Source of the DNA: an uncultured Woeseiaceae bacterium
GTDB taxonomy: Bacteria; Pseudomonadota; Gammaproteobacteria; Steroidobacterales; Woeseiaceae
Length of the DNA stretch: 64,000 nucleotides
Direction: 5' to 3'
Assembly: GCA_947259985.1 (NCBI GenBank)
Contig: CAMYOJ010000011.1
Coordinates: 1 to 64,000 of the forward strand
The notes beneath the pieces are model-generated. The model was not told the DNA's origin. It saw nothing but the letters and a program-made list of their open reading frames with translations, and made no database searches. Of the stretch, positions 1 through 64,000 are shown piece after piece; position 1 is the stretch's first letter; every line of letters begins with the position of its first letter. Position numbers and translations under genes: made by a program.

Positions 1-1
1 G

Positions 2-277
2 GGTCTTGGAGACAAGGTCGAAACCGAGCCACACTTCCTGGCTAATTTCGAGGCGCTCGATGCGCGCCTCAACGAGGACGGCACGGCGCTGGCGAACGCG
101 ATCGTTACGGTCAAGCAGGGAGAGAAGACCGAGCCCTGGCAAGTCGATGGCATTACAGGTGCGACGATCACGTCGGAAGCCGTCGGTGTAATCCTGAACA
201 AGGGTTCGAGTTACTGGCTGCCCGCGTTCGAGCGGGATGCGCGCAGTTTTGAACCACCGCAGTCGAGTGAGGAGTAG
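2..277 (+). CDS. rnfG: RnfG/RsxG C-terminal part, truncated by window start
   Basis: This is the last 91 residues of the FMN-carrying subunit of the Rnf ion-translocating ferredoxin:NAD+ oxidoreductase. The reading frame is open from base 2 and stops with TAG at 275-277. The diagnostic FMN-attachment motif is present as DGITGATITS; in this family the FMN is bound through a phosphoester bond to the second Thr. NqrC shares this motif, but the following rnfE and rnfA genes are clearly of Rnf type. The start codon lies upstream of the window, where rnfB, rnfC and rnfD would be expected. The gene ends 3 bases before rnfE, so they are co-transcribed. Confidence 0.85.
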   Translation, partial: GLGDKVETEPHFLANFEALDARLNEDGTALANAIVTVKQGEKTEPWQVDGITGATITSEAVGVILNKGSSYWLPAFERDARSFEPPQSSEE

Positions 278-280
278 AAC

Positions 281-934
281 GTGGCGCTGAAGCAGGTCAG
301 CCCGACAGACGAGTTCATCAAGGGTCTGTGGCGCGACAACCCGGTGTTTATCCATATGCTCGGCTTGTGTCCGGCGCTGGCCGTGTCCAACACCGCGATC
401 AATGCGCTGGCCATGGGCGCCGCGACAACCTTCGTGCTGTTGATGGCCGGCCTGTCCGTGTCGCTGCTCAGGAGTTTCATTCCCCGCGAGGCACGCATCG
501 TCAGCTACATCTGCATCATCGCGACCTTCGTGACCTGCGTCGATTACGCCATCATGGCGATCAGTATCGAACTGCATCGCGCGCTGGGTGCCTTTATCGC
601 GCTGATCGTCGTCAACTGCCTTATCCTCGGCCGGTCCGAGGCGTTCGCCTCCAAGAACAACCCCGGCCGCGCGATTCTCGACGGCTTAGGGATGGGCGTC
701 GGTTTCACCGGGGCGTTGTTTTTTATCGGCGTGATGCGGGAAGTCCTCGGCAGTGGCACGCTGTTCGGCGTGGAGTTGTTCCCCGATGGTTTCCAGACCT
801 GGACCGTGATGGTCTTGCCCAGCGGTGGCTTTTTCGCCATGGCGATATGGTTACTGGTCGTCAACTGGATCCGGCAGCGCCAGGCGGATGCCGAGAAACA
901 GGCCGCTGAGCAGGCCGGGGAGACAGCGTCATGA
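281..934 (+). CDS. rnfE: Rnf complex membrane subunit RnfE/RsxE
   Basis: This is a 217-residue integral membrane subunit of the Rnf complex. The N-terminal stretch GLWRDNPVFIHMLGLCP, the later NCLILGRSEAFA and the REVLGSGTLFGV segment are typical of RnfE rather than its relative NqrD. About six hydrophobic segments are visible, and the charged C-terminal tail is rich in Gln, Glu and Ala. Translation begins at a GTG three bases after rnfG ends. The stop overlaps the ATG of rnfA in an ATGA arrangement, which implies translational coupling. In the complex RnfE pairs with RnfA to form the membrane core that holds an intramembrane iron-sulfur centre. Confidence 0.9.
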   Translation: MALKQVSPTDEFIKGLWRDNPVFIHMLGLCPALAVSNTAINALAMGAATTFVLLMAGLSVSLLRSFIPREARIVSYICIIATFVTCVDYAIMAISIELHRALGAFIALIVVNCLILGRSEAFASKNNPGRAILDGLGMGVGFTGALFFIGVMREVLGSGTLFGVELFPDGFQTWTVMVLPSGGFFAMAIWLLVVNWIRQRQADAEKQAAEQAGETAS

Positions 935-1445
935 ACGATGCCGGCTACTGGTCGATATTTCTCAACGCGGCACTGATTAACAACTTCGTGCTCGCTTACT
1001 TTCTCGGCATATGTCCGTTCTTCGGCGTGAGTGCCAAGATCGAGACTGCGATTCGCATGAGCGGCGCAGTCAGTTTCGTCATGCTCGTCGCTTCGGCGTG
1101 TGCCTTCGGCATCAACCTCGTACTCGAAGCGATCAATGCGCCTTACCTGAGAATCATTTCGTACATCCTCGTGATCTCGTCGACGGTCCAGCTCGTCGAG
1201 ATGTTGATGCGCAAGCTGAGCCCGCCCACGTTTCGTGCGCTCGGTATCTTCCTGCCACTGATCACGACAAATTGTGCGATCTTGGGATTGGCGCTGTTCC
1301 AGACGAATAAAGGCTACGGATTCGCGTGCGCGAGAAACTCGACCTCGCGGACGTACCCCAACTCGTCAAGGGAACGGCGGCCGCATTGGTCGTGGCAGGT
1401 ATTCTATCCATGGGCTTCATGGGATTCGCGGGGCTGGGGAGATGA
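931..1445 (+). pseudogene. rnfA: rnfA/rsxA with internal out-of-frame deletion
   Basis: The first 130 or so residues match RnfA well, including FLGICPFFGVS, the ETAI segment and GIFLPLITTNCAILG. After TNKGYGF near 1323 the frame leaves the family. The expected C-terminus resumes in another frame from about 1326 (VREKLDLADVPQLVKG, then SMGFMGFAGLGR) and stops with TGA at 1443-1445. Aligned by eye to remembered E. coli, Vibrio and Pseudomonas RnfA, about 23 codons are missing, a net loss of 67 bases. They would encode the segment around YGFGAAVGF and most of one membrane helix. The uncorrected frame runs to 1557 as unrelated sequence. It could be a real null mutation or an assembly error; both flanks are intact and well conserved. 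Confidence 0.8.
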
Positions 1446-1663
1446 GCGCTATCTTAAGCGTTATCATTGCAACAGCCATTATCGCCGCGATGATCGTGTT
1501 TCGAATTGTCGCGTCCGAGAGCGTCGTAAAGGACCGGTTGAAAGCCGGGTGCGGTGATGCCGGCCGCGATTCATCGTCGTGCCAGCTCGGCTGCGGTTCC
1601 GCCCGATCTGCCCCCGATTCCGCGCGCGACTGTAATAGAAGGAGAACTTCTCATGCGTCTTGA
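1442..1663 (+). CDS. Small membrane-anchored Cys-rich protein
   Basis: This 73-residue ORF starts with an ATG that overlaps the end of the rnfA C-terminal frame (ATGA) and overlaps the ferredoxin-NADP reductase start by 11 bases, so it has the spacing of a real coupled gene. Residues 1-23 form one hydrophobic helix. A short charged stretch and a Cys-rich segment follow (AGCGDAGRDSSSCQLGCGSA), with one more Cys near the end. I do not recognise it with certainty. One membrane helix followed by clustered Cys resembles the layout of NqrM-type maturation proteins and of the RnfB N-terminus, but it is too short to be RnfB. It may help metal or flavin insertion into Rnf; that is inference only. Confidence 0.5.
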   Translation: MSAILSVIIATAIIAAMIVFRIVASESVVKDRLKAGCGDAGRDSSSCQLGCGSARSAPDSARDCNRRRTSHAS

Positions 1664-2513
1664 TGACTATCCGACAGAACCTCGTTTTTCGGCGACCGTG
1701 CTGAAATCCGAACCGATTAACGACGAAGGCGCAGATGTCGAAGTCCGCGAGCTCGTGCTGGAGGTCGACAGGCCCGAGTTCCATTTCGATATCGGGCAGA
1801 GTATCGGCGTGCTCGTCGAAGGACCGAAGGAGTTCGGTGAGTCGGTGCACCACCGTCTGTACACGGTTGCAGATACGCCGCCGGCGGACAGCAAGTCCAA
1901 GCCCGAGGTTACGATCGTCGTCAGGCGCTGCAATTACATCGACGATTACAGCGGTGAGGAGTACGAAGGCGTCAGTTCCAACTACCTCTGTGATCGCAAG
2001 CCGGGCGACAAGCTGTCCATCACCGGGCCGTTCGGCCTGGCGTTCAAGGTGCCGGAAAACAAGAAAGCCAACCTGCTCCTTATTGGTCTCGGTACGGGCA
2101 TCGCGCCATTCCGCGCCTTCCTCAAGCATATCTACCAGGAGGTCGGTGACTGGGAAGGCAAGGTCCGGCTGCTGCATGGCGCGCGCTCCGGCCTCGAGCT
2201 GCTGTACATGAATGACAAGCGCGACGATTTTGCGCTGTACTACGACGAGGACACCTTCGAGGCCATCCAGGCCTTGAGTCCGCGCCCAAACTGGGCCGAC
2301 CCGATCGCGTGGGATTACGCGATCGAAAATCGCAGCGAAGAAATCCTGGGTATGCTCGACGACGAAAACACGTATGTGTACGTGGCAGGGCTGGTTCCGA
2401 TTCGCGACGCGCTCGACAAGGTATTCGCTAACATGGTCGGATCGCCTGAATCATGGGCGAAGAAGAAAACCGAGCTCAAGGAAGCAGGTCGTTGGGTCGA
2501 ACTCTTGTACTAG
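1653..2513 (+). CDS. Ferredoxin-NADP+ reductase, plant-type fold
   Basis: This 286-residue flavoenzyme would move electrons between ferredoxin and NADP(H) in the cytoplasm. The FAD-binding signature RLYTVAD is near residue 70 and the NADP-binding GLGTGIAPFRAF near residue 150. The protein ends in an aromatic Tyr (VELLY), as is usual where the terminal Tyr stacks on the flavin. I chose the ATG at 1653 because AAGGAGAA lies just upstream and homology begins soon after it; the frame is open further upstream to 1554 without family-like sequence. It follows the Rnf genes directly, which suggests that ferredoxin, NADH and NADPH pools are linked here. Fpr or a BenC-type oxidoreductase domain are alternatives, but the GTGIAPFR motif favours FNR. 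Confidence 0.8.
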   Translation: MRLDDYPTEPRFSATVLKSEPINDEGADVEVRELVLEVDRPEFHFDIGQSIGVLVEGPKEFGESVHHRLYTVADTPPADSKSKPEVTIVVRRCNYIDDYSGEEYEGVSSNYLCDRKPGDKLSITGPFGLAFKVPENKKANLLLIGLGTGIAPFRAFLKHIYQEVGDWEGKVRLLHGARSGLELLYMNDKRDDFALYYDEDTFEAIQALSPRPNWADPIAWDYAIENRSEEILGMLDDENTYVYVAGLVPIRDALDKVFANMVGSPESWAKKKTELKEAGRWVELLY

Positions 2514-2537
2514 ACGCTGCGGCCCGGACAGGTACTC

Positions 2538-3437
2538 ATGGCTGTTAGACCCTTTAGAGGCGTCGTCGCGCCGATTCTGACGCCATTCAACGACGACTCG
2601 TCGGTCGCGACCGACCTGTATGTCACTCACGCACACTGGCTCTTCGAGCAGGGCTGTGTGGCGATCGCGCCGTTCGGTACGACCGGCGAGGCGCTCTCCG
2701 TCGGCATTGACGAGCGCATCGCGGCCATTACGGCATTGGTGAACTCGGGCATCGACCCGGCGCGCCTGATTCCGGGAACCGGCCTTACAAATGTCGCCGA
2801 TACGGCGCGGCTGTCGCGCGCGTGCCTGGACATGGGCTGCGCGGCAGTGATGACCCTGCCACCATTCTATTTCAAGGGCGTAAGCGAGGAAGGCCTGTAC
2901 GACTATTTCGCGCAGCTCATTGGCGCGATCGGCGACGATGCGCGGATATTCCTCTATCACATTCCGCCCATTGCCGTCGTGGGCATTCCCCCGACGCTTG
3001 CCGCGTGCCTGCACGAGGACTTTCCGCAGCAGGTTATCGGCATCAAGGACAGCTCGGGCGACTGGGAAAACACTCGTGAGCTGCTCGATATCGATGGCCT
3101 GATCGTCTATCCCGGTTCCGAGTTGCCCTTGCTCGAGGCCCTCGAACTGGGTGCGCCAGGCTGTATCTCGGCGACGGCCAATCTCAACGCTGCTGCGATC
3201 GCGGCAGTCATAGCGGCCTACGATAGTGGCGATACCGCACTTGCCCGGTCACTGCACGAAGACGTAAAGCGTTTCCGTACGACAGTGCAGGACTATGCGC
3301 CGATTCCCGCGCAGAAGAGATTGCTGGCCGTCGCTACCGGCGACCTGCGTTGGGCCAATGTGCGCCCGCCGCTTGTTGCCATGCCCGAGGAAACCGGGCA
3401 CGAACTCGGCGCGCTGCTGCCACAACTAGCGCTTTAG
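2538..3437 (+). CDS. DapA/N-acetylneuraminate lyase family aldolase
   Basis: This is a 299-residue class I aldolase or synthase of the dihydrodipicolinate synthase family. The GTTGE motif that binds the keto-acid carboxylate is at FGTTGEALS. The catalytic Tyr is in YHIPPIAV, and the Schiff-base Lys is in GIKDSSGDW. Family members condense or cleave pyruvate-containing substrates, so the exact reaction is not given by motifs. The gene starts 24 bases after the FNR stop and ends 12 bases inside the 3' end of the convergent threonine-synthase-like gene. Because it sits beside a purine-breakdown operon it may act on a degradation product rather than make lysine; that is inference. Confidence 0.8.
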   Translation: MAVRPFRGVVAPILTPFNDDSSVATDLYVTHAHWLFEQGCVAIAPFGTTGEALSVGIDERIAAITALVNSGIDPARLIPGTGLTNVADTARLSRACLDMGCAAVMTLPPFYFKGVSEEGLYDYFAQLIGAIGDDARIFLYHIPPIAVVGIPPTLAACLHEDFPQQVIGIKDSSGDWENTRELLDIDGLIVYPGSELPLLEALELGAPGCISATANLNAAAIAAVIAAYDSGDTALARSLHEDVKRFRTTVQDYAPIPAQKRLLAVATGDLRWANVRPPLVAMPEETGHELGALLPQLAL

Positions 3438-4673
3438 GGCTGCCCGCACTGCTTCAAGCGACGGCTCAACCTCATGCGGTTCGGGCACGGCACGGCGCGC
3501 GCCGGCCACATCCTTGAGCCCGCTGCCCGATACCAAACAAACGACAAGCTCGTCGGGTGCCACCGTCTCCGCAGTAACCATCCGCTTCAGCGCCGCCCAG
3601 GGCGCGGCCGCCGCGGGCTCCGGGAACACGCCGGACAGGCGCGACATTTCCGCTATCGCGTCCAGGATCTCGTCGTCGGGAACCGTGATGGCCTCGCCAC
3701 CCGATTCGATGATCGCTCTCACGGCGGCAAGTCCATCGCGCGGCCGATCCACGGCAATGGAATCGGCGATAGTGTTTGCGCTGACCGCGTCGATTGAGAC
3801 CTTCGCCCAGTCGATGTCCACTCTGCCCGACGCGCGAAGTGCGTTGACAGTATTGCAGATGGCCGCACTCGATTCGGACTGCACGCAGTCGATCTTTGGC
3901 AGTCGATCGATGAGGCCTACGGCTTGCAAATCGAGCCAGCCTTTCCACATGCCGCTCAGCAGGTTGCCGTCGCCCGTCGGCACAAGGACGCGATCCGGGG
4001 CCCGGCCGTCGAGGCTCTCCCAGATCTCGAATGCGCAGACCTTCTTGCCCTCCCGCGTGAACGGGTTGTAGCCCGTGCTGCGATTAAACCAGCCGAATTC
4101 CTGCGACGCGGTCAGGCACAGATCGAAAGCGTCATCGTAGTTTCCGCGCACGGCCAGCACGGTAGCGCCGTATGACAGCGACTGTGTGAGCTTCGGAGGC
4201 GGTGCGGTTTCCGGCACGAATACGATAGCCGGAAGCCCGACCGATGCGGCGACGCAGGCGAGGGAAGATGCCGCGTTCCCAGTGCTGGCTACGGACACGA
4301 CGTCGGCGCCAATGTCCATCGCTCTACGAACCACGATCGCGCTCGCCCGGTCCTTGCTGGATGCACTCGGATTCGCAGTGTCGTCCTTGAGGTACAGGTT
4401 ACGCAGCCCCAGCGACCCGCCAAGTCGCCGTGCCGGGTACAGCGGCGTCCTGCCGATACGCAACGGGAATCGTTCGGCAGGCCTCTGCACCGGCAAAAAT
4501 GCCGAAAACGTAAAGATAGAGCGTGCACGATCGATGCCGGAGCGCTCGATCTCCTCGATTATGGCGGCATAGTCATAGGTGATCTCGAGATTCCCACCAC
4601 ACGACGGGCACACGAAGCCCGTAAAGTCCGCCGATTGAGTTTCTGCGCAAGCGATACAGCGATAACCGTTCAT
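3426..4673 (-). CDS. Threonine-synthase-like PLP enzyme with zinc-ribbon N-terminus
   Basis: This is a 415-residue fold-type II PLP enzyme. An N-terminal ribbon has two Cys pairs (CIAC and CPSCGG). The PLP Lys sits in PSASSKDRAS, and glycine-rich loops that hold the phosphate follow at STGNAAS and PTGDGNL. The family includes archaeal-type threonine synthases and other beta-eliminating lyases. The ATG at 4673 has GGAAG upstream and lies 10 bases after the carbamate kinase, making this the last gene of the nine-gene operon. In that context, breakdown of an amino acid such as 2,3-diaminopropionate is at least as likely as threonine synthesis. No other threonine biosynthesis gene is nearby. Confidence 0.7.
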   Translation of the reverse strand: MNGYRCIACAETQSADFTGFVCPSCGGNLEITYDYAAIIEEIERSGIDRARSIFTFSAFLPVQRPAERFPLRIGRTPLYPARRLGGSLGLRNLYLKDDTANPSASSKDRASAIVVRRAMDIGADVVSVASTGNAASSLACVAASVGLPAIVFVPETAPPPKLTQSLSYGATVLAVRGNYDDAFDLCLTASQEFGWFNRSTGYNPFTREGKKVCAFEIWESLDGRAPDRVLVPTGDGNLLSGMWKGWLDLQAVGLIDRLPKIDCVQSESSAAICNTVNALRASGRVDIDWAKVSIDAVSANTIADSIAVDRPRDGLAAVRAIIESGGEAITVPDDEILDAIAEMSRLSGVFPEPAAAAPWAALKRMVTAETVAPDELVVCLVSGSGLKDVAGARRAVPEPHEVEPSLEAVRAALKR

Positions 4674-4683
4674 ATTTCTTCCA

Positions 4684-5637
4684 CTAAGGAACGATGTGTG
4701 TTCCATGGAGCCCCTGCAGCGCGCCTTCGAGATGGTGCGGTTGCGTGATAATGACTTCCTTGCCGCCATTTTCGAGGAACGTCAGTGCGCTCTCGATCTT
4801 CGGGCGCATGCTGCCGGGCGCGAAGTGGCCTTCATCGAGATAGCGACGGCAATCATCCGTCGTCATGCGATCGATGTTGACCTGGTCCGCTGTTCCGAAA
4901 TTCAGTGCTACCTTATCGACGTCGGTCGATATGATCAGCATCTCCGCGCCGAGTTCGCAGGCCAGCAGGCACGAAGCGGCGTCCTTATCGATCACGGCGG
5001 GACGAGGCCGCAAGCTCCCGTCGGGCTTGTATACGACCGGCACGCCGCCACCGCCAGCCGCGATTACCAGGGTTCCGTCGTCGAGCAAGTTACGAATCGT
5101 TGCGAGTTCGACAACTTCGAGAGGTTCGGGTGATGCAACGAGTCGGCGCCAGCCACGGCCGGCATCTTCGCCCACAATCCAGCCATCGTCCTCCTGGTGC
5201 TGCCGTGCTTCCTCTTCGCTCATGAACGGGCCGATCGGTTTGCTGGGCGCCCCGAAGCTCGGGTCCTTTTCATCGACCACGACCTGCGTGACGATCGCAA
5301 CGACCTCCTGGCGCACTCCGTGATGCAGAAACTCGTTCTGCAGGCATTGCGCAATCTGCATGCCGATCGACCCCTGCGTGTCAGCAACGCAGTTGGCAAG
5401 CGGCACCTGGTGGATGACATCCCGAGCCAGTTCCGAGCGCAGTAGAACGAAGCCGACCTGCGGACCGTTACCATGCGTAATCAGAACGCGGTAACCGCGT
5501 TCGACGATGGGCACGATATAGCGGCTCGTTTCGCCGGCTGTTCGGTACTGGTCCAGCACGTCCATGTGCTCGCCGTCCTTGATCAGCGAGTTGCCCCCGA
5601 TCGCAATAACGACGAGCGGACTGTCTGCTTTTGCCAT
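4684..5637 (-). CDS. Carbamate kinase (YqeA/ArcC type)
   Basis: This 317-residue enzyme is expected to convert carbamoyl phosphate and ADP to ATP, ammonia and CO2. Visible family motifs are IAIGGNSLI at the N-terminus, THGNGPQVG, the glycine-rich AAGGGGVPV and STDVDKVAL. The start at 5637 follows a strong GGGAGGA ribosome-binding site; an upstream in-frame extension to 5775 looks non-coding. It lies 11 bases after ygeW, so the carbamoyltransferase and the kinase are probably made together. YgeW would release carbamoyl phosphate from a carbamoylated intermediate and this enzyme would bank it as ATP, as in fermentative arginine or purine breakdown. E. coli yqeA occupies the same kind of neighbourhood. 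Confidence 0.85.
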   Translation of the reverse strand: MAKADSPLVVIAIGGNSLIKDGEHMDVLDQYRTAGETSRYIVPIVERGYRVLITHGNGPQVGFVLLRSELARDVIHQVPLANCVADTQGSIGMQIAQCLQNEFLHHGVRQEVVAIVTQVVVDEKDPSFGAPSKPIGPFMSEEEARQHQEDDGWIVGEDAGRGWRRLVASPEPLEVVELATIRNLLDDGTLVIAAGGGGVPVVYKPDGSLRPRPAVIDKDAASCLLACELGAEMLIISTDVDKVALNFGTADQVNIDRMTTDDCRRYLDEGHFAPGSMRPKIESALTFLENGGKEVIITQPHHLEGALQGLHGTHIVP

Positions 5638-5648
5638 TGCTCCTCCCT

Positions 5649-6650
5649 TCACATCGTCAGTGCCATCAGGGCCTTGGCCGTGTGCAGGCGATTCTCGGCC
5701 TCGGGATAAACGCGCGAGTGCGGACCGTCGATGACGGCATCGGTCACCTCGGAGCCTCGATCGGCCGGAAGGCAATGCATGTAAATGGCCTGGTCCCTGG
5801 CGCGAGCCATCATGGCTTCGTCGCAGATCCAGTGTTGGTATTGCTGCGCCACGCGCATCGCTTCCTCGGGCTGACCGAACAGGGCCTCGACGCCCCAGCT
5901 CTTCGGATACACGATATCCGCATCCGCGAACGCGTCTTCCATGTCGTGCGTAACTTCGAAAGAGCCGCCCGAGCGCGCCGAGTTTTCCCGTGCCAGGCGC
6001 ATCGGCTCTTCCATGAGCGTGTACTCCGGCGGGTGCGCCAGGGTCACGTTCATGCCGAAACGCGTCATGAGCATGATGAGCCCCTGCGGAACGGACATCG
6101 GTTTGACGTAGCTTGGCGCGTAGGCCCAGGATACCGCAATCTTTAGATTTTTCAGATCCTTACCATATTCTTCACGAATCGTCATGAGATCGGCGAGGTT
6201 CTGGCAGGGATGGTCGACGTCGCACTGCATGTTGATGACGGGTACTGAAGCGTGTCTTGCCACCTCGCGCATGTAAGTCTGACCTTCGCCGGGGACGAGG
6301 TCGTGACGAATCATGATGCCGTGACCGTAGCTCGACAGAATCGTGCCCATGTCCTTGGGACTTTCGCCGTGGGCGATCTGCGAGGTTTCCGAATCGATAA
6401 AATGCGCGTGACCACCCAACTGTGTCATGCCGGCCTCGAATGAATTGCGCGTGCGCGTCGATTTGTCGAAAAAAATCAGGAACGCGGTCTTGTGCGCGAG
6501 GTGCAAGGTCGGTACACCATTCCTGAACTCATCCTTGAGGTGATCGGCGGTATCCAGGGCGAGTTCGATTTCGTCGTCCGACCAGTCCTGCGTCATGAGC
6601 CAGTCACGGCCCTTCATGTGGTCAGGTATCGGTTTTGCAGTGCGGCTCAT
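5649..6650 (-). CDS. ygeW: Knotted carbamoyltransferase YgeW
   Basis: This 333-residue protein belongs to the aspartate/ornithine carbamoyltransferase superfamily. The carbamoyl-phosphate loop is STRTRNSFE, HDLVPGEGQ is in the second half of the first domain, DHPCQNLAD follows the domain junction, and HCLP is near the C-terminus. The neighbours and extra loops match YgeW, whose physiological substrate has long been unclear, rather than ArgF or PyrB. The start at 6650 has ACGGAGA about ten bases upstream. It is separated by 19 bases from ygeY. In purine-degrading clusters YgeW is thought to act on a carbamoylated amino acid such as carbamoyl-2,3-diaminopropionate. The assignment rests on both motifs and synteny. 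Confidence 0.85.
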   Translation of the reverse strand: MSRTAKPIPDHMKGRDWLMTQDWSDDEIELALDTADHLKDEFRNGVPTLHLAHKTAFLIFFDKSTRTRNSFEAGMTQLGGHAHFIDSETSQIAHGESPKDMGTILSSYGHGIMIRHDLVPGEGQTYMREVARHASVPVINMQCDVDHPCQNLADLMTIREEYGKDLKNLKIAVSWAYAPSYVKPMSVPQGLIMLMTRFGMNVTLAHPPEYTLMEEPMRLARENSARSGGSFEVTHDMEDAFADADIVYPKSWGVEALFGQPEEAMRVAQQYQHWICDEAMMARARDQAIYMHCLPADRGSEVTDAVIDGPHSRVYPEAENRLHTAKALMALTM

Positions 6651-6669
6651 AGTGAGTGTTCTCCGTTGA

Positions 6670-7863
6670 CTAGCCTCGCGCGAACTCATCGACGAGCGCC
6701 GCGTAGAATGCCGCGGCGCCGACGAGATGCTCCACCTCGGTCTGTTCATTCGGCGCATGTGCGAAATGTTCATGACCCGGTCCGAGCCCTATGGTCGGAA
6801 TGCCATGCATCCCTGCCGTTGCCACGCCGTTGGTACTGAATGTCCAGTGACCGACTTCGGGCTCGCTGTCGAAGGTCTTTCGGTATGCGGCGAGTGCCGT
6901 CTGTACGGGTACCGAATCCGCGGGGGTTTCCCAGGTCGGGTAATACTTGCGTGTTGGATAAGTCAGGCCCGTGTAGCTTGGAACGGCATAGTCGAGCACG
7001 GTCACCGTCGCTTCGGCTGCCCTGACAGAGGGCAGGGCCAGAATCTCGGCAACCGAGGTATCCTCGGTCTCGCCGATGGTCAGCCTGCGGTCCAGATGAA
7101 TCGTGCAGCCATCGGCCACGGCACAAAGGCTCGGGGACGTCGAACGAATTTCGCTGATCGTGACCGTGCCCTTGCCGAGCGGGTCCCGAGGCTCGAGACG
7201 CTCGTTGAGCTTTTCGATATCGGCAATGATGCCGGCCATCTTGTAAACGGCATTGTCGCCGCGTTCGGGTGCGGAGCCGTGACACGATACGCCGGATGTG
7301 CGCACTTCCATCTCCATGCGGCCGCGGTGGCCGCGGTAGATGCGCATGCTCGTTGGTTCGGTAATGACGACAAGGTCGGGCCGCAGGCCGTCTTCGTTGA
7401 CGATGTACTGCCAGCACAGACCATCACAGTCTTCCTCCTGGATTGTGGCCGTCGCATAGAAGCTGACGTTGTCCGGGATACCGCGCTTTTTCAGGATTGC
7501 GCCAGCGTAGACGCTCGACGCGACGCCGCCCTTCATGTCGCTCGCACCGCGGCCGTAGAGGATGCCGTCCTCGATCTCGGCCGAGAACGGATCGCGATCC
7601 CAGAGATCGGCGTCACCCACGTCCACGATGTCGCAGTGTCCGTCGAAAGCGATGACACGCGGGCCCGAGCCGATGCGACCGAGCACGTTGCCCATTGGGT
7701 CGATCGTGACTTCATCGTAGCCGATGTCGAGCATCTCCTGGCGAATGCGTTCGACCACGGCGCCTTCCTCGGAACTCAGCGAAGGTATACGAATGATGTC
7801 CTGCATGAACTGCACGAGATCGGACTTTATCCCGAGCGCATCTTCGTAATAACTACTGCTCAT
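6670..7863 (-). CDS. ygeY: YgeY-family M20 hydrolase
   Basis: This 397-residue metallohydrolase of the M20 family has the expected two-zinc site. The first ligand and its Asp are in FDGHCDIVD, the bridging Asp is in GRGASDMKGG, the catalytic Glu pair is in QEEDCDG, and a further ligand is in ITEPTS. A dimerisation domain follows, and the last His is in EHFAHAPNE. The family cleaves amide or ureido bonds; databases call this branch the selenium-metabolism-linked hydrolase YgeY. The ATG at 7863 overlaps the stop of the upstream PLP enzyme by 4 bases, a sign of translational coupling. It may deacylate or decarbamoylate an open-chain purine product. Confidence 0.85.
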   Translation of the reverse strand: MSSSYYEDALGIKSDLVQFMQDIIRIPSLSSEEGAVVERIRQEMLDIGYDEVTIDPMGNVLGRIGSGPRVIAFDGHCDIVDVGDADLWDRDPFSAEIEDGILYGRGASDMKGGVASSVYAGAILKKRGIPDNVSFYATATIQEEDCDGLCWQYIVNEDGLRPDLVVITEPTSMRIYRGHRGRMEMEVRTSGVSCHGSAPERGDNAVYKMAGIIADIEKLNERLEPRDPLGKGTVTISEIRSTSPSLCAVADGCTIHLDRRLTIGETEDTSVAEILALPSVRAAEATVTVLDYAVPSYTGLTYPTRKYYPTWETPADSVPVQTALAAYRKTFDSEPEVGHWTFSTNGVATAGMHGIPTIGLGPGHEHFAHAPNEQTEVEHLVGAAAFYAALVDEFARG

Positions 7864-9332
7864 TGCTTGTCTCCATCGCCGTTGAATGCGTCGATCAGGC
7901 GGTCCCATTCATTGACGACGTCCTCTGCGAACACCTGCTTCCAGAAATCGTCGTCCCAGAGCTGCCGCAGTTCCTCTGAACTGCGACCCTGTTGTTCGAC
8001 CCAGGTGAAATACTTGAAATTGTGCAGCGCTTTCTGATCGGCGTAGGTCAGCTCGCGCAGGTGATCTGTCGTCGTTCCCTGCAGGTACCGGCCATAGTGC
8101 TGGTCGGCCAGGTGCTCGGTGTACGGGCCGTGTGCCTGGCGCATGTCCTGCATGCGCGAGCCGTACAGCTCCATGGAATCGGTCAGCGGCGTGAAGATTA
8201 CGTCCCGGCTGTCCATGTCGTAGTAACGCGCTGTCTTGATGGACGCGACGAGGTTGCAGATGCACGATATCCCCATGTCGCCGAGTCTTCCGACCACCTC
8301 ATCGGGAATGCCCTCGCGTCGCAGGCATTCGCGACCAGCGTCTTCGTTGAACAGCCGCATAAGTTGCATCGTCTGCTCATCGTCGACCGCCGCGACAAGA
8401 TTGGTATTGCGGACGTTGTGGATCCAGGGCACGTGCTTGTCACCGATGCCTTCGATGCGATGGTCGCCGAAACCGAATTGCAGCAAAGTCGGGCACTGCA
8501 ATGCCTCAGTGGCGACGACGCGAATTCCCGGGTGTTGCGATCGCAGGTAATCACCTGCCGCGATCGTGCCGGCCGATCCTGTGGCACTTACGTAGCCCGA
8601 CAGTCGTCGTCCGCTCGCGTAGTGTCCCTGGAATATCTCCTCGATAATTGAGCCCGTGACATGGTAGTGCCAGATCGCGTTGCCGAATTCCTCGAACTGG
8701 TTGAATATCACGATTGCGTCACCGCGCTCCTGCCTGAGCTCCCAGCATTTGTCGTAGATCTCCTTGACGTTCGATTCGGTGCCGGGCGTTGCGATGATTT
8801 CGTCGGTGCCGATTTCCCGCAGCCAGTCGAAGCGTTCGCGGCTCATGCCTTCAGGCAGGATTGCAACAGCCGGGCATGAGAGAAGGGCACAGTCGTAGGC
8901 ACCACCCCGGCAATAGTTGCCTGTTGACGGCCATACGGCTTTTTGGGTATCGGGATCGAACGTGCCCGTTACGAGACGCGGAACGAGACAGCCGTAGGCG
9001 GCACCGACCTTGTGTGCGCCTGTCGGGAACCACTTGCCGACGATGCCGACGATAGTCGCGTCGACGCCTGTCAACGCGGATGGAAATTCGATCCAGTTTC
9101 CACTCCCGAATCCGCCACCGTGTTCGACGGCTTCGTTCTTCCATGTGATGCGGAACAGGTTGGCCGGGTCGAGGTCCCAGAGACCGACACTTTTCAGCCG
9201 CGCCTTGATCGCGTCCGGGACCAACGTCGGGTCTTTCTGCTGTGCGATCGTGGGCAGGACGATGCCGTGCTCGCGAGCGCGCTCCTTGCTCTTTCGCAGG
9301 ACGTCTTCCCGAATCTCAGGTATCAGCTTCAA
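7860..9332 (-). CDS. Fold-type II PLP enzyme in the YgeX position
   Basis: This 490-residue protein is a cysteine-synthase/tryptophan-synthase-beta-like PLP enzyme. The probable PLP Lys is in FPTGAHKVGAA, an Asn-Gly or Thr-Gly loop that binds substrate is at PSTGNYCRGG, and the phosphate-binding glycine loop is at SATGSAGTIAAG. It is clearly longer than YgeX (diaminopropionate ammonia-lyase, about 400 residues), and the sequence I remember for E. coli YgeX does not align outside the fold motifs. Translation starts at TTG at 9332 behind a very strong GGGAGGGGAA site; that start overlaps xdhD by 4 bases. Its place between xdhD and ygeY is where E. coli clusters carry ygeX. I infer a lyase acting on 2,3-diaminopropionate or a related amino acid; the substrate is unproven. 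Confidence 0.7.
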   Translation of the reverse strand: MKLIPEIREDVLRKSKERAREHGIVLPTIAQQKDPTLVPDAIKARLKSVGLWDLDPANLFRITWKNEAVEHGGGFGSGNWIEFPSALTGVDATIVGIVGKWFPTGAHKVGAAYGCLVPRLVTGTFDPDTQKAVWPSTGNYCRGGAYDCALLSCPAVAILPEGMSRERFDWLREIGTDEIIATPGTESNVKEIYDKCWELRQERGDAIVIFNQFEEFGNAIWHYHVTGSIIEEIFQGHYASGRRLSGYVSATGSAGTIAAGDYLRSQHPGIRVVATEALQCPTLLQFGFGDHRIEGIGDKHVPWIHNVRNTNLVAAVDDEQTMQLMRLFNEDAGRECLRREGIPDEVVGRLGDMGISCICNLVASIKTARYYDMDSRDVIFTPLTDSMELYGSRMQDMRQAHGPYTEHLADQHYGRYLQGTTTDHLRELTYADQKALHNFKYFTWVEQQGRSSEELRQLWDDDFWKQVFAEDVVNEWDRLIDAFNGDGDKQ

Positions 9333-12115
9333 TGTTCCCCTCCCAGTTGTATCGTGGGGATTGCGTCGCGGTCTCCCCAGGCCAGTTCGACTTCCGCGGC
9401 TCCGGAGTTAATCGCACGCAACAACTCATCCTGGTCGACGGGCAGGCTGCGAACCCGAACGCCCGTAGCCCGGTAGATGGCGTTCGTAATCGCGGGACTC
9501 GTCGGAATACTCGGCAGTTCTCCCACGCCCTTGGCTCCAAATGGTCCGCTGCTCGTGCCATCCTCGATGATATGGGAGACGATTCGTGGTGCGTGCGTGA
9601 TGCTCGGCGTCTTGTAACGCGCCATCACATTGGTCCACGGAGTGCCTTCTTCCTGGATGTAGTGCTCGGTCAGCGCGTAACCAACGCCCATCACGATGCC
9701 GCCTTCGATCTGGCCTTCGAGCGTTAGCGGATTGAGGGCACGGCCAACGTCGTGTGCGGCGATGACTTTGTGGACGGCAACTTCGCCGGTTCGCATGTCG
9801 ATTTCGCAAAGTGCAGCCTGCGCACAGAAAGAGAAAGCGACATGCATGTCGCCGCCGGTTCCGAGCGGCCGTGTTTGCGGCGCCCAGTATTCGTATTGCA
9901 CTTTGACGCTTTCGCGAGGAGCCTGTACCGACAGCTTTTCGGCTGCTTCGCGAGCGGCGAGCCGTACCGCATTTCCGCTCACGTAAGACTGGCGGCTCGC
10001 CGTCGTCGGGCCGCCATCGGGACAGAAGTCGGTATCACCGAGCAGTACGCGCACCTTGTCGCGTTCGATGCCCAGCTCCTCGGCAGCACAGGCAGCCAGG
10101 ACGCCGGGCAGACCCTGGCCCATCTCGGCCGACGATATCCGCACCTCGGCTACCAGGCCTCTGTCCGGGTCTTGCCATGCCTCGACTTCGGCCGTGGCCT
10201 TGTCGGGCGCGCCGCCGCCCAGGCCCGTGTTCTTGTAACCGACGGCGAGGCCCCAGGCGAATCGCCGATGACCTTCGTCCCAGCGCCAGCGAAAGCGTTC
10301 GTCCCGGATTTCGCGTTCGACCTTGTCGATGCACTCCCGAAGGCCGACGCTTTCCCGCATCACCTGGCCCGTCGACGTTTCCGAGCCGATTTCGAGCGCA
10401 TTCATGCGCCGCAGTTCAATCGCATCGATGTCGAGCTTGCCGGCGAGAATATCCATGTTGCTTTCGACGGCGAAGCAGCTCTGCGTGACACCGAAGCCTC
10501 GAAACGCGCCGCAAGGGACGTTGTTGGTATACGTGGCGAAGCAGTCGACCTTGACGTTGGGTATCGCGTAAGGCCCGGTTGCATGTGTCGTGGCGCGTGT
10601 CAGCACTTTTTCGCTGAGGCTGGCGTAGGCGCCGCCGTCGCCGTACAGCGTTGCCTGCACGGCCGTCAGCCTGCCGTCGCTGGTTGCTCCCGTGCGCATG
10701 CGTATAACGGTGGCATGACGCTTGGGATGAACGAGCAGGCTTTCCTGGCGCGAGTACAGCATCTTGACGGGCCGGTCGGTCGCCTCGGCGAGCAGTGCGG
10801 CATGAATTTGTCCCGCAATGTCTTCCTTGCCTCCGAAGCCGCCGCCCATGAGTGTCGCAACCACACGAACCTGCTCGGGGTTCACATTTAGCGTAGCGGC
10901 TGCCTGGTCACGGTCCGTGTACGGTATCTGGCTACCGACGTAAATCGTCGTCTTGTCATGTTTCGCTGTCTCGCCGCGTACCGCACATTCATCCCGCATG
11001 CCTCCGAAGTCCGCCGGGTCGTATCCGGCCGGCACGCCAATCGAGCACTCCGGTTCGAGAAACAGGTGCTCCGTGGTCGGTGTGCGGTAGGTTTGGTCGA
11101 CGATGACGTCAGCCTCGGCAAAACCACCTTCGATATCGCCCTTCTTGACCTTTATGTGCTTGAGCAGGTTGCCGTCCGGGCGTTCGTCGTGCACCTGGGG
11201 CGCGTTGGCTTGCAGCGCGGAAATCGCATCGGTAACCGCCGGCAGTTCCTCGTAGTCAATGTCGATAAGTTCGATGGCCTCGGCCGCGATGCGCTCCGAG
11301 TCGGCAGCGACGATCGCGACCGCGTCGCCGACGTAACGGACCTTGTTGCCGCAAAGCACCGGCCAGTCGATGCTGACGACGCCATGCGCATTGCGGCCCG
11401 GAATGTCGGCATGCGTCAGCACGGCCCTCACGCCTTCGAGCGCTCTGGCCGCCTCGGTGTCGATCGATCGGATTCTTGCGTGCGGTATGCCGGCCCGCCT
11501 GGTGCGCGCGTACAGCATGCCCGGGAAGCTGTAGTCATCGGTGAATCGCGCGCTGCCTGTGATCTTCGCAAGTGCATTCGGATTGGGCATCGCTCTGCCC
11601 ACTGCAATACCCGGGTGCTGCGTTTCGGGAAGGTACGGTCGAACGTCCTGGCCCGACGCCTGCAGAATCGCATTGATGACGCTTTGGTAGCCCGTGCATC
11701 GGCAGTAGGAGTCCTTCAGCGCCGCGCGGACGTCCTGTTCGGTTACAGCGTCACCCGTGGCTTTGCTGCGATCGAGAAGTCCTTTGGCCGTCATGATCAG
11801 GCCCGGAGTGCAAATGCCGCACTGCACGGCGCCGTGATCGAGAAACGCCTGTTGCAGCGCGTGCAAGCCGCCGTCCTGTGACAATCCTTCGATCGTTTCG
11901 ACGGCCGATCCGGCTGCCTTGAATGCCGGAAAGACGCAGCTGACGACAGGAGTGCCATCGACGAGTACCGTGCAAATGCCGCATTCGGCTTCAGCGCATC
12001 CAACCTTGGTGCCTGTCAGGCGCAGGTCCTCGCGCAGTACCTCGGAAAGGTAGCGTGATTCGGGCACGTCGATGTCGACGGTGGCGCCATTGACGGTCAT
12101 TTGCAGGCGGCTCAT
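9329..12115 (-). CDS. xdhD: XdhD-type molybdo-iron-sulfur purine hydroxylase
   Basis: This 928-residue protein fuses a two-[2Fe-2S] N-terminal domain with a xanthine-dehydrogenase-type molybdopterin domain, as in E. coli XdhD. The first cluster ligands are in GCAEAECGICT with a later Cys in VVSCVF; the second cluster is CGICTPG with CRCTGY. Further on are the Mo-site motifs GGGFGGKED, GAFRGFG and EMGQGL. The catalytic Glu lies in AKGVGELP near the C-terminus. No in-frame TGA is present, so it is not a selenoprotein. The ATG at 12115 overlaps ygfM by 4 bases, so the FAD subunit is probably its partner. The likely role is oxidation, or reverse dehydroxylation, of hypoxanthine, xanthine or urate in the cytoplasm. 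Confidence 0.88.
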   Translation of the reverse strand: MSRLQMTVNGATVDIDVPESRYLSEVLREDLRLTGTKVGCAEAECGICTVLVDGTPVVSCVFPAFKAAGSAVETIEGLSQDGGLHALQQAFLDHGAVQCGICTPGLIMTAKGLLDRSKATGDAVTEQDVRAALKDSYCRCTGYQSVINAILQASGQDVRPYLPETQHPGIAVGRAMPNPNALAKITGSARFTDDYSFPGMLYARTRRAGIPHARIRSIDTEAARALEGVRAVLTHADIPGRNAHGVVSIDWPVLCGNKVRYVGDAVAIVAADSERIAAEAIELIDIDYEELPAVTDAISALQANAPQVHDERPDGNLLKHIKVKKGDIEGGFAEADVIVDQTYRTPTTEHLFLEPECSIGVPAGYDPADFGGMRDECAVRGETAKHDKTTIYVGSQIPYTDRDQAAATLNVNPEQVRVVATLMGGGFGGKEDIAGQIHAALLAEATDRPVKMLYSRQESLLVHPKRHATVIRMRTGATSDGRLTAVQATLYGDGGAYASLSEKVLTRATTHATGPYAIPNVKVDCFATYTNNVPCGAFRGFGVTQSCFAVESNMDILAGKLDIDAIELRRMNALEIGSETSTGQVMRESVGLRECIDKVEREIRDERFRWRWDEGHRRFAWGLAVGYKNTGLGGGAPDKATAEVEAWQDPDRGLVAEVRISSAEMGQGLPGVLAACAAEELGIERDKVRVLLGDTDFCPDGGPTTASRQSYVSGNAVRLAAREAAEKLSVQAPRESVKVQYEYWAPQTRPLGTGGDMHVAFSFCAQAALCEIDMRTGEVAVHKVIAAHDVGRALNPLTLEGQIEGGIVMGVGYALTEHYIQEEGTPWTNVMARYKTPSITHAPRIVSHIIEDGTSSGPFGAKGVGELPSIPTSPAITNAIYRATGVRVRSLPVDQDELLRAINSGAAEVELAWGDRDAIPTIQLGGEH

Positions 12116-12984
12116 CGGCTTGCTCCTGCTCGCTCGGTGGCGGTCGCCAGGATAACGGGCAGCCAGGTACGTATCATGGCTTCGCGATACTCGCGTGTCG
12201 CCCGATACTTGCTTTCGCGCAATTGCACGTTTTCGAGCGCCACTCCAACGGCATGTTCGAAATGCTCCTGCACTGGCGGGGCGCCGACAAGTGCGTCCGC
12301 CACCGGTTCCGCGAACCACGGTATGGGCCCGACCGGCCCCATGCCGATGCCGGCGCCCTCGATCTTGCCATCGTCGCCAAGCCTGATCCGCGCGGCCATC
12401 GAGATGATGGGCAGGCACAAACCCTGTGGACGCATCACGCGGTGGAATGCCGAGCCCTCGTTGTCGCCCGTTGGTCGGAAACGCAAGCGCGTCAGCAGCT
12501 CGCGTTGCCGGTCAATGTGGCTGCGGCCCGGACCCTTGAATGTATCTCTTGCGGGCATCCATCGAGTGCCATCGCTTCCGGAGATCTGCACATCACCGCC
12601 TAAGGCCAGTAAGCCGATCGTGCCGTCTCCGGCGGGCAGGGCGTGCGCGACGTTGCCTGCAAGCGTGCCCACATTGCGCACCTGGGGGCCGCCGATAACG
12701 CCACAGCTCTCGGCGAGGCAAGTTCCGCGGGCCCTGATGCGCGGATCGTTGACGATCTCGGAGTGCGTCACGCCACAGCCAATGACGATATAGCCGCCGG
12801 ATTCCGTGATTTCACGAAGCCCGCCAATGCGCGTTGCATCGACGACCGCGTCAAACGGTCGCCTGAGACCGCGCCGCGTTTCCACGAGCAAATCGGTGCC
12901 GCCACCAACGACGCGCGCCCGGCCATCGTACTTGTGCAGCACGGCGAGGGCTTCGTCCACGGTCGCTGGCGTGTAGTAGTTCAA
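12112..12984 (-). CDS. ygfM: FAD-binding subunit of molybdo-hydroxylase (YgfM)
   Basis: This 290-residue protein has the fold of the FAD subunit of xanthine-dehydrogenase-like enzymes. The FAD pyrophosphate loop is VVGGGTDLLVE near residue 28, and the second FAD motif is PQVRNVGTLAGNVA near residue 100. The C-terminal CO-dehydrogenase flavoprotein domain follows. It should pass electrons between XdhD clusters and NAD(P) or another carrier. Both ends overlap neighbours by 4 bases (ssnA upstream, xdhD downstream), which suggests fixed stoichiometry. E. coli has the same ssnA-ygfM-xdhD order. Confidence 0.87.
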   Translation of the reverse strand: MNYYTPATVDEALAVLHKYDGRARVVGGGTDLLVETRRGLRRPFDAVVDATRIGGLREITESGGYIVIGCGVTHSEIVNDPRIRARGTCLAESCGVIGGPQVRNVGTLAGNVAHALPAGDGTIGLLALGGDVQISGSDGTRWMPARDTFKGPGRSHIDRQRELLTRLRFRPTGDNEGSAFHRVMRPQGLCLPIISMAARIRLGDDGKIEGAGIGMGPVGPIPWFAEPVADALVGAPPVQEHFEHAVGVALENVQLRESKYRATREYREAMIRTWLPVILATATERAGASR

Positions 12985-14303
12985 TGAATTCGCTCCCAGA
13001 TCCGGGGCGCGCGCTCTGCGCAGTGCGCGCGAATAGCGTCCTCGTCGATATCTGGCAGCCGCCCGTCTTCGACAATGACCTTGCCGCGGGCAATCGTCGT
13101 TCCGACGCGTGTGAAACTCAGGCCAAACAGCAGGTGCCCGTAAAAGGTATCGGCATTCAGAGGCGTGAAAGGTACGTAGTCGGGAATGATGATATCGGCC
13201 AGCTGCCCGGTCGCAAGTGCGCCGCGTGGTTCGCGGAATATGCGATTACAGATGCTGCGATTGTTCTTCAAGAGGATCTCGCAGGCTTCGGCGAAGGCGA
13301 CTGTCGGATCGCGATGATAGGTCCGCTGGTGAAGGTACATGGCGCGCGCCTGGGAAATCAGGTGTGAGGACATGCCATCGGTACCAACGCCAACGGTAAC
13401 GCCGTGTTTGAGCATATCGAGAATGGGCGCGACGCCCAGGCCGTTGTTCATATTCGATTCGGGATTATTGACGAGCATCGAGTCCGTCGAACGCAACAGG
13501 TCGAGCTCTCTCGATTCGAACAGTACGCCGTGAACGAATATCGTCTTGCGTCCGGGGATACCGAAGTCCAGGAAACGATCCATGATGCGGCGACCGTAGC
13601 GGTCCATCGTCGTTTGCACGTCGATGTCGTCTTCGGCCGCGTGCACGTGAAAGCCGGCGTCGAGAGAGTTGCCGATGTCGGCACAACGATCGAGTGTTCG
13701 GGTGCCCAGCGTCAGCAATGCGTGCAGTCCGAACATGGCCTCCATCTGGCCGTCGTCCGCGTCGCGGCATTTCCTGATGTAACGAGCGTTTTCCTCGATG
13801 CCTTCTCCCGGCTGGTTGCGGTCCGAGACTTCGTAGCACAGGCAACCATTCAGGCCGACGTCGCGAAAGGCCCGCTCTACCTGGTCGAGGCTGCCATCCC
13901 AGCAAGAGGGTGAGGCGTGGTGGTCGATGATCGTCGTGCACCCGGCACGGGCGGCGTGCATCACGGCGAGCAGGGCCGAGTAGTAGACGTCTTCGGAATC
14001 GAGCGCCGCGTCGAGCTTCCACCAGAGATTCTTGAGCGTTTCCTCGAAGTTGGTCGGCGCCGGTCCCGGAGGCGTGAAGCCGCGGGCGAACGTCGAATAC
14101 AGGTGATGATGCGCATTGATCAGGCCAGGCATTACGAGGCTGCCGCGTGCATCGATGATGCGGTCTACCTTATAGGTGTCAGGCGGGAAATTGCCCACGT
14201 CGATAATGTGGTTTCCCTCAACATAGACGCTGCCGTTCTCGATGAATCGGTCATTCTCATCGAGAGTGACAAGATGTCCGTTTGTGACAAGCAGCGAACT
14301 CAT
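12981..14303 (-). CDS. ssnA: Putative aminohydrolase SsnA
   Basis: This 440-residue protein is an amidohydrolase-superfamily member of the SsnA group. The first metal motif is NAHHHLYS (HxH type), a His follows in FHVHAAED, the next is in FVHGVLF, and the last Asp is in GVGTDGMSS. The short N-terminal beta-sandwich segment and the C-terminal return to it are present, as in guanine deaminase and atrazine hydrolase relatives. I chose the ATG at 14303, one base past the ygfK stop; the frame upstream is antisense-like noise. SsnA is part of the purine/urate gene set in gut anaerobes and E. coli, where deamination or ring opening has been proposed. Confidence 0.85.
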   Translation of the reverse strand: MSSLLVTNGHLVTLDENDRFIENGSVYVEGNHIIDVGNFPPDTYKVDRIIDARGSLVMPGLINAHHHLYSTFARGFTPPGPAPTNFEETLKNLWWKLDAALDSEDVYYSALLAVMHAARAGCTTIIDHHASPSCWDGSLDQVERAFRDVGLNGCLCYEVSDRNQPGEGIEENARYIRKCRDADDGQMEAMFGLHALLTLGTRTLDRCADIGNSLDAGFHVHAAEDDIDVQTTMDRYGRRIMDRFLDFGIPGRKTIFVHGVLFESRELDLLRSTDSMLVNNPESNMNNGLGVAPILDMLKHGVTVGVGTDGMSSHLISQARAMYLHQRTYHRDPTVAFAEACEILLKNNRSICNRIFREPRGALATGQLADIIIPDYVPFTPLNADTFYGHLLFGLSFTRVGTTIARGKVIVEDGRLPDIDEDAIRAHCAERAPRIWERIH

Positions 14304-14304
14304 A

Positions 14305-17300
14305 TCATTCCTCGTATCCGGGATGCTCGATTCTGCCGCCCGACATGGTTTCGGCAGAGAGCGGCAAGAATGCCGCCGATGATCGCAGCGCCCTGAGCAA
14401 GACATACATTTCTGCACAATGTTGCAGCGACAGGTTGCCATGCGGCTCCGTCGGCCGGCTTTGCCTGACCGCGAAAGTCTCGGGATCGAGTTGCACGCTG
14501 CAGGCCGGGCCGTAGTAGTCCAGCATGCCGTCCAACTCGATTCGGTGGGTCGTGTCGTCCCGGCGTGAGTCCAGCGCCCATCGTTCGCCGTGTCTGGATA
14601 CCATGAAGGCATTGTCCCGCTGCGACTCGAAATCAGCGCGATCGACGTACAGTCGCGGTTTGTCGCGATAGGGCTTGCCGGCGGCAGGGCAGAACGTCGT
14701 GCAATTGCCGCATTCATTGCAGAGGTCGGCGAGCACTGCGACCTGGTGTGGTTGTGTTACATCGAAGTTTTCATGCCCGGTAACGAGCAACTCATCGTCG
14801 CCTCGTTCGAGGCGTGGCAGAGCAACTGAAAATGGCGCGTTTGTATAGGTCTGCAAAGCAATGTTGGGGCATACGCCGACGCAGAGGCTGCAGAAACCGT
14901 CGCAGTCGAGGCACCGGGAAGCCTCTGTCTGCGCCTGCGCGTTACTGTACGTCAGGACGACCTCGTTGAAGTTGCGACGATCGCACGGGTCGGTCTGTGG
15001 CGCGGCGACGCGCCGCTTTTTCTCGGCGCGACGCCGGGCTATTTCGTCGGCCGCAACGAGCCTGTGTGCGCCGGAAACGGACGGTTTTCTGTCCAGTATA
15101 TGCTGCGCAATCGCCTTTCCGGCCGCGGCCGCCTTGACGATCGAAGCGGGCCCTTCGTTGGCAACATCGCCACCGGCGTAGATTCCGGGTACCGATGTCT
15201 CGAAAGTGTGCGGATCGACATCGATGTAGCCATTCTCATTGAGTCTTACCGCTTCTTCATCGAAGAAGTCCAGTACCGCGTGCTGGCTGATGGCCATTAT
15301 CAGCGTATCGAGCGGTATCTCGAATTCGGATCCGGTCACTTCTCGCGGCACCTTGCGCCCCGACGCATCGCGTTCGCCCGTGTAATGCATGCGCGTGCAT
15401 CGCAGTGCGCACAGCTTGCCGTCGCGGACCTCGAGTGCAGCAGGATTTGCCAGCTCGATGATATCGATGCCTTCTTCGATGAGCTGAGCGATTTCCTCGC
15501 GGTCGGCCGGCATCTGGTCGATCGTACGCCGATAGATGAGCGTTACTCTGCCGCTGTTCTGCCGCCAGGCAACCCGGGCACAGTCCATCGCCGTGTCGCC
15601 GGCACCGATAATCCCAACTGCGTCGCCAACGTCGAGCGCGCTGTCCAGCTTCGACTGACGCAGGAACTCGAGTGCATCGACGACGCCCGTGCAGTCTTCT
15701 CCCTGGAGCCCCAGCGTCTTGCTGCGCTGTGCGCCGACCATGATGACGATGCGCTCGAATCCTCGTTCCCTGAGGTCCGACAGGCGGAGATCCGTGCCGA
15801 CTTCCGTGTTGAAGTGAACCTTGACACCGAGGTTCTCGAGTACCGCGAAGTCCTCAGCGAAGACAGCATGCGGCAGGCGATATTCGGGTACTGCGCCACC
15901 CACCATTCCCCCGCCGTAAGCATGTTGCTCGAATACCTCGACGGTCATGCCGCCGCGCGCGAGTTCGGACGCCGCCGAGATGCCACCGGGCCCGGCGCCG
16001 ATAACGGCGACCTTGCGCGCGGTTGCGACAGTGATTGGCCGCATAGGTGGCCGCGGACCCGATTCCATGATGAATCGCTTGATGTCGCGGATTGCCAGCG
16101 GCTCATCGACATGCGTGCGTATGCATGCGTGCTCGCAGAGGTGGTCGCAGACGCGCCCGAGGATACAGGGGATCGGGTTATCGGCCAGAACGACCTGCCG
16201 GGCCGCGGTGAGATCGCCGTCACGGACCGCGCTCATATACGCGGGCACATCCTGGTCCAGCGGACACTCGTCGGTGCAGGGCGCCCTGATGCAGTCGAAC
16301 GCGGTCAGCGCTCTGGAAGTCTTTGTGTGCGTCTTGTCGAAACCATTCTTCGCGTTGTCGGGGTCCGAACGTGCGTCGTCAGCGTATACAGCGAGGTTTC
16401 GTAGAGCAGCCGATGTCGCATCACGTTCGTAGTCGGCAGAACGGCAAATGAAATCATCGATATCAGATGCCCCCGAAGCGGCGATCGCGGAGTCCATCGC
16501 CGAGACGTAATCCGTGATGCGCAGGTAACCGCCGGTCTTGAGAAGATCGGAACACACTGTGATCGTCTGCATACCGGCGGCCAGCAGGCTGGAAATGTTG
16601 TTGCGACTGACGCCGGCAGAAAACGACATGGGCAGGCGGCCCGTGAATTCCTGTGCCAGCTTGTTTGCCAGATTGACGGTTATTGCGTGTAGAGGGCGGC
16701 CTGACATGTATGACATCTTCTCGCTGGCATCGAAGACAGGCCGCGAATTTTCAACCTCCAATGTGTTGGACAGCTTGACGCCGAACGCCAGGCCACAATC
16801 GTTCGCGATGCGATCGAGGTTCGTCAGCATTGGTACGGCGTCGGCGTAATCGAGATCATGTTCGAACGCGATGTCCGGTACGGCGACATCACGATAGCCG
16901 AGCTCGTCATTTAGGATCGTCCGCACCAGCTCCGGCCCGAGCAGCGTCGGATTGCACTTGACCAGCGTGTGCAGGCGTTTCTCCTGCAACAGGTAGGCGC
17001 TGATACTCTCGATTTCCTCAGGCGGGCAACCGTGCATCGTCGACAGCGTAACGTTGTCGGAGATGCAGTTGGGTATGGAGATATCGCGTACGGCCGGATA
17101 CTGCCGCGCGACCGTTTCGATGACCTCGTTCTTGTAGTTCGAGCAGTCGCTCATCTGCTCGAGGAACCACTGCATGTTCGGTTTCCTGATTCCCTCGAGA
17201 TCGTAGCCGACGCTCATGTTGAACACGATTGCCGGACGGTCCCCCGGATGGCCGAGCATGTGGTGTAACGCGTGTATGAGCACCCATGCACGAAGGTATT

Positions 17301-17667
17301 CATCGAAGGACTGGAAGACCTTGAGTTCTTGCGACCATTCGACGTTGTAACCCTCGTCCTGCATGTCGATACAGGGCTTACTGACATTCAGTTCATCGAG
17401 GGTTTGAACGGTCTTCAACTCGATATAACGCGCACCGCACAGCCAGGCGGCAACGATGTTCTGTGCCATCTGCGTATGAGGGCCCGCGGCCGGTCCGACC
17501 GGAGTGTCGAGTGGATGGCCAAATATCGAGGTGCGGAATCGGTCGTTGCCGCTTGGCGTAAAGAAATGCCGGCGCGGAATGCCGAACGCCGATGCACACT
17601 GATCCAACTCGCCAAATAGCCAGGCGGCGAGCTGTTCTGTCGAGATAGGCCGGAACAACTCGGACAT
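14305..17667 (-). CDS. ygfK: YgfK, large Fe-S flavoprotein oxidoreductase
   Basis: This 1120-residue protein heads the purine operon. Residues 1 to about 400 form a TIM-barrel-like domain related to dihydroorotate/dihydropyrimidine dehydrogenases. Next comes a glutamate-synthase small-subunit-like part with Cys clusters (CIRAPCTDECP and GRVCDHLCEHAC), an FAD loop VIGAGPGGISA and an NAD(P) loop IIGAGDTAMD. The C-terminus has further Fe-S motifs, CLDCDGFCSLCVGVCP and CNECGNCTTFCP. In databases it is called putative selenate reductase subunit YgfK, but a role in reducing a purine-derived ring fits its domains and context better. The start at 17667 follows GGGAGG. Upstream is a 113-base gap with a palindrome. 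Confidence 0.88.
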   Translation of the reverse strand: MSELFRPISTEQLAAWLFGELDQCASAFGIPRRHFFTPSGNDRFRTSIFGHPLDTPVGPAAGPHTQMAQNIVAAWLCGARYIELKTVQTLDELNVSKPCIDMQDEGYNVEWSQELKVFQSFDEYLRAWVLIHALHHMLGHPGDRPAIVFNMSVGYDLEGIRKPNMQWFLEQMSDCSNYKNEVIETVARQYPAVRDISIPNCISDNVTLSTMHGCPPEEIESISAYLLQEKRLHTLVKCNPTLLGPELVRTILNDELGYRDVAVPDIAFEHDLDYADAVPMLTNLDRIANDCGLAFGVKLSNTLEVENSRPVFDASEKMSYMSGRPLHAITVNLANKLAQEFTGRLPMSFSAGVSRNNISSLLAAGMQTITVCSDLLKTGGYLRITDYVSAMDSAIAASGASDIDDFICRSADYERDATSAALRNLAVYADDARSDPDNAKNGFDKTHTKTSRALTAFDCIRAPCTDECPLDQDVPAYMSAVRDGDLTAARQVVLADNPIPCILGRVCDHLCEHACIRTHVDEPLAIRDIKRFIMESGPRPPMRPITVATARKVAVIGAGPGGISAASELARGGMTVEVFEQHAYGGGMVGGAVPEYRLPHAVFAEDFAVLENLGVKVHFNTEVGTDLRLSDLRERGFERIVIMVGAQRSKTLGLQGEDCTGVVDALEFLRQSKLDSALDVGDAVGIIGAGDTAMDCARVAWRQNSGRVTLIYRRTIDQMPADREEIAQLIEEGIDIIELANPAALEVRDGKLCALRCTRMHYTGERDASGRKVPREVTGSEFEIPLDTLIMAISQHAVLDFFDEEAVRLNENGYIDVDPHTFETSVPGIYAGGDVANEGPASIVKAAAAGKAIAQHILDRKPSVSGAHRLVAADEIARRRAEKKRRVAAPQTDPCDRRNFNEVVLTYSNAQAQTEASRCLDCDGFCSLCVGVCPNIALQTYTNAPFSVALPRLERGDDELLVTGHENFDVTQPHQVAVLADLCNECGNCTTFCPAAGKPYRDKPRLYVDRADFESQRDNAFMVSRHGERWALDSRRDDTTHRIELDGMLDYYGPACSVQLDPETFAVRQSRPTEPHGNLSLQHCAEMYVLLRALRSSAAFLPLSAETMSGGRIEHPGYEE

Positions 17668-17748
17668 GGTCAATTGCCTCCCGTAGTTCCGAACCAACCG
17701 ATCGTTACAGGACGATTGAACCTTTTATGCAGGAGGAGTTGAAATACG

Positions 17749-17763
17749 CACTTGCCGCAAGTG
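17749..17763. promoter_or_regulatory. Perfect 7-bp inverted repeat upstream of ygfK
   Basis: CACTTGC and GCAAGTG arms are separated by one base, 82 to 96 bases before the ygfK start. There is no T-run next to it, so it is not a good intrinsic terminator for the diguanylate cyclase gene that ends at 17781. It may be the operator of a dimeric purine-responsive regulator. I see no regulator gene of the GntR, LysR or MarR kind in the window. Confidence 0.35.
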
Positions 17764-17780
17764 GATTGCGCTGCAAGGGT

Positions 17781-18743
17781 CTAGCCGCTGGCCGTGCGTC
17801 TCCGCAGCTTGTCGTCGTACATTCGCGAATCAGCATCGGCCAGCATGGCTTCGACGGTTGAATGCCGGTCGGGGTCGAACTGGATCGTGCCCACGCTCCA
17901 GTCGAGCTGTTGTTTGATATCGCATTCGGCCTCGGCCGCCATCTCTCTGAGACGTTGTAACGCGGTAGCCGAGCAGCCAGCCGAATTGCCGAGTAATACG
18001 ACGAATTCATCGCCGCCGAGACGGCCGATAGCGTCCGCTGTTCGAAAACATTTCACGAGCAATTTGGCGAAATGCTGTAACAGTTGATCGCCGGCAGCGT
18101 GGCCGTGCGTGTCGTTAATGGCCTTGAAGCCGTCAAGGTCGAAAAAAGCCAGTTCCGCCGAGGTCCCGGTGCGCCGGCAAAGCGACAGTAGGTGATTGGC
18201 GACCAGGTCAAAACCGCGCCGATTGGCCACCTGCGTCAGGTCGTCGACTGTGATTTGCGACGAGACTTTGACCTCGTCCTCCACCATTGCTGCCAGGTCG
18301 CGTAACGTTTCGACGTCCTCGCCGCCAAACTCCCGAGGATTCGGGTCAATGATGCACAGCGTGCCGATGCGATAGCCGTCCGGGTGCTTGATCGGATGGC
18401 CGGCGTAGAAGCGGATGAACGGCGCATCTGTCACAAGTGGATTATCGGCGAAGCGCTCGTCAAGAGACGCATCGTTGACGATGAACGGCTCGTCACTGAG
18501 GATCGCGTGACCACAAAACGAGATTTCCCGGCTTGTCTCACAGGCATCCAGTCCTTGTCGTGACTTGAACCACTGGCGCTCCGCGTCGACCAGGCTCACG
18601 AGGCAAATTTCCACATTAAACAAGCGCTTGGCCATGCGCGTGATGCGGTCGTAGCGCTCCTCCGACGGCGTGTCGAGGATCCGCAGGGAATGCAGGCTCA
18701 TGAGGCGCTGGGTTTCGTCGAGGGGCAGTGTTGGCTTGAGCAT
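17781..18743 (-). CDS. GAF-GGDEF diguanylate cyclase
   Basis: This 320-residue cytoplasmic protein has an N-terminal GAF domain (about residues 25-155, with FCGHAI and GTLCIID segments) and a GGDEF domain (about 165-315). The active loop is RLGGDEFVVL with GGDEF at 243-247. An intact product-inhibition I-site RTAD lies exactly five residues before it. It should make cyclic di-GMP from two GTP, controlled by a ligand or redox signal at the GAF domain. It is divergent from the large propeller GGDEF-EAL gene across a 165-base gap. The next gene downstream on its strand is ygfK, 113 bases away. Confidence 0.88.
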   Translation of the reverse strand: MLKPTLPLDETQRLMSLHSLRILDTPSEERYDRITRMAKRLFNVEICLVSLVDAERQWFKSRQGLDACETSREISFCGHAILSDEPFIVNDASLDERFADNPLVTDAPFIRFYAGHPIKHPDGYRIGTLCIIDPNPREFGGEDVETLRDLAAMVEDEVKVSSQITVDDLTQVANRRGFDLVANHLLSLCRRTGTSAELAFFDLDGFKAINDTHGHAAGDQLLQHFAKLLVKCFRTADAIGRLGGDEFVVLLGNSAGCSATALQRLREMAAEAECDIKQQLDWSVGTIQFDPDRHSTVEAMLADADSRMYDDKLRRRTASG

Positions 18744-18908
18744 GGCGATCTCGATCAGGATTTCTTGGAAGACCGTCTTGTTATCGGTACGGGAGGCTCA
18801 CGACTTTAGCGACACAAGTCACATAAAACCGGGCACTTACAGCTAAAGAAAGCGGTGCGGCAGCCGATTAAGGATTTAGTAAGTTATTGATTCCAGTGAG
18901 TTACCCGT

Positions 18909-21900
18909 GTGAAGCTGCGATTTTCGTTGCGAAATGGCCTTGTGACGGTGCTGGTGCTGCTGTTTGCGGCGCCGGCATTCGCGGCGAATGGCTCGGCCGA
19001 AGCGCCGTTTCGCTTCTACACGGTCCTTGACGGGTTGACCCAATCCGGGGTCATCGACATCGAGCAGGACCACGCCGGCTACCTCTGGTTTACGACGGCG
19101 CGAGGCCTGAATCGATACGACGGCAAAGACTTCGATCAATTCACGATTTCCGACGGCCTGCCTAACAACTCCCTGACCGCGCTGCATGTCAGCGAAACAA
19201 ATTCCGTATGGGTCGGAGATGCGCGTGGCGGCATTACGGCCATCCATGGTGCACGAGTCGTGCACACGATCGAACCCTACAATGACGAGACCCACCCTGT
19301 CCTGGACATCGAGCTGGTTGGTGATCGAAAGTTCATCGTGCTCGAGGACGTCGGCATCGTCGAGATAACGACCGACAATTTCGAGTTCGGCTACCGACAC
19401 CTGGCCGGCGACAAGAGTACCGGCATTTCGAATATGTCGGTTTTTGGCGAAGACGTCTGGGTAGAGGCAACGACCGGACTGTACCGGCTCGCATTTGGCA
19501 AGACGCCGAATCTCGAATTGCTTTCCGAATCGATCAGCAATGTACACGTGGACAGGCAGGGCACCGTATGGGTCGCCGATACCGATGGCAACGTCGGCAC
19601 CTGGCGGGACGGCGTCTTCGACAAGCTGACGACGATCGAGGCGAAAAAGGACATCGTCAGCATCGCGACGGACCGCGATGGCCTCGTCTGGGTCGCCACG
19701 AGCGACCAGCTGTTTGGATTTGACAGTCGTGACCAGCGTTCCGAATACGTCGGCCCTGCTTTGCGAGAGTACTCGGGTATTGACGACATTACCTCGCTGT
19801 TCGTCGACGGCGAGAACTCACTCTGGCTTTCAAGCAGCTCACGCCTGATTCGTTTTCTGGGGGAGCGCTTTCGACACTATCGACTACGGACGGAGTTCGA
19901 TTCCGAAACCGTTTGGGCGATCAGCGAAGACCGGCATGGCCGATTTTGGTTTGGCACGCAGACCAAATTGATCATGCGTCGTCATGACGAAACCCTGCTC
20001 GTCGTCAATGAGGACTACGGCCTTCCCAGGGGAGCGACGCGCGATGTCGTCGCCGACGGCAAAGGCGACCTTTGGGTCGCCGTAACGGGGCATGGCCTTT
20101 ACCATGTCGAGGTCGACGAGGTTGCGGCCACCCATGTCGAAGCATCGGGCAAGGTCAACATACTGGACATTGCCGTCGCTCATGACGGTGCCGTCTGGTA
20201 TTCGACCATGGAGTCGGGTGTCCACCGACTCGACTCCGAATCGGGTGTCCTGAGCTCATTCGCGACGCCCAACGACACGTCTGTATACACGTTGGGCACC
20301 TGGGCTGACGGCAGTATCTGGTATGGCGCCGACGAGGTCGGCCTCGTGCGACTGAAACCGGATGGTGACGGCAGTTACGAACAGACCATTGTCGGCGACG
20401 AAAACGGCGAATCAGATCGCCTGTACAATTTTGTACGTCTCACGGAAAAACTGGAAGGTGGATACGACGAAGAGCTCCTGAGTTCGCATGAGGGCTTGTC
20501 GAATCGCCTTTTCAACCACATTCGTCTTACGGGTCCGAATTCTGCGTGGATAGCCACCGAGGAGGGCGGCCTTTTCCGTTTCCAGAACGGCGGTTTTGTG
20601 GACTTCGGCGAGGCGACCCCACTTTCGGACCAGACGATATACCTCGTCGAGCCACTCGACAACGGCACCCTGGTTGTCGGCGGCGAGCAGGGCCTGTACC
20701 AATTTGTGCCAGGCTCACCCGGCATTGCGCATTATAACCAGGCGAATGGCTTTATCGGCCTCGAGACGAACGTGCATTCCACCTATGTCGATTCGAGCGG
20801 CTACCTTTGGGTTGGTACGGTTGATGGCGCCTCCCGCATGGATATTTCCCAACCCATGTCGCGCGCATTCGAGCCGACGCCGACGATCGTACGCGTCGAG
20901 ACTGAACTCGACGGCCGCCAGATTCTGGACAATCACGAGATTGAGCCGAATCAGCTGGGCGCCCATGTCGAGTACGCGGCGATCTCGCTCCTCAACCCGC
21001 GCGGCATGCAGTACAGCTACAAGCTCGTTGGCGTCGACATGGACTGGGGTTCACCAACCACCAACCGCGCGGTGAGCTATCCGCGAATTCCGCCGGGCTC
21101 GTACGAGTTCGTTGTTCGGGCCCGTTACCCGGGCGGTGAATGGAGCAGCCAGGCCGCAAGTCACCGCTTCACGATACTGCCGTACTTCTGGCAGCAGCCG
21201 TGGTTCGTGTTTGCCATGATCCTTGTTGCGCTGGTCGTGCTAAGGGCATTCATGGTTTACCGCACACGCAACATCGAGTGGCTGAACGCAACGTTGCGCG
21301 CCCAGGTCGAGGAACGTACGCAGTCGATCGAGCAGGCGCGGCAAAAATTGCAGCTCAGCCACGAGCGTCTGACCAGGGAAATCGAGGCGCGAGCCGAGGT
21401 AGAAACACGCTTCCTGAACGCGTTCGAGAATGCGCCAATCGGCATGGGTCTGCTCGACGGCGATGGCAAATTGTTCGATGCCAACCCGGCACTCAAGGAC
21501 ATGTTCTGGCCCGCGCTGCTCGGTCGCCCGTTCGCGGACACGATTTCCGAAGAGGACCGCGACGAATTCGAAGATAAATACCGCAAACTCGTCGATGCCG
21601 AACTCGATAGTCTTCACGAGAAGCTCGCTTGTGTCGGTGCCACTGGCCAGGAAGTGCAGGTCGTGGCGAATCTGTCGGTAGTGCGCTCTGATGAAGGCGA
21701 GTTCCTGTACAGCGTGTTGCAGGTACAGGACGTGACGGAGTCAATGCAGCTCACTGTGCAGCTCGAATACCAGGCAAGCTACGACGAACTTACGAATCTG
21801 CTCAATCGGCGCGCGTTCGAGGCCCAGCTCGAGAAAGCCTGGCAAAGCGCCGCGGACGGCAAGAAACAGAGTTACCTGATGTTTATGGACCTTGACCAGT

Positions 21901-23099
21901 TCAAGGTCGTCAACGACACCTCGGGGCATACGGCCGGCGACCAGCTGTTGCGCGACGTCAGTGAAATCCTTACGGACAGCGTTCGCGCCAACGACATCGT
22001 GGGCCGCCTGGGTGGCGACGAGTTCGGCCTGATCCTCTGGGAATGCCCTACTAAAGTCGCCAAGCGAATTGCCGAGTCGATACGCCAGCGCATCGAGGAG
22101 TATCGATTCCACTGGGACATCGAGACCTACCGGATTGGCGTCAGTATCGGCGGATTGCCGATCGACCCCGAGGTTGGCGATATCAGTGAGCTGCAGCAGC
22201 TGGCGGACGCAGCCTGTTATGCCGCGAAGGAAGCGGGACGCAACCGCGTACACATGGTTTCGGGCGAAAAGGATTCGGCTCGCGCCCACCGCGGGCAGGT
22301 GCGCTGGGTACAGCGCCTGCGCGAGGCGATGGAGAAGAATCGCTTTGCCATTTACGGGCAGCAAATCGCGCCGGTCGACGCCGATTCGGACGAGCCGGAG
22401 AGCCTGGAAATCCTGCTGCGATTGCGGGATCCGGAGACGCGCAAGCTGATTCCGCCCGGAGCTTTCCTGCCGGCAGCTGAACGTTACGGTCTCAGCGTCG
22501 AGCTCGACAAATGGGTTGTTACGAGCTTGTTGCACATGCTCTTCATCCATCACGCGTTCGAGGCCGTGCATCGTAACTACTGGATCAACCTGTCTGGCAG
22601 CAGCGTCGGCGACCGGCGATTTGCCGAATTCCTGAAGGACGCAGTGGCAAAGTCGCCGTTGCCTCCGGGAACGATCAATTTCGAAATTACCGAGACGGCG
22701 GTCATCCGAAACATTTCGGAGGCGAGTGATCTCATGAGCTCACTGCGCGAAATGGGGTGTCGATTCGCCCTCGATGATTTCGGCACCGGGCTGTCGTCTT
22801 TCGGTTATCTCAAGAAGCTGCCGGTCGATTACTTAAAGATCGACGGCATGTTCATTCGCGACCTGTTGAAAGACAAGACGGATCGTATCTTCGTCAAGTC
22901 GATTATCGATATTGCGCACACACTCGACATCAAGGCGGTCGCCGAATTCGTGGAGGACGACGAGATAATGCGCGTCGTTCGCGAACTGGGCGCCGATTAC
23001 GTACAAGGATTCGTCGTTGGCAAACCATTTGTCCTTGCACCCCGATTCCCCAAGGCAGCCGGATCCGAGCCGGCTGATATTCAGGCAAAAGCAGGCTGA
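18909..23099 (+). CDS. Periplasmic beta-propeller receptor with PAS-GGDEF-EAL
   Basis: This 1396-residue protein begins with a signal peptide (cut near AFAANG). A long periplasmic part has two-component-regulator propeller repeats (DHAGYLWFTT, RQGTVWVADT, RDGLVWVATS and others) and ends in a Y_Y_Y-type domain. A membrane helix lies near residues 762-782, followed by a coiled coil and a PAS-like region. The GGDEF domain has GGDEF at about 1035 with an intact RAND I-site. In the EAL domain the first Glu is in EILLRL (about 1167), and Asn, Glu, the DD pair in LDDFGTG and the Lys in YLKIDG are all kept. Both activities look possible. Propeller architectures usually feed histidine kinases; here the output is cyclic-di-GMP turnover. 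GTG start. Confidence 0.88.
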   Translation: MKLRFSLRNGLVTVLVLLFAAPAFAANGSAEAPFRFYTVLDGLTQSGVIDIEQDHAGYLWFTTARGLNRYDGKDFDQFTISDGLPNNSLTALHVSETNSVWVGDARGGITAIHGARVVHTIEPYNDETHPVLDIELVGDRKFIVLEDVGIVEITTDNFEFGYRHLAGDKSTGISNMSVFGEDVWVEATTGLYRLAFGKTPNLELLSESISNVHVDRQGTVWVADTDGNVGTWRDGVFDKLTTIEAKKDIVSIATDRDGLVWVATSDQLFGFDSRDQRSEYVGPALREYSGIDDITSLFVDGENSLWLSSSSRLIRFLGERFRHYRLRTEFDSETVWAISEDRHGRFWFGTQTKLIMRRHDETLLVVNEDYGLPRGATRDVVADGKGDLWVAVTGHGLYHVEVDEVAATHVEASGKVNILDIAVAHDGAVWYSTMESGVHRLDSESGVLSSFATPNDTSVYTLGTWADGSIWYGADEVGLVRLKPDGDGSYEQTIVGDENGESDRLYNFVRLTEKLEGGYDEELLSSHEGLSNRLFNHIRLTGPNSAWIATEEGGLFRFQNGGFVDFGEATPLSDQTIYLVEPLDNGTLVVGGEQGLYQFVPGSPGIAHYNQANGFIGLETNVHSTYVDSSGYLWVGTVDGASRMDISQPMSRAFEPTPTIVRVETELDGRQILDNHEIEPNQLGAHVEYAAISLLNPRGMQYSYKLVGVDMDWGSPTTNRAVSYPRIPPGSYEFVVRARYPGGEWSSQAASHRFTILPYFWQQPWFVFAMILVALVVLRAFMVYRTRNIEWLNATLRAQVEERTQSIEQARQKLQLSHERLTREIEARAEVETRFLNAFENAPIGMGLLDGDGKLFDANPALKDMFWPALLGRPFADTISEEDRDEFEDKYRKLVDAELDSLHEKLACVGATGQEVQVVANLSVVRSDEGEFLYSVLQVQDVTESMQLTVQLEYQASYDELTNLLNRRAFEAQLEKAWQSAADGKKQSYLMFMDLDQFKVVNDTSGHTAGDQLLRDVSEILTDSVRANDIVGRLGGDEFGLILWECPTKVAKRIAESIRQRIEEYRFHWDIETYRIGVSIGGLPIDPEVGDISELQQLADAACYAAKEAGRNRVHMVSGEKDSARAHRGQVRWVQRLREAMEKNRFAIYGQQIAPVDADSDEPESLEILLRLRDPETRKLIPPGAFLPAAERYGLSVELDKWVVTSLLHMLFIHHAFEAVHRNYWINLSGSSVGDRRFAEFLKDAVAKSPLPPGTINFEITETAVIRNISEASDLMSSLREMGCRFALDDFGTGLSSFGYLKKLPVDYLKIDGMFIRDLLKDKTDRIFVKSIIDIAHTLDIKAVAEFVEDDEIMRVVRELGADYVQGFVVGKPFVLAPRFPKAAGSEPADIQAKAG

Positions 23100-23108
23100 G
23101 GAAAACCT

Positions 23109-23984
23109 ATGAGCGTGGCAACAGACATTACGGAAACAGCGGCGAGGTTCGCCAAATCGATTCAGGCACTACCGCCTTTACCGGCGACAGCCCAGGAAAT
23201 TCTCACCTGCTTCGGTGACGAGTTTATTGATGCCGACAAGGTGGCGGCCGTTGTCAACGGCGACCCGGGCATCTGCGCCAAGTTGCTGGGGCTCGCAAAT
23301 TCCGCATACTTCGGGCTCGCGGAGCCAGTCAACCATATCGGCGAGGCGATCTCCCGGGTACTCGGCGTCGATACAGTGCGATCGCTGGTCCTGGCTATGG
23401 CGATCCAGCAGTCCTTCAATAGCAAGGAGTGCCCTGAATTCGATGTTGAGCGATTCTGGACGCAATCGCTCATGGCAGCGGAATGCTGCAAGAAGATCGC
23501 CGCCGCCGACGAAGATGCCGATGACGCCGAGCGAGACCTCGCGTACTCGGCGGGCCTGTGCCACAACCTCGGACTCATGGCGTTGACGCACATGGAGCCG
23601 GCCCGGACCAATGGCGTGCTGAAAACGCACCGTGAACACGATCGAAGCGATGCATTGGCGGACCTGTTCGACCAGGAATTCGAGACCGATCACAAGATAG
23701 TAACTGCCGAGCTGGGGCGCATCTGGTCTTTGCCTGCACCGATGGTTGCGGCCTATCAATACCGCGCGTTTCCCGAGGCGCATTGCGACGACCGACTCGG
23801 TCTCGTCGTTGCGGCCGGTGTCACGGCTGTAGAAAACGCCGAACGTGACGAACAGCAGCACTGCAGCCTGTCCAGGTGGTCGGGCGAACTCGGCATCGAC
23901 GAAGAGGAGATCCAGGACATGGCCATTCTCAGCGATCGCCAAAAAGAACGCGTGCAATCACTCGCCAGCAAGATGACACGCTAG
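23109..23984 (+). CDS. HDOD domain protein
   Basis: This 291-residue cytoplasmic protein is made almost entirely of an HDOD domain. LPPLPATAQEIL and the VNGDPGICAKLLGLANSAYFG stretch at the N-terminal end are typical, as is the following GVDTVRSLVLAMA helix. Most HDOD proteins have lost the metal ligands of true HD hydrolases and serve as signalling scaffolds. It starts 9 bases after the propeller GGDEF-EAL gene, so the two are probably made together. It precedes a hybrid kinase and another GGDEF-EAL response regulator, which supports a role in the same pathway. Confidence 0.85.
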   Translation: MSVATDITETAARFAKSIQALPPLPATAQEILTCFGDEFIDADKVAAVVNGDPGICAKLLGLANSAYFGLAEPVNHIGEAISRVLGVDTVRSLVLAMAIQQSFNSKECPEFDVERFWTQSLMAAECCKKIAAADEDADDAERDLAYSAGLCHNLGLMALTHMEPARTNGVLKTHREHDRSDALADLFDQEFETDHKIVTAELGRIWSLPAPMVAAYQYRAFPEAHCDDRLGLVVAAGVTAVENAERDEQQHCSLSRWSGELGIDEEEIQDMAILSDRQKERVQSLASKMTR

Positions 23985-24059
23985 CTGGCTCCGCTTTTAC
24001 CCCGATCTTGAGCCGTCAATTGGCGACAAGCGACGGAGAAGGGTTTGGAGGACAACCCG

Positions 24060-24230
24060 ATGAGTCAATCAGACGCCCCGAAGAGAATGCTCAAATACGA
24101 GTCGGCCAGCCTGGCTTCGATAGTTTTGACGGCAACGTGCGCGGCATTCACCGCGTGGGCACGGGTTTGCGAATCAGTGCGCAGCTGCAGCAACTCCCCG
24201 TTTCTGTCGGCAGCCTTGGAGGGCGTGTAG
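24060..24230 (+). pseudogene. Possible remnant of a YfiR-like (DUF4154) gene
   Basis: An ATG at 24060 with GGAGGA about eight bases upstream opens a 56-codon frame. It starts with a signal-peptide-like stretch (SLASIVLTATCAAFTAWA) and then becomes meaningless. In a second frame from about 24064+100 the sequence reads GLRISAQLQQL, which resembles the C-terminal end of YfiR/DUF4154 proteins. The next gene encodes a CHASE8-like kinase; a YfiR gene is a common partner directly before CHASE8 proteins. I infer that most of a yfiR gene has been deleted. The second frame has no stop before the kinase start, so another frameshift must be assumed; the ORF could also simply be non-coding. Confidence 0.35.
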
Positions 24231-24233
24231 TCG

Positions 24234-27041
24234 ATGAAGCAGGGAATGTTCAACGACCTGTCGATTACGAGGAAGCTGACGTGGATCATGCACGTCGCAA
24301 CTCTGTTCGCCGTACTGATCGCAGCATTGCTGTTTGGCGCGTCCGAGGCGCTGCACTACCGCAAGGCCACCATCGAGGAGATCGTCACGCTTGGCGATGT
24401 CATCGGGACAAATAGTACTGCGGCGATTACGTTCGAAGATGAGCAGTTGGCGAACAACGTGCTGGCTCCGCTGAGTGCCGATCCGGCAATCATCATTGCG
24501 CGTATCTACATGGCTGATGGCAAGCTCCTGGCGACCTATACTGCGGACAAGAACGCCGAATCGGCAAATACTGCTGCCGAGATCGAAGAGCTGCTCGGAG
24601 CGGCAATGGAAAGCCGCAGCCCGACAGAGACATTCCGCGGACTCAGTTACCTTGACGCCGTCAAGCCTATTTTCTTCGACACCGAGCTGATTGGCTATTT
24701 GCACCTTCGTTCGTCCCTTCGCGACCTCGTCCTGACACTGCATCGCATCGCGCTGGTCGCCGGAGCGGTCGTCCTGATGGCGGTAATTCTCGGCTACTTT
24801 CTTTCCTTCCGTCTGCAATCGGCAGTATCACAACCAATCGTCGCGCTCTCGAGGCTGATGCGCAAAGTCAGTGAACAACAGGACTATTCGGTAAGGGTCG
24901 AACCGACATCGGGCGACGAGATTGGTGAGCTCATGAACGGTTTCAATGACATGTTGGCGCAGATCAACATGCGTGACCTCAAGCTCGCCGACGCAAATGC
25001 AGAGCTGATGGAGTCTTTTGACGAAACGCTTAAGGCCAAGGAGGCTGCGGAGCTGGCGAGCAGCGCGAAGAGCGACTTCCTCGCGCGCATGAGTCACGAG
25101 ATTCGTACGCCGATGAATGGCGTGCTTGGCATGACCGAGCTGCTGCTCTCGGCCGATCTCAGCGAGAGTGAACGCAAGTTCGCGGAGACTATCCAGCAGT
25201 CCGGCGAGTCATTGCTCGCGATCATCAACGACATCCTCGATTTCTCCAAGGTCGAGGCGGGCAAGCTGACGCTGGAGCAGTCCGACTACGACGTCTGTGA
25301 CGCGCTGGAGAGCATCGTGGATCTGCTGTACAACCGCGCACAGCAGAAGGGCGTTGGCCTGATAGGAGCGATTAATCCCGACGTGACGTCGATTATTAAC
25401 GGTGATCCGACACGCCTTCGCCAGGTGCTCATGAACCTGATCGGCAACGCGATCAAGTTTACGAACGAAGGGCAGATCGTCGTGGAACTGTCACAACGCG
25501 AGGTAGTGTCCGGTCGCCAAGAGCTGTTCTTCGCTGTCAGGGATACGGGTATCGGTATCGAGGCGACGAAGGCGGCACTGATCTTCGACAGTTTTTCCCA
25601 GGCAGACGTGTCGACGACCCGCGAGCATGGCGGCACCGGGCTGGGGCTGGCGATCTCGAAGCAACTCGTGGAATTGATGGGCGGGGAAATCGGCGTCGAT
25701 AGCCAGCTGGACGAAGGATCGACATTCTGGTTCACGCTGCCGATCGTGCCGGCGCGGTTTGACGAAAGCGTGACGTCGCGAATATTCGAACCATTGCCGG
25801 GCGTCAGGGCACTGGTCGTCGACGATAACCAGATCAACCGTGATGTACTCGAGCGTCAGATGACGGCATGGGACATCGAAGTACTCACTGCCTCGAACGC
25901 TTCGGAAGCCATGCACATGTTGAGCGTTGGCGCCGATGCCGGTGAGGAATTCGACATTGTCCTGCTGGACTTCTTCATGCCCGGTACCGATGGGCCGCAG
26001 CTGGCGGCGGCGATACGGTCACGACCCGATTTCGGGAAACCCGGAATCATGATGTTGAGTTCGGCGGGGTCGAACCTCGACCCTCAAGCTCTGGATAGTG
26101 ACGACATCGACCTGTACCTGTCCAAGCCCGTTCGTCGATCGGTATTGCACGAGTCAGTCACGTATGTCCTGCAGGAAGGGCGGTTCGAGCAGAGCCACAA
26201 TTTCGAGAGCGAAGTCCTGACGACCACGAACCAGCGGCTGTTCGATCTCAAGGTTTTGCTGGTCGAGGATATCCCGATCAATATGCAGGTCGCGCGCTAT
26301 ATGCTGGCTGCGATGGGTTGCAGTGTCGTGGAAGCCTTCAACGGTAAGGATGCCCTGGAGTGCATAGAAAAAGAGCGGCCGGACGCCGTGCTGATGGACT
26401 GCCAGATGCCCGTGATGGACGGCTACAACGCCACGCGTGTGCAACGACAGCGGGAGAAAGAAAGCGGCGTCGACAGGCTGCCGATCATTGCGCTAACCGC
26501 GAATGCGCTTGCCGAAGACCGGCAGCGTTGCCTCGACGCCGGTATGGACGACTTCATCAGCAAGCCATTCAGTCGCGAGCAGCTGCAGGAAGCGCTGGCG
26601 CGCTGGGAGGCCGACGAAACCGGCCACAGCATAACGCTCGTCGATACCGGTGAGCCCGCGAACGATGCAAACGCCCACGAGGATCCTGTTATCGATCGCA
26701 GCGCACTGGACCAGATCGACGAACTCGATCCGGAACAGGACGGCAGTTTGCTGAACAACATAATCGACACATACGTTGAGAATGCCGAGGTGCTGATGCT
26801 CGAGCTCAGCGAAGCGGCCGGTCAGGACGACCTCACGACGGCCGTGCGCGCTGCGCACTCGCTCAAGTCATCGAGTGCCAACGTGGGCGCGCGCCGCCTG
26901 TCAGGGCTGTGCGCGACGATGGAGAAGCACGGGCGTGACGGAAACATCGAGCCGATAACGGTGAATATCGACCGGGCATGGAAAGAGTACGAAATCGCAG
27001 TGAAAGAACTGCTGAGTAACAAGACGGAGATTGCGGCGTGA
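24234..27041 (+). CDS. Hybrid sensor histidine kinase: CHASE8-like, HAMP, HisKA, HATPase, two REC, Hpt
   Basis: This 935-residue inner-membrane kinase has a BarA-like architecture. The first helix is at residues 12-36, a periplasmic CHASE8-like domain follows ([16 protein letters not shown]), and a second helix lies near 180-200 before the HAMP domain. The phospho-accepting His is in [11 protein letters not shown] (about 288), with ATP-binding boxes NAIKF, DTGIGI and GTGLGLAIS. Receiver one has Asp 579 (LLDFFMPG), receiver two Asp 722 ([10 protein letters not shown]), and the Hpt His is near 875 (AAHSLKSSS). All phosphorelay residues are present. GGAGGG precedes the chosen ATG; a second ATG at 24246 is also possible. 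It overlaps the next gene by 4 bases. Confidence 0.9.
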
Positions 27042-29155
27042 CCAGGGATACCACGAAAAAGGAAGTGGTCGTCATTGCGGACGACGACCCGACCATTCGC
27101 AAGGTAATGAAAGCAGCTCTTGAGAAGGGCGGATTCGAGGTCGTCGACGTCGACAACGGCGCTATGGCGTGTGCGGCGTTTGCGCAGCACAATCCGTCGA
27201 TCGTGCTGCTCGACGTCGAGATGCCCGTGCAGGACGGTTTTTCGGCGTGCGCGCAGATTCGGCGCCTGCCAGGCGGCGAGGCAATCCCGGTAGTTATGGT
27301 AACGGGACGCGACGATATCGAAGCAGTAGACCAGGCGTACAAGGCCGGTGCTACTGACTTTATTGCCAAACCGATCAACTGGCCGATATTCGGTCACCGC
27401 GTGCAGTACATTCTTCGGGCAAGTCACGACTACCAGAACATGCGACGCTCGGAGGCCAAGAACGAGGTATTGCTCAACGCGATGCCGGACACGTTCGTCG
27501 TACTGGCCGCAGACGACGAGGTCACCGATTTCATTCCAGGCAAGTTTGACTGTCCATTGCCGCGGCCTGGTGAAGGTGACGTTTTTGTCGGTGACTTCCT
27601 GCCGGAGAATGTTGCCAAGGCCTGGCGCAGGGCGAGTCATTTCGTTAGCAAGAAAGGCAAACCGACGCGCATCGAATTCGCGATAAACGGCAACGAGGAC
27701 AGGGTGAGTCATTACGAGGCGCGCTTTGTGCCCTACGTCGATCGCCGCACGCTGGTGCTGGTATCGGAAATTACGGATCGAAAGATGGCCGAGCAACGGA
27801 TTCGACGGCTCGCATTTTACGATACGTTAACCGGACTCCCCAACCGGCAGGCATTCCGCTTGCAACTCGGCGGCATGATCGATGAAGCCAGTGACAAGAG
27901 CGACAAGGTCGCCGTGTTGTATATCGATCTCGACAACTTCAAGCGCATCAACGATACGCTGGGCCATACAATCGGCGACGGTGTGCTGGACGCAGTCGCC
28001 AGGCGCCTTTCGAGTTCGGTGCGAAACCGTGGCCAGGCAACCGAGAATGACGAGGTTCCGGCGGGCGTAGCCCGATTGGGCGGCGACGAGTTCGCCTGTG
28101 CGATCAGCGGCTTCGACGACATTGACGTGCTGTCGACGATTGCCGACCGGATCTGCGAGCAGTTGCGTAAACCCGTTCCCTACAAGGGCCACGAGTTCGT
28201 CGTGACCCCCAGCATCGGCGTCTCGATCTATCCGGAAGACGGCGACAACGTCGAGGATCTCCTCAAGAATGCCGACGTCGCCATGTACCAGGCCAAGGAC
28301 GCGGGCAGGGACACGGTGCGGTTCTACTCCGGAACGATGAGCGTGCGCTCGCTTCACGGACTGGCACTCGAGCAGGACCTGCGTAAAGTCGTGGAAAATG
28401 AGGAGCTCGAACTCCACTATCAGCCCAAGCTCGATCTCAGGACCGGCATGCTCGTTGGTGCCGAGGCGCTGGTGCGCTGGAAGGACGAGGACGGCAAATA
28501 CATCCCGCCATCGAGTTTCATACCGCTGGCCGAGGAAACCGGCCTGATCATTCCGCTGGGCGACTGGGTACTGCGGACAGCCTGCAAACAGGCGCACGAC
28601 TGGGACCATGCTTACGGTCACGCGCCGCGCATCGCGGTCAACATTTCGAGCCAGCAGTTCTACCAGAGTGATCTGCAACAGACCGTGATGAAGGCCCTGT
28701 TCGAGGCCGGCGCCAGGCCGAGCCTGCTGCAACTGGAACTCACGGAGAGCATCCTGATGCGGGATATCGAGAAGACGATCCGGACGCTCGAATACCTGAA
28801 AAGCACGGGAATTACCCTGGCCATCGATGACTTCGGTACCGGGTACTCGTCATTGAGCTACCTGAAACGATTCCCGATCGACACAATCAAGATTGACCGC
28901 TCGTTCGTCATGGATCTCGAGGCGAGCAATGACGGCGCGACCATCTGCGCCGCGATCATCGCAATGGCGGGACAGCTGGGGCTGACCGTCATCGCCGAGG
29001 GCGTCGAGACTACTGCGCAAGTCGAGTTCCTGCGCTCACAAGACTGTGACCAGATGCAGGGGTTCCTGCTGAGCAAGCCGGTAAGTGCGCAAGAGTACGA
29101 GCAACGTTTTCTCGCCAACCCGGTGTCGACATTCAGTTTTGAATCGGCCGGTTAG
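27038..29155 (+). CDS. REC-GGDEF-EAL response regulator
   Basis: This 705-residue cytoplasmic protein starts at a GTG overlapping the hybrid kinase stop, so it is very likely that kinase's partner. The receiver Asp is residue 59 in [15 protein letters not shown]-like linker leads to GGDEF at about 348 (RLGGDEF). The usual RxxD I-site is missing; an insertion ([14 protein letters not shown]) sits there instead, so product inhibition is probably lost. The EAL domain is canonical: EALVRW at about 476, [30 protein letters not shown] and AEGVET. It is likely to make or degrade cyclic di-GMP according to phosphorylation. Confidence 0.9.
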
Positions 29156-29159
29156 CCTG

Positions 29160-30983
29160 TTATTTGTAGCCGCGCGCCTGCAAATTGAACAGGTGCGCGT
29201 ACTGGCCGTCTTCGGCGATCAGACTGTCGTGATCGCCGTGCTCGATGATTTCTCCCTGGTGGATAACAATGATCTGCGCCGCGGCACGCACCGTGGAAAA
29301 GCGATGCGAAATGAGAATGATCATTTTGTCGCCGCTGGCCTTGCGGAAGTGTTCGAAAATCGCAGCTTCTGATGACGCATCCATGGCAGCGGTGGGCTCG
29401 TCGAGAACCAGGATGTCGGCATCGGACCGCATGAAGGCGCGAGAAAGCGCAATCTTCTGCCATTGGCCGCCCGAGAGTTCGCGCCCACCCTTGAACCATC
29501 GCCCGAGCTGCGTCTTGTAACCATCGTGCATCTCCTCTATGAACGGCGCCGCCATGCCGGTTGTCGCCGCCTCCTGCCAGCGTCTCACGTCGTCTATATA
29601 ACGCACATCACCGGCGCCGATGTTCTCGCCGACTGAAAACTGGTAGCGGCCAAAATCCTGGAAGATGACGCCGACCCGCTGCCGCAGTGCTTCGACATCC
29701 CACTCCTGCAGGTCGAGACCGTCGAGAAGAATCTGCCCCTCGGTAGGGTCGTACAGTCGAGTAAGCAGTTTAATTAGCGTCGTCTTACCGGAACCGTTCT
29801 CGCCAACCAGCGCGAGGCTCTTACCGGGCCGTACCTGCAAGCTGATGTTGTTCAGTGCTTTGTCATTGGCGCCGGGGTACACGAACGACACGTTTCGAAA
29901 TTCGAGGCCGCGCTCGGGGTGCGGCCCGTGAACGGCTTCGCCGCGCCGCGTCGGCACGGGCTGTTCGAGGTAGTCGTAGAGGTTGGACAGATACAGGTTG
30001 TCCTCGTACATACCGCTGATGGCCGTCAGGATCGCGGCAACGGCAGATTGTCCCTGGCGAAACAGAAGGAGATACATCGTCATGGCGCCCAGCGTGATCG
30101 CACCGGCAATCGTGGTTACGACGATCCAGGCATAGGCGCCGTACAGGGCGGCAGTAGACAGCAGGCCAAGAACGAATCCCCAGGTGTCGCGGCGTATGGT
30201 CAGGCGCCGATCCTCCACGAACAGCTTGCGGAAGATGTCCCGATAGCGTTGCAGCAGGCGCGGGCCGAGCTGGAACAGCTTGACCTCCTTGACGCCGTCT
30301 TCGCGCGCGATGACGGTCTCGAGGTACATCTGCATACGCGTGTCCGGTGAGCGCCAGCGAAAAAGGCGAAACGCATCGCCCGAAAACTTGGCTTCGGCGA
30401 AAAAAGACGGCAGCCCGGCACCTACGAGGATCACGACGGCCCAGGGTGAAAACGTCACGAGCAGTACCGCGTAACTCGTCAGTGAGATCATGTTCTGCAC
30501 GAGGCCGAAGGTCCGGGTCACGAGGCTCAGCGGACGGCTTGACGCTTCGCGGCGCGCCTGCGTCAGCTTGTCGTAGAACTCCGAGTCCTCGAAATGCGTG
30601 AGCTCGAGCGTCAGCGCTTTCTCGAGAATCATGACGTTGACCCTCTGGCCGAGCAGGGCGCGAAGTAAAGACTGGCTGGCCGAGAGACCGCGTTGTGCGG
30701 CCGCCACCGCCGTCACCACGAGTGCTTCCAGAAACACGAGCCACAACACGCCTTTGGTGTCAGGATCGGCCGCTTGCGTCGCCGCGACAACGCCGTCGAC
30801 AATCAGCTGGCCGATGTAGGCAATCGCAGCCGGAAGCACGCCGGCGACGAGCGTAAGCAGTGCCAATGTCACAGTCAGTGGCCGACTCGTCGTCCAAACG
30901 AGTTGCAGCGCGCGGTTGCTGTAGCCGAACACGCCGAGGCTACGGCGCAGCAGTCCGACTGAATTGTCTGTTTCTTCGGGCAT
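29160..30983 (-). CDS. ABC exporter, fused permease-ATPase
   Basis: This 607-residue half-transporter has an N-terminal membrane domain with about six helices (residues 30-330) and a C-terminal ATPase. Walker A is GENGSGKTT, the Q-loop lies in VIFQDFGRYQ, the signature is LSGGQWQK, and Walker B is ILVLDEPTAAMD followed by the switch His in LISHRFST. It would work as a homodimer in the inner membrane. The substrate cannot be read from sequence; this subgroup is often annotated as a multidrug, lipid or peptide exporter. It is convergent with the REC-GGDEF-EAL gene, four bases apart, and no accessory membrane-fusion gene is adjacent. Confidence 0.85.
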   Translation of the reverse strand: MPEETDNSVGLLRRSLGVFGYSNRALQLVWTTSRPLTVTLALLTLVAGVLPAAIAYIGQLIVDGVVAATQAADPDTKGVLWLVFLEALVVTAVAAAQRGLSASQSLLRALLGQRVNVMILEKALTLELTHFEDSEFYDKLTQARREASSRPLSLVTRTFGLVQNMISLTSYAVLLVTFSPWAVVILVGAGLPSFFAEAKFSGDAFRLFRWRSPDTRMQMYLETVIAREDGVKEVKLFQLGPRLLQRYRDIFRKLFVEDRRLTIRRDTWGFVLGLLSTAALYGAYAWIVVTTIAGAITLGAMTMYLLLFRQGQSAVAAILTAISGMYEDNLYLSNLYDYLEQPVPTRRGEAVHGPHPERGLEFRNVSFVYPGANDKALNNISLQVRPGKSLALVGENGSGKTTLIKLLTRLYDPTEGQILLDGLDLQEWDVEALRQRVGVIFQDFGRYQFSVGENIGAGDVRYIDDVRRWQEAATTGMAAPFIEEMHDGYKTQLGRWFKGGRELSGGQWQKIALSRAFMRSDADILVLDEPTAAMDASSEAAIFEHFRKASGDKMIILISHRFSTVRAAAQIIVIHQGEIIEHGDHDSLIAEDGQYAHLFNLQARGYK

Positions 30984-31020
30984 GAAGCGACCTAGAATAC
31001 TGTAAACACGAGGTTAGTCC

Positions 31021-31313
31021 ATGACGAAACAAGATCTGTTGCTGAAGGCCTGCCTGATTGCTGCGATCGCCTTATTGGGCTTAACGCCTGCTGCGTCCGC
31101 GTCGGATGCGGATGACCTCGTGTACACGACCGGGTGAGCGTCTACGGGACCGCGGCCGTCGTCACATTCAAGCTTGTCGGAACGCCGGCCGACCCCTCGG
31201 CCACGGATGGTGTTGCCTATTACTACAACACGGGCACGTTCCTGAAGCGCGATAGCGTCTGGAAGGTCGTCGCCTGGCAGGCGACGAAGATACCTCCCGA
31301 TCCCGAGGACTGA
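31021..31313 (+). pseudogene. Remnant of a secreted NTF2-like (DUF4440/SnoaL) protein
   Basis: An ATG with GAGG upstream opens a good signal peptide (CLIAAIALLGLTPAASAS) that stops after 38 codons. From about 31130 another frame gives RVSVYGTAAVVTFKL, then FLKRDSVWKVVAWQATKIP and a TGA at 31311-31313. The second part is typical of the last two strands of DUF4440-type NTF2 domains. The middle of the domain, roughly 80 residues, is missing, and the two parts are out of frame. Either most of the gene was deleted or the assembly lost a segment. The 3' end lies 2 bases from the convergent lyase gene. Confidence 0.65.
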
Positions 31314-31315
31314 GA

Positions 31316-32686
31316 TCAGGCCCGGTCGAAGTGCGCCGTGAAGTGGCGCAGGAACTGTGGCGCCTTGATAATTTTCATACCGCGAATCTCGTCGCGCCTC
31401 GCCCAGACGTTGCCGATGGCTTCGAGCACATAGTCCATGTGGCTCTGCGTATACACACGGCGCGGAATGGCGAGTCGCAGCAGGTCGAGGCGGGCCGGGT
31501 GTTCTTCCCCGGTGTGCGGATCCAGCCCGAACATCACGGTGCCAATTTCGACGGCACGTATACCGGCTTCCAGGTAAAGTTCCACGGCCAGTGACTGGCC
31601 GGGATACTGCAATGGCTCGATGTGCGGCAGGAAGCGGCGCGCATCGAGGTACACGGCGTGTCCGCCGGCCGGCGCCATCACGGGAATTCCGGCCTCGCGC
31701 AGATGTTCCACGACGTAGCGCGTCGATAGCAGCCGATAGTCCAGATAGTGTTCGTCAAGAATCTCGCGCAGGCCGATCGCTATGGCCTCGAGGTCGCGTC
31801 CGGCCAGCCCGCCATAGGTGGGAAAGCCCTCGGTCAGGATCAGGATGTTGCGCTCCTGGTGCGCGAGCGCTGCATCGTTGGTGCACAGGAAGCCGCCGAT
31901 ATTGCCAAAGGCGTCTTTCTTTGCGGACATTGTGCAGCCATCGGCATAGCTGAAAATCTCACGCGCGATATCGATGACCGGCGTGTTTTCGAAACCCGGT
32001 TCACGACGTTTTATGAAGTGTGCGTTCTCGGCGAAGCGGCAGGCATCAATATAAAAAGGAATGCCGGCCGCCCGCGCGACGCGGCTGATCTCGCGAATGT
32101 TGGCCATCGAGACGGGTTGTCCGCCGCCGGAATTGTTCGTGATGGTCACCATGATGACAGGGATGCGATCCGGGCCTTCCTTCGCGACCAGCGCCTCGAG
32201 CGCGGCAATGTCCATATTGCCCTTGAACGGGGAATAGGAATCGAGGTCGTTCGCCTCGGCACACGGCAGGTCGACCGGGTTGCCGCCGACGAACTCGATA
32301 TTTGCCCGAGTGGTATCGAAGTGCGTGTTGTTGGGAACAATCATGCCCGGCTTGACCATGACGCCGAACAGGATGTGCTCGGCCGCGCGGCCCTGGTGGG
32401 TCGGAATCACCTGCTCGAATCCGAATATGTCCTTGACCGTATCGCGGAAGTGATACCAGCTGCGGGCGCCCGCATAGGATTCGTCGCCTCGCATCAGCGC
32501 GCCCCAGGCCTCGGCCGACATCGCGCTGGTGCCCGAGTCCGTCAAGAGGTCGATGATGACGTCCTCGGCACGAAGCAGGAACGGGTTGTAATGCGCCGCG
32601 CGAATGAGTTTTTCGCGCTCGGTGCGCGTGGTGAGCTTGATTGGCTCCACCATCTTTATGCGGAACGGCTCGATAATGGTTTTCAT
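31316..32686 (-). CDS. Tryptophanase/tyrosine phenol-lyase family enzyme
   Basis: This 456-residue PLP enzyme belongs to the beta-eliminating lyases. The PLP Lys is in CTMSAKKDAFGN, HQGR and GGLAGRD are kept, and the C-terminal block is IPRRVYTQSHMD then LRHFTAHF. At the position where tyrosine phenol-lyase has its substrate-binding Arg (RSMERG in Citrobacter), this protein has RAVEIG as in tryptophanase, so indole formation from tryptophan is the better guess. Such enzymes also release sulfide from cysteine. The ATG at 32686 matches the family start, although no clear ribosome-binding site precedes it and the frame is open to an ATG at 32794. It is divergent from the sulfur-transport operon. 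Confidence 0.78.
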   Translation of the reverse strand: MKTIIEPFRIKMVEPIKLTTRTEREKLIRAAHYNPFLLRAEDVIIDLLTDSGTSAMSAEAWGALMRGDESYAGARSWYHFRDTVKDIFGFEQVIPTHQGRAAEHILFGVMVKPGMIVPNNTHFDTTRANIEFVGGNPVDLPCAEANDLDSYSPFKGNMDIAALEALVAKEGPDRIPVIMVTITNNSGGGQPVSMANIREISRVARAAGIPFYIDACRFAENAHFIKRREPGFENTPVIDIAREIFSYADGCTMSAKKDAFGNIGGFLCTNDAALAHQERNILILTEGFPTYGGLAGRDLEAIAIGLREILDEHYLDYRLLSTRYVVEHLREAGIPVMAPAGGHAVYLDARRFLPHIEPLQYPGQSLAVELYLEAGIRAVEIGTVMFGLDPHTGEEHPARLDLLRLAIPRRVYTQSHMDYVLEAIGNVWARRDEIRGMKIIKAPQFLRHFTAHFDRA

Positions 32687-32790
32687 CAGGGCACTGTAGC
32701 CAGCCGGAATCGGGCTCGCGATACGTAAATCTACTGCGCCGGGCGCCAGGATTCGCCAGCCGTAAATATACCTATGGCATTTCAATGAAT

Positions 32791-32810
32791 ACATTAGATA
32801 ATACTAATGT
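32791..32810. promoter_or_regulatory. Perfect inverted repeat in the divergent promoter region
   Basis: ACATTAG and CTAATGT flank six A/T bases, in an unusually A+T-rich spot between the tryptophanase-family gene and the YeeE operon. The arms match exactly, and a GATAAT hexamer that could be a -10 box lies within the repeat. This is typical of an ArsR/SmtB-like or other dimeric repressor operator. Sulfide-sensing ArsR-family repressors (BigR, SqrR) often control YeeE and rhodanese genes, so this is a candidate; no such regulator is in the window. Confidence 0.45.
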
Positions 32811-32842
32811 AAACCGGACACTATCCTTCGTGGGAGGCATTG

Positions 32843-33355
32843 ATGAAACTCGACAAACGTTGGCCGCCCGTGCCGGCGGGCATTCTCATCGGCGTGAGCA
32901 TGCTGCTGGCCTGGATAGTCGCTGGGCGCGGCATCGGCGCGAGCGGCGGCATGACGCGGTTTGTCGCCTGGGTTCAGCACGGGCTGTTTCCGGCGGCGAC
33001 GGTGGAGAGCGCTTATTTTGGCAAGTACTTCGCCAATGCTGCCCACCCACTGAACGACTACGTCGTTTTCCTGCTTGCAGGGCTCCTGATCGGCGCATTC
33101 GTTGCGGCCTGGCTGACCGGGAGATTGCGCTTCGAGGTTCTGCGTGGCCCGCGTAGCACTGTCGCTTATCGGATAGTCCTCGCCCTCGGCGGCGGCGTAA
33201 TCTCGGGATTCGCGGCGCGTCTCGCCCGCGGCTGCACAAGCGGGCACGCCCTCGTCGGTGGTGCGGAGCTGTCAGTCGGTGCCTGGGTCTTCATGATGTG
33301 CATTTTCGCCGGTGGCTGGATGGCGGCCTGGTTTGTGAGAAAACAATGGATATGA
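32843..33355 (+). CDS. YeeE/YedE-family transporter, first half
   Basis: This 170-residue membrane protein has about four helices and the hallmark YeeE segment ARGCTSGHALVGGAELSVGAWV. The conserved Cys in this motif is known, in bacterial TsuA (YeeE), to handle thiosulfate during uptake. The ATG at 32843 has GGGAGG upstream. The next gene encodes a second YeeE-type protein and overlaps it, so the pair probably forms a split two-part sulfur transporter such as the PmpA/PmpB pairs. The substrate is inferred, not shown. Confidence 0.82.
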   Translation: MKLDKRWPPVPAGILIGVSMLLAWIVAGRGIGASGGMTRFVAWVQHGLFPAATVESAYFGKYFANAAHPLNDYVVFLLAGLLIGAFVAAWLTGRLRFEVLRGPRSTVAYRIVLALGGGVISGFAARLARGCTSGHALVGGAELSVGAWVFMMCIFAGGWMAAWFVRKQWI

Positions 33356-34092
33356 TCGCTCCGCTCGTGAAGACGGGCGTCATCGATGCAGCGACGAACC
33401 TGTGGCTGGCCATCCCGATCGGTTTCATCTTCGGTTTCGCGCTGTTTCATGCGGGCTTTACCGACAGCCGGCGAATCGCCTGGGCATTCTACTTCAAGGA
33501 TGTCGGTGTACCGGTCGTCATGTTTTCTGCAATCGTGACGGGCATGCTCGGACTCTGGGGGATGAGCCTGATCGGTTTCATCGATATTTCCAAGGTCTAT
33601 ATGCTGCCAACGTATCTGCTGCCGATGGCAATCGGTGGCCTGCTTTTCGGCATCGGCATGGTCGTCGGCGGGTATTGCCCGGGCACGGCGATCGCGGCGT
33701 TCGCGACTGGCAAGATCGACGGAATCGTGTTTATCGTCGGATTCCTGATCGGCAGCCTCATCTTCGGTGATTTCTTCCCGGTGTGGGGCGACTTCTACAA
33801 CAGCGACTACATGGGCGCGTTTCGCCTGGACCAATGGCTCGGCATCGGGCTGGGTCCGACCGTACTCTTGATCGTCCTGGCCGCCGTTGCGGGCTCGTTG
33901 TTCCTGCGGCAGGTCCAGTATCGATTCTGGTCAGCGAAGGAAGCGCATCCGAAGGCCGAGCAGGTGCTCAAGCTGCAGGGCGGACTAATCGCGACGGCAG
34001 TAGTAATCGCGATCGTATTAGCTTTCTTCGAGACCCCGTCATTCATCGATGACACGGTCGAGCCGCCGCACTACATTGTGCCGAGAAATTAG
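33346..34092 (+). CDS. YeeE/YedE-family transporter, second half
   Basis: This 248-residue membrane protein has about six to seven helices. The key motif is VGGYCPGTAIAAFATGKIDG, the counterpart of the Cys motif in the first half, and LFHAGFTDSRRIAWAFY at the N-terminus is also typical. It overlaps the previous gene by 10 bases from the ATG at 33346; an ATG at 33352 with a 4-base overlap is equally possible. The stop lies 8 bases before the molybdoenzyme gene, so transporter and reductase are one operon. This suggests uptake of thiosulfate or sulfane sulfur linked to its respiration. Confidence 0.82.
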   Translation: MDMIAPLVKTGVIDAATNLWLAIPIGFIFGFALFHAGFTDSRRIAWAFYFKDVGVPVVMFSAIVTGMLGLWGMSLIGFIDISKVYMLPTYLLPMAIGGLLFGIGMVVGGYCPGTAIAAFATGKIDGIVFIVGFLIGSLIFGDFFPVWGDFYNSDYMGAFRLDQWLGIGLGPTVLLIVLAAVAGSLFLRQVQYRFWSAKEAHPKAEQVLKLQGGLIATAVVIAIVLAFFETPSFIDDTVEPPHYIVPRN

Positions 34093-34100
34093 GGTACTCC

Positions 34101-36305
34101 ATGAGACGACGCGAGTTCATCAAGGTATCGAGTCTGCTGAGCGCAACCGCGGCGACGGCCCCAACGTTTTTGCTCGGCGGATGTGCGGCAAAACCGCTGC
34201 CCGGAACGGGAAACGTCACGGCGACGCCGACCATCTGCGACATGTGCTTCTGGAAATGCGCCGGTCATGTCTACAAGGAAGACGGCGAGCTCTGGAAGAT
34301 CACGGGTAACGATGACGATTTGCACAGCGGCGGCCGACTGTGCACACGGGGTACGGGAGGTCCGGGCGCCTACCTCGATCCCGACCGTCTGAAGACGCCG
34401 TTGCTGCGCGTAAGCGTTGACGGCCGGCAGACGTTCCAGCCTGTGTCCTGGGACCAGGCGCTGCGCTTCATCGCGTCCAAGATGCAGGTCATTGCCGACA
34501 CGCACGGGCCTGAACGAATGCTGATGCTGAATCACGGCGCCGGCAGTTCGCACTTCCGTCACCTGTTGCGCGCCTATGGATCCAACTGTCACGCCGAGCC
34601 CGCGTTTGCGCAGTGCCGCGGCCCGCGAGATGTCGGTTTCCGCCTCACTTTCGGTGAATCCGCGAGTTCTCCCGAGCGTACCGACATGGAGAATTCGCGG
34701 TGCATCGTGCTGCTCGGCTCGCACATCGGCGAAAACCTGCACAATGGCCAGGTGCAGACGCTCGCCGAGGCACTCAACAAGGGCGTTACGCTGATCACCG
34801 TCGATCCACGGTTCTCGGTGCCGGCCGGTAAATCGAAGTACTGGCTGCCGATCAAGCCTGGCACGGACATGGCGTTGCTGCTGTCCTGGATGAACGTGCT
34901 GATCGAGGAGGGCCTCTGCGATACCGACTATCTCGAACATTACGCGATTGGCTTCGAACAAGTCGCGGAGCACGTACGAAACTACACGCCCGAATGGGTG
35001 TATCTCGAGACGGGCATCAAGCCCGACGTCATTCGCGAGACCGCGCGCGAGATGGCGAAAGCGGCGCCGGCGACGGTCGTGCATCCCGGCAGGCACGCGG
35101 TCTGGTACGGCGACGACACGCAGCGCAGTCGTGCCATTGCCATGCTGAACGCTTTGCTCGGTTCCTGGAACCGTAAAGGCGGGTTCTACATCCCCGAAAA
35201 GATCGACCTGCCGTCTTACCCGCTGCCCGATTATCCGGAGCCGAAGTACCGGGTCTCGGATGCGTATCCGGGTAAATGGCCGTTCGCAGGCCAGGGCGTC
35301 ACCAACGGTGTCATCGATGCATCGGTCGGCGAGGACGCGTTTTTCAAGGGCTGGCTCGTGTATGGCACGAACCTGCCGCAGACCATACCGGCCGTCGAGG
35401 AGCAGCTCAAAGCGGCGGTCGATTCGCTCGATCTCGTCGTCGTCGTAGAGACAATGCCGTCTGAGATGACCGGCTACGCCGACGTCATCCTGCCCGAATG
35501 CACTTACCTGGAGCGCTATGACGATATTCGTAATTCAGGCGAACGCAGTCCGTCGCTGGCGCTGCGCATGCCGGCCTTCGAACCAAAATACGACAGCAAA
35601 CCCGGCTGGTGGATAGCGAAACGGCTCGGGCATCGCCTGGGGCTCGATGACTACTTCCCGTGGGAAGACTACTCCGAGAAGCTCGACTGGCAACTCAAAC
35701 AGGTGGGAAGCTCGCTCGACGAGATGCAGAAGATCGGCGTCAAGAATTTCCCGCGCAAGACGCCGATGTACTTCCGCGAAGGCGAGCGCGTGCGATTCCG
35801 CACGCCGAGCCGCAAGATCGAGCTTTACTCGCAACAGCTCGCGGACAAGGGCTTCGATCCGATGCCCGTGTACACGCCTCCTGATCCGGTGCCGAAGGGC
35901 TATTACCGTCTCAACTACGGCCGTATGCCGGCCCATACCTTCGGCAAGACGACCAACAACCCCTTGCTGTTCGAGCTGTCGCCCGAGAACCAGCTGTGGG
36001 TAAACCCGCTCGTCGCGAGCGAATGGGGTATCAGAAGCGGCGATTATGTGCGTCTCGGCAGCCCGAAGGGCGTGGTCAGCAACAAGATCCGGGTGCGCGT
36101 CACCGAGCGCATCGGCCCCGACTCCGTGTTCATGGCGCACGGCTTCGGCCACAAGTCGAAACGCCTGCGCCTGACGGCCGGTGTCGGCGCCGATGACGCC
36201 TCGCTCATGAGCAATATCAAGATTGACCCCATCATGGGCGGCACCGGCATGCGCGCCAACTTCGTGACCTTCGTTAAAGAGCGTCCGGCAGGAGCGGCGA
36301 CATGA
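34101..36305 (+). CDS. Tat-exported molybdopterin oxidoreductase (PsrA/PhsA-like)
   Basis: This 734-residue DMSO-reductase-family catalytic subunit starts with a Tat signal (RRREFIKVSS) that ends in a lipobox-like LLGGC. A [4Fe-4S] site is formed by CDMCFWKC and a later Cys in GGRLCTRG. The probable Mo ligand is the Cys in PAFAQCRG, the position where polysulfide and thiosulfate reductases have Cys. The length and gene set fit PsrABC/PhsABC-type enzymes acting on polysulfide, thiosulfate or a related sulfur species in the periplasm. The direction, reduction or oxidation, is not decided. It overlaps the ferredoxin subunit gene by 4 bases. Confidence 0.85.
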   Translation: MRRREFIKVSSLLSATAATAPTFLLGGCAAKPLPGTGNVTATPTICDMCFWKCAGHVYKEDGELWKITGNDDDLHSGGRLCTRGTGGPGAYLDPDRLKTPLLRVSVDGRQTFQPVSWDQALRFIASKMQVIADTHGPERMLMLNHGAGSSHFRHLLRAYGSNCHAEPAFAQCRGPRDVGFRLTFGESASSPERTDMENSRCIVLLGSHIGENLHNGQVQTLAEALNKGVTLITVDPRFSVPAGKSKYWLPIKPGTDMALLLSWMNVLIEEGLCDTDYLEHYAIGFEQVAEHVRNYTPEWVYLETGIKPDVIRETAREMAKAAPATVVHPGRHAVWYGDDTQRSRAIAMLNALLGSWNRKGGFYIPEKIDLPSYPLPDYPEPKYRVSDAYPGKWPFAGQGVTNGVIDASVGEDAFFKGWLVYGTNLPQTIPAVEEQLKAAVDSLDLVVVVETMPSEMTGYADVILPECTYLERYDDIRNSGERSPSLALRMPAFEPKYDSKPGWWIAKRLGHRLGLDDYFPWEDYSEKLDWQLKQVGSSLDEMQKIGVKNFPRKTPMYFREGERVRFRTPSRKIELYSQQLADKGFDPMPVYTPPDPVPKGYYRLNYGRMPAHTFGKTTNNPLLFELSPENQLWVNPLVASEWGIRSGDYVRLGSPKGVVSNKIRVRVTERIGPDSVFMAHGFGHKSKRLRLTAGVGADDASLMSNIKIDPIMGGTGMRANFVTFVKERPAGAAT

Positions 36306-36844
36306 CGCGCTACGCGATGGTCATCGACACGAAGACCTGTATCGGCTGTGGCGACTGCGTCGTCGCCTGCAAGACCGAGAACAAGGTTCCCGAAGGGCTC
36401 AATCGTGACTGGGTCGTCGAGGCGACGAACGGTACCTACCCGAACCTGACGACGGAATTCCGTTCGGAACGCTGCAACCACTGCTCGAACCCGACCTGCG
36501 TCACGCTATGCCCGACAGGCGCAAGCCACCTCTGGAACGACACCAATATCGTGCTCGTCGACGCCGACAAGTGTACGGGCTGCAAGGCCTGTATCGCGGC
36601 TTGCCCCTACGACGCGCGTCTCGTCATGCATCCGGAGGGCTATATCGACAAGTGCACCTTCTGTCATCATCGCGTCGAAAAGGGTCTCGATCCGGCCTGC
36701 GTCTCGTCGTGCCCAACGAAGTGCATGTACTTCGGGTCGCTCGATGACCCGAACAGCGAGGTCAGCCAGCTGCTCAAGACGCGAAATTACAAGGTGCTGA
36801 GTCCCGAAACCGGCAACGAGCCCAACGTCTACTACCTTGTGTGA
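36302..36844 (+). CDS. Four-cluster ferredoxin subunit (PsrB-like)
   Basis: This 180-residue electron-transfer subunit has four Cys groups for four [4Fe-4S] clusters: CIGCGDCVVAC, CNHCSNPTCVTLCP, CTGCKACIAACP and CTFCHHR with CVSSCPTKC. It would pass electrons between the molybdenum subunit and the NrfD membrane subunit. It has no signal peptide of its own and would travel with the Tat-exported partner. The ATG overlaps the previous stop (ATGA), and the next gene begins 12 bases on. Confidence 0.92.
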   Translation: MTRYAMVIDTKTCIGCGDCVVACKTENKVPEGLNRDWVVEATNGTYPNLTTEFRSERCNHCSNPTCVTLCPTGASHLWNDTNIVLVDADKCTGCKACIAACPYDARLVMHPEGYIDKCTFCHHRVEKGLDPACVSSCPTKCMYFGSLDDPNSEVSQLLKTRNYKVLSPETGNEPNVYYLV

Positions 36845-36856
36845 GGATGAGCGGCA

Positions 36857-37861
36857 ATGACTGAAGAACTGATGGTCACCGCGAGGGCGAACGAGCTTAT
36901 CGACCCGAGCCTGCACATCTGGACCTGGGAAGTCGCGATGTACCTGTTCCTGGGTGGGGTTACGGCTGGCATTATCATTTTCGTGGCCGTGGTCGCACTG
37001 CTCAAAAGGGACGAGCAGCTGCCTTACGCGAGCGACCGACTGGCGCTGCTGGCGCCGATCGTGCTGTCGCTCGGTATGACGACGCTGTTTCTCGACCTCG
37101 AGCACAAGCTGTTCACGTTCCGTTTCTACACGACGTTCCGCGTGCTCTCGCCGATGTCCTGGGGTGCCTGGATCCTGATCGTCATCTATCCTGTGTCAAT
37201 CCTGCAGATACTGGCAACGGTGCGGCGTGGTTATCCGCAGATGGCGGAGTACATCGATCGGTTGGCGGTAGGGAAAGCTATTGTGAGCTGGTGCCAGCGC
37301 AATAGACGCGAGATATCGCTCGTCGCGATCTTTGCCGGCGTCGGACTCGGCGTCTACACGGCGATCCTGCTGAGCGCTTTCAGTGCCAGGCCATTCTGGA
37401 ACACTGGTGTACTGGCGCCATTGTTCCTGGCATCCGGGCTGTCGACGGCTGCGGCCCTGGTCGCGCTGCTGACGCGCGATCATGGGGAGAGGGCCTGGTT
37501 CACGCGCGTCGACATCTACCTGATCGTCATCGAGCTGGCGCTGGTCGGACTGTTCATCATCAACCTGGCGACCGGATCGGCAGCCCAGATACAGGCACTG
37601 GAGTGCTGCATAATGGGCGGCTCCTACACGTTTGCGTTCTGGGTGCTGTTCGTCGGGATCGGATTGCTGGTTCCGCTGCTGCTCGAAATTCTGGAGGTAC
37701 GCGGGTTGGGTACGACGCTCGCCGTGGTGGCGGCGGTGCTGGTGCTATTTGGCGGCTATACGCTGCGCCACGTGATGATGGAAGTTGGACAGGAAAGTAC
37801 TTGGACTCAATACGACACGCAGTACAATACCGAGCTTTTGCAGAGACTGGAGCGGGAATGA
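36857..37861 (+). CDS. NrfD/PsrC membrane quinone subunit
   Basis: This 334-residue protein has eight or so membrane helices and the NrfD-family look: an N-terminal WTWEVAMYLFLGG segment, LDLEHKLFTFRF in the next part, and LRHVMMEVGQES near the end. The family exchanges electrons with the quinone pool and anchors the molybdenum-Fe-S pair. The stop overlaps the next ATG by 4 bases (ATGA), which joins the rhodanese-like lipoprotein to the same operon. Confidence 0.88.
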   Translation: MTEELMVTARANELIDPSLHIWTWEVAMYLFLGGVTAGIIIFVAVVALLKRDEQLPYASDRLALLAPIVLSLGMTTLFLDLEHKLFTFRFYTTFRVLSPMSWGAWILIVIYPVSILQILATVRRGYPQMAEYIDRLAVGKAIVSWCQRNRREISLVAIFAGVGLGVYTAILLSAFSARPFWNTGVLAPLFLASGLSTAAALVALLTRDHGERAWFTRVDIYLIVIELALVGLFIINLATGSAAQIQALECCIMGGSYTFAFWVLFVGIGLLVPLLLEILEVRGLGTTLAVVAAVLVLFGGYTLRHVMMEVGQESTWTQYDTQYNTELLQRLERE

Positions 37862-38478
37862 TTTCATCGATGAGACTTCTGGCCGTCGTCGCGTTGGCAG
37901 TCATCACAGTGGCCTGCGGGCGTTCTGGCGATGGCGTGCCATTTCACGACGTGGCGCAAGCCGCTGCACGCCAGGCCGATCGGGTCCAGGTCGAAGAACT
38001 GGCCGAGTGGCTGATCGAGGAGCGCCTGGATTTCGCGCTCATCGACGTGCGAGCCGCATCCGATTACGACAAGGGCCATATCGGTGAAGCGCGTAACCTG
38101 CCGATTGCCGAGTTGGTGACGGATGCATCGATGGCGAGCCTGCCCACCGATCGCAAGATCGTGGTCTATTCGAACGGCTCGGAAAACGGCGCCAAGGCCG
38201 CCACGCTGCTGCGCATCGCGGGTTTCAATGCCCATGTCCTCTCAGGTGGTTACAACGCCTGGCATGCGCGAATCCTGAATCCGGACATCACGGCCGAGGA
38301 ACTCGACGGCGAGAGCCTGCAGGTCTCTGCTCAGCGTGCCTTCGCGTGTTACTTCGTGGGCGATCGCGGCGAAGGAGCCGCCCGGCGCCCGCAGGCCGAA
38401 TTCGTACCGCCGGTCTTCGACGAGGACGCCTTTGAAGACGATGAGCCCTTGCCTCCGGCGGGCGAAGAGTCCTGCTGA
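37858..38478 (+). CDS. Rhodanese-like lipoprotein lacking the catalytic Cys
   Basis: This 206-residue protein begins with a lipoprotein signal (VITVACGRSGD). A rhodanese domain follows (about residues 38-145): DFALIDVRAASDYDKGHI, ARNLP, then VVYSNGSENGAKAA and LSGGYNAWH. The active loop normally starts with Cys after a hydrophobic strand; here the residue is Ser 105, so ordinary sulfur transfer through that residue is not possible. An acidic and Pro-rich C-terminal tail ends in Cys, and another Cys is in AFACYF. It may bind a sulfur chain or partner protein outside the inner membrane. It abuts the convergent cytochrome gene with no gap. Confidence 0.8.
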   Translation: MISSMRLLAVVALAVITVACGRSGDGVPFHDVAQAAARQADRVQVEELAEWLIEERLDFALIDVRAASDYDKGHIGEARNLPIAELVTDASMASLPTDRKIVVYSNGSENGAKAATLLRIAGFNAHVLSGGYNAWHARILNPDITAEELDGESLQVSAQRAFACYFVGDRGEGAARRPQAEFVPPVFDEDAFEDDEPLPPAGEESC

Positions 38479-39864
38479 CTAGTCGGTCGGCGCCCTGAGT
38501 ATCCTTTCGATCTCGGCTGCGTCGAGCGGCCGATGGCCTTCGCCGGTTTCGCCGGGTCCAGGTGGCCGAACGATCGAGGTCCACGCATCCGCAGGTAGTC
38601 CGTCCCGCAACAGCTCGCTCGCCGGCTCGAATTTTATCCCGTCGTCCGTTATCCGTAGCTCGCCTTGGCCGAGTCCCAGCGCCGCACTCGAGCTGTGACA
38701 GGACTCACAGGAACGCGACGGGCCCGTCGTATGCGGTGACAGGGGTGCGAAGCGGCGGACGAATTTTTCCTTGTCGAAGGTCGGGTGCGCGATCGTCATG
38801 ATCATGCCGGGCACGAATACATCGACCTGGCCGTACGCGTTCACGCCAAGCGGGGGCAGGTCGTTCCTTACGCCCCGGCGTTCGTCACTCCAGCGACCGG
38901 GCGTCATTCGGCGCTCAACGTGGTCCCACTGCTCGCCGTCTTCGTCGTATTCCATGTGGCAGCCGTAGCACTGCGGCGCCCACTGGCTGTGGCAGGCATT
39001 GCAGGTTAGTCTTTCGTGTGACTCGTCCTCGTGTTTGTCGTGACAGTCTGTGCAAGCGACGTCGACGGCATCGCGTTGGTGCACGGCTCCGGATGGGCTG
39101 CCCATAACGTCGTCCGCATCGTGGCAAGCGGTGCAACGCATGCCGGCAAGGTAGTGCACGTCCGCCGGCAGCTTCTCAACAGGCCTGCCGTCGGCAAGGC
39201 GCGACGCCGATTGGTCGACTTCGGCAAGTCCTGTGTAGCTCAGGGATATGCGCCCCGAACGCGAGTGACAACCGAAGCAACGACCGTCGGAAACATCGGC
39301 CGACAGGGCAGGGTGCTTGTTCGCCGGATACTCATTGATGTGGCATGCGGCGCAGCCGCCACCGCGATCGCGCGTAACGTCCAGCGCGTGTGAAGTTTTG
39401 GGTTGACCAAGGTGACAGCTCGCGCATTGCTTGCGCAGCATCGAGTCGGCCACGCTATGACCGAGCGACTGTAGATTGATGGTGTCCGCCGGGCCTGTCG
39501 CGCCGTCGATAACGGCGCGGGTCGTGTGTACGATGCCTCGACCCGTGTGCATCAGGCTATCCGTCACAGACGCAACTTTATCGGCGTGACAAACTCCGCA
39601 TGCGCGCTGCGCGTTCGCGAGTTCGCCCGGGAATGCGATCAGACCGGTATGCGCACTTTCTATGCTGCTATTTTCATTGTCTCCGGCGTGGCAGGTGACG
39701 CAGTTGTCTGCCGCGAAACCGTGAGACTCGCTGAATCCGGTCATTTCGCCCCCATGACAGGTAATGCATGTATTTACCGTGGCATGCGGCTGCGGTTCAC
39801 TGCCATGGCAGGGCAGCGAGAGCAGCGCGAGAGGAACGAGTAGTAATAGGGGGCGAGTGTGCAT
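38479..39864 (-). CDS. Secreted 11-haem c-type cytochrome
   Basis: This 461-residue protein has a signal peptide (LLLVPLALLSLPCHG) and eleven CxxCH motifs: CITCH, CVTCH, CGVCH, CASCH, CAACH, CFGCH, CTACH, CTDCH, CNACH, CYGCH and CESCH. The last lies alone after a 100-residue region without haem motifs. It would carry or exchange electrons in the periplasm or at the outer membrane. I do not recognise a defined family such as OTR, HAO or MtrA. The opposite orientation and shared 3' boundary with the Psr-like operon hint at a joint role in anaerobic respiration. Confidence 0.88.
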   Translation of the reverse strand: MHTRPLLLLVPLALLSLPCHGSEPQPHATVNTCITCHGGEMTGFSESHGFAADNCVTCHAGDNENSSIESAHTGLIAFPGELANAQRACGVCHADKVASVTDSLMHTGRGIVHTTRAVIDGATGPADTINLQSLGHSVADSMLRKQCASCHLGQPKTSHALDVTRDRGGGCAACHINEYPANKHPALSADVSDGRCFGCHSRSGRISLSYTGLAEVDQSASRLADGRPVEKLPADVHYLAGMRCTACHDADDVMGSPSGAVHQRDAVDVACTDCHDKHEDESHERLTCNACHSQWAPQCYGCHMEYDEDGEQWDHVERRMTPGRWSDERRGVRNDLPPLGVNAYGQVDVFVPGMIMTIAHPTFDKEKFVRRFAPLSPHTTGPSRSCESCHSSSAALGLGQGELRITDDGIKFEPASELLRDGLPADAWTSIVRPPGPGETGEGHRPLDAAEIERILRAPTD

Positions 39865-39899
39865 AGGGCAGCTACTGTGTTCTAGCGGGCGGCCTGGCG

Positions 39900-41660
39900 C
39901 TACTCGCGTACGCTGGCTATCCAGGCCTCGATGTGAGCGCGCAGCTGCGTGAGCGGTATCGTGCCGTTCTCGAGAACCCGGTCGTGAAACTCACGGATAT
40001 CGAAGCTGTCGCCGAGAGCCTGTTCCGCCTGCCGGCGAAGCGCGAATATCTCGAGCCCGCCTGAATCATAGGCAGTCAGCTGTCCCGGCAGGATCGCGAT
40101 ACGGTCGACCATTTCGTCGCCGCGCTCCTCTGCAAAGCGTCCCGATTCGATCATGTACCCGATCGCCTGCTCGCGGGTCCAGCCGAACAGGTGTATTCCC
40201 GGGTCGACGACCATGCCGCGGGCAGGCCAGGCGCGCCGCCTGATGGGACCGGACGTGGTTTCGTAAAGACCCATTTCTTCGGCCAGCGCCTCTGAATATC
40301 GTGCCCAGCCTTCACCCGGGCCGGAGAACCAGATGATCTGCGTAACGGGGTGAAGTCCCTCGACGGCCTGTCCGACCGCGACCTGCAGGTGGTGGCCTGG
40401 CCACGTTTCGTGAAAGGCGACCGCCTCCGCATTGCCTCGCGACTGCTTCTCGGGTTCGTGCAGGGGAATTCGATACTCGGCCGGGCGTTCGGCATTGCCG
40501 GGACGGTAATGCGCGGATCGACCCGTGCCTTCTTCGTGCTCGGCAAAGGGTACGACCTCGACAGCTTGCTCGGGCATGTTTCCAACCCACTTCGGCATCT
40601 CGGCCTCGGCCCGGCGCACCATTTCGCGTGAAAACTCGAGTAGCTGCTCTTTGCTATCGAAGCGGTCGGCTGGATCTGCCTTGACCCTGTCCATGATCTG
40701 CGTGAAGTCATCGAGTTCGTAGGCGGCTTTGCCAAGCTCGATGACTTTGGCCTTGTTGGCGGCCACGGTTTCTTGTCCCAGTTCAAAGACTTCTTTGCCG
40801 GAGCGGTCGAGCGTCGTATAGCCGCGCAGCGATGCTTCATAACACTCCAGCCCGTCCGGGTTTGCCGTTACGGACAGCTCTTCGCGCGCGCTTTCGATGT
40901 ACGTATTCGCCAGGTAGTCACGGTAGCGCTGCAGCGCAGGATAGATCTGGCCGGCAACCAGTGTGCGCGTTCTTTCGGCAAATGCCTCATCGTCGTCGCG
41001 CGTCGCGGGAGAGTAAAAAGGCGATCGCTCGATGTCGAGTGCCAGCAGTCCGTCCACCTGCTCGATGACGCGGCGAACGACGGATCTGGGCGCCGAGTAT
41101 CCGGCATCCAGGCCGCTCTCGAGGTTTTCGATTTCCTGGTTAACGTAGACAACGAAGCTCGACCAACGGGTGAGCGACTGCTGCCGCAGTTCGGGCGAGC
41201 CAACGGGCTGCAATTGTGCGATCTGCGTTGCGCCCAGGTGCCATCCCCCCATCTGGCTTACGTTCCACAGATCGGAACGGCACACGCGTTGCGCGACGGC
41301 GTCGCTCAGTGTCTGCGACAGATAGGCGTGCGTAATCCATTCCGGCTTTCCGACCAACACGCCGGCATCGACGGATTGCAGGCGCCCGAGCAGTTCGTCA
41401 ATGACGGCTTCGTCCGCGAGCCGGGCCGCCGGGCTGTTGTCCGTGATGCCGTCGTGGCGATCCAGTTCGATACCGGAGAAATAGGCGGTTTCGGGATACC
41501 GGCTTAACGTGAAATCGTAGTATTGATCGGCGACGCTGTTAACGATCGAGCCAGGGTCCGTCGATGGGGCATCGGCGACAGTCTGGTCCTCCGTACAGGC
41601 GGCAAGCCCGAGTGCGCATATGGCAGCAACGCAATAACGGGTGATTTCTGTACGTAGCAT
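39900..41660 (-). CDS. DUF885-family lipoprotein, probable metallopeptidase
   Basis: This 586-residue protein starts with a lipobox (LGLAACTED). The central HETWPGHHLQ motif is the zinc-binding signature typical of DUF885 proteins, and GEGWARYSEALAEEMGLY supplies a downstream Glu. The family consists of secreted or lipid-anchored helical metalloproteins related to M32-like peptidases, but substrates are mostly unknown. The ATG at 41660 has CAGGAGAT upstream. A strong terminator separates it from the damaged cold-shock gene upstream on the same strand. Confidence 0.85.
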   Translation of the reverse strand: MLRTEITRYCVAAICALGLAACTEDQTVADAPSTDPGSIVNSVADQYYDFTLSRYPETAYFSGIELDRHDGITDNSPAARLADEAVIDELLGRLQSVDAGVLVGKPEWITHAYLSQTLSDAVAQRVCRSDLWNVSQMGGWHLGATQIAQLQPVGSPELRQQSLTRWSSFVVYVNQEIENLESGLDAGYSAPRSVVRRVIEQVDGLLALDIERSPFYSPATRDDDEAFAERTRTLVAGQIYPALQRYRDYLANTYIESAREELSVTANPDGLECYEASLRGYTTLDRSGKEVFELGQETVAANKAKVIELGKAAYELDDFTQIMDRVKADPADRFDSKEQLLEFSREMVRRAEAEMPKWVGNMPEQAVEVVPFAEHEEGTGRSAHYRPGNAERPAEYRIPLHEPEKQSRGNAEAVAFHETWPGHHLQVAVGQAVEGLHPVTQIIWFSGPGEGWARYSEALAEEMGLYETTSGPIRRRAWPARGMVVDPGIHLFGWTREQAIGYMIESGRFAEERGDEMVDRIAILPGQLTAYDSGGLEIFALRRQAEQALGDSFDIREFHDRVLENGTIPLTQLRAHIEAWIASVRE

Positions 41661-41696
41661 CGATATCTCCTGGGCAGTGCCACCCAATATTGGCAC

Positions 41697-41728
41697 AAAA
41701 AAAAGGCGGGACCGCAAGGTCCCGCCTT
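41697..41728 (-). terminator. Intrinsic terminator after the cold-shock gene
   Basis: An 11-base stem (AAGGCGGGACC with GGTCCCGCCTT, loop GCAA) is followed in the minus direction by a run of eight T. It starts about 23 bases after the csp stop. This is a textbook rho-independent terminator. Confidence 0.92.
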
Positions 41729-41750
41729 CTTTATCTAAACCGTGAAAAGC

Positions 41751-41934
41751 TTAGAGAGGTACGATGTTCTCTGCCTGCGGGCCCTTCTGGCCCTGCGTTA
41801 CAGTGAACTCGACCTTCTGGCCTTCAGCGAGAGTCTTGAATCCGTCGCCCTGGATGAGGTCCTGATTCCTGCTCGATGAAGCCAAAGCCCTTGGCTTCGT
41901 TAAACCATTTAACGGTTCCGGTGGTAGTAGACAT
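41751..41934 (-). pseudogene. CspA-family cold-shock gene with 23-base deletion
   Basis: The first 26 codons match cold-shock proteins ([16 protein letters not shown]), and the last 34 codons do as well ([16 protein letters not shown], then [10 protein letters not shown]) before a TAA at 41751. Between GGACCT and ATCCAGG, near 41856, the expected DVFVHFSA is missing. The locus is 184 bases instead of the 207 needed for a 68-residue protein, a loss of 23 bases, and the reading frame breaks. The lost part is the RNP2 nucleic-acid-binding motif. As written, only a 36-residue product would be made. The strong promoter, long leader and terminator are intact, which makes a recent mutation or an assembly error likely. 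Confidence 0.88.
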
Positions 41935-42077
41935 AGTTTTTACCTAATTAAACAATAGAAATATGGCCCAAAAGGCCGGGTCGCGAGAAGAAATGTTGGT
42001 ACTCATGAAAAACAGGACGAGTTACTACTAGGGAACTTCGTAATGGAATACACAAATATCAGCCGATCGTTCTAGCT
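41935..42077 (-). other. Long 5' leader of the cold-shock gene
   Basis: If transcription starts just after the promoter at 42084-42111, the csp mRNA has an untranslated leader of about 140 bases. Long leaders that refold in the cold are characteristic of cspA-type mRNAs. A GGCC-CAAAA-GGCC hairpin lies at 41965-41977, about 30 bases before the start codon. No ORF of note is visible within it. Confidence 0.45.
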
Positions 42078-42083
42078 GAGGGC

Positions 42084-42111
42084 AGTATAGGCCTCAAATA
42101 TTACAAGTCAA
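42084..42111 (-). promoter_or_regulatory. Near-consensus sigma-70 promoter for the cold-shock gene
   Basis: On the minus strand TTGACT (-35, 42106-42111) and TATACT (-10, 42084-42089) are 16 bases apart. This is the best promoter-like sequence I see in the window and matches the strong expression expected for a cspA-type gene. Confidence 0.65.
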
Positions 42112-42208
42112 TGAAAGTTGTCACATATTACAGGGACTTGAGTCGCGTTTTTCCCGCCGCAGGCGTGTACTACAATGCCTGCCTGCTGTTCCTTCGCGAG
42201 TATATTTC

Positions 42209-43102
42209 ATGACCAGCCGACGAACATTCATCCGGGTCACGGGCGCCACGCTGTTTTCTTCCCTGGTTCCGCAGTTGGCCATTGCGGCGCAGCGTAAGTT
42301 GCCCAGGCGACGAATACCCGGCACCGACGAGAGCCTGCCCGTCGTGGCGCTGGGCAATTCGACCGCGTTCCGGGAAGGTGATTCTGACACGGCGCGCCGT
42401 CTCCTCGAGACCTTCTTCGATCATGGCGGCGGATACATCGATTGCAGTGGCGACGGTGCCTACCTCGTCGCAAGCCTGGCCAGGACGTTGGGCAAGAGTG
42501 AGCAGGCGTTCCTCGGCAGCTATTTCAACGGTGGCCGTCCTGGCGAATCCCTGGCGGCAGCCAGGCGCCTGCTGGCCACGAGAGGCCGTAAAACTCTGGA
42601 CCTCATGCATACCTACCCTGAGGACGGAGTTCCCAACTGGGATACGTTTCGAAAATGGAAGGACGACGGGCTGACACGCTATATCGGGCTGGCAAGACAC
42701 CAGGCCCGCTATTACGAATCCATGATGCAGGTCATGAAGACCGGCACCATGGATTTCCTGCAGGTGAACCTGTCTCCGCTCGAGACCGAATCCGAGCAGC
42801 GTATTTTGCCGATGGCCCGGGACAAGGGAGTCGCGGTCACGATCAATCGTCCGTTCATCAACGGCCGCTATTTTTCTATCGTGAAAGGGCGACCTTTGCC
42901 GGCGTGGGCCGTGGAATTTGACTGCACGAGCTGGGCGCAATTCTCGATCAAGTACATTCTTTCGCATCCGGCGGTGAACTGCGTGCTCACGGAGACTGCC
43001 AATCCTGAACACGTTCTCGACAATCTCGGCGGCGGGATGGGGCGCTTACCTGATGAGAAGACTCGCGAAAAGATGCGCGCACTCGTGCAGAGTTTTTCGT
43101 GA
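42209..43102 (+). CDS. Tat-exported aldo/keto-reductase-like protein
   Basis: This 297-residue protein has a Tat signal (SRRTFIRVTG, hydrophobic stretch to AIAA). The rest follows the aldo/keto reductase barrel: YIDCSGDGAY holds the Asp and Tyr of the catalytic tetrad, and LDLMHTYPED holds the His. The strand that normally carries the catalytic Lys reads AFLGSYFNGG, with no Lys at that place, so classical NADPH-dependent reduction is doubtful. A C-terminal NCVLTETANPEHVLDN matches the cofactor-proximal end. It stands alone, with YbjQ genes downstream after an 85-base gap. Confidence 0.8.
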   Translation: MTSRRTFIRVTGATLFSSLVPQLAIAAQRKLPRRRIPGTDESLPVVALGNSTAFREGDSDTARRLLETFFDHGGGYIDCSGDGAYLVASLARTLGKSEQAFLGSYFNGGRPGESLAAARRLLATRGRKTLDLMHTYPEDGVPNWDTFRKWKDDGLTRYIGLARHQARYYESMMQVMKTGTMDFLQVNLSPLETESEQRILPMARDKGVAVTINRPFINGRYFSIVKGRPLPAWAVEFDCTSWAQFSIKYILSHPAVNCVLTETANPEHVLDNLGGGMGRLPDEKTREKMRALVQSFS

Positions 43103-43187
43103 GTGACATGCGCCAACCCGACTCGCCTGAGTTTTGCAGTGTTAGTATTCGGGCATCACTGGTCGCATATCCCGATGGGGAGCATTC

Positions 43188-43526
43188 ATGGTCGTTAACA
43201 AAACATACTCGATAGCCATTAGTAACACCGAGAGTATCCCGGGACGCAAGATCGTCGAATTCTACGGCGTCGTTACAGGAAACACGGTGCGAGCCAAGCA
43301 TGTTGGACGTGACATCATGGCAGGCCTCAAGAACATCGTCGGCGGCGAACTCAAGGGCTACACCGAACTGTTGCAGGACTCTCGTATGGAGGCGACGGAA
43401 CGCATGATCGAGCAGGCGCAGTCGATGGGTGCCAATGCCGTTGTGAATGTCCGGTTTGCGACGAGTTCGATATCGCAGGGCGCAGCAGAGCTGTTCGCTT
43501 ACGGAACGGCCGTGCGCGTGGCCTGA
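43188..43526 (+). CDS. YbjQ-family protein, soluble
   Basis: This 112-residue protein belongs to the YbjQ family (heavy-metal-binding domain by database name). The start IPGRKIVEFYGVVTGNTVRAKHVGRDI and the helical SRMEATERMIEQAQSMGANAVVNVRF are the family core. It has no signal peptide and probably forms oligomers. GGGGAG precedes the ATG by about seven bases. The next gene begins one base after its stop and encodes a membrane-anchored relative, then an M48 peptidase, so this is a three-gene operon. Confidence 0.85.
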   Translation: MVVNKTYSIAISNTESIPGRKIVEFYGVVTGNTVRAKHVGRDIMAGLKNIVGGELKGYTELLQDSRMEATERMIEQAQSMGANAVVNVRFATSSISQGAAELFAYGTAVRVA

Positions 43527-43527
43527 C

Positions 43528-44022
43528 ATGGAAGACACGGTCAATAGCTTCTCCCTCTTTTTTAATTACGGTCTGCCGATACTGCTGCTTGTCTTCGCCT
43601 ATTTCATCGGCAACATGATCGAGAAAGGACATTTCCGGAATATTCGCAAGCGCGAAGACGCAGTGCATGGCTTCCCGGTCGTTTCCTTCGACACAATGCC
43701 CGAGGAATGGCGAGCCGGATCGTCGACGATGGTAACTGGAAGCATTGTCATTTCACTCGACTATTTCAAACGGGTTATTGCAGGGTTGCGCGGGCTGATT
43801 GGCGGGCGGATAAAGACTTACGAGCCACTCCTCGAGCGGGCGCGGCGCGAAGCCTTGTTGCGCATGACCGAGTCGGCAAAAGAGCAGGGCTATGACGCCG
43901 TCTTTAACGTGCGGCTCGAGACGTCGCGCCTCGCCAATGCGCGTCGCGACGGCAATGGCACAGCCGGTGTAGAAATGCTGGCATTCGGCACCGCCGTCAA
44001 GTTCGCGGGTCGGATCGGTTAG
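43528..44022 (+). CDS. YbjQ-family protein with N-terminal membrane anchor
   Basis: This 164-residue protein has one N-terminal membrane helix (about residues 10-30) and then a YbjQ domain with VTGSIVISLDYFKRVIAGLR, a segment ARREALLRMTESAKEQGYDAV and FGTAVKF at the end. It is a paralogue of the preceding gene with a membrane tether added. The ATG at 43528 comes one base after the previous stop. Paired soluble and anchored YbjQ proteins suggest a membrane-bound assembly. Confidence 0.8.
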   Translation: MEDTVNSFSLFFNYGLPILLLVFAYFIGNMIEKGHFRNIRKREDAVHGFPVVSFDTMPEEWRAGSSTMVTGSIVISLDYFKRVIAGLRGLIGGRIKTYEPLLERARREALLRMTESAKEQGYDAVFNVRLETSRLANARRDGNGTAGVEMLAFGTAVKFAGRIG

Positions 44023-44028
44023 TGCGCG

Positions 44029-44838
44029 TTGAAGTACATCGCGAAGAAACCGAAGGAAGGCATCAACGTCAGCGACGTTCATCCGCTCGTCGAAGCAGGC
44101 ACGCTGGTCGTCGGACTAACGGCTATTTTTATCGCCATTGTCCTGCTACTGGTCTTCCTGATCGAAGCCGCGCTGTATTTCGTGCCCGCTGAGACCGAGG
44201 CCGAACTGTTCGCGGACTGGCTTCCCGAAGACCTCGTTACGATCTCGCCGTCGGATGATCGCCTGTATGAGGCGCAGATGCTCGTCAATCGGCTGTCTGC
44301 GCACTGGGCCGACGCGCCGTACACTTTCCGTGTCGAGGTTGATGACTCCGACCTAGCCAATGCGATGGCTTTGCCGGGCGGGCTGATCATCGTCACCCAG
44401 GGCCTGCTCGATGAAGTCGAATCGGAAAACGAACTCGCGTTCGTGCTCGGGCACGAACTCGGGCATTTCAGAAACCGCGACCACCTGCGGGCGCTCGGTC
44501 GCGGCATCGTGCTGTCGTTATTTTTTGCCGTCGTTACGGGAAACGATGTAGCCGGAATTGGTATCAATGTTGCCGATGTTACGTTGCGTGGCTTCAATCG
44601 CGACCAGGAATCCGATGCCGATGAGTTCGGTCTGGCGGTCGTATACGCCGAATACGGTCATGTGGACGAGGCGTGGCGGCTGTTCGAACGCTGGGATGAG
44701 CAACGCAACGGCACGACCGGTATCGTCACCTACCTTGCGACACACCCGGACGCGGGCGATCGTGTCGAACAGCTCGAACGGCTGGCACAACGGCAACAGT
44801 GGCCGGCCGAAGGCGAGGTGATACCGCTCAAGTGGTAG
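44029..44838 (+). CDS. M48-family membrane metalloprotease
   Basis: This 269-residue protein has one membrane helix near residues 25-48, and then an M48 peptidase domain. The zinc motif is LGHELGHFRNRDH, and the third ligand Glu is in DQESDADEFG. MALPGGLIIVTQGLL is also typical. The likely start is TTG at 44029, six bases after the YbjQ gene. The stop overlaps the A-run of the opposite-strand terminator. It may control quality or processing of membrane proteins and is presumably co-expressed with the two YbjQ proteins. Confidence 0.85.
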   Translation: MKYIAKKPKEGINVSDVHPLVEAGTLVVGLTAIFIAIVLLLVFLIEAALYFVPAETEAELFADWLPEDLVTISPSDDRLYEAQMLVNRLSAHWADAPYTFRVEVDDSDLANAMALPGGLIIVTQGLLDEVESENELAFVLGHELGHFRNRDHLRALGRGIVLSLFFAVVTGNDVAGIGINVADVTLRGFNRDQESDADEFGLAVVYAEYGHVDEAWRLFERWDEQRNGTTGIVTYLATHPDAGDRVEQLERLAQRQQWPAEGEVIPLKW

Positions 44839-44870
44839 AAAAAAGCCCCGCTGCCAGGCGGCAGCGGGGC
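44839..44870 (-). terminator. Intrinsic terminator of the DUF4382 lipoprotein gene
   Basis: An 11-base stem (GCCCCGCTGCC with GGCAGCGGGGC, loop AGGC) followed on the minus strand by six T. It lies 49 bases after the stop at 44919. There is no T-run on the plus strand, so it probably ends only minus-strand transcription. Confidence 0.88.
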
Positions 44871-44918
44871 AGAGCCAATTGACAAGACGTGCGGGGGGAA
44901 CAGGGTCTTATCGTTGTT

Positions 44919-46841
44919 TCATGGCTCCAGCAGATAGACGCCAATCTTGTAAGCAGTGAACACATTGGTGTCTACGTCATACGAACCGCGCGCGTGCATT
45001 GACCGCGCATTCTCGCCGCCGAGCAGGCTCTCGCTCAGGTCCTCGGCGAAATCCGCGAAGTCCGCGTACATGCGCACGCTGTCGGCTGACCCGATATAGA
45101 ACGCGAGCCTGTCGCTCTCACGCGGCACGATCGTCGTGTCGGAGTCCAGCATCGTCAGGTCGATGAGGACCGGGCCCTGCTTGATGTAGTGGCGCTCGTC
45201 GATATCCTCGTTTCGGTTGTTCAATATAAGCCCGTCGGGACCAATGCTCGTGAACGGCATCGCTGTTCCTGCAGCACCCCAACCGACGCCCAATGCGCTG
45301 CGCACGTCGGTGTAGTCAATGATCGTGCGACCCGTAAAGTCAGGCGGAGCCATGCCGAATGCGGTCGGGAAGCCGCGTGCGACGATCGGCTTGCCGGACG
45401 AGAAGTCAGCCAACGTCAGGTTGCCAGTCGCCACCTCGTAGTTGTTGGGATCTGCGTCGACGTTCGCCTCCATGCCGGTGCCAGCGAAATCGAAGATTTC
45501 CGCGCGCCGCCGGTCGATCGAGTGCAGCGTAATGTCCGTCTGTCCGGTCATGACTGTATTAACGATGCCGGACAGGTGCGTAACGTGCATGCGCACGACA
45601 CCTTCGGTTGCGTCGAACAGGATCTGCGGTGCGAGTGCGTCCGTTGTCGGCATGGGCTGGTTGCCGCGAACGGTCACGCGCTGGCCGATCGAGATCGCAT
45701 CGGTACTCAGATCTGCGAGGCGATCGCCGTCTTTGAATACCTTGGTATTGGGACCGATTTCGACGACGACGTCGTCATGGAAGTGGGCGCGGCGGTCCGA
45801 CGGTACGACTGTCGCTCCGCGAATCGTCAGGAAATTGCCATCGCGCCTGATAACGTTGCCGACGACCGCATCCCTGTCGATGCCGGGAACGCTCGCGCCT
45901 GCCAGTACGAGATCAGCAGTGAACTCGCGGGCGGCGACATTAAGCGTGCCTTTGGCAACGGTCGGCGTGCCAGGTCCGGCCGCGGCAAGCGCGCGCAGGC
46001 CGTCGATACCGGCATACATGACCTCGTCGACTTCGAACTCGGTGTCGTTCGCGATATGAACGGTCGCTCTGCCGAAATTACCATCACGCTCGTGGAATGG
46101 CCGCAGCGCGATCGTGTAGCTCATCGCGTCCTCATCGACACCGACGAGCGGGCCGCGTACGCGAATGTCTTTCTCATCGATGGGAGAGATCTCGGCAACG
46201 ATAAATTGCTCCGATTCGGCCTTTGCCGGCATTGGTGCGAGATCAACCTTGTGCGAAGCCGCGAGATCGAAGTCGAGTTGCAGCAGTGCCGGGCGGCCTT
46301 TCGTAACAACCAGTTGGTCGCGTTCGGGCAGGATAATCCTGAGCTCGGTCTCGATGAGCTTTACGCCTGACGTGTCGGTGACCTCGGCCTCCTTCGGATC
46401 GCCGTTTTCCTCGACGAGGATCTCGGCGTCGCTATAGTCGAGGCTGATCGTTCCTGCAACGTAGATTGCGGGCGGAATCGTCGCTATCGTGACCAGTTCG
46501 GTCAGGTCTACATAATCGGTGAAGTTGATGCGCGAACGTCGCGGCAGTGTCTCGACGATTCTGCCGTTCGCCGTTTCCAGTTTGAGCGACACGACGTCGA
46601 CCGTGTAATTAAGAAAATCGCCGTCGGCGTCCGTCAGTGCGATCATTACGGTGCCGCACTCAGCGGCCGTGCCGGGATCAGCCGGATCGCATTCGGCGGT
46701 GGGAACCGGGTCGTTTGTGGCGGTGGTGCTGCCGCTACCGCCGCAGGCCGCCAGAGTGAGTGCTGCGAAAAACAATATCGCCCAGCTGGCTATCTTCCTT
46801 GTTCCTGCCGATCCTGGCAGGTCCAGTGTCGCGAGTTTCAT
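44919..46841 (-). CDS. Large lipoprotein with DUF4382 and DUF5666-like domains
   Basis: This 640-residue protein has a lipobox (LTLAACGGSGS). The N-terminal domain (about residues 60-210) with VMIALTDADGDFLNYTVDVVSLKL is typical of DUF4382. Repeating beta-rich segments follow (EISPIDEKDIRVRGPLVG, NVIRRDGNFLTIRGA and QRVTVRG), which resemble DUF5666 domains. It would be anchored in the outer membrane or periplasm; its function is unknown. The ATG at 46841 has AAGGAGA at a good distance. It is divergent from the PAS-GGDEF-EAL gene and ends in a strong terminator. Confidence 0.82.
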   Translation of the reverse strand: MKLATLDLPGSAGTRKIASWAILFFAALTLAACGGSGSTTATNDPVPTAECDPADPGTAAECGTVMIALTDADGDFLNYTVDVVSLKLETANGRIVETLPRRSRINFTDYVDLTELVTIATIPPAIYVAGTISLDYSDAEILVEENGDPKEAEVTDTSGVKLIETELRIILPERDQLVVTKGRPALLQLDFDLAASHKVDLAPMPAKAESEQFIVAEISPIDEKDIRVRGPLVGVDEDAMSYTIALRPFHERDGNFGRATVHIANDTEFEVDEVMYAGIDGLRALAAAGPGTPTVAKGTLNVAAREFTADLVLAGASVPGIDRDAVVGNVIRRDGNFLTIRGATVVPSDRRAHFHDDVVVEIGPNTKVFKDGDRLADLSTDAISIGQRVTVRGNQPMPTTDALAPQILFDATEGVVRMHVTHLSGIVNTVMTGQTDITLHSIDRRRAEIFDFAGTGMEANVDADPNNYEVATGNLTLADFSSGKPIVARGFPTAFGMAPPDFTGRTIIDYTDVRSALGVGWGAAGTAMPFTSIGPDGLILNNRNEDIDERHYIKQGPVLIDLTMLDSDTTIVPRESDRLAFYIGSADSVRMYADFADFAEDLSESLLGGENARSMHARGSYDVDTNVFTAYKIGVYLLEP

Positions 46842-47019
46842 GATGGGTCTCCTTGTGTCCAAACCTCGTCGTTCAGGGCTATAACGAAGCTTGCAAGGAT
46901 CGGTTGACGCCGGAGCGCGTGTACCCATTATGTAAAACGGTGTGAAAGGCCGATAAAGTGCAAAAATACAGCAACTTATCTTGTATTCCTTCAGTATCGT
47001 GTCAGAATGTTTTCCCGTC

Positions 47020-49671
47020 ATGCCGAATCCATCCGACACAGCAACGGGAATCCGTCACCGCAGGCCACGCGCCGGGGAGCGAACCCGGGGCGCCGTCGAT
47101 GCCTTGCAGACCAAGATTGCCGTTGGCCTGCAGAATCTCGGCGCCGACGACTACCTCCAACAGCTACAAGCCAATATCGATGAGCTGCCCGAAGCCACGG
47201 GCGCCGACGCGGCGTTCGTGGCCTTGATCAGCGAAGATGGTGAGACCATTGAGTCGGTACTCGCGTCGTGCACGGGCTTTGCGCAATGCAGTCCGGGAGT
47301 GCTTGCCGACGAGCGCCTCGATGGCTGGCCGTGGTTGCGGGAAAGACTCGGCCACCTGCGGGTGATCGAGGTCGCAGATACGCTGAGCGGTCCAGGGGCC
47401 GCGAAAGACGAGCTCGAGCGGTTCAACGAGCTGCATATCGGGGCGGCGCTGATTACGGGTTTTTCGGCGAACGGGGAGATCGCCGGATTCCTGGCGTTGG
47501 CGACTGAACACCCGGTCGCCGGCTGGGACGCCAATCTACACCTGTTGATGAAGCTGTTCGGTTCGTCTTTGGCCGTAGGGCTCGAGCGTGTTAACGACAA
47601 GATCACCCTGAGTGAGCTCAAGGAGCGTAATTCGCTCATCGCGATAACAGCGAACGATGGAATCTGGGACTTTGACGGAGAGACCAAGCGCGTCAACCTG
47701 TCGCGCCGCTGGAAGGTCATGCTCGGTTATGATCCGGACGATGATGATGTGAAGCTCGACTGGTATCGCCTTGTGCATCCGGACGATATGGCGCGCGTGC
47801 AAATGAGTATGCGTCGTCATCTCGAGGACGAATCGCCGTTTTTCGAGTCAGTGCACCGTATGAAACACCAGAACGGTGATTGGCGCTGGATGAAAAGCCG
47901 CGCCAAGGCCGTTGTTGATGGCAATGGCCGTTTAATACGCTTGCTCGGCGTTGAAGTCGACATTACAGAACGCAAGCTCTACGAAGACGCGCTGTTCCGC
48001 GAGAAAGAGAGCGCACAAATCACGCTGCGCTCGATCGGTGACGGTGTCATCACGACGGACGGAAATAATCATGTCGAATACGTCAATCCGGTCGCCGAAG
48101 AGTTGACGGGCTGGAAAGTCGACGACGCAAGCGGGCGACCTATTGATGAAATATTCCGCGGTTTTCACGAAGAAACCTGCGAGCCTCTCGAGAACCCGCT
48201 GGCTGTGTCGATTCGCCGCGATCGAGCAATCAAATCAGTACGGCCGACGCTGCTGATTCGTCGCGATGGCAACGAGTTGTACATCGAGAGTACCGCGTCA
48301 CCCATTCGCGACGGCAAAGGGAATGTTACGGGCGGCGTGCTCGTGTTCCACGACGTCAGCGAGTCGCGAGATCTCAACCGACGCCTCAGTTATCACGCAA
48401 GCCATGACATCCTCACGGGTCTCGTCAATCGCCGCGAATTCGAAAACCGCGTCGAACGCGCGCTCAAGAGCGCCAAGGCGCGTGAAACCTCTTATGCGCT
48501 GCTGTACCTGGATCTCGATCAGTTCAAGATCGTCAACGATTCCTGCGGGCACAGTGCGGGAGACGCGTTGCTGGGGCAGCTCGGCGCTTTGTTGAAGTCC
48601 AAGATTCGCTGGCGCGATACGCTGGCAAGGCTCGGTGGCGACGAATTTGGCGTGTTGCTCGAGAGCTGCAGTCTCGATGAGGCCATGAATACGGCTGAGA
48701 CCTTGCGCATGGCCATCAGTGAATACAAGTTCGTCTGGGAAGAACGCAACTTCCGCCTGGGAGTCAGCATCGGGGTAGTGCCTATCACGGCTGACAACGA
48801 AGACGTGGCAGCGCTTCTGACGGCAGCGGACAGCGCCTGTGCGGCGGCCAAGGAGGCCGGTCGTAATCGCATTCACAGCTTCCAGGAAAACGACATCGAT
48901 CTCATGCGCCGCCGGCGCGAGATGCAGTGGGCCGCGCGCATCAACAATGCGCTCGAGGAGGATCGTTTCGAGCTATTTCGCCAGACCATTCAGCCGCTTC
49001 AGGCCGAGGAGGAGGGCGCGCATTACGAGATTCTGCTGCGTATGCGTGACGAGAATGGTGGCATCATCTCGCCGGGCCTGTTCATCGAGGCCGCCGAGCG
49101 GTATGGCATCACGCCTGGTATCGACCGCTGGGTCATTCGCAGCGCGTTTCGGTGGCTGGTATCGGAAGCCGACGAGCGTGAGCGTCTCTCCCTGTGTTCA
49201 ATAAATCTCTCGGGACAAAGTCTCGGCGACGAGAAGTTCCTTCCTTTTGTCGTCGATCAGTTCCAGATGAGCGGCATCGATGCGACGAAGATCTGTTTCG
49301 AGATCACCGAAACGGCGGCAATAGCGAGTTACTCGCAGGCAAACCGATTTATCAACGCGCTCAAGGAACTCGGCTGCAAGTTCGCGCTCGACGATTTCGG
49401 CACCGGTTTGTCTTCGTTCGGCTACCTCAAGCACTTTCCCGTGGATTTCCTCAAGATCGACGGCAGCTTCGTCAAAGAGATTCTGCACGACCCGATCGAT
49501 CGGGAGATGGTGCGCTCCATTAACGAAATCGGGCATCTCACGGGTAAGAAGACTATTGCCGAGTTCGCTGAGAATGAAGAGATCATCACGATGCTCAGAG
49601 GCATGGGTATCGACTATGCGCAGGGATATGGCGTTTCGGAACCGAAGCGGGTCACTCGAGCTGTCGCATAG
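47020..49671 (+). CDS. GAF-PAS-PAS-GGDEF-EAL protein
   Basis: This 883-residue cytoplasmic protein has an N-terminal GAF-like domain (residues about 30-200), a PAS domain with PAC end (DGIWDFDGETKRVNLSRRWK to VEVDITERK), a second PAS domain, then GGDEF (RLGGDEFGVL, about 539) with RWRD as I-site, and EAL (EILLRM at about 670). The other EAL residues are kept: SINLSG, EITETA, LDDFGTG, FLKIDG and AEFAENEE. The GGDEF-EAL part is a paralogue of the one in the propeller receptor at 18909. The start is uncertain: no good ribosome-binding site is seen; a TTG at 46981 is possible. Confidence 0.88.
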   Translation: MPNPSDTATGIRHRRPRAGERTRGAVDALQTKIAVGLQNLGADDYLQQLQANIDELPEATGADAAFVALISEDGETIESVLASCTGFAQCSPGVLADERLDGWPWLRERLGHLRVIEVADTLSGPGAAKDELERFNELHIGAALITGFSANGEIAGFLALATEHPVAGWDANLHLLMKLFGSSLAVGLERVNDKITLSELKERNSLIAITANDGIWDFDGETKRVNLSRRWKVMLGYDPDDDDVKLDWYRLVHPDDMARVQMSMRRHLEDESPFFESVHRMKHQNGDWRWMKSRAKAVVDGNGRLIRLLGVEVDITERKLYEDALFREKESAQITLRSIGDGVITTDGNNHVEYVNPVAEELTGWKVDDASGRPIDEIFRGFHEETCEPLENPLAVSIRRDRAIKSVRPTLLIRRDGNELYIESTASPIRDGKGNVTGGVLVFHDVSESRDLNRRLSYHASHDILTGLVNRREFENRVERALKSAKARETSYALLYLDLDQFKIVNDSCGHSAGDALLGQLGALLKSKIRWRDTLARLGGDEFGVLLESCSLDEAMNTAETLRMAISEYKFVWEERNFRLGVSIGVVPITADNEDVAALLTAADSACAAAKEAGRNRIHSFQENDIDLMRRRREMQWAARINNALEEDRFELFRQTIQPLQAEEEGAHYEILLRMRDENGGIISPGLFIEAAERYGITPGIDRWVIRSAFRWLVSEADERERLSLCSINLSGQSLGDEKFLPFVVDQFQMSGIDATKICFEITETAAIASYSQANRFINALKELGCKFALDDFGTGLSSFGYLKHFPVDFLKIDGSFVKEILHDPIDREMVRSINEIGHLTGKKTIAEFAENEEIITMLRGMGIDYAQGYGVSEPKRVTRAVA

Positions 49672-49763
49672 CCAGGTGATTCTCACGATAGGCTGTTAGA
49701 CCGCAGCGCTACGCAGTGAATAATTCCCCACCAGGCGGATGTGGTCGGTATAGACTATGGCGC

Positions 49764-52226
49764 ATGCCGACAAGCGTCGAATACAAGCGATATATGCAGG
49801 GCTACAGGCGTTGCTTTGCGCTATTAGCTCTATTGCTTGGCACAGGAGCCTCGCTGGCGGACGGTCGCGCCGAGTTGCTGAACCAGGAAGAGGGTGAATG
49901 GCTGAGGTCACTGTCCGAGCCGATCATCGTTGGCACTGAGGCGAACTACCGGCCGTACGCTTTCATCGATAAAAATGGCGAATTTTCCGGCATTGCTGCC
50001 GACTACCTGAGCCTTATCGAGGAGCGCCTCGGCATTCGTTTCGTCCTTCACGAGTACGACACGTTTGCTGCGCTGCTGGAGGCCGCTCGCCAAAGGCATG
50101 TCGATGTCCTCCCTATCGTAATCGCGACCAATGACCGCAGATCCTTCCTGAACTTTACGCAGCCGATGTTCGAGTCCTGGGATCGGATCCTCGTGCGCAC
50201 TGACCGGCGGGGCAGCCTGAGCATCGAGGATCTTGAGGGGCTCAAAGTCGGCGTCATCGAAGGCTATACGACTCAGGCACTGATCGAGACCGAGCATCCC
50301 GAAATCCAGCTCATTCCGATGCCGAACGAGCCCGCAGCGCTGCGCGCACTGTCGCTGGGCGTGCTCGATGCGTTGATCGTCGAAATTGGCGTCGCATCGC
50401 ATTTTATCCAGGCCGACGGCATCACAAACATCCGCGTAGCAGGTGAATATGGCGGTGTCGAATACCAGGCCTTCGGCACTCGTAGTGACTGGCCGATATT
50501 GAACAGCATCATCGGCAAGGCGCTGGCAAATATAAACGAGGAGGAACGCGAGAGAATCCAACGTCGCTGGATCAGCATCGGTGGTGTGGATCCCGTTGAA
50601 ATCGATCGACTGTGGAAGCAGCTGATAATCGTCGTCAGCGTCATAGGTGTGCTGATCGCCGGCATCCTGTTCTGGAATTTCACGCTGCGGCGACTTGTGG
50701 CCCGGCGTACCGTCGAGCTGGAGCGCGAACTCGAGGAGCGACGCCACGTCGAGGCGGTCAAGGAGCGACTGGCTGTCGCCGTCGAGCAGTCGGCTGAATA
50801 TGTACTCATCATCGATACGTTGGGAAATATCGAATACGCCAACCTGGCGTTTCTCGAGGCTAACGGTGTCAAGAGCCTGCAAGGGCGACGCCTGCATTCA
50901 ATGACGATCGGGGGTGCCAGGGACAAGGTTATCGGGGCGCTAAGGGACATCCGTGATAGCGGGGTGTGGCGGGGCAGGGTCGACCTCGAGCGGGCACGGA
51001 AAGGCGCCATGAAAGTGTCGATGACGATCGCGCCTATTCATGACGCAGCTGGCGAAATCGACGGCTACGTTGTTACGGCCCGCGACATAACCAATGAAGA
51101 GCAGCTTGAAGCCAGGCTTCGGCAAAGGGAAAAGTTGTCGGCGCTGGGGACGCTGGCAAATGGCATCGCACATGACTTCAACAACTTGCTCGTGCCAATA
51201 CTCGGTTACGTCGACCTGATTCGCATGGAGAGCAGCGCAACGGTCAGCTCTTACCTCGACGCGATCACCGAAGCCAGTGAACGTGCGCGAGACCTGGTAC
51301 AGCGAATCCTGATCTTTGGTCGCGGCGGCGGCGGAGAGAAAGTACCGCTCGATCTTCGATTCGAGGTTGAAGACGCGATCGCGTTTGTTCGAAGCCTGTT
51401 ACCCACAACCATCGCAGTCGAGGCAGACCTGCAGAAGTGCGCCGCGATCATGGGCGACCGCACGCAGATCCAGCAAATTCTTCTGAATCTGTGCACCAAT
51501 GCGAGCGACGCCATGGCCGAAGATGGTGGCGTTTTGACCATCAAGGTTGAGGAGTACACCCAAGGCGACGATGTCGAGGGGTTGCACAAGGACCTTGCGC
51601 CCGGCAACTACGTCTTGTTGACAGTCAGCGATACGGGTATCGGTATGGACGACACGACGAAGTCGCGAGTCTTCGATCCGTATTTTACTGACAAGCGGAG
51701 AGGCAAGGGCACTGGTCTCGGGCTGGCGATCGTGCACGGAATTGTCAGGGGGCACGGCGGCGTCATTCATGCTGAAAGCGAGCCCGGGCTTGGAACGGAT
51801 ATCCGGATCTATTTCCCGACGGTTGATATCGAGCCCACCCGGATTCATGCGCAGTCCGGCCTGACGATACCTCGCGGAAGCGGACAGCGCATCATGGTGC
51901 TGGACGATGACAAGCTCGTCCTGAACACCATCTCGGTCATGGTGCAGGGGCTCGGCTACGAGGTCTCGGAATGGATGGACCCGATCGTCGCACTCGATGC
52001 CCTGGAAAAAGCGCCGAAAGAGTATGACGCGGTACTGACTGACCTGACTATGGAGGGCCTGAGTGGAATCGAATTCGCCAAGCGCGCGCTCGATGTCTCG
52101 CCCAACCTGCCGATTGCCATCATGACCGGCAATCCGGGTGCGTTGAACGACTATGCGATCCGTTCCATCGAGAAACCCATTCCGCTGGCCGAACTCGCCA
52201 ATTGCCTCAGCGAACTGCTTGATTAA
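49764..52226 (+). CDS. Hybrid kinase with periplasmic solute-binding domain
   Basis: This 820-residue protein has a signal-anchor-like stretch (CFALLALLLGTGASLA) and a type-3 solute-binding domain (EPIIVGTEANYRPYAF to the IQRRWISIGG end), like BvgS/EvgS-type sensors. A membrane helix follows (LIIVVSVIGVLIAGILFW). A PAS domain precedes the kinase core with the His in IAHDFNNLLVPILG (about 470), NASDAM and [13 protein letters not shown]-terminal receiver has Asp 760 (VLTDLTMEG). It should sense an amino acid or similar small solute. The ATG at 49764 is my choice among several; 49716 or 49794 are alternatives. Confidence 0.86.
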   Translation: MPTSVEYKRYMQGYRRCFALLALLLGTGASLADGRAELLNQEEGEWLRSLSEPIIVGTEANYRPYAFIDKNGEFSGIAADYLSLIEERLGIRFVLHEYDTFAALLEAARQRHVDVLPIVIATNDRRSFLNFTQPMFESWDRILVRTDRRGSLSIEDLEGLKVGVIEGYTTQALIETEHPEIQLIPMPNEPAALRALSLGVLDALIVEIGVASHFIQADGITNIRVAGEYGGVEYQAFGTRSDWPILNSIIGKALANINEEERERIQRRWISIGGVDPVEIDRLWKQLIIVVSVIGVLIAGILFWNFTLRRLVARRTVELERELEERRHVEAVKERLAVAVEQSAEYVLIIDTLGNIEYANLAFLEANGVKSLQGRRLHSMTIGGARDKVIGALRDIRDSGVWRGRVDLERARKGAMKVSMTIAPIHDAAGEIDGYVVTARDITNEEQLEARLRQREKLSALGTLANGIAHDFNNLLVPILGYVDLIRMESSATVSSYLDAITEASERARDLVQRILIFGRGGGGEKVPLDLRFEVEDAIAFVRSLLPTTIAVEADLQKCAAIMGDRTQIQQILLNLCTNASDAMAEDGGVLTIKVEEYTQGDDVEGLHKDLAPGNYVLLTVSDTGIGMDDTTKSRVFDPYFTDKRRGKGTGLGLAIVHGIVRGHGGVIHAESEPGLGTDIRIYFPTVDIEPTRIHAQSGLTIPRGSGQRIMVLDDDKLVLNTISVMVQGLGYEVSEWMDPIVALDALEKAPKEYDAVLTDLTMEGLSGIEFAKRALDVSPNLPIAIMTGNPGALNDYAIRSIEKPIPLAELANCLSELLD

Positions 52227-52229
52227 GGA

Positions 52230-53096
52230 CTAGTCGATGCGAAACAGCATTGAAAAGTCGATCGCATCGACGTTCTTTGTCAACGCGCCCGTGGAGATGT
52301 AGTCCACGCCCGTCTCTGCGACGTCCCGGATGGAATTCAACGTTATATTGCCGGAGGCTTCCAGCTCTGCCGCGACATAGCCATAGCTGCGGTTGGTTTC
52401 GACTGCCTTGGCAAGCTCGCGGATCGAAAAGTTGTCGAGCAGTATTCGTTCTGCGCCGGCATCCAGCGCCTCGAGCAACTCAGCGTGATTTTCCACTTCG
52501 ACTTCCACGAGGACATCAGCGTCCAGGCCACGGGCACGCTCGAGCGCGGTCGTAATGCTGCCCGCGCTCCTGATGTGATTTTCCTTGATCAGGATGGCGT
52601 CGAACAGGCCGACCCTGTGGTTGTGACCACCACCGCAGCGCACAGCGTACTTCTGCGCCAGCCTGAGCCCCGGCACCGTCTTGCGTGTGTCGAGAATCCT
52701 GACACCGGTTCCTGCGACCGCAGCGACATAGGCTGCCGTCTGCGTTGCCGCCGAAGACAGCGTCTGCAGAAAATTAAGCGCCGTTCGCTCGCCAGTCAGC
52801 AGCCCTCGGGCGGGACCGACGAGCTTGCAAATGACATCATCCGCGTCGGCCGTCTGGCCGTCGCTCACGTACCAGTCGACCAGGATGCTCTCGTCGAGTT
52901 GCGCGAAGACCTCATCGACCCAGGGATGTCCCGCCAATATGAGCGACTGTCGAGCGACAATCGTTGCGCCGAGAACTGCACCCAAGTCAACCAGGGAGGC
53001 CGTCAGATCGCCGCTGCCGACGTCTTCGGCGAGCGCGTTGGCGACCGTCGGTCCGATCGAGCGTCGTGTTTCCTCAGGAAGTTCCATATCGGCCAT
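52230..53096 (-). CDS. nadC: Nicotinate-nucleotide pyrophosphorylase NadC
   Basis: This 288-residue enzyme makes nicotinate mononucleotide from quinolinate and PRPP in NAD synthesis. Visible motifs are AEDVGSGDLTA at the start, ERTALNFLQTLSS, LDTRKTVPGLR, RCGGGHNHRVGL and the KENHI loop, then VEVEVEN and ILLDNFS. The length is usual for the family. The ATG at 53096 is favoured over 53087; neither has a clear ribosome-binding site. A GC-rich hairpin lies between it and the upstream PuuD-like gene. Confidence 0.93.
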   Translation of the reverse strand: MADMELPEETRRSIGPTVANALAEDVGSGDLTASLVDLGAVLGATIVARQSLILAGHPWVDEVFAQLDESILVDWYVSDGQTADADDVICKLVGPARGLLTGERTALNFLQTLSSAATQTAAYVAAVAGTGVRILDTRKTVPGLRLAQKYAVRCGGGHNHRVGLFDAILIKENHIRSAGSITTALERARGLDADVLVEVEVENHAELLEALDAGAERILLDNFSIRELAKAVETNRSYGYVAAELEASGNITLNSIRDVAETGVDYISTGALTKNVDAIDFSMLFRID

Positions 53097-53103
53097 ACAA
53101 CGA

Positions 53104-53125
53104 AGCCCGGCCAGCAGGCCGGGCT
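53104..53125 (-). terminator. GC-rich hairpin between the PuuD-like gene and nadC
   Basis: A perfect 9-base stem (AGCCCGGCC with GGCCGGGCT, loop AGCA) lies 26 bases after the PuuD-like stop and 8 bases before the nadC start. Only a short TTCGTTGT follows on the minus strand, so it may be a weak terminator or an attenuating structure in the nadC leader. Confidence 0.5.
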
Positions 53126-53150
53126 CCGCACGTGGGAAAGTCAACCGTCG

Positions 53151-53765
53151 TTACATGAACCAGCCGTGGCCCGCGCCGATCATGCTCATGATCATCGGGA
53201 TCGACATCAGTGTATTGGAGCGCGACGCCAGGAATGCCGTGTTCTTGGCTTTGGCAACCTCGTCGGCGCTTGCATCGACCATGCCGAGTACCTTCTTCTG
53301 ATTGGGCCATATGAGGACCCAGACGTTGAAGAGCATGATCGTACCTAGCCAGGCGCCGACGCCGATCGTCATTGCGTACTGGTTGACCGGATCCGCATTC
53401 AGTCCCAAAGCGAAAGCGTTCAGGAATTGTCCCTTGTGGAACAGGAAAGAGGCGCCGGTCAGCCAGGTTGCGAGCGCTCCCCAGCGGAACCATGCCAGTG
53501 CGCGTGGAGCGACGTACTTCGAGATGCCGGCGCCGCCCGGGCCGCCTTCATCGCTGGCCGCTTCGCCAAGCGCCGGAACCTGTACGAAATTGAAGTAGTA
53601 GAGCAGGCCGATCCACGTGATGCCGGCCAATACGTGCAGCCAGATGATGATGGACTGGGCGCTGATACCGGCGACCATGTGGTTGCCTTTGGTCGCAATG
53701 ACGATTATGACTGCAAGGACAAAGCCACCGATTATCGTGCCGCCTATGCTCTTCAAGGGATTCAT
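53151..53765 (-). CDS. Urate_ox_N (PuuD N-domain) membrane protein without cytochrome domain
   Basis: This 204-residue protein has about four to five membrane helices. IIIWLHVLAGITWIGLLYYFNF, PRALAWFRWGALATWLTGA and FNVWVLIWPNQKKVLG align by eye with the membrane domain of PuuD urate hydroxylase, as does the SRSNTLMSIPMI end. True PuuD adds more helices and a C-terminal cytochrome c domain, both absent here, so urate oxidation by this protein alone is not assured. It is 36 kb from the purine operon. Database annotations often call such short proteins urate hydroxylase PuuD by family membership. Confidence 0.65.
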   Translation of the reverse strand: MNPLKSIGGTIIGGFVLAVIIVIATKGNHMVAGISAQSIIIWLHVLAGITWIGLLYYFNFVQVPALGEAASDEGGPGGAGISKYVAPRALAWFRWGALATWLTGASFLFHKGQFLNAFALGLNADPVNQYAMTIGVGAWLGTIMLFNVWVLIWPNQKKVLGMVDASADEVAKAKNTAFLASRSNTLMSIPMIMSMIGAGHGWFM

Positions 53766-53954
53766 TATTCGCGTCTCCGGGATTTCTTATGAATATTTGT
53801 CGGGAATGATCACGCTCGCGCGTTATCGGTATTATAGAGACTGCGATTCCGAAATGAGAGCTTTTTGCAACAAATGTAGATGCGCATCCATCTTTCATGC
53901 AGAATCTTGAAATTTCCGGGAGCGGCACTATGTCGCTTAGCCAATCCGATACAG

Positions 53955-54272
53955 GTGCCTGACGTGGACGTAACCGCAAGAATCGAAGACCAGCTCAAAT
54001 CGCATGACATCCTCCTTTACATGAAGGGCACGCCCGATTTCCCGCAGTGCGGTTTCTCGGGGCAGGCCGTCGCCGCATTGAACGCCATCGGCAAGCCCTA
54101 CGCCTACGTGAATATTTTCGAGGATCCGGAGGTGCGCGAGGGGCTCAAGGAATATTCGAACTGGCCGACGTTCCCGCAGCTCTATTTCAAGGGTGAGCTG
54201 GTCGGCGGCTGCGACATCATGATCGAGATGTACCAGTCGGGCGAGCTGAAGGAACTCCTCGGCGCAGATTAG
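53955..54272 (+). CDS. grxD: Monothiol glutaredoxin Grx4/GrxD
   Basis: This 105-residue protein carries the CGFS active site in KGTPDFPQCGFSGQAV, the glutathione-binding WPTFPQLYF and GGCDIMIEM. It takes part in iron-sulfur cluster delivery and iron sensing. The start is likely the GTG at 53955 or that at 53964; no ATG is close. The gene overlaps the convergent rnt gene by 4 bases. A 189-base gap separates it from the divergent PuuD-like gene, with an A+T-rich stretch at 53815-53880 that may hold promoters. Confidence 0.92.
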   Translation: MPDVDVTARIEDQLKSHDILLYMKGTPDFPQCGFSGQAVAALNAIGKPYAYVNIFEDPEVREGLKEYSNWPTFPQLYFKGELVGGCDIMIEMYQSGELKELLGAD

Positions 54273-54910
54273 GGCTGCGGTGGCGCGTTGCGCCAGGTGG
54301 TCTCGAATATGTCGCGGTAGCGATTGACCACTTCGCAGAACAGGTCTGCCGTCACTTCCGCGTCGTAAGACGCCGAATGGGCCTGGGTTTCGTCCCACTC
54401 CATTCCTGCCGCAATCACTGCACGTGCAAGTACCGTTTGCCCGAAGGCGACGCCACATAACGTGGCCGTATCGAAGCAGCTGAACGGGTGGAACGGATTG
54501 CGCTTGATTGACGAGCGTTCGACGGCCTGGTTCAGGAAGCCGAGGTCGAAGTGCGCATTGTGACCCACGAGGACGGCGCGGCTGCAGCGGTTCTCGCGCA
54601 TCGTACGCCGGACTTCGCGAAACGTACGTTGCAGGGCATCACGCTCATCGATTGCGGGACGCAGCGGGTGGTGCGGGTCGATACCGTTGACGGCCAGCGA
54701 CGCAGCCTCGATATTGGCGCCCTCGAACGGCACGACGTGATACCGAATGGTCTCCTGCCGTTCGAGCAGACCCTCCGAGTTCAGCGACAGCGTGACGGCG
54801 GCGATCTCCAGCAGGGCGTCGGTCCGTGCATTGAAGCCGCCTGTCTCCACGTCGACCACAACGGGCAGGAAACCGCGAAAGCGGTTCGCCATTCGAATTT
54901 CGTCACTCAC
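54269..54910 (-). CDS. rnt: Ribonuclease T
   Basis: This 213-residue DEDD exonuclease trims the 3' ends of tRNA and other stable RNAs. The motifs are VVDVETGGF (Exo I), GHNAHFDLGFL (Exo II) and HSASYDAEVTADLF (Exo III). RNase T is almost restricted to gammaproteobacteria, which supports the taxonomic guess. It begins at a GTG directly after the aminopeptidase stop; an ATG at 54892 is an alternative. It ends 4 bases inside the convergent grxD gene. Confidence 0.93.
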   Translation of the reverse strand: MSDEIRMANRFRGFLPVVVDVETGGFNARTDALLEIAAVTLSLNSEGLLERQETIRYHVVPFEGANIEAASLAVNGIDPHHPLRPAIDERDALQRTFREVRRTMRENRCSRAVLVGHNAHFDLGFLNQAVERSSIKRNPFHPFSCFDTATLCGVAFGQTVLARAVIAAGMEWDETQAHSASYDAEVTADLFCEVVNRYRDIFETTWRNAPPQP

Positions 54911-56419
54911 CTAGTCGTTTGCCCTGAACAGGTTCTCGTCGAGTACAACACCAAGCGTATAGCGTACGCCGAATCCCGTGAATTTCGAGCCGATGTGGCC
55001 CAGGCCGCCTTCCCTGTCGCCGGCGCTGAGGTCCATATGCACCCAGGGCGTATCGTTCTCGATGAATTCGGCAAGGAAACTGGCCGCGAGGATATGATCG
55101 CCTTCGCCCTTGGGAGAGCATTGCATGAAATCGGCCGTGTCACTTTTGAGGCTCTCCATGAATTCCTTGCCGATCGGGAATGGCCAGACGCGCTCGCCCG
55201 AGCATCGGCCGACCCGCTTGAGACGCGGGTGCAGGTCGGAGCGGTTCGTAAATACGCCTGAGTAGCGGTTCGTCAACGCGCGAATGCACGCGCCTGTCAA
55301 CGTCGCATAGTCGAGGATCAGCCCAGGCTGTTCGCGGCTCGCAAACACGAGCGCATCAGCCAGCGCCATGCGACCCTCCGCATCGGTATGGACTGTCTGA
55401 ATCGTCTTGCCGTTGGCGGCCGTGACGACATCCTGGCTCTTGTAGGCACGCGGGCCCGTCCGGTTCTCGGTGATCGCGAGCCAGCAATCCACCGCGATGG
55501 GAAGCCTGAGTTCCGAGATGGCTAGAAAGGCCCCCAGCGCGACGGCACTGCCCTGCATGTCGCCATGCATGTCGAGCATGGATTCGAACGGCTTCAGGTT
55601 GGTGCCGCCCGTGTCGAAAATAATGCCTTTGCCGACGAGGCTGAGCGCCGGGCGGTCGTTCTTTGCCGCGGGCCGGTAGCGCAGCCGAAGCATGCAGGCG
55701 CTATCGTCCTCGTTCCCCTGCGCAACAGCGAGGAAAGCGCCGGCGCCGAGCTTCTCGAGTTCCTTTGTACCAAAACGCTTGAATTCCCAGCCATTGGCCT
55801 TCGCCAGGTCATGGGCGAGGCCGGCATAATTGTTGGCGTCGAGCATGTTCGGCGGTTGCACGGTCAGCCAGCGTGCGAGGTTGTTGCCCTTGGCTTCGGC
55901 CTCCGTACGACTTGTGTCGAGTTTGCCGGCGAGTCCGAGCAAGCGGATGCTCGTGAATGGAGGCTTCGCCGCAGCGCTCTTGTAAGACGGCAAAGGGAAA
56001 CCGGCCGCCAGTGCCGCTGCGAGCATGTTGTTGACGATTACTGATTCGTCCGCAGCGTCGAAGCCGATCACGCAAACGCCAAGGCTGCCGGGTTTCTGTT
56101 CAGCCAGACCCTTAACGAGGGTGCGGCCCAGGGTCAGCTGCTCGAAGGCATCGGCATCGGCTGCCAGCCGGCCGGCAACGACGAGTGTCTGCTTCTTGTT
56201 GTTGAGCCTGGACGTCAGCGCGGGGGTCGCGTCGGCTGCGTGTTTCCGCAACAGCGCCTGCAGTTTCCCGCCTTGAGGTATCTTTCGAAAGTCAGCTGCG
56301 GTCGGCCGGGCAGGTAGTATCAGTAGTAACTGATCGACCGATTCGAGCGTCTTCGCGTCAACGCGGCCGGGCTTCTGAAAAATACGGATGTCGTGAAGGT
56401 CGAGAGCAATACCAGTCAT
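54911..56419 (-). CDS. Leucyl aminopeptidase family protein (M17)
   Basis: This 502-residue dizinc aminopeptidase has the metal and catalytic motifs VGKGIIFDTGGTN with its Lys and Asp, and HTDAEGRMALADAL, a slight variant of the usual NTDAEGRL. ILDYATLTGA follows. The N-terminal domain is poorly conserved, as in many M17 proteins. The ATG at 56419 has GGAG eleven bases upstream; a TTG at 56428 is also open. It abuts rnt, so the two may be co-transcribed. It probably cleaves peptides or Cys-Gly in the cytoplasm. Confidence 0.88.
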   Translation of the reverse strand: MTGIALDLHDIRIFQKPGRVDAKTLESVDQLLLILPARPTAADFRKIPQGGKLQALLRKHAADATPALTSRLNNKKQTLVVAGRLAADADAFEQLTLGRTLVKGLAEQKPGSLGVCVIGFDAADESVIVNNMLAAALAAGFPLPSYKSAAAKPPFTSIRLLGLAGKLDTSRTEAEAKGNNLARWLTVQPPNMLDANNYAGLAHDLAKANGWEFKRFGTKELEKLGAGAFLAVAQGNEDDSACMLRLRYRPAAKNDRPALSLVGKGIIFDTGGTNLKPFESMLDMHGDMQGSAVALGAFLAISELRLPIAVDCWLAITENRTGPRAYKSQDVVTAANGKTIQTVHTDAEGRMALADALVFASREQPGLILDYATLTGACIRALTNRYSGVFTNRSDLHPRLKRVGRCSGERVWPFPIGKEFMESLKSDTADFMQCSPKGEGDHILAASFLAEFIENDTPWVHMDLSAGDREGGLGHIGSKFTGFGVRYTLGVVLDENLFRAND

Positions 56420-56590
56420 TCGATTCAATTCTCCGCCGCAAGCTTGACGCTAAAGGCACAAACCCCGAAGATGTCGGCCGCAGCATAAATTCGCACGGTC
56501 CGGTGCAATGAAGCGGTGATCCTAGCAGGACGCTTCACGTAATTCACGCGACAGGCCGGAAGATGTCCTGACGCGCCCAGTGGATAAAAT

Positions 56591-59254
56591 ATGAGTAGTT
56601 TCAACCCTTTCGACGATATTGATCCGATCGAGACGCGGGAATGGCTGGAGTCGATCGACTCCGTGCTGGGCGCACAAGGTCCCGAGCGCGCGCATTTCCT
56701 GTTGAACCGGATGATCGACTTTGCACGACGCTCCGGCGCGTATTTGCCGTACAGTCCCAATACGGCCTATCTCAACACCATCTCGAAGGCTCGCCAGCCC
56801 GAATACCCGGGCGATCGCTCGCTCGAACGCCGTATCGAGGCTTATATCCGCTGGAATGCCATGGCCATGGTTGTCCAGGCCAATCGCAAGAGCACCGAGT
56901 ACGGTGGTCATATTTCGAGCTATGCGTCCTGCGCGACGCTCTACGAGGTCGGGTTCAACCACTTCTGGCGTGCGGCCAGCGACAAGCACGCCGGCGACCT
57001 GGTGTTCATGCAGGGACACTCTGCGCCCGGCATGTATGGACGGGCCTACCTGGAAGGCAGGCTCACCGAAGTGCAGTTGAATCGTTTTCGCCAGGAGGTC
57101 GGTGGCGGCGGCCTGTCTTCTTACCCGCATCCCTGGCTGATGCCGGATTTCTGGCAATTCCCGACGGTTTCGATGGGCCTGGGACCCATGATGGCGATCT
57201 ACCAGGCGCGTTTCATGCGCTATATGGAGCATCGCGGCCTGATGCCGGCGAGCGATCGCAAGGTTTGGTGCTTTCTCGGGGACGGTGAGATGGACGAACC
57301 GGAGTCCATGGGCGCCATCACGATGCCGGTCCGTGAACGTCTCGATAACCTGGTGTTCGTCGTCAACTGCAACCTGCAGCGTCTCGACGGGCCCGTTCGC
57401 GGCAACGGCAAGATCATCCAGGAACTCGAAGCCGCGTTCGGTGGTGCTGGATGGAACGTCGTCAAGGTCGTGTGGGGCTCGCGCTGGGATCCGCTGCTGG
57501 CCAAGGACCAGTCGGGCAAGTTGCGCCAGATCATGGAAGAAACCGTGGATGGCGAATACCAGAAGATCAAGTCGATGGACGGCAAGTACGTGCGCGATAC
57601 ATTTTTTGCCAAGTATCCGGAAACAGCGGAAATGGTCGCCAACATGTCCGACGACGAAATCTGGCGGCTGAACCGCGGCGGGCACGATCCGCTCAAAGTC
57701 TACGCAGCGTATGACGCGGCGATGAAGCACGAAGGCGGTCCGACGATCATCCTCGCCAAGACGGTCAAGGGCTTCGGCATGGGCTCTGCAGGCGAGGGTC
57801 AGAATATTGCCCATCAGCAGAAGAAGCTCGATATCGAGGAACTCAAGCAATACCGCGATCGTTTCAATATCCCGGTGTCGGACAAGGACATCGACGACGT
57901 GCCTTACTGCAAGCCGGCCGCCGACAGCGCCGAGCTCGAATACATGCTCGAGCGGCGCGAGTCATTGGGCGGATTCCTGCCGAAGCGCCGTCCGCGGTCG
58001 AAGTCGCTGCCCGTGCCGCCGCTCGAGACCTTCCGCACGCAGATAGAGGGAACTGGCGAACGCGCGGCCTCTACGACGATGGCGTTCGTGCGCATGCTGA
58101 CAGCGCTCATGCGCGACAAGCAGATCGGCAAGCACATCGTGCCGATCGTGCCCGACGAGGCACGTACGTTCGGCATGGAAGGCCTGTTTCGCCAGGTTGG
58201 AATCTACGCTTCACAGGGACAGCTGTACGAGCCGCAGGACTCCGGCGAGCTCATGTACTACCGCGAAGACAAAGAGGGGCAGATCCTCGAAGAGGGCATC
58301 AACGAGGGTGGCGCATTCTGTTCCTGGCTGTCGGCGGGCACGTCGTATTCCAATCATGACGTACCGATGGTGCCGTTCTACATTTATTACTCGATGTTCG
58401 GATTCCAGCGTATCGGGGACTTCATCTGGGCGGGCGGCGACCTGCAGTCGCGCGGCTTCCTCATCGGCGGCACGGCCGGTCGTACGACGCTTGCGGGCGA
58501 AGGCCTGCAGCACCAGGACGGTCACAGCCTCGTTAACGCGTCGACGGTGCCGAATTGCATTTCCTACGACCCCACCTATGCGTATGAACTGGCCGTAATC
58601 ATCCAGGACGGCCTGCGGCGCATGATCGGCGAGCAGGAAAACATCTTCTATTACATCACCTGCATGAACGAGAATTACGTGCATCCGCCGATGCCGCCGG
58701 GCGTCGAAGACGGCATCCTGCGCGGCATGTACCTGCTGGATGTGGCCGAGCAGGGCAAGATTCGCGTGCAGTTGATGGGATCGGGCACGATTCTTCGCGA
58801 GGTGATCGGCGCGAAGGAACTGCTGATGAAGGACTTCGGCATTCCGGCCGACGTCTGGTCCGTCACGAGTTTCAACGAGCTGCGCCGCGACGCCCTCGAG
58901 GTCGAGCGCTGGAATCACCTGCACCCCGCGGAAACTCCGAAGAAGGGCTATGTCGAACAGTGTTTCGGTGACCGGCCGGGGCCGTATATCGCTGCGACCG
59001 ATTACATGAAGATCGTGCCGGACCAGATCCAGCGCTGGGTGCCGGGCACCTTCCTGTCTCTGGGTACCGACGGCTATGGCCGCAGTGATGCGCGCAAGGA
59101 GTTGCGCGAACATTTCGAAGTTGATCGACGTTTCATCGCTATCACCGCGCTGACGGCGCTTGTCGCCGACGGCGCGCTCGATCGCAAGACCGTTGCAGAA
59201 GCGATAGAGAAGTACGGCGTCGACCCGGATCGTCCTGATCCGGTGACGCTGTAA
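56591..59254 (+). CDS. aceE: Pyruvate dehydrogenase E1, homodimeric type
   Basis: This 887-residue thiamin-diphosphate enzyme decarboxylates pyruvate and acetylates the E2 lipoyl groups. The TPP motif is GDGEMDEPESMG with VVNCNLQRLDGPVRGN; also visible are QGHSAPGMYGRA early on, GEGLQHQDGHS in the middle, and FLSLGTDGYGRSD near the end. Length and layout match AceE of E. coli. It heads the aceE-aceF-lpd operon; E2 starts 12 bases after its stop. The 171-base upstream gap shows no clear PdhR-like operator. Confidence 0.96.
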   Translation: MSSFNPFDDIDPIETREWLESIDSVLGAQGPERAHFLLNRMIDFARRSGAYLPYSPNTAYLNTISKARQPEYPGDRSLERRIEAYIRWNAMAMVVQANRKSTEYGGHISSYASCATLYEVGFNHFWRAASDKHAGDLVFMQGHSAPGMYGRAYLEGRLTEVQLNRFRQEVGGGGLSSYPHPWLMPDFWQFPTVSMGLGPMMAIYQARFMRYMEHRGLMPASDRKVWCFLGDGEMDEPESMGAITMPVRERLDNLVFVVNCNLQRLDGPVRGNGKIIQELEAAFGGAGWNVVKVVWGSRWDPLLAKDQSGKLRQIMEETVDGEYQKIKSMDGKYVRDTFFAKYPETAEMVANMSDDEIWRLNRGGHDPLKVYAAYDAAMKHEGGPTIILAKTVKGFGMGSAGEGQNIAHQQKKLDIEELKQYRDRFNIPVSDKDIDDVPYCKPAADSAELEYMLERRESLGGFLPKRRPRSKSLPVPPLETFRTQIEGTGERAASTTMAFVRMLTALMRDKQIGKHIVPIVPDEARTFGMEGLFRQVGIYASQGQLYEPQDSGELMYYREDKEGQILEEGINEGGAFCSWLSAGTSYSNHDVPMVPFYIYYSMFGFQRIGDFIWAGGDLQSRGFLIGGTAGRTTLAGEGLQHQDGHSLVNASTVPNCISYDPTYAYELAVIIQDGLRRMIGEQENIFYYITCMNENYVHPPMPPGVEDGILRGMYLLDVAEQGKIRVQLMGSGTILREVIGAKELLMKDFGIPADVWSVTSFNELRRDALEVERWNHLHPAETPKKGYVEQCFGDRPGPYIAATDYMKIVPDQIQRWVPGTFLSLGTDGYGRSDARKELREHFEVDRRFIAITALTALVADGALDRKTVAEAIEKYGVDPDRPDPVTL

Positions 59255-59266
59255 GGGTCTTGGGTC

Positions 59267-60913
59267 ATGGCGCAAACCATCGACATAGTGGTACCCGATC
59301 TCGGCGACTTCGAGAATGTCGAGATTATCGAGGTTCTCGTCGGGTCCGGTGACAAGGTTGCTCGTGAAGACGGGCTCATTACGCTCGAGACGGACAAGGC
59401 ATCGTTCGACGTGCCCGCGCCCGAGAGCGGCGTGGTCGAAAGCCTGTCGGTCGGAGTCGGTGACTCGGTATCGACGGGCGACGTGATTGGCCGCATGAGT
59501 GTCGAAATCAGCGACACGGTGGTCATTACGCCGGCGATGGCCGCGAAGTCGACAGGCGATACCACAATCATCGTGGCCAGTGACGGCGAGGAACGTCCGC
59601 GGCCGGTCGGCAAGCAGACCCTCGTGGTTCCGGACATTGGGGACTTTTCGGATGTCGATGTCATCGAGGTGCATATCTCGGCCGGGGACACCGTGGCTGT
59701 GGAGGATCCGCTGGTCACACTCGAGACCGACAAGGCCGCGATGGATGTCCCGGCGGTCGTGGCCGGTACGATCGACTCGGTCCTCGTCAAAGTTGGTGAC
59801 CAGGTCTCGGAAGGGGCTTCGCTCGCGATCATCGACGCCGTCGCTGCTCCCGCGAAGGAAGCGGCGGCGGAATCGCCGCAGGCGGACGCGACGCAGACCA
59901 TCCAGCGGCCGGCGGAGCCGCAATCGCCGCCTCCGCAACCGGAGCCCAGGCAGCTGTCGCCCGCCGAAGTGCGCAAGACGCTGCCTGTGATCGACGAGTC
60001 CGGATTCTCGAAAGCACACGCCAGCCCATCGGTCCGCAAGCTGGCGCGCGAACTCGGGGTAAGTTTGCCGCAGGTGAAGGGGACAGGCACCAAGGGGCGC
60101 ATTATCCACGAAGACGTCAAGGCATTCGTCAAGGCGATACTGACGGGGCAGAGCGCCGCGCCGGGCGGAGGCTTGCCAAGGACGCCGAGCGTGGATTTTG
60201 CGAAGTTCGGCGAAATCGATGTCCAGCCCCTTACACGTATTCAGAAGATCTCCGGCCCGCGGCTACAGGCCAGCTGGATCAACCTGCCGCACGTCACGCA
60301 GCACGATCTTGCAGACATAACGGACCTGGAGGCCAGGAGGCAGGAACTCAAAGGCCCCGCCAAAGAGCGCGGTATCGGGCTGACGCCGCTGGCTTTCATC
60401 ATGAAAGCCTGTGTTGTGGCCCTGCAGGAGTTCCCGAAGGTCAACGCATCGCTGTCCGAAGAGGCTGACAGCCTGGTATTCAAGAAATACTGCCATCTCG
60501 GCTTCGCGGCCGATACTGATCAAGGGCTCATGGTTCCCGTCATTCGCGACGCGGACAAGAAGGACGTATACGAGATTGCCGCGGAACTCGGTGAGCTTTC
60601 TGCCCTGGCGCGCGAGGGCAAGCTCAAGGCCGACCAGTTGCAGGGCGCAACGTTTACGATATCCAGTCTTGGCGGCATCGGAGGGACCGCGTTCACACCG
60701 ATCGTGAATGCTCCCGAGGTCGCCATTCTCGGCGTTTCGCGTTCGACCGTGCAGCCCGTCTGGAATGGCTCGGAGTTCGAGCCCAGGCTCATGTTGCCGC
60801 TGTCGTTCTCCTACGATCATCGCGTGATCGACGGCGCGCAGGCCGTCAGGTTCACGACCTTCCTCGGTCAGAAGCTGGCCGACGTCGACGCATTGCTGCA
60901 GGCGATACCGTAG
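59267..60913 (+). CDS. aceF: Pyruvate dehydrogenase E2, two lipoyl domains
   Basis: This 548-residue dihydrolipoyl acetyltransferase has lipoyl domains with the attachment Lys at 44 (LETDKASFD) and 156 (LETDKAAMD). A Pro- and Ala-rich linker follows, then the peripheral subunit-binding domain (ASPSVRKLARELGV), another linker, and the catalytic domain with SYDHRVIDGAQ. E. coli AceF has three lipoyl domains; here there are two, but a third lipoyl domain is on Lpd. It overlaps lpd by one base. Confidence 0.95.
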   Translation: MAQTIDIVVPDLGDFENVEIIEVLVGSGDKVAREDGLITLETDKASFDVPAPESGVVESLSVGVGDSVSTGDVIGRMSVEISDTVVITPAMAAKSTGDTTIIVASDGEERPRPVGKQTLVVPDIGDFSDVDVIEVHISAGDTVAVEDPLVTLETDKAAMDVPAVVAGTIDSVLVKVGDQVSEGASLAIIDAVAAPAKEAAAESPQADATQTIQRPAEPQSPPPQPEPRQLSPAEVRKTLPVIDESGFSKAHASPSVRKLARELGVSLPQVKGTGTKGRIIHEDVKAFVKAILTGQSAAPGGGLPRTPSVDFAKFGEIDVQPLTRIQKISGPRLQASWINLPHVTQHDLADITDLEARRQELKGPAKERGIGLTPLAFIMKACVVALQEFPKVNASLSEEADSLVFKKYCHLGFAADTDQGLMVPVIRDADKKDVYEIAAELGELSALAREGKLKADQLQGATFTISSLGGIGGTAFTPIVNAPEVAILGVSRSTVQPVWNGSEFEPRLMLPLSFSYDHRVIDGAQAVRFTTFLGQKLADVDALLQAIP

Positions 60914-62652
60914 TGACGCTCAAGCTGACGATCCCCGACCTGGGCGATTTCGACGAGGTCGAGGTCATCGAGGTTCTCGTTGCGCCCGGTGACAATGTGG
61001 CGGTAGAAGACCCGCTCGTTACGCTCGAAACCGACAAGGCCTCGATGGACATCCCGGCCGAGCAGGCGGGCTGCATCGTCTCGGTAGAACTCGAGGTCGG
61101 TGACAAGGTCTCGACGGGTGACACGGTCGCCGTCATCGAGGCCGACGAAGCCGGCGAGGATGAGTTTGTACAAACGCAGGTGATGAGCCCGACGGAGATC
61201 GCAGCCGCAACGACGACGGAGCCCGTCGCACCCAGCGCGCCCGTCGGCGAGGCGACGCACAACGCCCAGCTGGTCGTCATCGGTGCCGGACCGGGCGGTT
61301 ATACCGCGGCGTTCCGGGCCGCCGATCTCGGGCTTGACGTGATTCTCATCGAGCGCTCACCGGTTCTTGGCGGAGTGTGCCTGAATGTCGGCTGCATTCC
61401 GTCCAAAGCGCTGCTGCATGCGGCCAAGGTCATCGATGACGCCGAAGCCATGGCTGAGCACGGCGTGAGCTTTGGCAAACCCGTGATCGACGCCGAAAGG
61501 CTGCGTGACTGGAAGAACGAAGTCATCGGCAAACTCACGGGCGGCCTTGCGACGATGGCGAAGCAACGCAAGGTGCGCGTACTGCAGGCAACGGCGAAAT
61601 TCGAGTCCGCCAACCGACTGCGTCTCGACAACGACGAAACCGTCAATTTCGAGAAATGCATAATCGCGGCCGGCTCCGAGCCGATGATGCTGCCCGGACT
61701 CCCCGACGATCCGCGCATCATCGATTCGACGGGAGCGCTCGAGCTCGCGCCATTGCCCAAGCGTATGCTTGTTGTAGGCGGCGGCATCATCGGACTCGAA
61801 ATGGCCTGCGTGTACAGTGCGCTTGGCACCGATGTCAGCGTCGTGGAACTGACCGACTCGTTGATGCCCGGTACAGACCCCGATTTGCTGCGGCCGTTTA
61901 CCAAGGTTATTCGCAAGCGCTACGAGTCGATCATGGTTTCGACGAAAGTGACGGGGATGCGGGCCACGGTGCCGGGCATCGAAGTCAGCTTCGAGGGCGG
62001 CAAGGCGCCGTCGATTGGCGTTTACGACCGCGTGCTGGTTGCCATTGGCCGGAAAGCGAATGGCAATACGCTCGACGCCGAAAAGGCCGGTGTCATGGTC
62101 GACAAGCAGGGCCTCATCGAGGTCGACAAGCAGATGCGCAGCAACGTGCCGCACATATTCGCAATCGGCGACCTGGCCGGCGGTCCCATGCTCGCGCATA
62201 AAGCCACGCACGAAGCAAAAGTTGCCGCCGAGGTCGCGGCAGGTGAAAAGAGCTATTTCGATGCGCGCACGATACCGTCGGTTGCCTACACGGATCCCGA
62301 AGTCGCCTGGGTCGGTCTCACCGAACTCGAGGCCAAGGCAGAGGGCATCGACTACGAGAAGGCCCAGTTTCCGTGGGCGGCCAGCGGTCGCGCTCTTGCA
62401 CTGGGTCGCGGCGAGGGTTTCACAAAATTGCTGTTCGACAAGAAGACCCAGCGCGTGCTTGGCGGCGCGATTGTCGGGCCCGGCGCGGGTGACCTGATCG
62501 CCGAGATCGGCCTGGCTGTGGAGATGGGTGCCGATGCTGCGGACATCAGCCTGACAATTCATCCGCACCCGACGCTGTCGGAAACGGTTGCGTTTGCCGC
62601 CGAAGCCTTTGAAGGCACACTGACCGATCTTTACATGCCAAAAAAGCGCTAG
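60913..62652 (+). CDS. lpd: Dihydrolipoyl dehydrogenase with N-terminal lipoyl domain
   Basis: This 579-residue E3 reoxidises the lipoyl groups with NAD+. An N-terminal lipoyl domain has Lys 42 (LETDKASMD). Then come the FAD loop VIGAGPGGYTAA, the redox disulfide CLNVGCIPSK, the NAD loop VVGGGIIGLEMA, and the C-terminal active site HPHPTLSE. It starts at a GTG overlapping the aceF stop by one base. The 3' end overlaps the convergent peptidase gene by 4 bases. It is likely also the E3 of other 2-oxoacid complexes. Confidence 0.95.
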   Translation: MTLKLTIPDLGDFDEVEVIEVLVAPGDNVAVEDPLVTLETDKASMDIPAEQAGCIVSVELEVGDKVSTGDTVAVIEADEAGEDEFVQTQVMSPTEIAAATTTEPVAPSAPVGEATHNAQLVVIGAGPGGYTAAFRAADLGLDVILIERSPVLGGVCLNVGCIPSKALLHAAKVIDDAEAMAEHGVSFGKPVIDAERLRDWKNEVIGKLTGGLATMAKQRKVRVLQATAKFESANRLRLDNDETVNFEKCIIAAGSEPMMLPGLPDDPRIIDSTGALELAPLPKRMLVVGGGIIGLEMACVYSALGTDVSVVELTDSLMPGTDPDLLRPFTKVIRKRYESIMVSTKVTGMRATVPGIEVSFEGGKAPSIGVYDRVLVAIGRKANGNTLDAEKAGVMVDKQGLIEVDKQMRSNVPHIFAIGDLAGGPMLAHKATHEAKVAAEVAAGEKSYFDARTIPSVAYTDPEVAWVGLTELEAKAEGIDYEKAQFPWAASGRALALGRGEGFTKLLFDKKTQRVLGGAIVGPGAGDLIAEIGLAVEMGADAADISLTIHPHPTLSETVAFAAEAFEGTLTDLYMPKKR

Positions 62653-64000
62653 TCCGCCTGCCGGGCTTTCGTGATCAACCCCTGCGCCGCGACCGTAACA
62701 TTGCTGGGCCCGTGCTCGAGGCTCAGCACTGACTCCGCCATATCGATTGCGCGGCTGTTGTCACCGACGAGCAGGTAGGCGTTGGCGAGTAGCAAGCGGC
62801 TCGCCTGATCGAAGGGTGCTTCGTCAGCAGCGGCTTCGAGGTAATCAATCGCCTCGTAGATGTCCTTGTCCATCGCGAGATAGGCGAAGCCCATCAGGGA
62901 ATTCAGTTCAGGTGTGGCTTCCTTGATCGTCAGCGCGTTCTCGAGCGCGTCAACCAGTCGCAGTGCGTACCGCTCGCGCGTCTTGAAGTCGGCGGTGACC
63001 GATACGCGCTGGGCCCAGAACTGTGCATAGTCCATCCAGATGTCGAAGTCCCAGGCCATCAGGTGGATCGCCTTGTCGAATCGCGCCCTGGCGCCTTCAA
63101 TGTCGCCACGAATGCCGAGAATTCGGCCGAGCCCGGCTTCGCCCTGAGCCCTCGATTCCGGGTCCGACAATACCGCGGTAAACCAGGTTTCGGCACCATC
63201 GAAGTTTTTGAAACGCAGCGCCATCCGGGCAAGCGCCAGGCGAACTTCAGCCACCGGCAATTCGCGGACCTGGGGTGCGAAACCGGGCAGCGCCGTGTCT
63301 GCGGGAATTTTCTTGCTATTGAACGAACCGTCGAGGAAGTACTTGAGCAACATCGCTTCGAGTTCGGCAATATCCTGGTCGAACGCCTGTTCGAATGCGT
63401 CACTGCGGTTCATGCCGCGCCCGACCAGCACGCTGTACTGTTTGGTGCCAGCGGGCAGACTGATTTCGGCGTCGGGCTGGCTCGAGAGATAGTGCACCAG
63501 CAGCCATGACTGTCCGTAGAAGAGGTCGATCTGTTCTTCATCGAGCGTCGACGGGTCGGTCAGCTCCAGGACAGTTTCGAGCGGCAGCCACGATCCGAAC
63601 CTGAGGCTCACCAGGCGCCGCTCGACGGGCAGGCCGTATTCGAGAACGTTTTGCCTGAGACGTGAAGCCGAGAGGTATTCGGCACGACCCTCCTCATACC
63701 ATCGTGGGTAACGGATTCTGCCCGATTGCAACGAAAGGAAGTGAACGTACTCGTGCAACATCACCTCCACTCCCCGTGCGTCATTACTGTCTTCCACGAG
63801 GATCGCATTCTCACGCAGGTCGGAAATGAAGAAACCCATCGAGTTGTCGGGAGCGCCGATGGCGGTGTAGTCATCGTGCTTGTCGACGATCAGGATTATG
63901 GTCGGAACGTTCGAATCATAGGTGGACGTGCCATCGGTAACGGCAAACGTCGAATGCATCACTTCCAGGTGACGCAGCAATTCCGTGGTGCGTTGTTCGC
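62649..64000 (-). CDS. Peptidase-MA-like protein with TPR region, N-terminus outside window
   Basis: At least 450 residues are visible; the frame runs past 64000 (upstream codons give EQRTTELLRH), so the start is missing. A gluzincin motif HEYVHF with a downstream Glu in YEEGRAEYL identifies a DUF1570/peptidase-MA-type domain. The C-terminal half, from about 200 residues before the end, is made of helical repeats rich in Ala and Leu that look like TPRs (LARMALRFKNFDGAETWF, GLGRILGIRGDIEGARARF, and others). Family members are mostly secreted or membrane-associated, but substrates are unknown. It is convergent with lpd. Confidence 0.82.
   Translation of the reverse strand, partial: EQRTTELLRHLEVMHSTFAVTDGTSTYDSNVPTIILIVDKHDDYTAIGAPDNSMGFFISDLRENAILVEDSNDARGVEVMLHEYVHFLSLQSGRIRYPRWYEEGRAEYLSASRLRQNVLEYGLPVERRLVSLRFGSWLPLETVLELTDPSTLDEEQIDLFYGQSWLLVHYLSSQPDAEISLPAGTKQYSVLVGRGMNRSDAFEQAFDQDIAELEAMLLKYFLDGSFNSKKIPADTALPGFAPQVRELPVAEVRLALARMALRFKNFDGAETWFTAVLSDPESRAQGEAGLGRILGIRGDIEGARARFDKAIHLMAWDFDIWMDYAQFWAQRVSVTADFKTRERYALRLVDALENALTIKEATPELNSLMGFAYLAMDKDIYEAIDYLEAAADEAPFDQASRLLLANAYLLVGDNSRAIDMAESVLSLEHGPSNVTVAAQGLITKARQAD

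Follow-up and report, generated by a model that had tools for sequence, protein, structure and literature searches.

A nine-gene operon of a sediment-type bacterium of Woeseiaceae type is likely to encode a reductive pathway by which uric acid is degraded without oxygen, and the place of YgeX in this pathway would probably be filled by a pair of other PLP enzymes, here named PALP1 and PALP2. The operon lies in a window (the whole stretch of 64,000 nucleotides that was analysed) from a metagenome-assembled genome (MAG) of 82% completeness, and its gene content, order, conservation and co-occurrence with other genes were determined by computation. A preliminary description of this DNA had suggested a variant pathway, and the operon does appear to specify a modified form of the reductive uric acid route; the route itself, however, is not new, as its reactions were reconstituted in 2025 with enzymes of E. 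coli and C. difficile, according to the portions of that study used here (PMC12507026). No prior description of a PALP1/PALP2 variant was found in the open-licence literature.

Gene content and conservation of the operon

As listed in Table 1, the operon comprises nine minus-strand ORFs between positions 3426 and 17667, with likely starts assigned. From YgfK to PALP2 the computed spacings are 1, -4, -4, -4, -4, 19, 11 and 10 bases, in agreement with the overlaps or gaps of at most 19 bases described before, and a GGGAGG precedes the ATG of YgfK. The search for this gene order in relatives, which had been proposed as a check, found the identical nine-gene order in seven other genomes of the same genus (G167, G380 as locus L067, G382, G391, G392, G393 and G395), so that the arrangement is not a matter of chance; other same-genus genomes show shorter runs that stop at contig ends. 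In G392 XdhD and PALP2 are each split into two pieces in different frames, and at locus L069 no kinase is seen within the stretch covered. YgfK exceeds its cut-off in 2 of 398 Pseudomonadota genomes, the present one included.

Table 1. Genes of the operon, in order of transcription
Product	Position	Strand	Model or identity
YgfK, NAD(P)H-dependent flavin/Fe-S reductase, first gene	14305-17667	-	TIGR03315, 901 bits (cut-off 835)
SsnA, aminohydrolase, predicted opener of the reduced ring	12981-14303	-	TIGR03314, 467 bits (cut-off 455.5)
FAD-binding subunit, XdhB-like, in YgfM position	12112-12984	-	PF00941 and PF03450
XdhD, Mo/Fe-S subunit, proposed urate reductase	9329-12115	-	best model TIGR03311, 768 bits (below cut-off 830)
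PALP1, fold-type II PLP enzyme of 490 aa, CysK/CBS branch, marker of the variant	7860-9332	-	
YgeY, M20 hydrolase, proposed to cleave off a ureido group	6670-7863	-	TIGR03526, 540 bits (cut-off 321.5)
Short YgeW relative, carbamoyltransferase of 333 aa	5649-6650	-	40% to E. coli YgeW
Carbamate kinase, YqeA-like	4684-5637	-	NF009007, 379 bits (cut-off 266)
PALP2, threonine-synthase-like PLP enzyme, N-terminal CxxC...CxxC	3426-4673	-	PF00291

The flanks differ between genomes, and no conserved neighbour or transporter adjoins the operon. The nine flank proteins scanned are a beta-eliminating lyase, an ABC ATPase, a rhomboid protein, an isocitrate dehydrogenase, two alpha/beta-hydrolase-like proteins, a DUF2339 protein, a response regulator and a SIMPL protein; no urate transporter is recognised among the operon genes either. 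A promoter and terminator scan gave no more sites than shuffled sequence (3 against 5.2; 10 against 12.4).

In E. coli the cluster reads ygeW-ygeX-ygeY-hyuA-yqeA ... ygfK-ssnA-ygfM-xdhD. Common to both systems are YgfK, SsnA, XdhD with its FAD subunit, YgeY, a YgeW relative and a carbamate kinase, and the order YgfK-SsnA-YgfM-XdhD is identical; whereas here the genes form a single continuous operon, which is without YgeX, HyuA, YqeB, YqeC, MocA/YgfJ and a recognised transporter, and which has two other PLP enzymes and a short carbamoyltransferase, in a genome with no selD over cut-off. As none of the nine proteins matches HyuA, YqeB, YqeC or MocA/YgfJ of E. coli, these absences, already pointed out from the first reading, are confirmed. 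The composition was also called novel; it does differ from E. coli, but it is common to the relatives, and the PLP pair to many phyla.

Upstream enzymes and the nature of the substrate

With YgfK, SsnA and YgeY above their curated cut-offs, the operon is of the purine/urate type, as had been proposed. YgfK shares 36% identity with its E. coli counterpart in an alignment of 1047 columns, while SsnA and YgeY are also recognised by PRK07203 (500 bits, cut-off 444) and PRK13004 (557 bits, cut-off 321), the latter protein being 53% identical to E. coli YgeY. An FAD subunit stands in the place of YgfM, but its best NCBIfam models are XdhB (below cut-off), it matches E. coli XdhB (27%), and it gives no match to E. 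coli YgfM at E 1e-5. XdhD, with Fer2, Fer2_2 and two MoCo-binding domains and 27% identity to E. coli XdhD, and the YgeW relative both fall below the family cut-offs, the latter with 246 bits against 500. This carbamoyltransferase keeps STRTR, SWAYxPSYxKPxSVPQG (W/T at the first place) and MHCLPAD of E. coli YgeW, is without several of its insert segments and its C-terminal extension, and has as top solved relative 3q98, listed as 'transcarbamylase', which we take to be E. coli YgeW. The carbamate kinase is 43% identical to E. coli YqeA and below the arcC cut-off (342 against 358 bits).

The substrate might also be another N-heterocycle, such as xanthine directly, hydantoin or a pyrimidine, in view of an XdhD closer to the xanthine dehydrogenase model TIGR03311 than to E. 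coli XdhD, the lack of HyuA in the operon, and a pyrimidine route elsewhere in the genome. But the XdhDs of L121 and L083, which are loci with YgfK, also belong to TIGR03311, the genome has its own dihydropyrimidinase locus and a separate XdhAB, and SsnA, above cut-off here together with YgfK, is taken as the marker of the reductive urate route in the portions of the 2025 study used here (PMC12507026); such a substrate is thus quite improbable. Residue 606 of E. coli XdhD, proposed to orient urate, sits in an insertion that is absent from the operon XdhD; as a substrate test it is not decisive, because the XdhDs of other PALP loci (L121, L083 and L052) are likewise without that segment.

A role in selenium metabolism would follow from the TIGRFAM names (selenate reductase subunit YgfK, SsnA, YgeY) and from the genomic link of these genes to selD drawn in 2008, as stated in the parts of that paper considered (PMC2276186). 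However, among 21 genomes of the genus, of which 13 carry the operon, selD exceeds the TIGR00476 cut-off of 125 bits in none (best score 78 bits; completeness 82% for the present MAG and up to 100% for the others), and the selenium labels are therefore probably misplaced. In addition, later assays of YgfK and SsnA used 2,8-dioxopurine as the substrate (PMC12507026). We therefore reject this role as extremely improbable. YqeB, YqeC and YgfJ, whose lack had been read as a sign of a variant, are indeed absent from the operon, but this need not mean a new route, because in the same parts of PMC2276186 they are proposed as accessory proteins of selenium-dependent molybdenum hydroxylases, and selD is not found over cut-off in the genus.

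Two PLP enzymes probably in place of YgeX

The two other PLP enzymes noted before are present, both of fold-type II and with a PALP domain, PALP1 being CysK/CBS-like and PALP2 threonine-synthase-like, and the lack of YgeX extends to the other operon-bearing genomes of the genus: it exceeds its cut-off of 276 bits in none of 13 operon-bearing genomes (76-100% complete, best 84.5 bits), and in only 1 of 47 genomes overall. PALP2 orthologs occur in all these 13 genomes.

PALP2 matches E. coli YgeX weakly (26% over 132 aa, E 6e-9) and the diaminopropionate ammonia-lyase model NF006058 with 37.5 bits against the cut-off of 276, while PALP1 is unlisted for this model. For the predicted model of PALP2 (pLDDT 94.2) the closest folds are threonine synthases, with diaminopropionate ammonia-lyases further down the list; among the best 50 fold matches the latter are listed for PALP2 and not for PALP1. 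Being closer to YgeX in sequence and fold, PALP2 would be the first choice for an elimination to pyruvate and ammonia, and PALP1 might act on the same C3 amino acid or on its isomer. The comparison of predicted folds does not go beyond the superfamily level and is compatible with any role, and on present data their roles are indistinguishable.

It could be argued that PALP2 is simply the threonine synthase of the cell carried along, as its closest folds are of this kind and it narrowly exceeds the cut-off of TIGR00260 (thrC; 170.7 against 167.1 bits). But five PRK models of threonine synthase score it below their cut-offs, and at the stretch NSxNPxRxEGQKT, presumably the site of substrate phosphate binding, its profile has T for R when set against three solved threonine synthases. 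Moreover PALP2 tracks PALP1 and SsnA across phyla, and none of the 8 genomes of the genus without the operon has an ortholog (best 125 bits); these presumably have another means of making threonine. Because of this last absence a housekeeping threonine synthase is disfavoured, and we regard it as very improbable.

A further alternative leaves the upstream pathway unchanged and lets the PLP pair make no pyruvate: PALP1 would swap the beta-amino group of diaminopropionate for a nucleophile, for example sulfide, and the carbon of urate would enter an amino acid. The closest solved folds and sequences of PALP1 are mainly beta-replacement enzymes (OASS, CBS and beta-cyanoalanine synthase), and two PLP enzymes, not one, stay together across phyla. 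But the same list also holds elimination enzymes, the hydrogen-sulfide-producing Fn1055 and Fn1220, and no sulfur gene is recognised within the operon, so we consider this unlikely.

Distribution across phyla

Among 80 PALP1 loci, many of them cut by contig ends, PALP2 is seen in 39 (in 28 at most 1.5 kb away), a YgeW-type protein in 28, XdhD in 22, SsnA and YgfK in 21 each, YgeY in 19, the kinase in 17, HyuA in 13 and YgeX in 1. For example, environmental loci of Desulfobacterales (L121), Gemmatimonadales (L083), Bacteroidota (L113), Holophagaceae (L107) and Anaerolineae (L101 and L111) carry PALP1 and PALP2 as the operon does, together with several of YgfK, SsnA, XdhD, YgeY and YgeW. In L121 the row is PALP2, PALP1, YgeY, XdhD, SsnA, YgeW, YgfK, adjoining genes for an ABC transporter; these belong to a cluster in which the member from L112 is PnrA-like. 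These loci differ from the operon in several respects: the YgeW of L121, L083, L113 and L107 is 63-69% identical to E. coli YgeW, unlike the short carbamoyltransferase, which is shared with L111 (52%); L113, L107 and L101 also show HyuA; and the stretches of L101 and L111 have no YgfK.

Twenty-six genomes of many phyla were picked since their PALP1 locus had no SsnA or YgfK nearby. In these, SsnA reaches at least 290 bits in 23 (above the curated cut-off of 455.5 in 16), PALP2 reaches at least 241 bits in 24, and YgeX occurs in 1; both limits were chosen by ourselves, above the next-best paralogues of 272 and 199 bits. The exceptions are 2 genomes without a PALP2 ortholog and 3 without a whole SsnA match of 290 bits. 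As most of this set has SsnA and PALP2 and rarely YgeX, the PALP1/PALP2 pair is no local oddity. At an Elusimicrobiales locus (L097) six neighbour proteins of PALP1 yielded no functional hint, and its genome (G441) has SsnA and PALP2 elsewhere.

In the portions of the 2025 study used here (PMC12507026), Clostridioides difficile likewise has a variant exchanging single enzymes, with UacX and UacY. It swaps YgfK and YgeW and keeps YgeX, whereas the operon keeps YgfK and a YgeW relative and is without YgeX.

A proposed pathway and its setting

We infer every reaction of the pathway, above all the division of labour between PALP1 and PALP2. By homology to assayed enzymes, XdhD with the FAD subunit would convert urate to 2,8-dioxopurine, YgfK would reduce its ring, and ureidomethyl-hydantoin would arise when SsnA opens the reduced ring. 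Opening of the hydantoin would then fall to an enzyme outside the operon, for which the dihydropyrimidinase encoded at the pyrimidine locus is the most likely candidate. One ureido group may be taken off as carbamoyl phosphate by the YgeW relative, whereupon the carbamate kinase would form ATP from this product, and YgeY may remove the other to give 2,3-diaminopropionate, to be processed by the PLP pair in the last step, which in E. coli belongs to YgeX. The pathway had been described as ending in ATP formation by the kinase; ATP formation is possible, but the kinase is probably a side branch using carbamoyl phosphate, and the carbon end product probably a C3 acid.

The dihydropyrimidinase (G000:C7:29132-30508; TIGR02033, 608 bits; 40% to E. 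coli HyuA) may substitute for the missing HyuA, which according to PMC12507026 lies together with SsnA 'in many organisms' but not in every one. It is found in 11 of 13 operon-bearing and 7 of 8 operon-free relatives, and since it is equally common in the latter, nothing ties it to the operon.

The organism also has respiratory genes, as described before, and the same genome holds an oxidative urate cluster (L156) with PuuD type, HIUase, OHCU decarboxylase, PuuE and allantoicase, so that both urate routes would occur together. They have the substrate in common and differ in enzymes and intermediates; the reductive one might be used when oxygen is short.

Implications

The two papers on the reductive urate pathway considered here treat it mainly as a gut trait, and a 2025 commentary, which weighs an ancient origin against a recent adaptation to the gut, leans to the recent (PMC12990295). 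The marker genes and the distinct, conserved PLP pair occur in many phyla, in genomes with labels such as sediment, groundwater, marine or other environmental lineages, which makes this question testable by phylogeny. Moreover, the neighbourhood survey of the 2025 study relied on PF00291 for YgeX (Fig. 3 legend of PMC12507026), and PF00291 alone is an unsafe marker of YgeX.

Tentatively, and with rather more doubt than belief, one may go further: PALP1 and PALP2 could together finish the reductive degradation of urate in a way not described before, in environmental bacteria of many phyla, replacing YgeX not as a plain lyase pair but by beta-replacement of diaminopropionate into another amino acid, or by handling isomers apart; in Woeseiaceae lateral transfer could have brought in this ending, PALP1 standing next to Kiritimatiellota/Verrucomicrobiota, and combined it with a full route of urate oxidation, so that one cell could choose between two complete pathways for urate according to oxygen. 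Altogether two PLP families gain a concrete candidate substrate, and organisms come into view in which the oxidative urate route and the reductive one appear to be combined.

Gene content and conservation of the operon

The compact nine-gene minus-strand operon recognised in the preliminary description is borne out by our analysis. It runs from 17667 down to 3426 of the window with spacings of 1, -4, -4, -4, -4, 19, 11 and 10 bases, in the order YgfK, SsnA, an XdhB-like FAD subunit that takes the place of YgfM, XdhD, PALP1 (a PLP enzyme of the CysK/CBS branch), YgeY, a short YgeW relative, carbamate kinase and PALP2 (a threonine-synthase-like PLP enzyme). YgfK, SsnA and YgeY score above their NCBIfam cut-offs, while XdhD (768 vs 830 bits) and the carbamoyltransferase of the operon (246 vs 500 bits) fall below; the identities to the E. 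coli counterparts are 53% for YgeY, 43% for the kinase, 40% for YgeW, 36% for YgfK, 34% for SsnA and 27% for XdhD.

According to Li et al. 2025 (PMC12507026), where the enzymes of E. coli and C. difficile were assayed, XdhD-YgfM reduces urate to 2,8-dioxopurine, YgfK and SsnA lead to ureidomethyl-hydantoin, which HyuA then opens, the ureido groups are taken off by YgeW and YgeY, and YgeX yields pyruvate; the sequence of ureido removal is under dispute (PMC12990295). Unlike this assayed route, the window has no candidate for the HyuA and YgeX steps, in agreement with their previously remarked absence from the operon, and it has a candidate for every other step.

In the same genus, 16 of 37 genomes, our own among them, have a YgfK match at E 2e-148 or better (next best 3e-68), and a class-wide search added one further YgfK-bearing genome, G167. 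All nine genes can be seen in this order in G167, G380 (locus L067), G382, G391, G392, G393 and G395, with contig ends cutting others; G398, G403 and G404 show only the first two to four operon genes before the contig ends, and at locus L069 the kinase was not seen in the stretch examined. Elsewhere in Pseudomonadota the operon looks rare, YgfK being over the cut-off in 2 of 398 genomes, own included. Some PALP match at E 0.001 is found in 242 of 369 Gammaproteobacteria (own included), and only 3 of the 369 have a PALP1 of nearly full length with at least 50% identity.

The surroundings of the operon are listed in the table. The ferredoxin-NADP reductase-like gene and the next gene have homologues flanking the operon in G167 and G391 too, and the DapA-like gene adjoins it in both as well. 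In the rnfA frame, the TIGR01943 match stops at position 130 of 190 and the frame is unmatched beyond, as after a frameshift.

Features outside the operon
Feature	Location	Remark
rnfE, rnfA, ferredoxin-NADP reductase-like gene	window 281-2513	convergent to operon end
DHDPS-family (DapA-like) gene	window 2538-3437	end overlaps PALP2 end by 12 bases
Tryptophanase-family gene	window 31316-32794	
Anaerobic respiration-like block	window 34101-39864	PhsA-like molybdoenzyme, NrfD membrane subunit, multihaem cytochrome c
Beta-eliminating lyase gene	L052 5020-6459	upstream of operon in G391; homologues in G377, G398
Oxidative purine/urate cluster	L156 (G000:C20:22000-41999), 7145-17859	window's own genome

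The YgeX step and the PALP1/PALP2 pair

Within the genus, the genome-wide tests covered 13 of 17 genomes with the operon (operon-bearing) and 8 of the 21 that lack a strong YgfK match (operon-free); a third set consisted of PALP1-bearing genomes from other groups. None of the 13 operon-bearing genomes has a match above the YgeX model's cut-off of 276, and of the 47 genomes searched altogether only G447 does; the operon-free G383 reaches 249 bits, below the cut-off. The operon holds two PALP-domain proteins other than YgeX. The missing enzyme is probably replaced by the PALP1/PALP2 pair, which is widespread.

A search of genome contigs gave at least 586 relatives of PALP1, the best 80 of which were retained as loci. 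Many of these 80 loci are cut by contig ends. PALP2 lies nearby in 39 of them (within 1.5 kb in 28, on the same strand in 37), and the other neighbours are YgeW-type genes (28), XdhD (22), SsnA (21), YgfK (21), YgeY (19), the kinase (17), HyuA (13) and YgeX (1). No SsnA or YgfK is seen in the stretch examined at 51 of the best 80. We hand-picked 27 of those 51 loci and, for 26 of them (all but L092), searched the whole genome with bit limits of our own, 290 for SsnA and 241 for PALP2, chosen so as to exceed the scores of the next-best paralogues (272 and 199). SsnA reaches its limit in 23 of the 26, with 16 above the curated cut-off of 455.5; G445 and G450 have best scores of 203 and 110 bits, and in G433 a partial SsnA of 137 bits adjoins PALP2. 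PALP2 reaches its limit in 24, the exceptions being G430 and G450. In the same genus, SsnA scores 312-485 bits in all 13 operon-bearing genomes (above the cut-off in 7 of them, and with two truncated at contig ends) vs at most 236 bits in all 8 operon-free ones, and PALP2 is found in 13/13 vs 0/8, a contrast that reflects linkage rather than an independent sample since the genomes were selected by YgfK or PALP1; no weight should be put on the Fisher value for this reason.

Several further observations concern these loci. A gene of cluster C42 occurs in 7 of the 80 loci, including L121, L111 and L112; the L112 member is PnrA-like, which gives a further hint of purine nucleosides. A gene of cluster C24 (glycosyltransferase-2-like in L133) occurs in 11 loci and sits between PALP2 and PALP1 in L111 (9004-9963) and L101 (8956-9954). 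In the Latescibacterota genome G433, two SsnA-like matches about 1.5 Mb apart (G433:C1:1708746-1709477 and 3187541-3188092) cover complementary parts of the model, the second adjoining PALP2.

As for origin, the closest named relative of PALP1 among the matches listed is from an uncultured Woeseiaceae (85%). In the midpoint-rooted tree of 38 PALP1 rows, the seven rows of the window's group form one clade (100/98), which joins rows of Kiritimatiellota and Verrucomicrobiota (100/100), and L050 (about 50%) stands on a very long branch. This topology is consistent with, though not proof of, a lateral gain of PALP1 in the window's group.

The HyuA step

The variant could leave the HyuA step to another locus, for which a predicted dihydropyrimidinase of the window's genome (TIGR02033, 608 bits, cut-off 393) is a candidate. 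Its neighbours are a PreT-like gene, a PreA-like gene named by reading alone, and an NCS1-like permease; the contig also carries thymidine phosphorylase, as well as NupC-like and nucleoside-hydrolase-like genes whose scores come at best just short of the cut-offs. With E. coli HyuA as the query, a hit of at least 314 bits is present in all operon-bearing genomes tested except G381 and G392 (11 of 13), and one of at least 307 bits in all operon-free genomes tested except G373 (7 of 8). Such similar frequencies with and without the operon argue for a housekeeping enzyme with no tie to it, one that could serve both the pyrimidine and the urate routes.

Selenium, oxidative urate route and respiration

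A 2008 proposal linked these genes to selD (PMC2276186). Such a selenium role is not carried over to this operon: none of 21 same-genus genomes has selD over the cut-off, against 2 of 14 in the control panel, and the variant has no sign of selenium use.

In the window's MAG (2.5 Mb, 60 contigs, completeness 82%, contamination 3.2%), the genes of locus L156 that pass their cut-offs are those for guanine deaminase, XdhA, XdhB, XdhC, HIU hydrolase, OHCU decarboxylase, PuuE allantoinase and allantoicase. The locus also encodes a urate oxidase of the PuuD type (437 bits with PF06181) and a ureidoglycolate lyase that misses its cut-off marginally (159.8 vs 160). That L156 is a contaminant contig is unlikely, since its PuuD-type oxidase and OHCU decarboxylase recur in same-genus genomes: PuuD-type matches above 425 bits are present in 13/13 operon-bearing and 6/8 operon-free genomes, and OHCU decarboxylase likewise in 13/13 (G393 having just a terminal fragment of 29 bits) and 6/8. 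In line with the respiratory genes earlier ascribed to the organism, the window carries the anaerobic respiration-like block listed in the table. Matches to the cytochrome D1 family (nitrite reductase, PF02239) exceed 410 bits in 10/13 operon-bearing and 5/8 operon-free genomes; a search of the window's 82% complete MAG found none.

To sum up, the operon is real and conserved; its predicted pathway is already known, and the variant is new. A predicted reductive operon and a predicted oxidative urate route sit in one genome.
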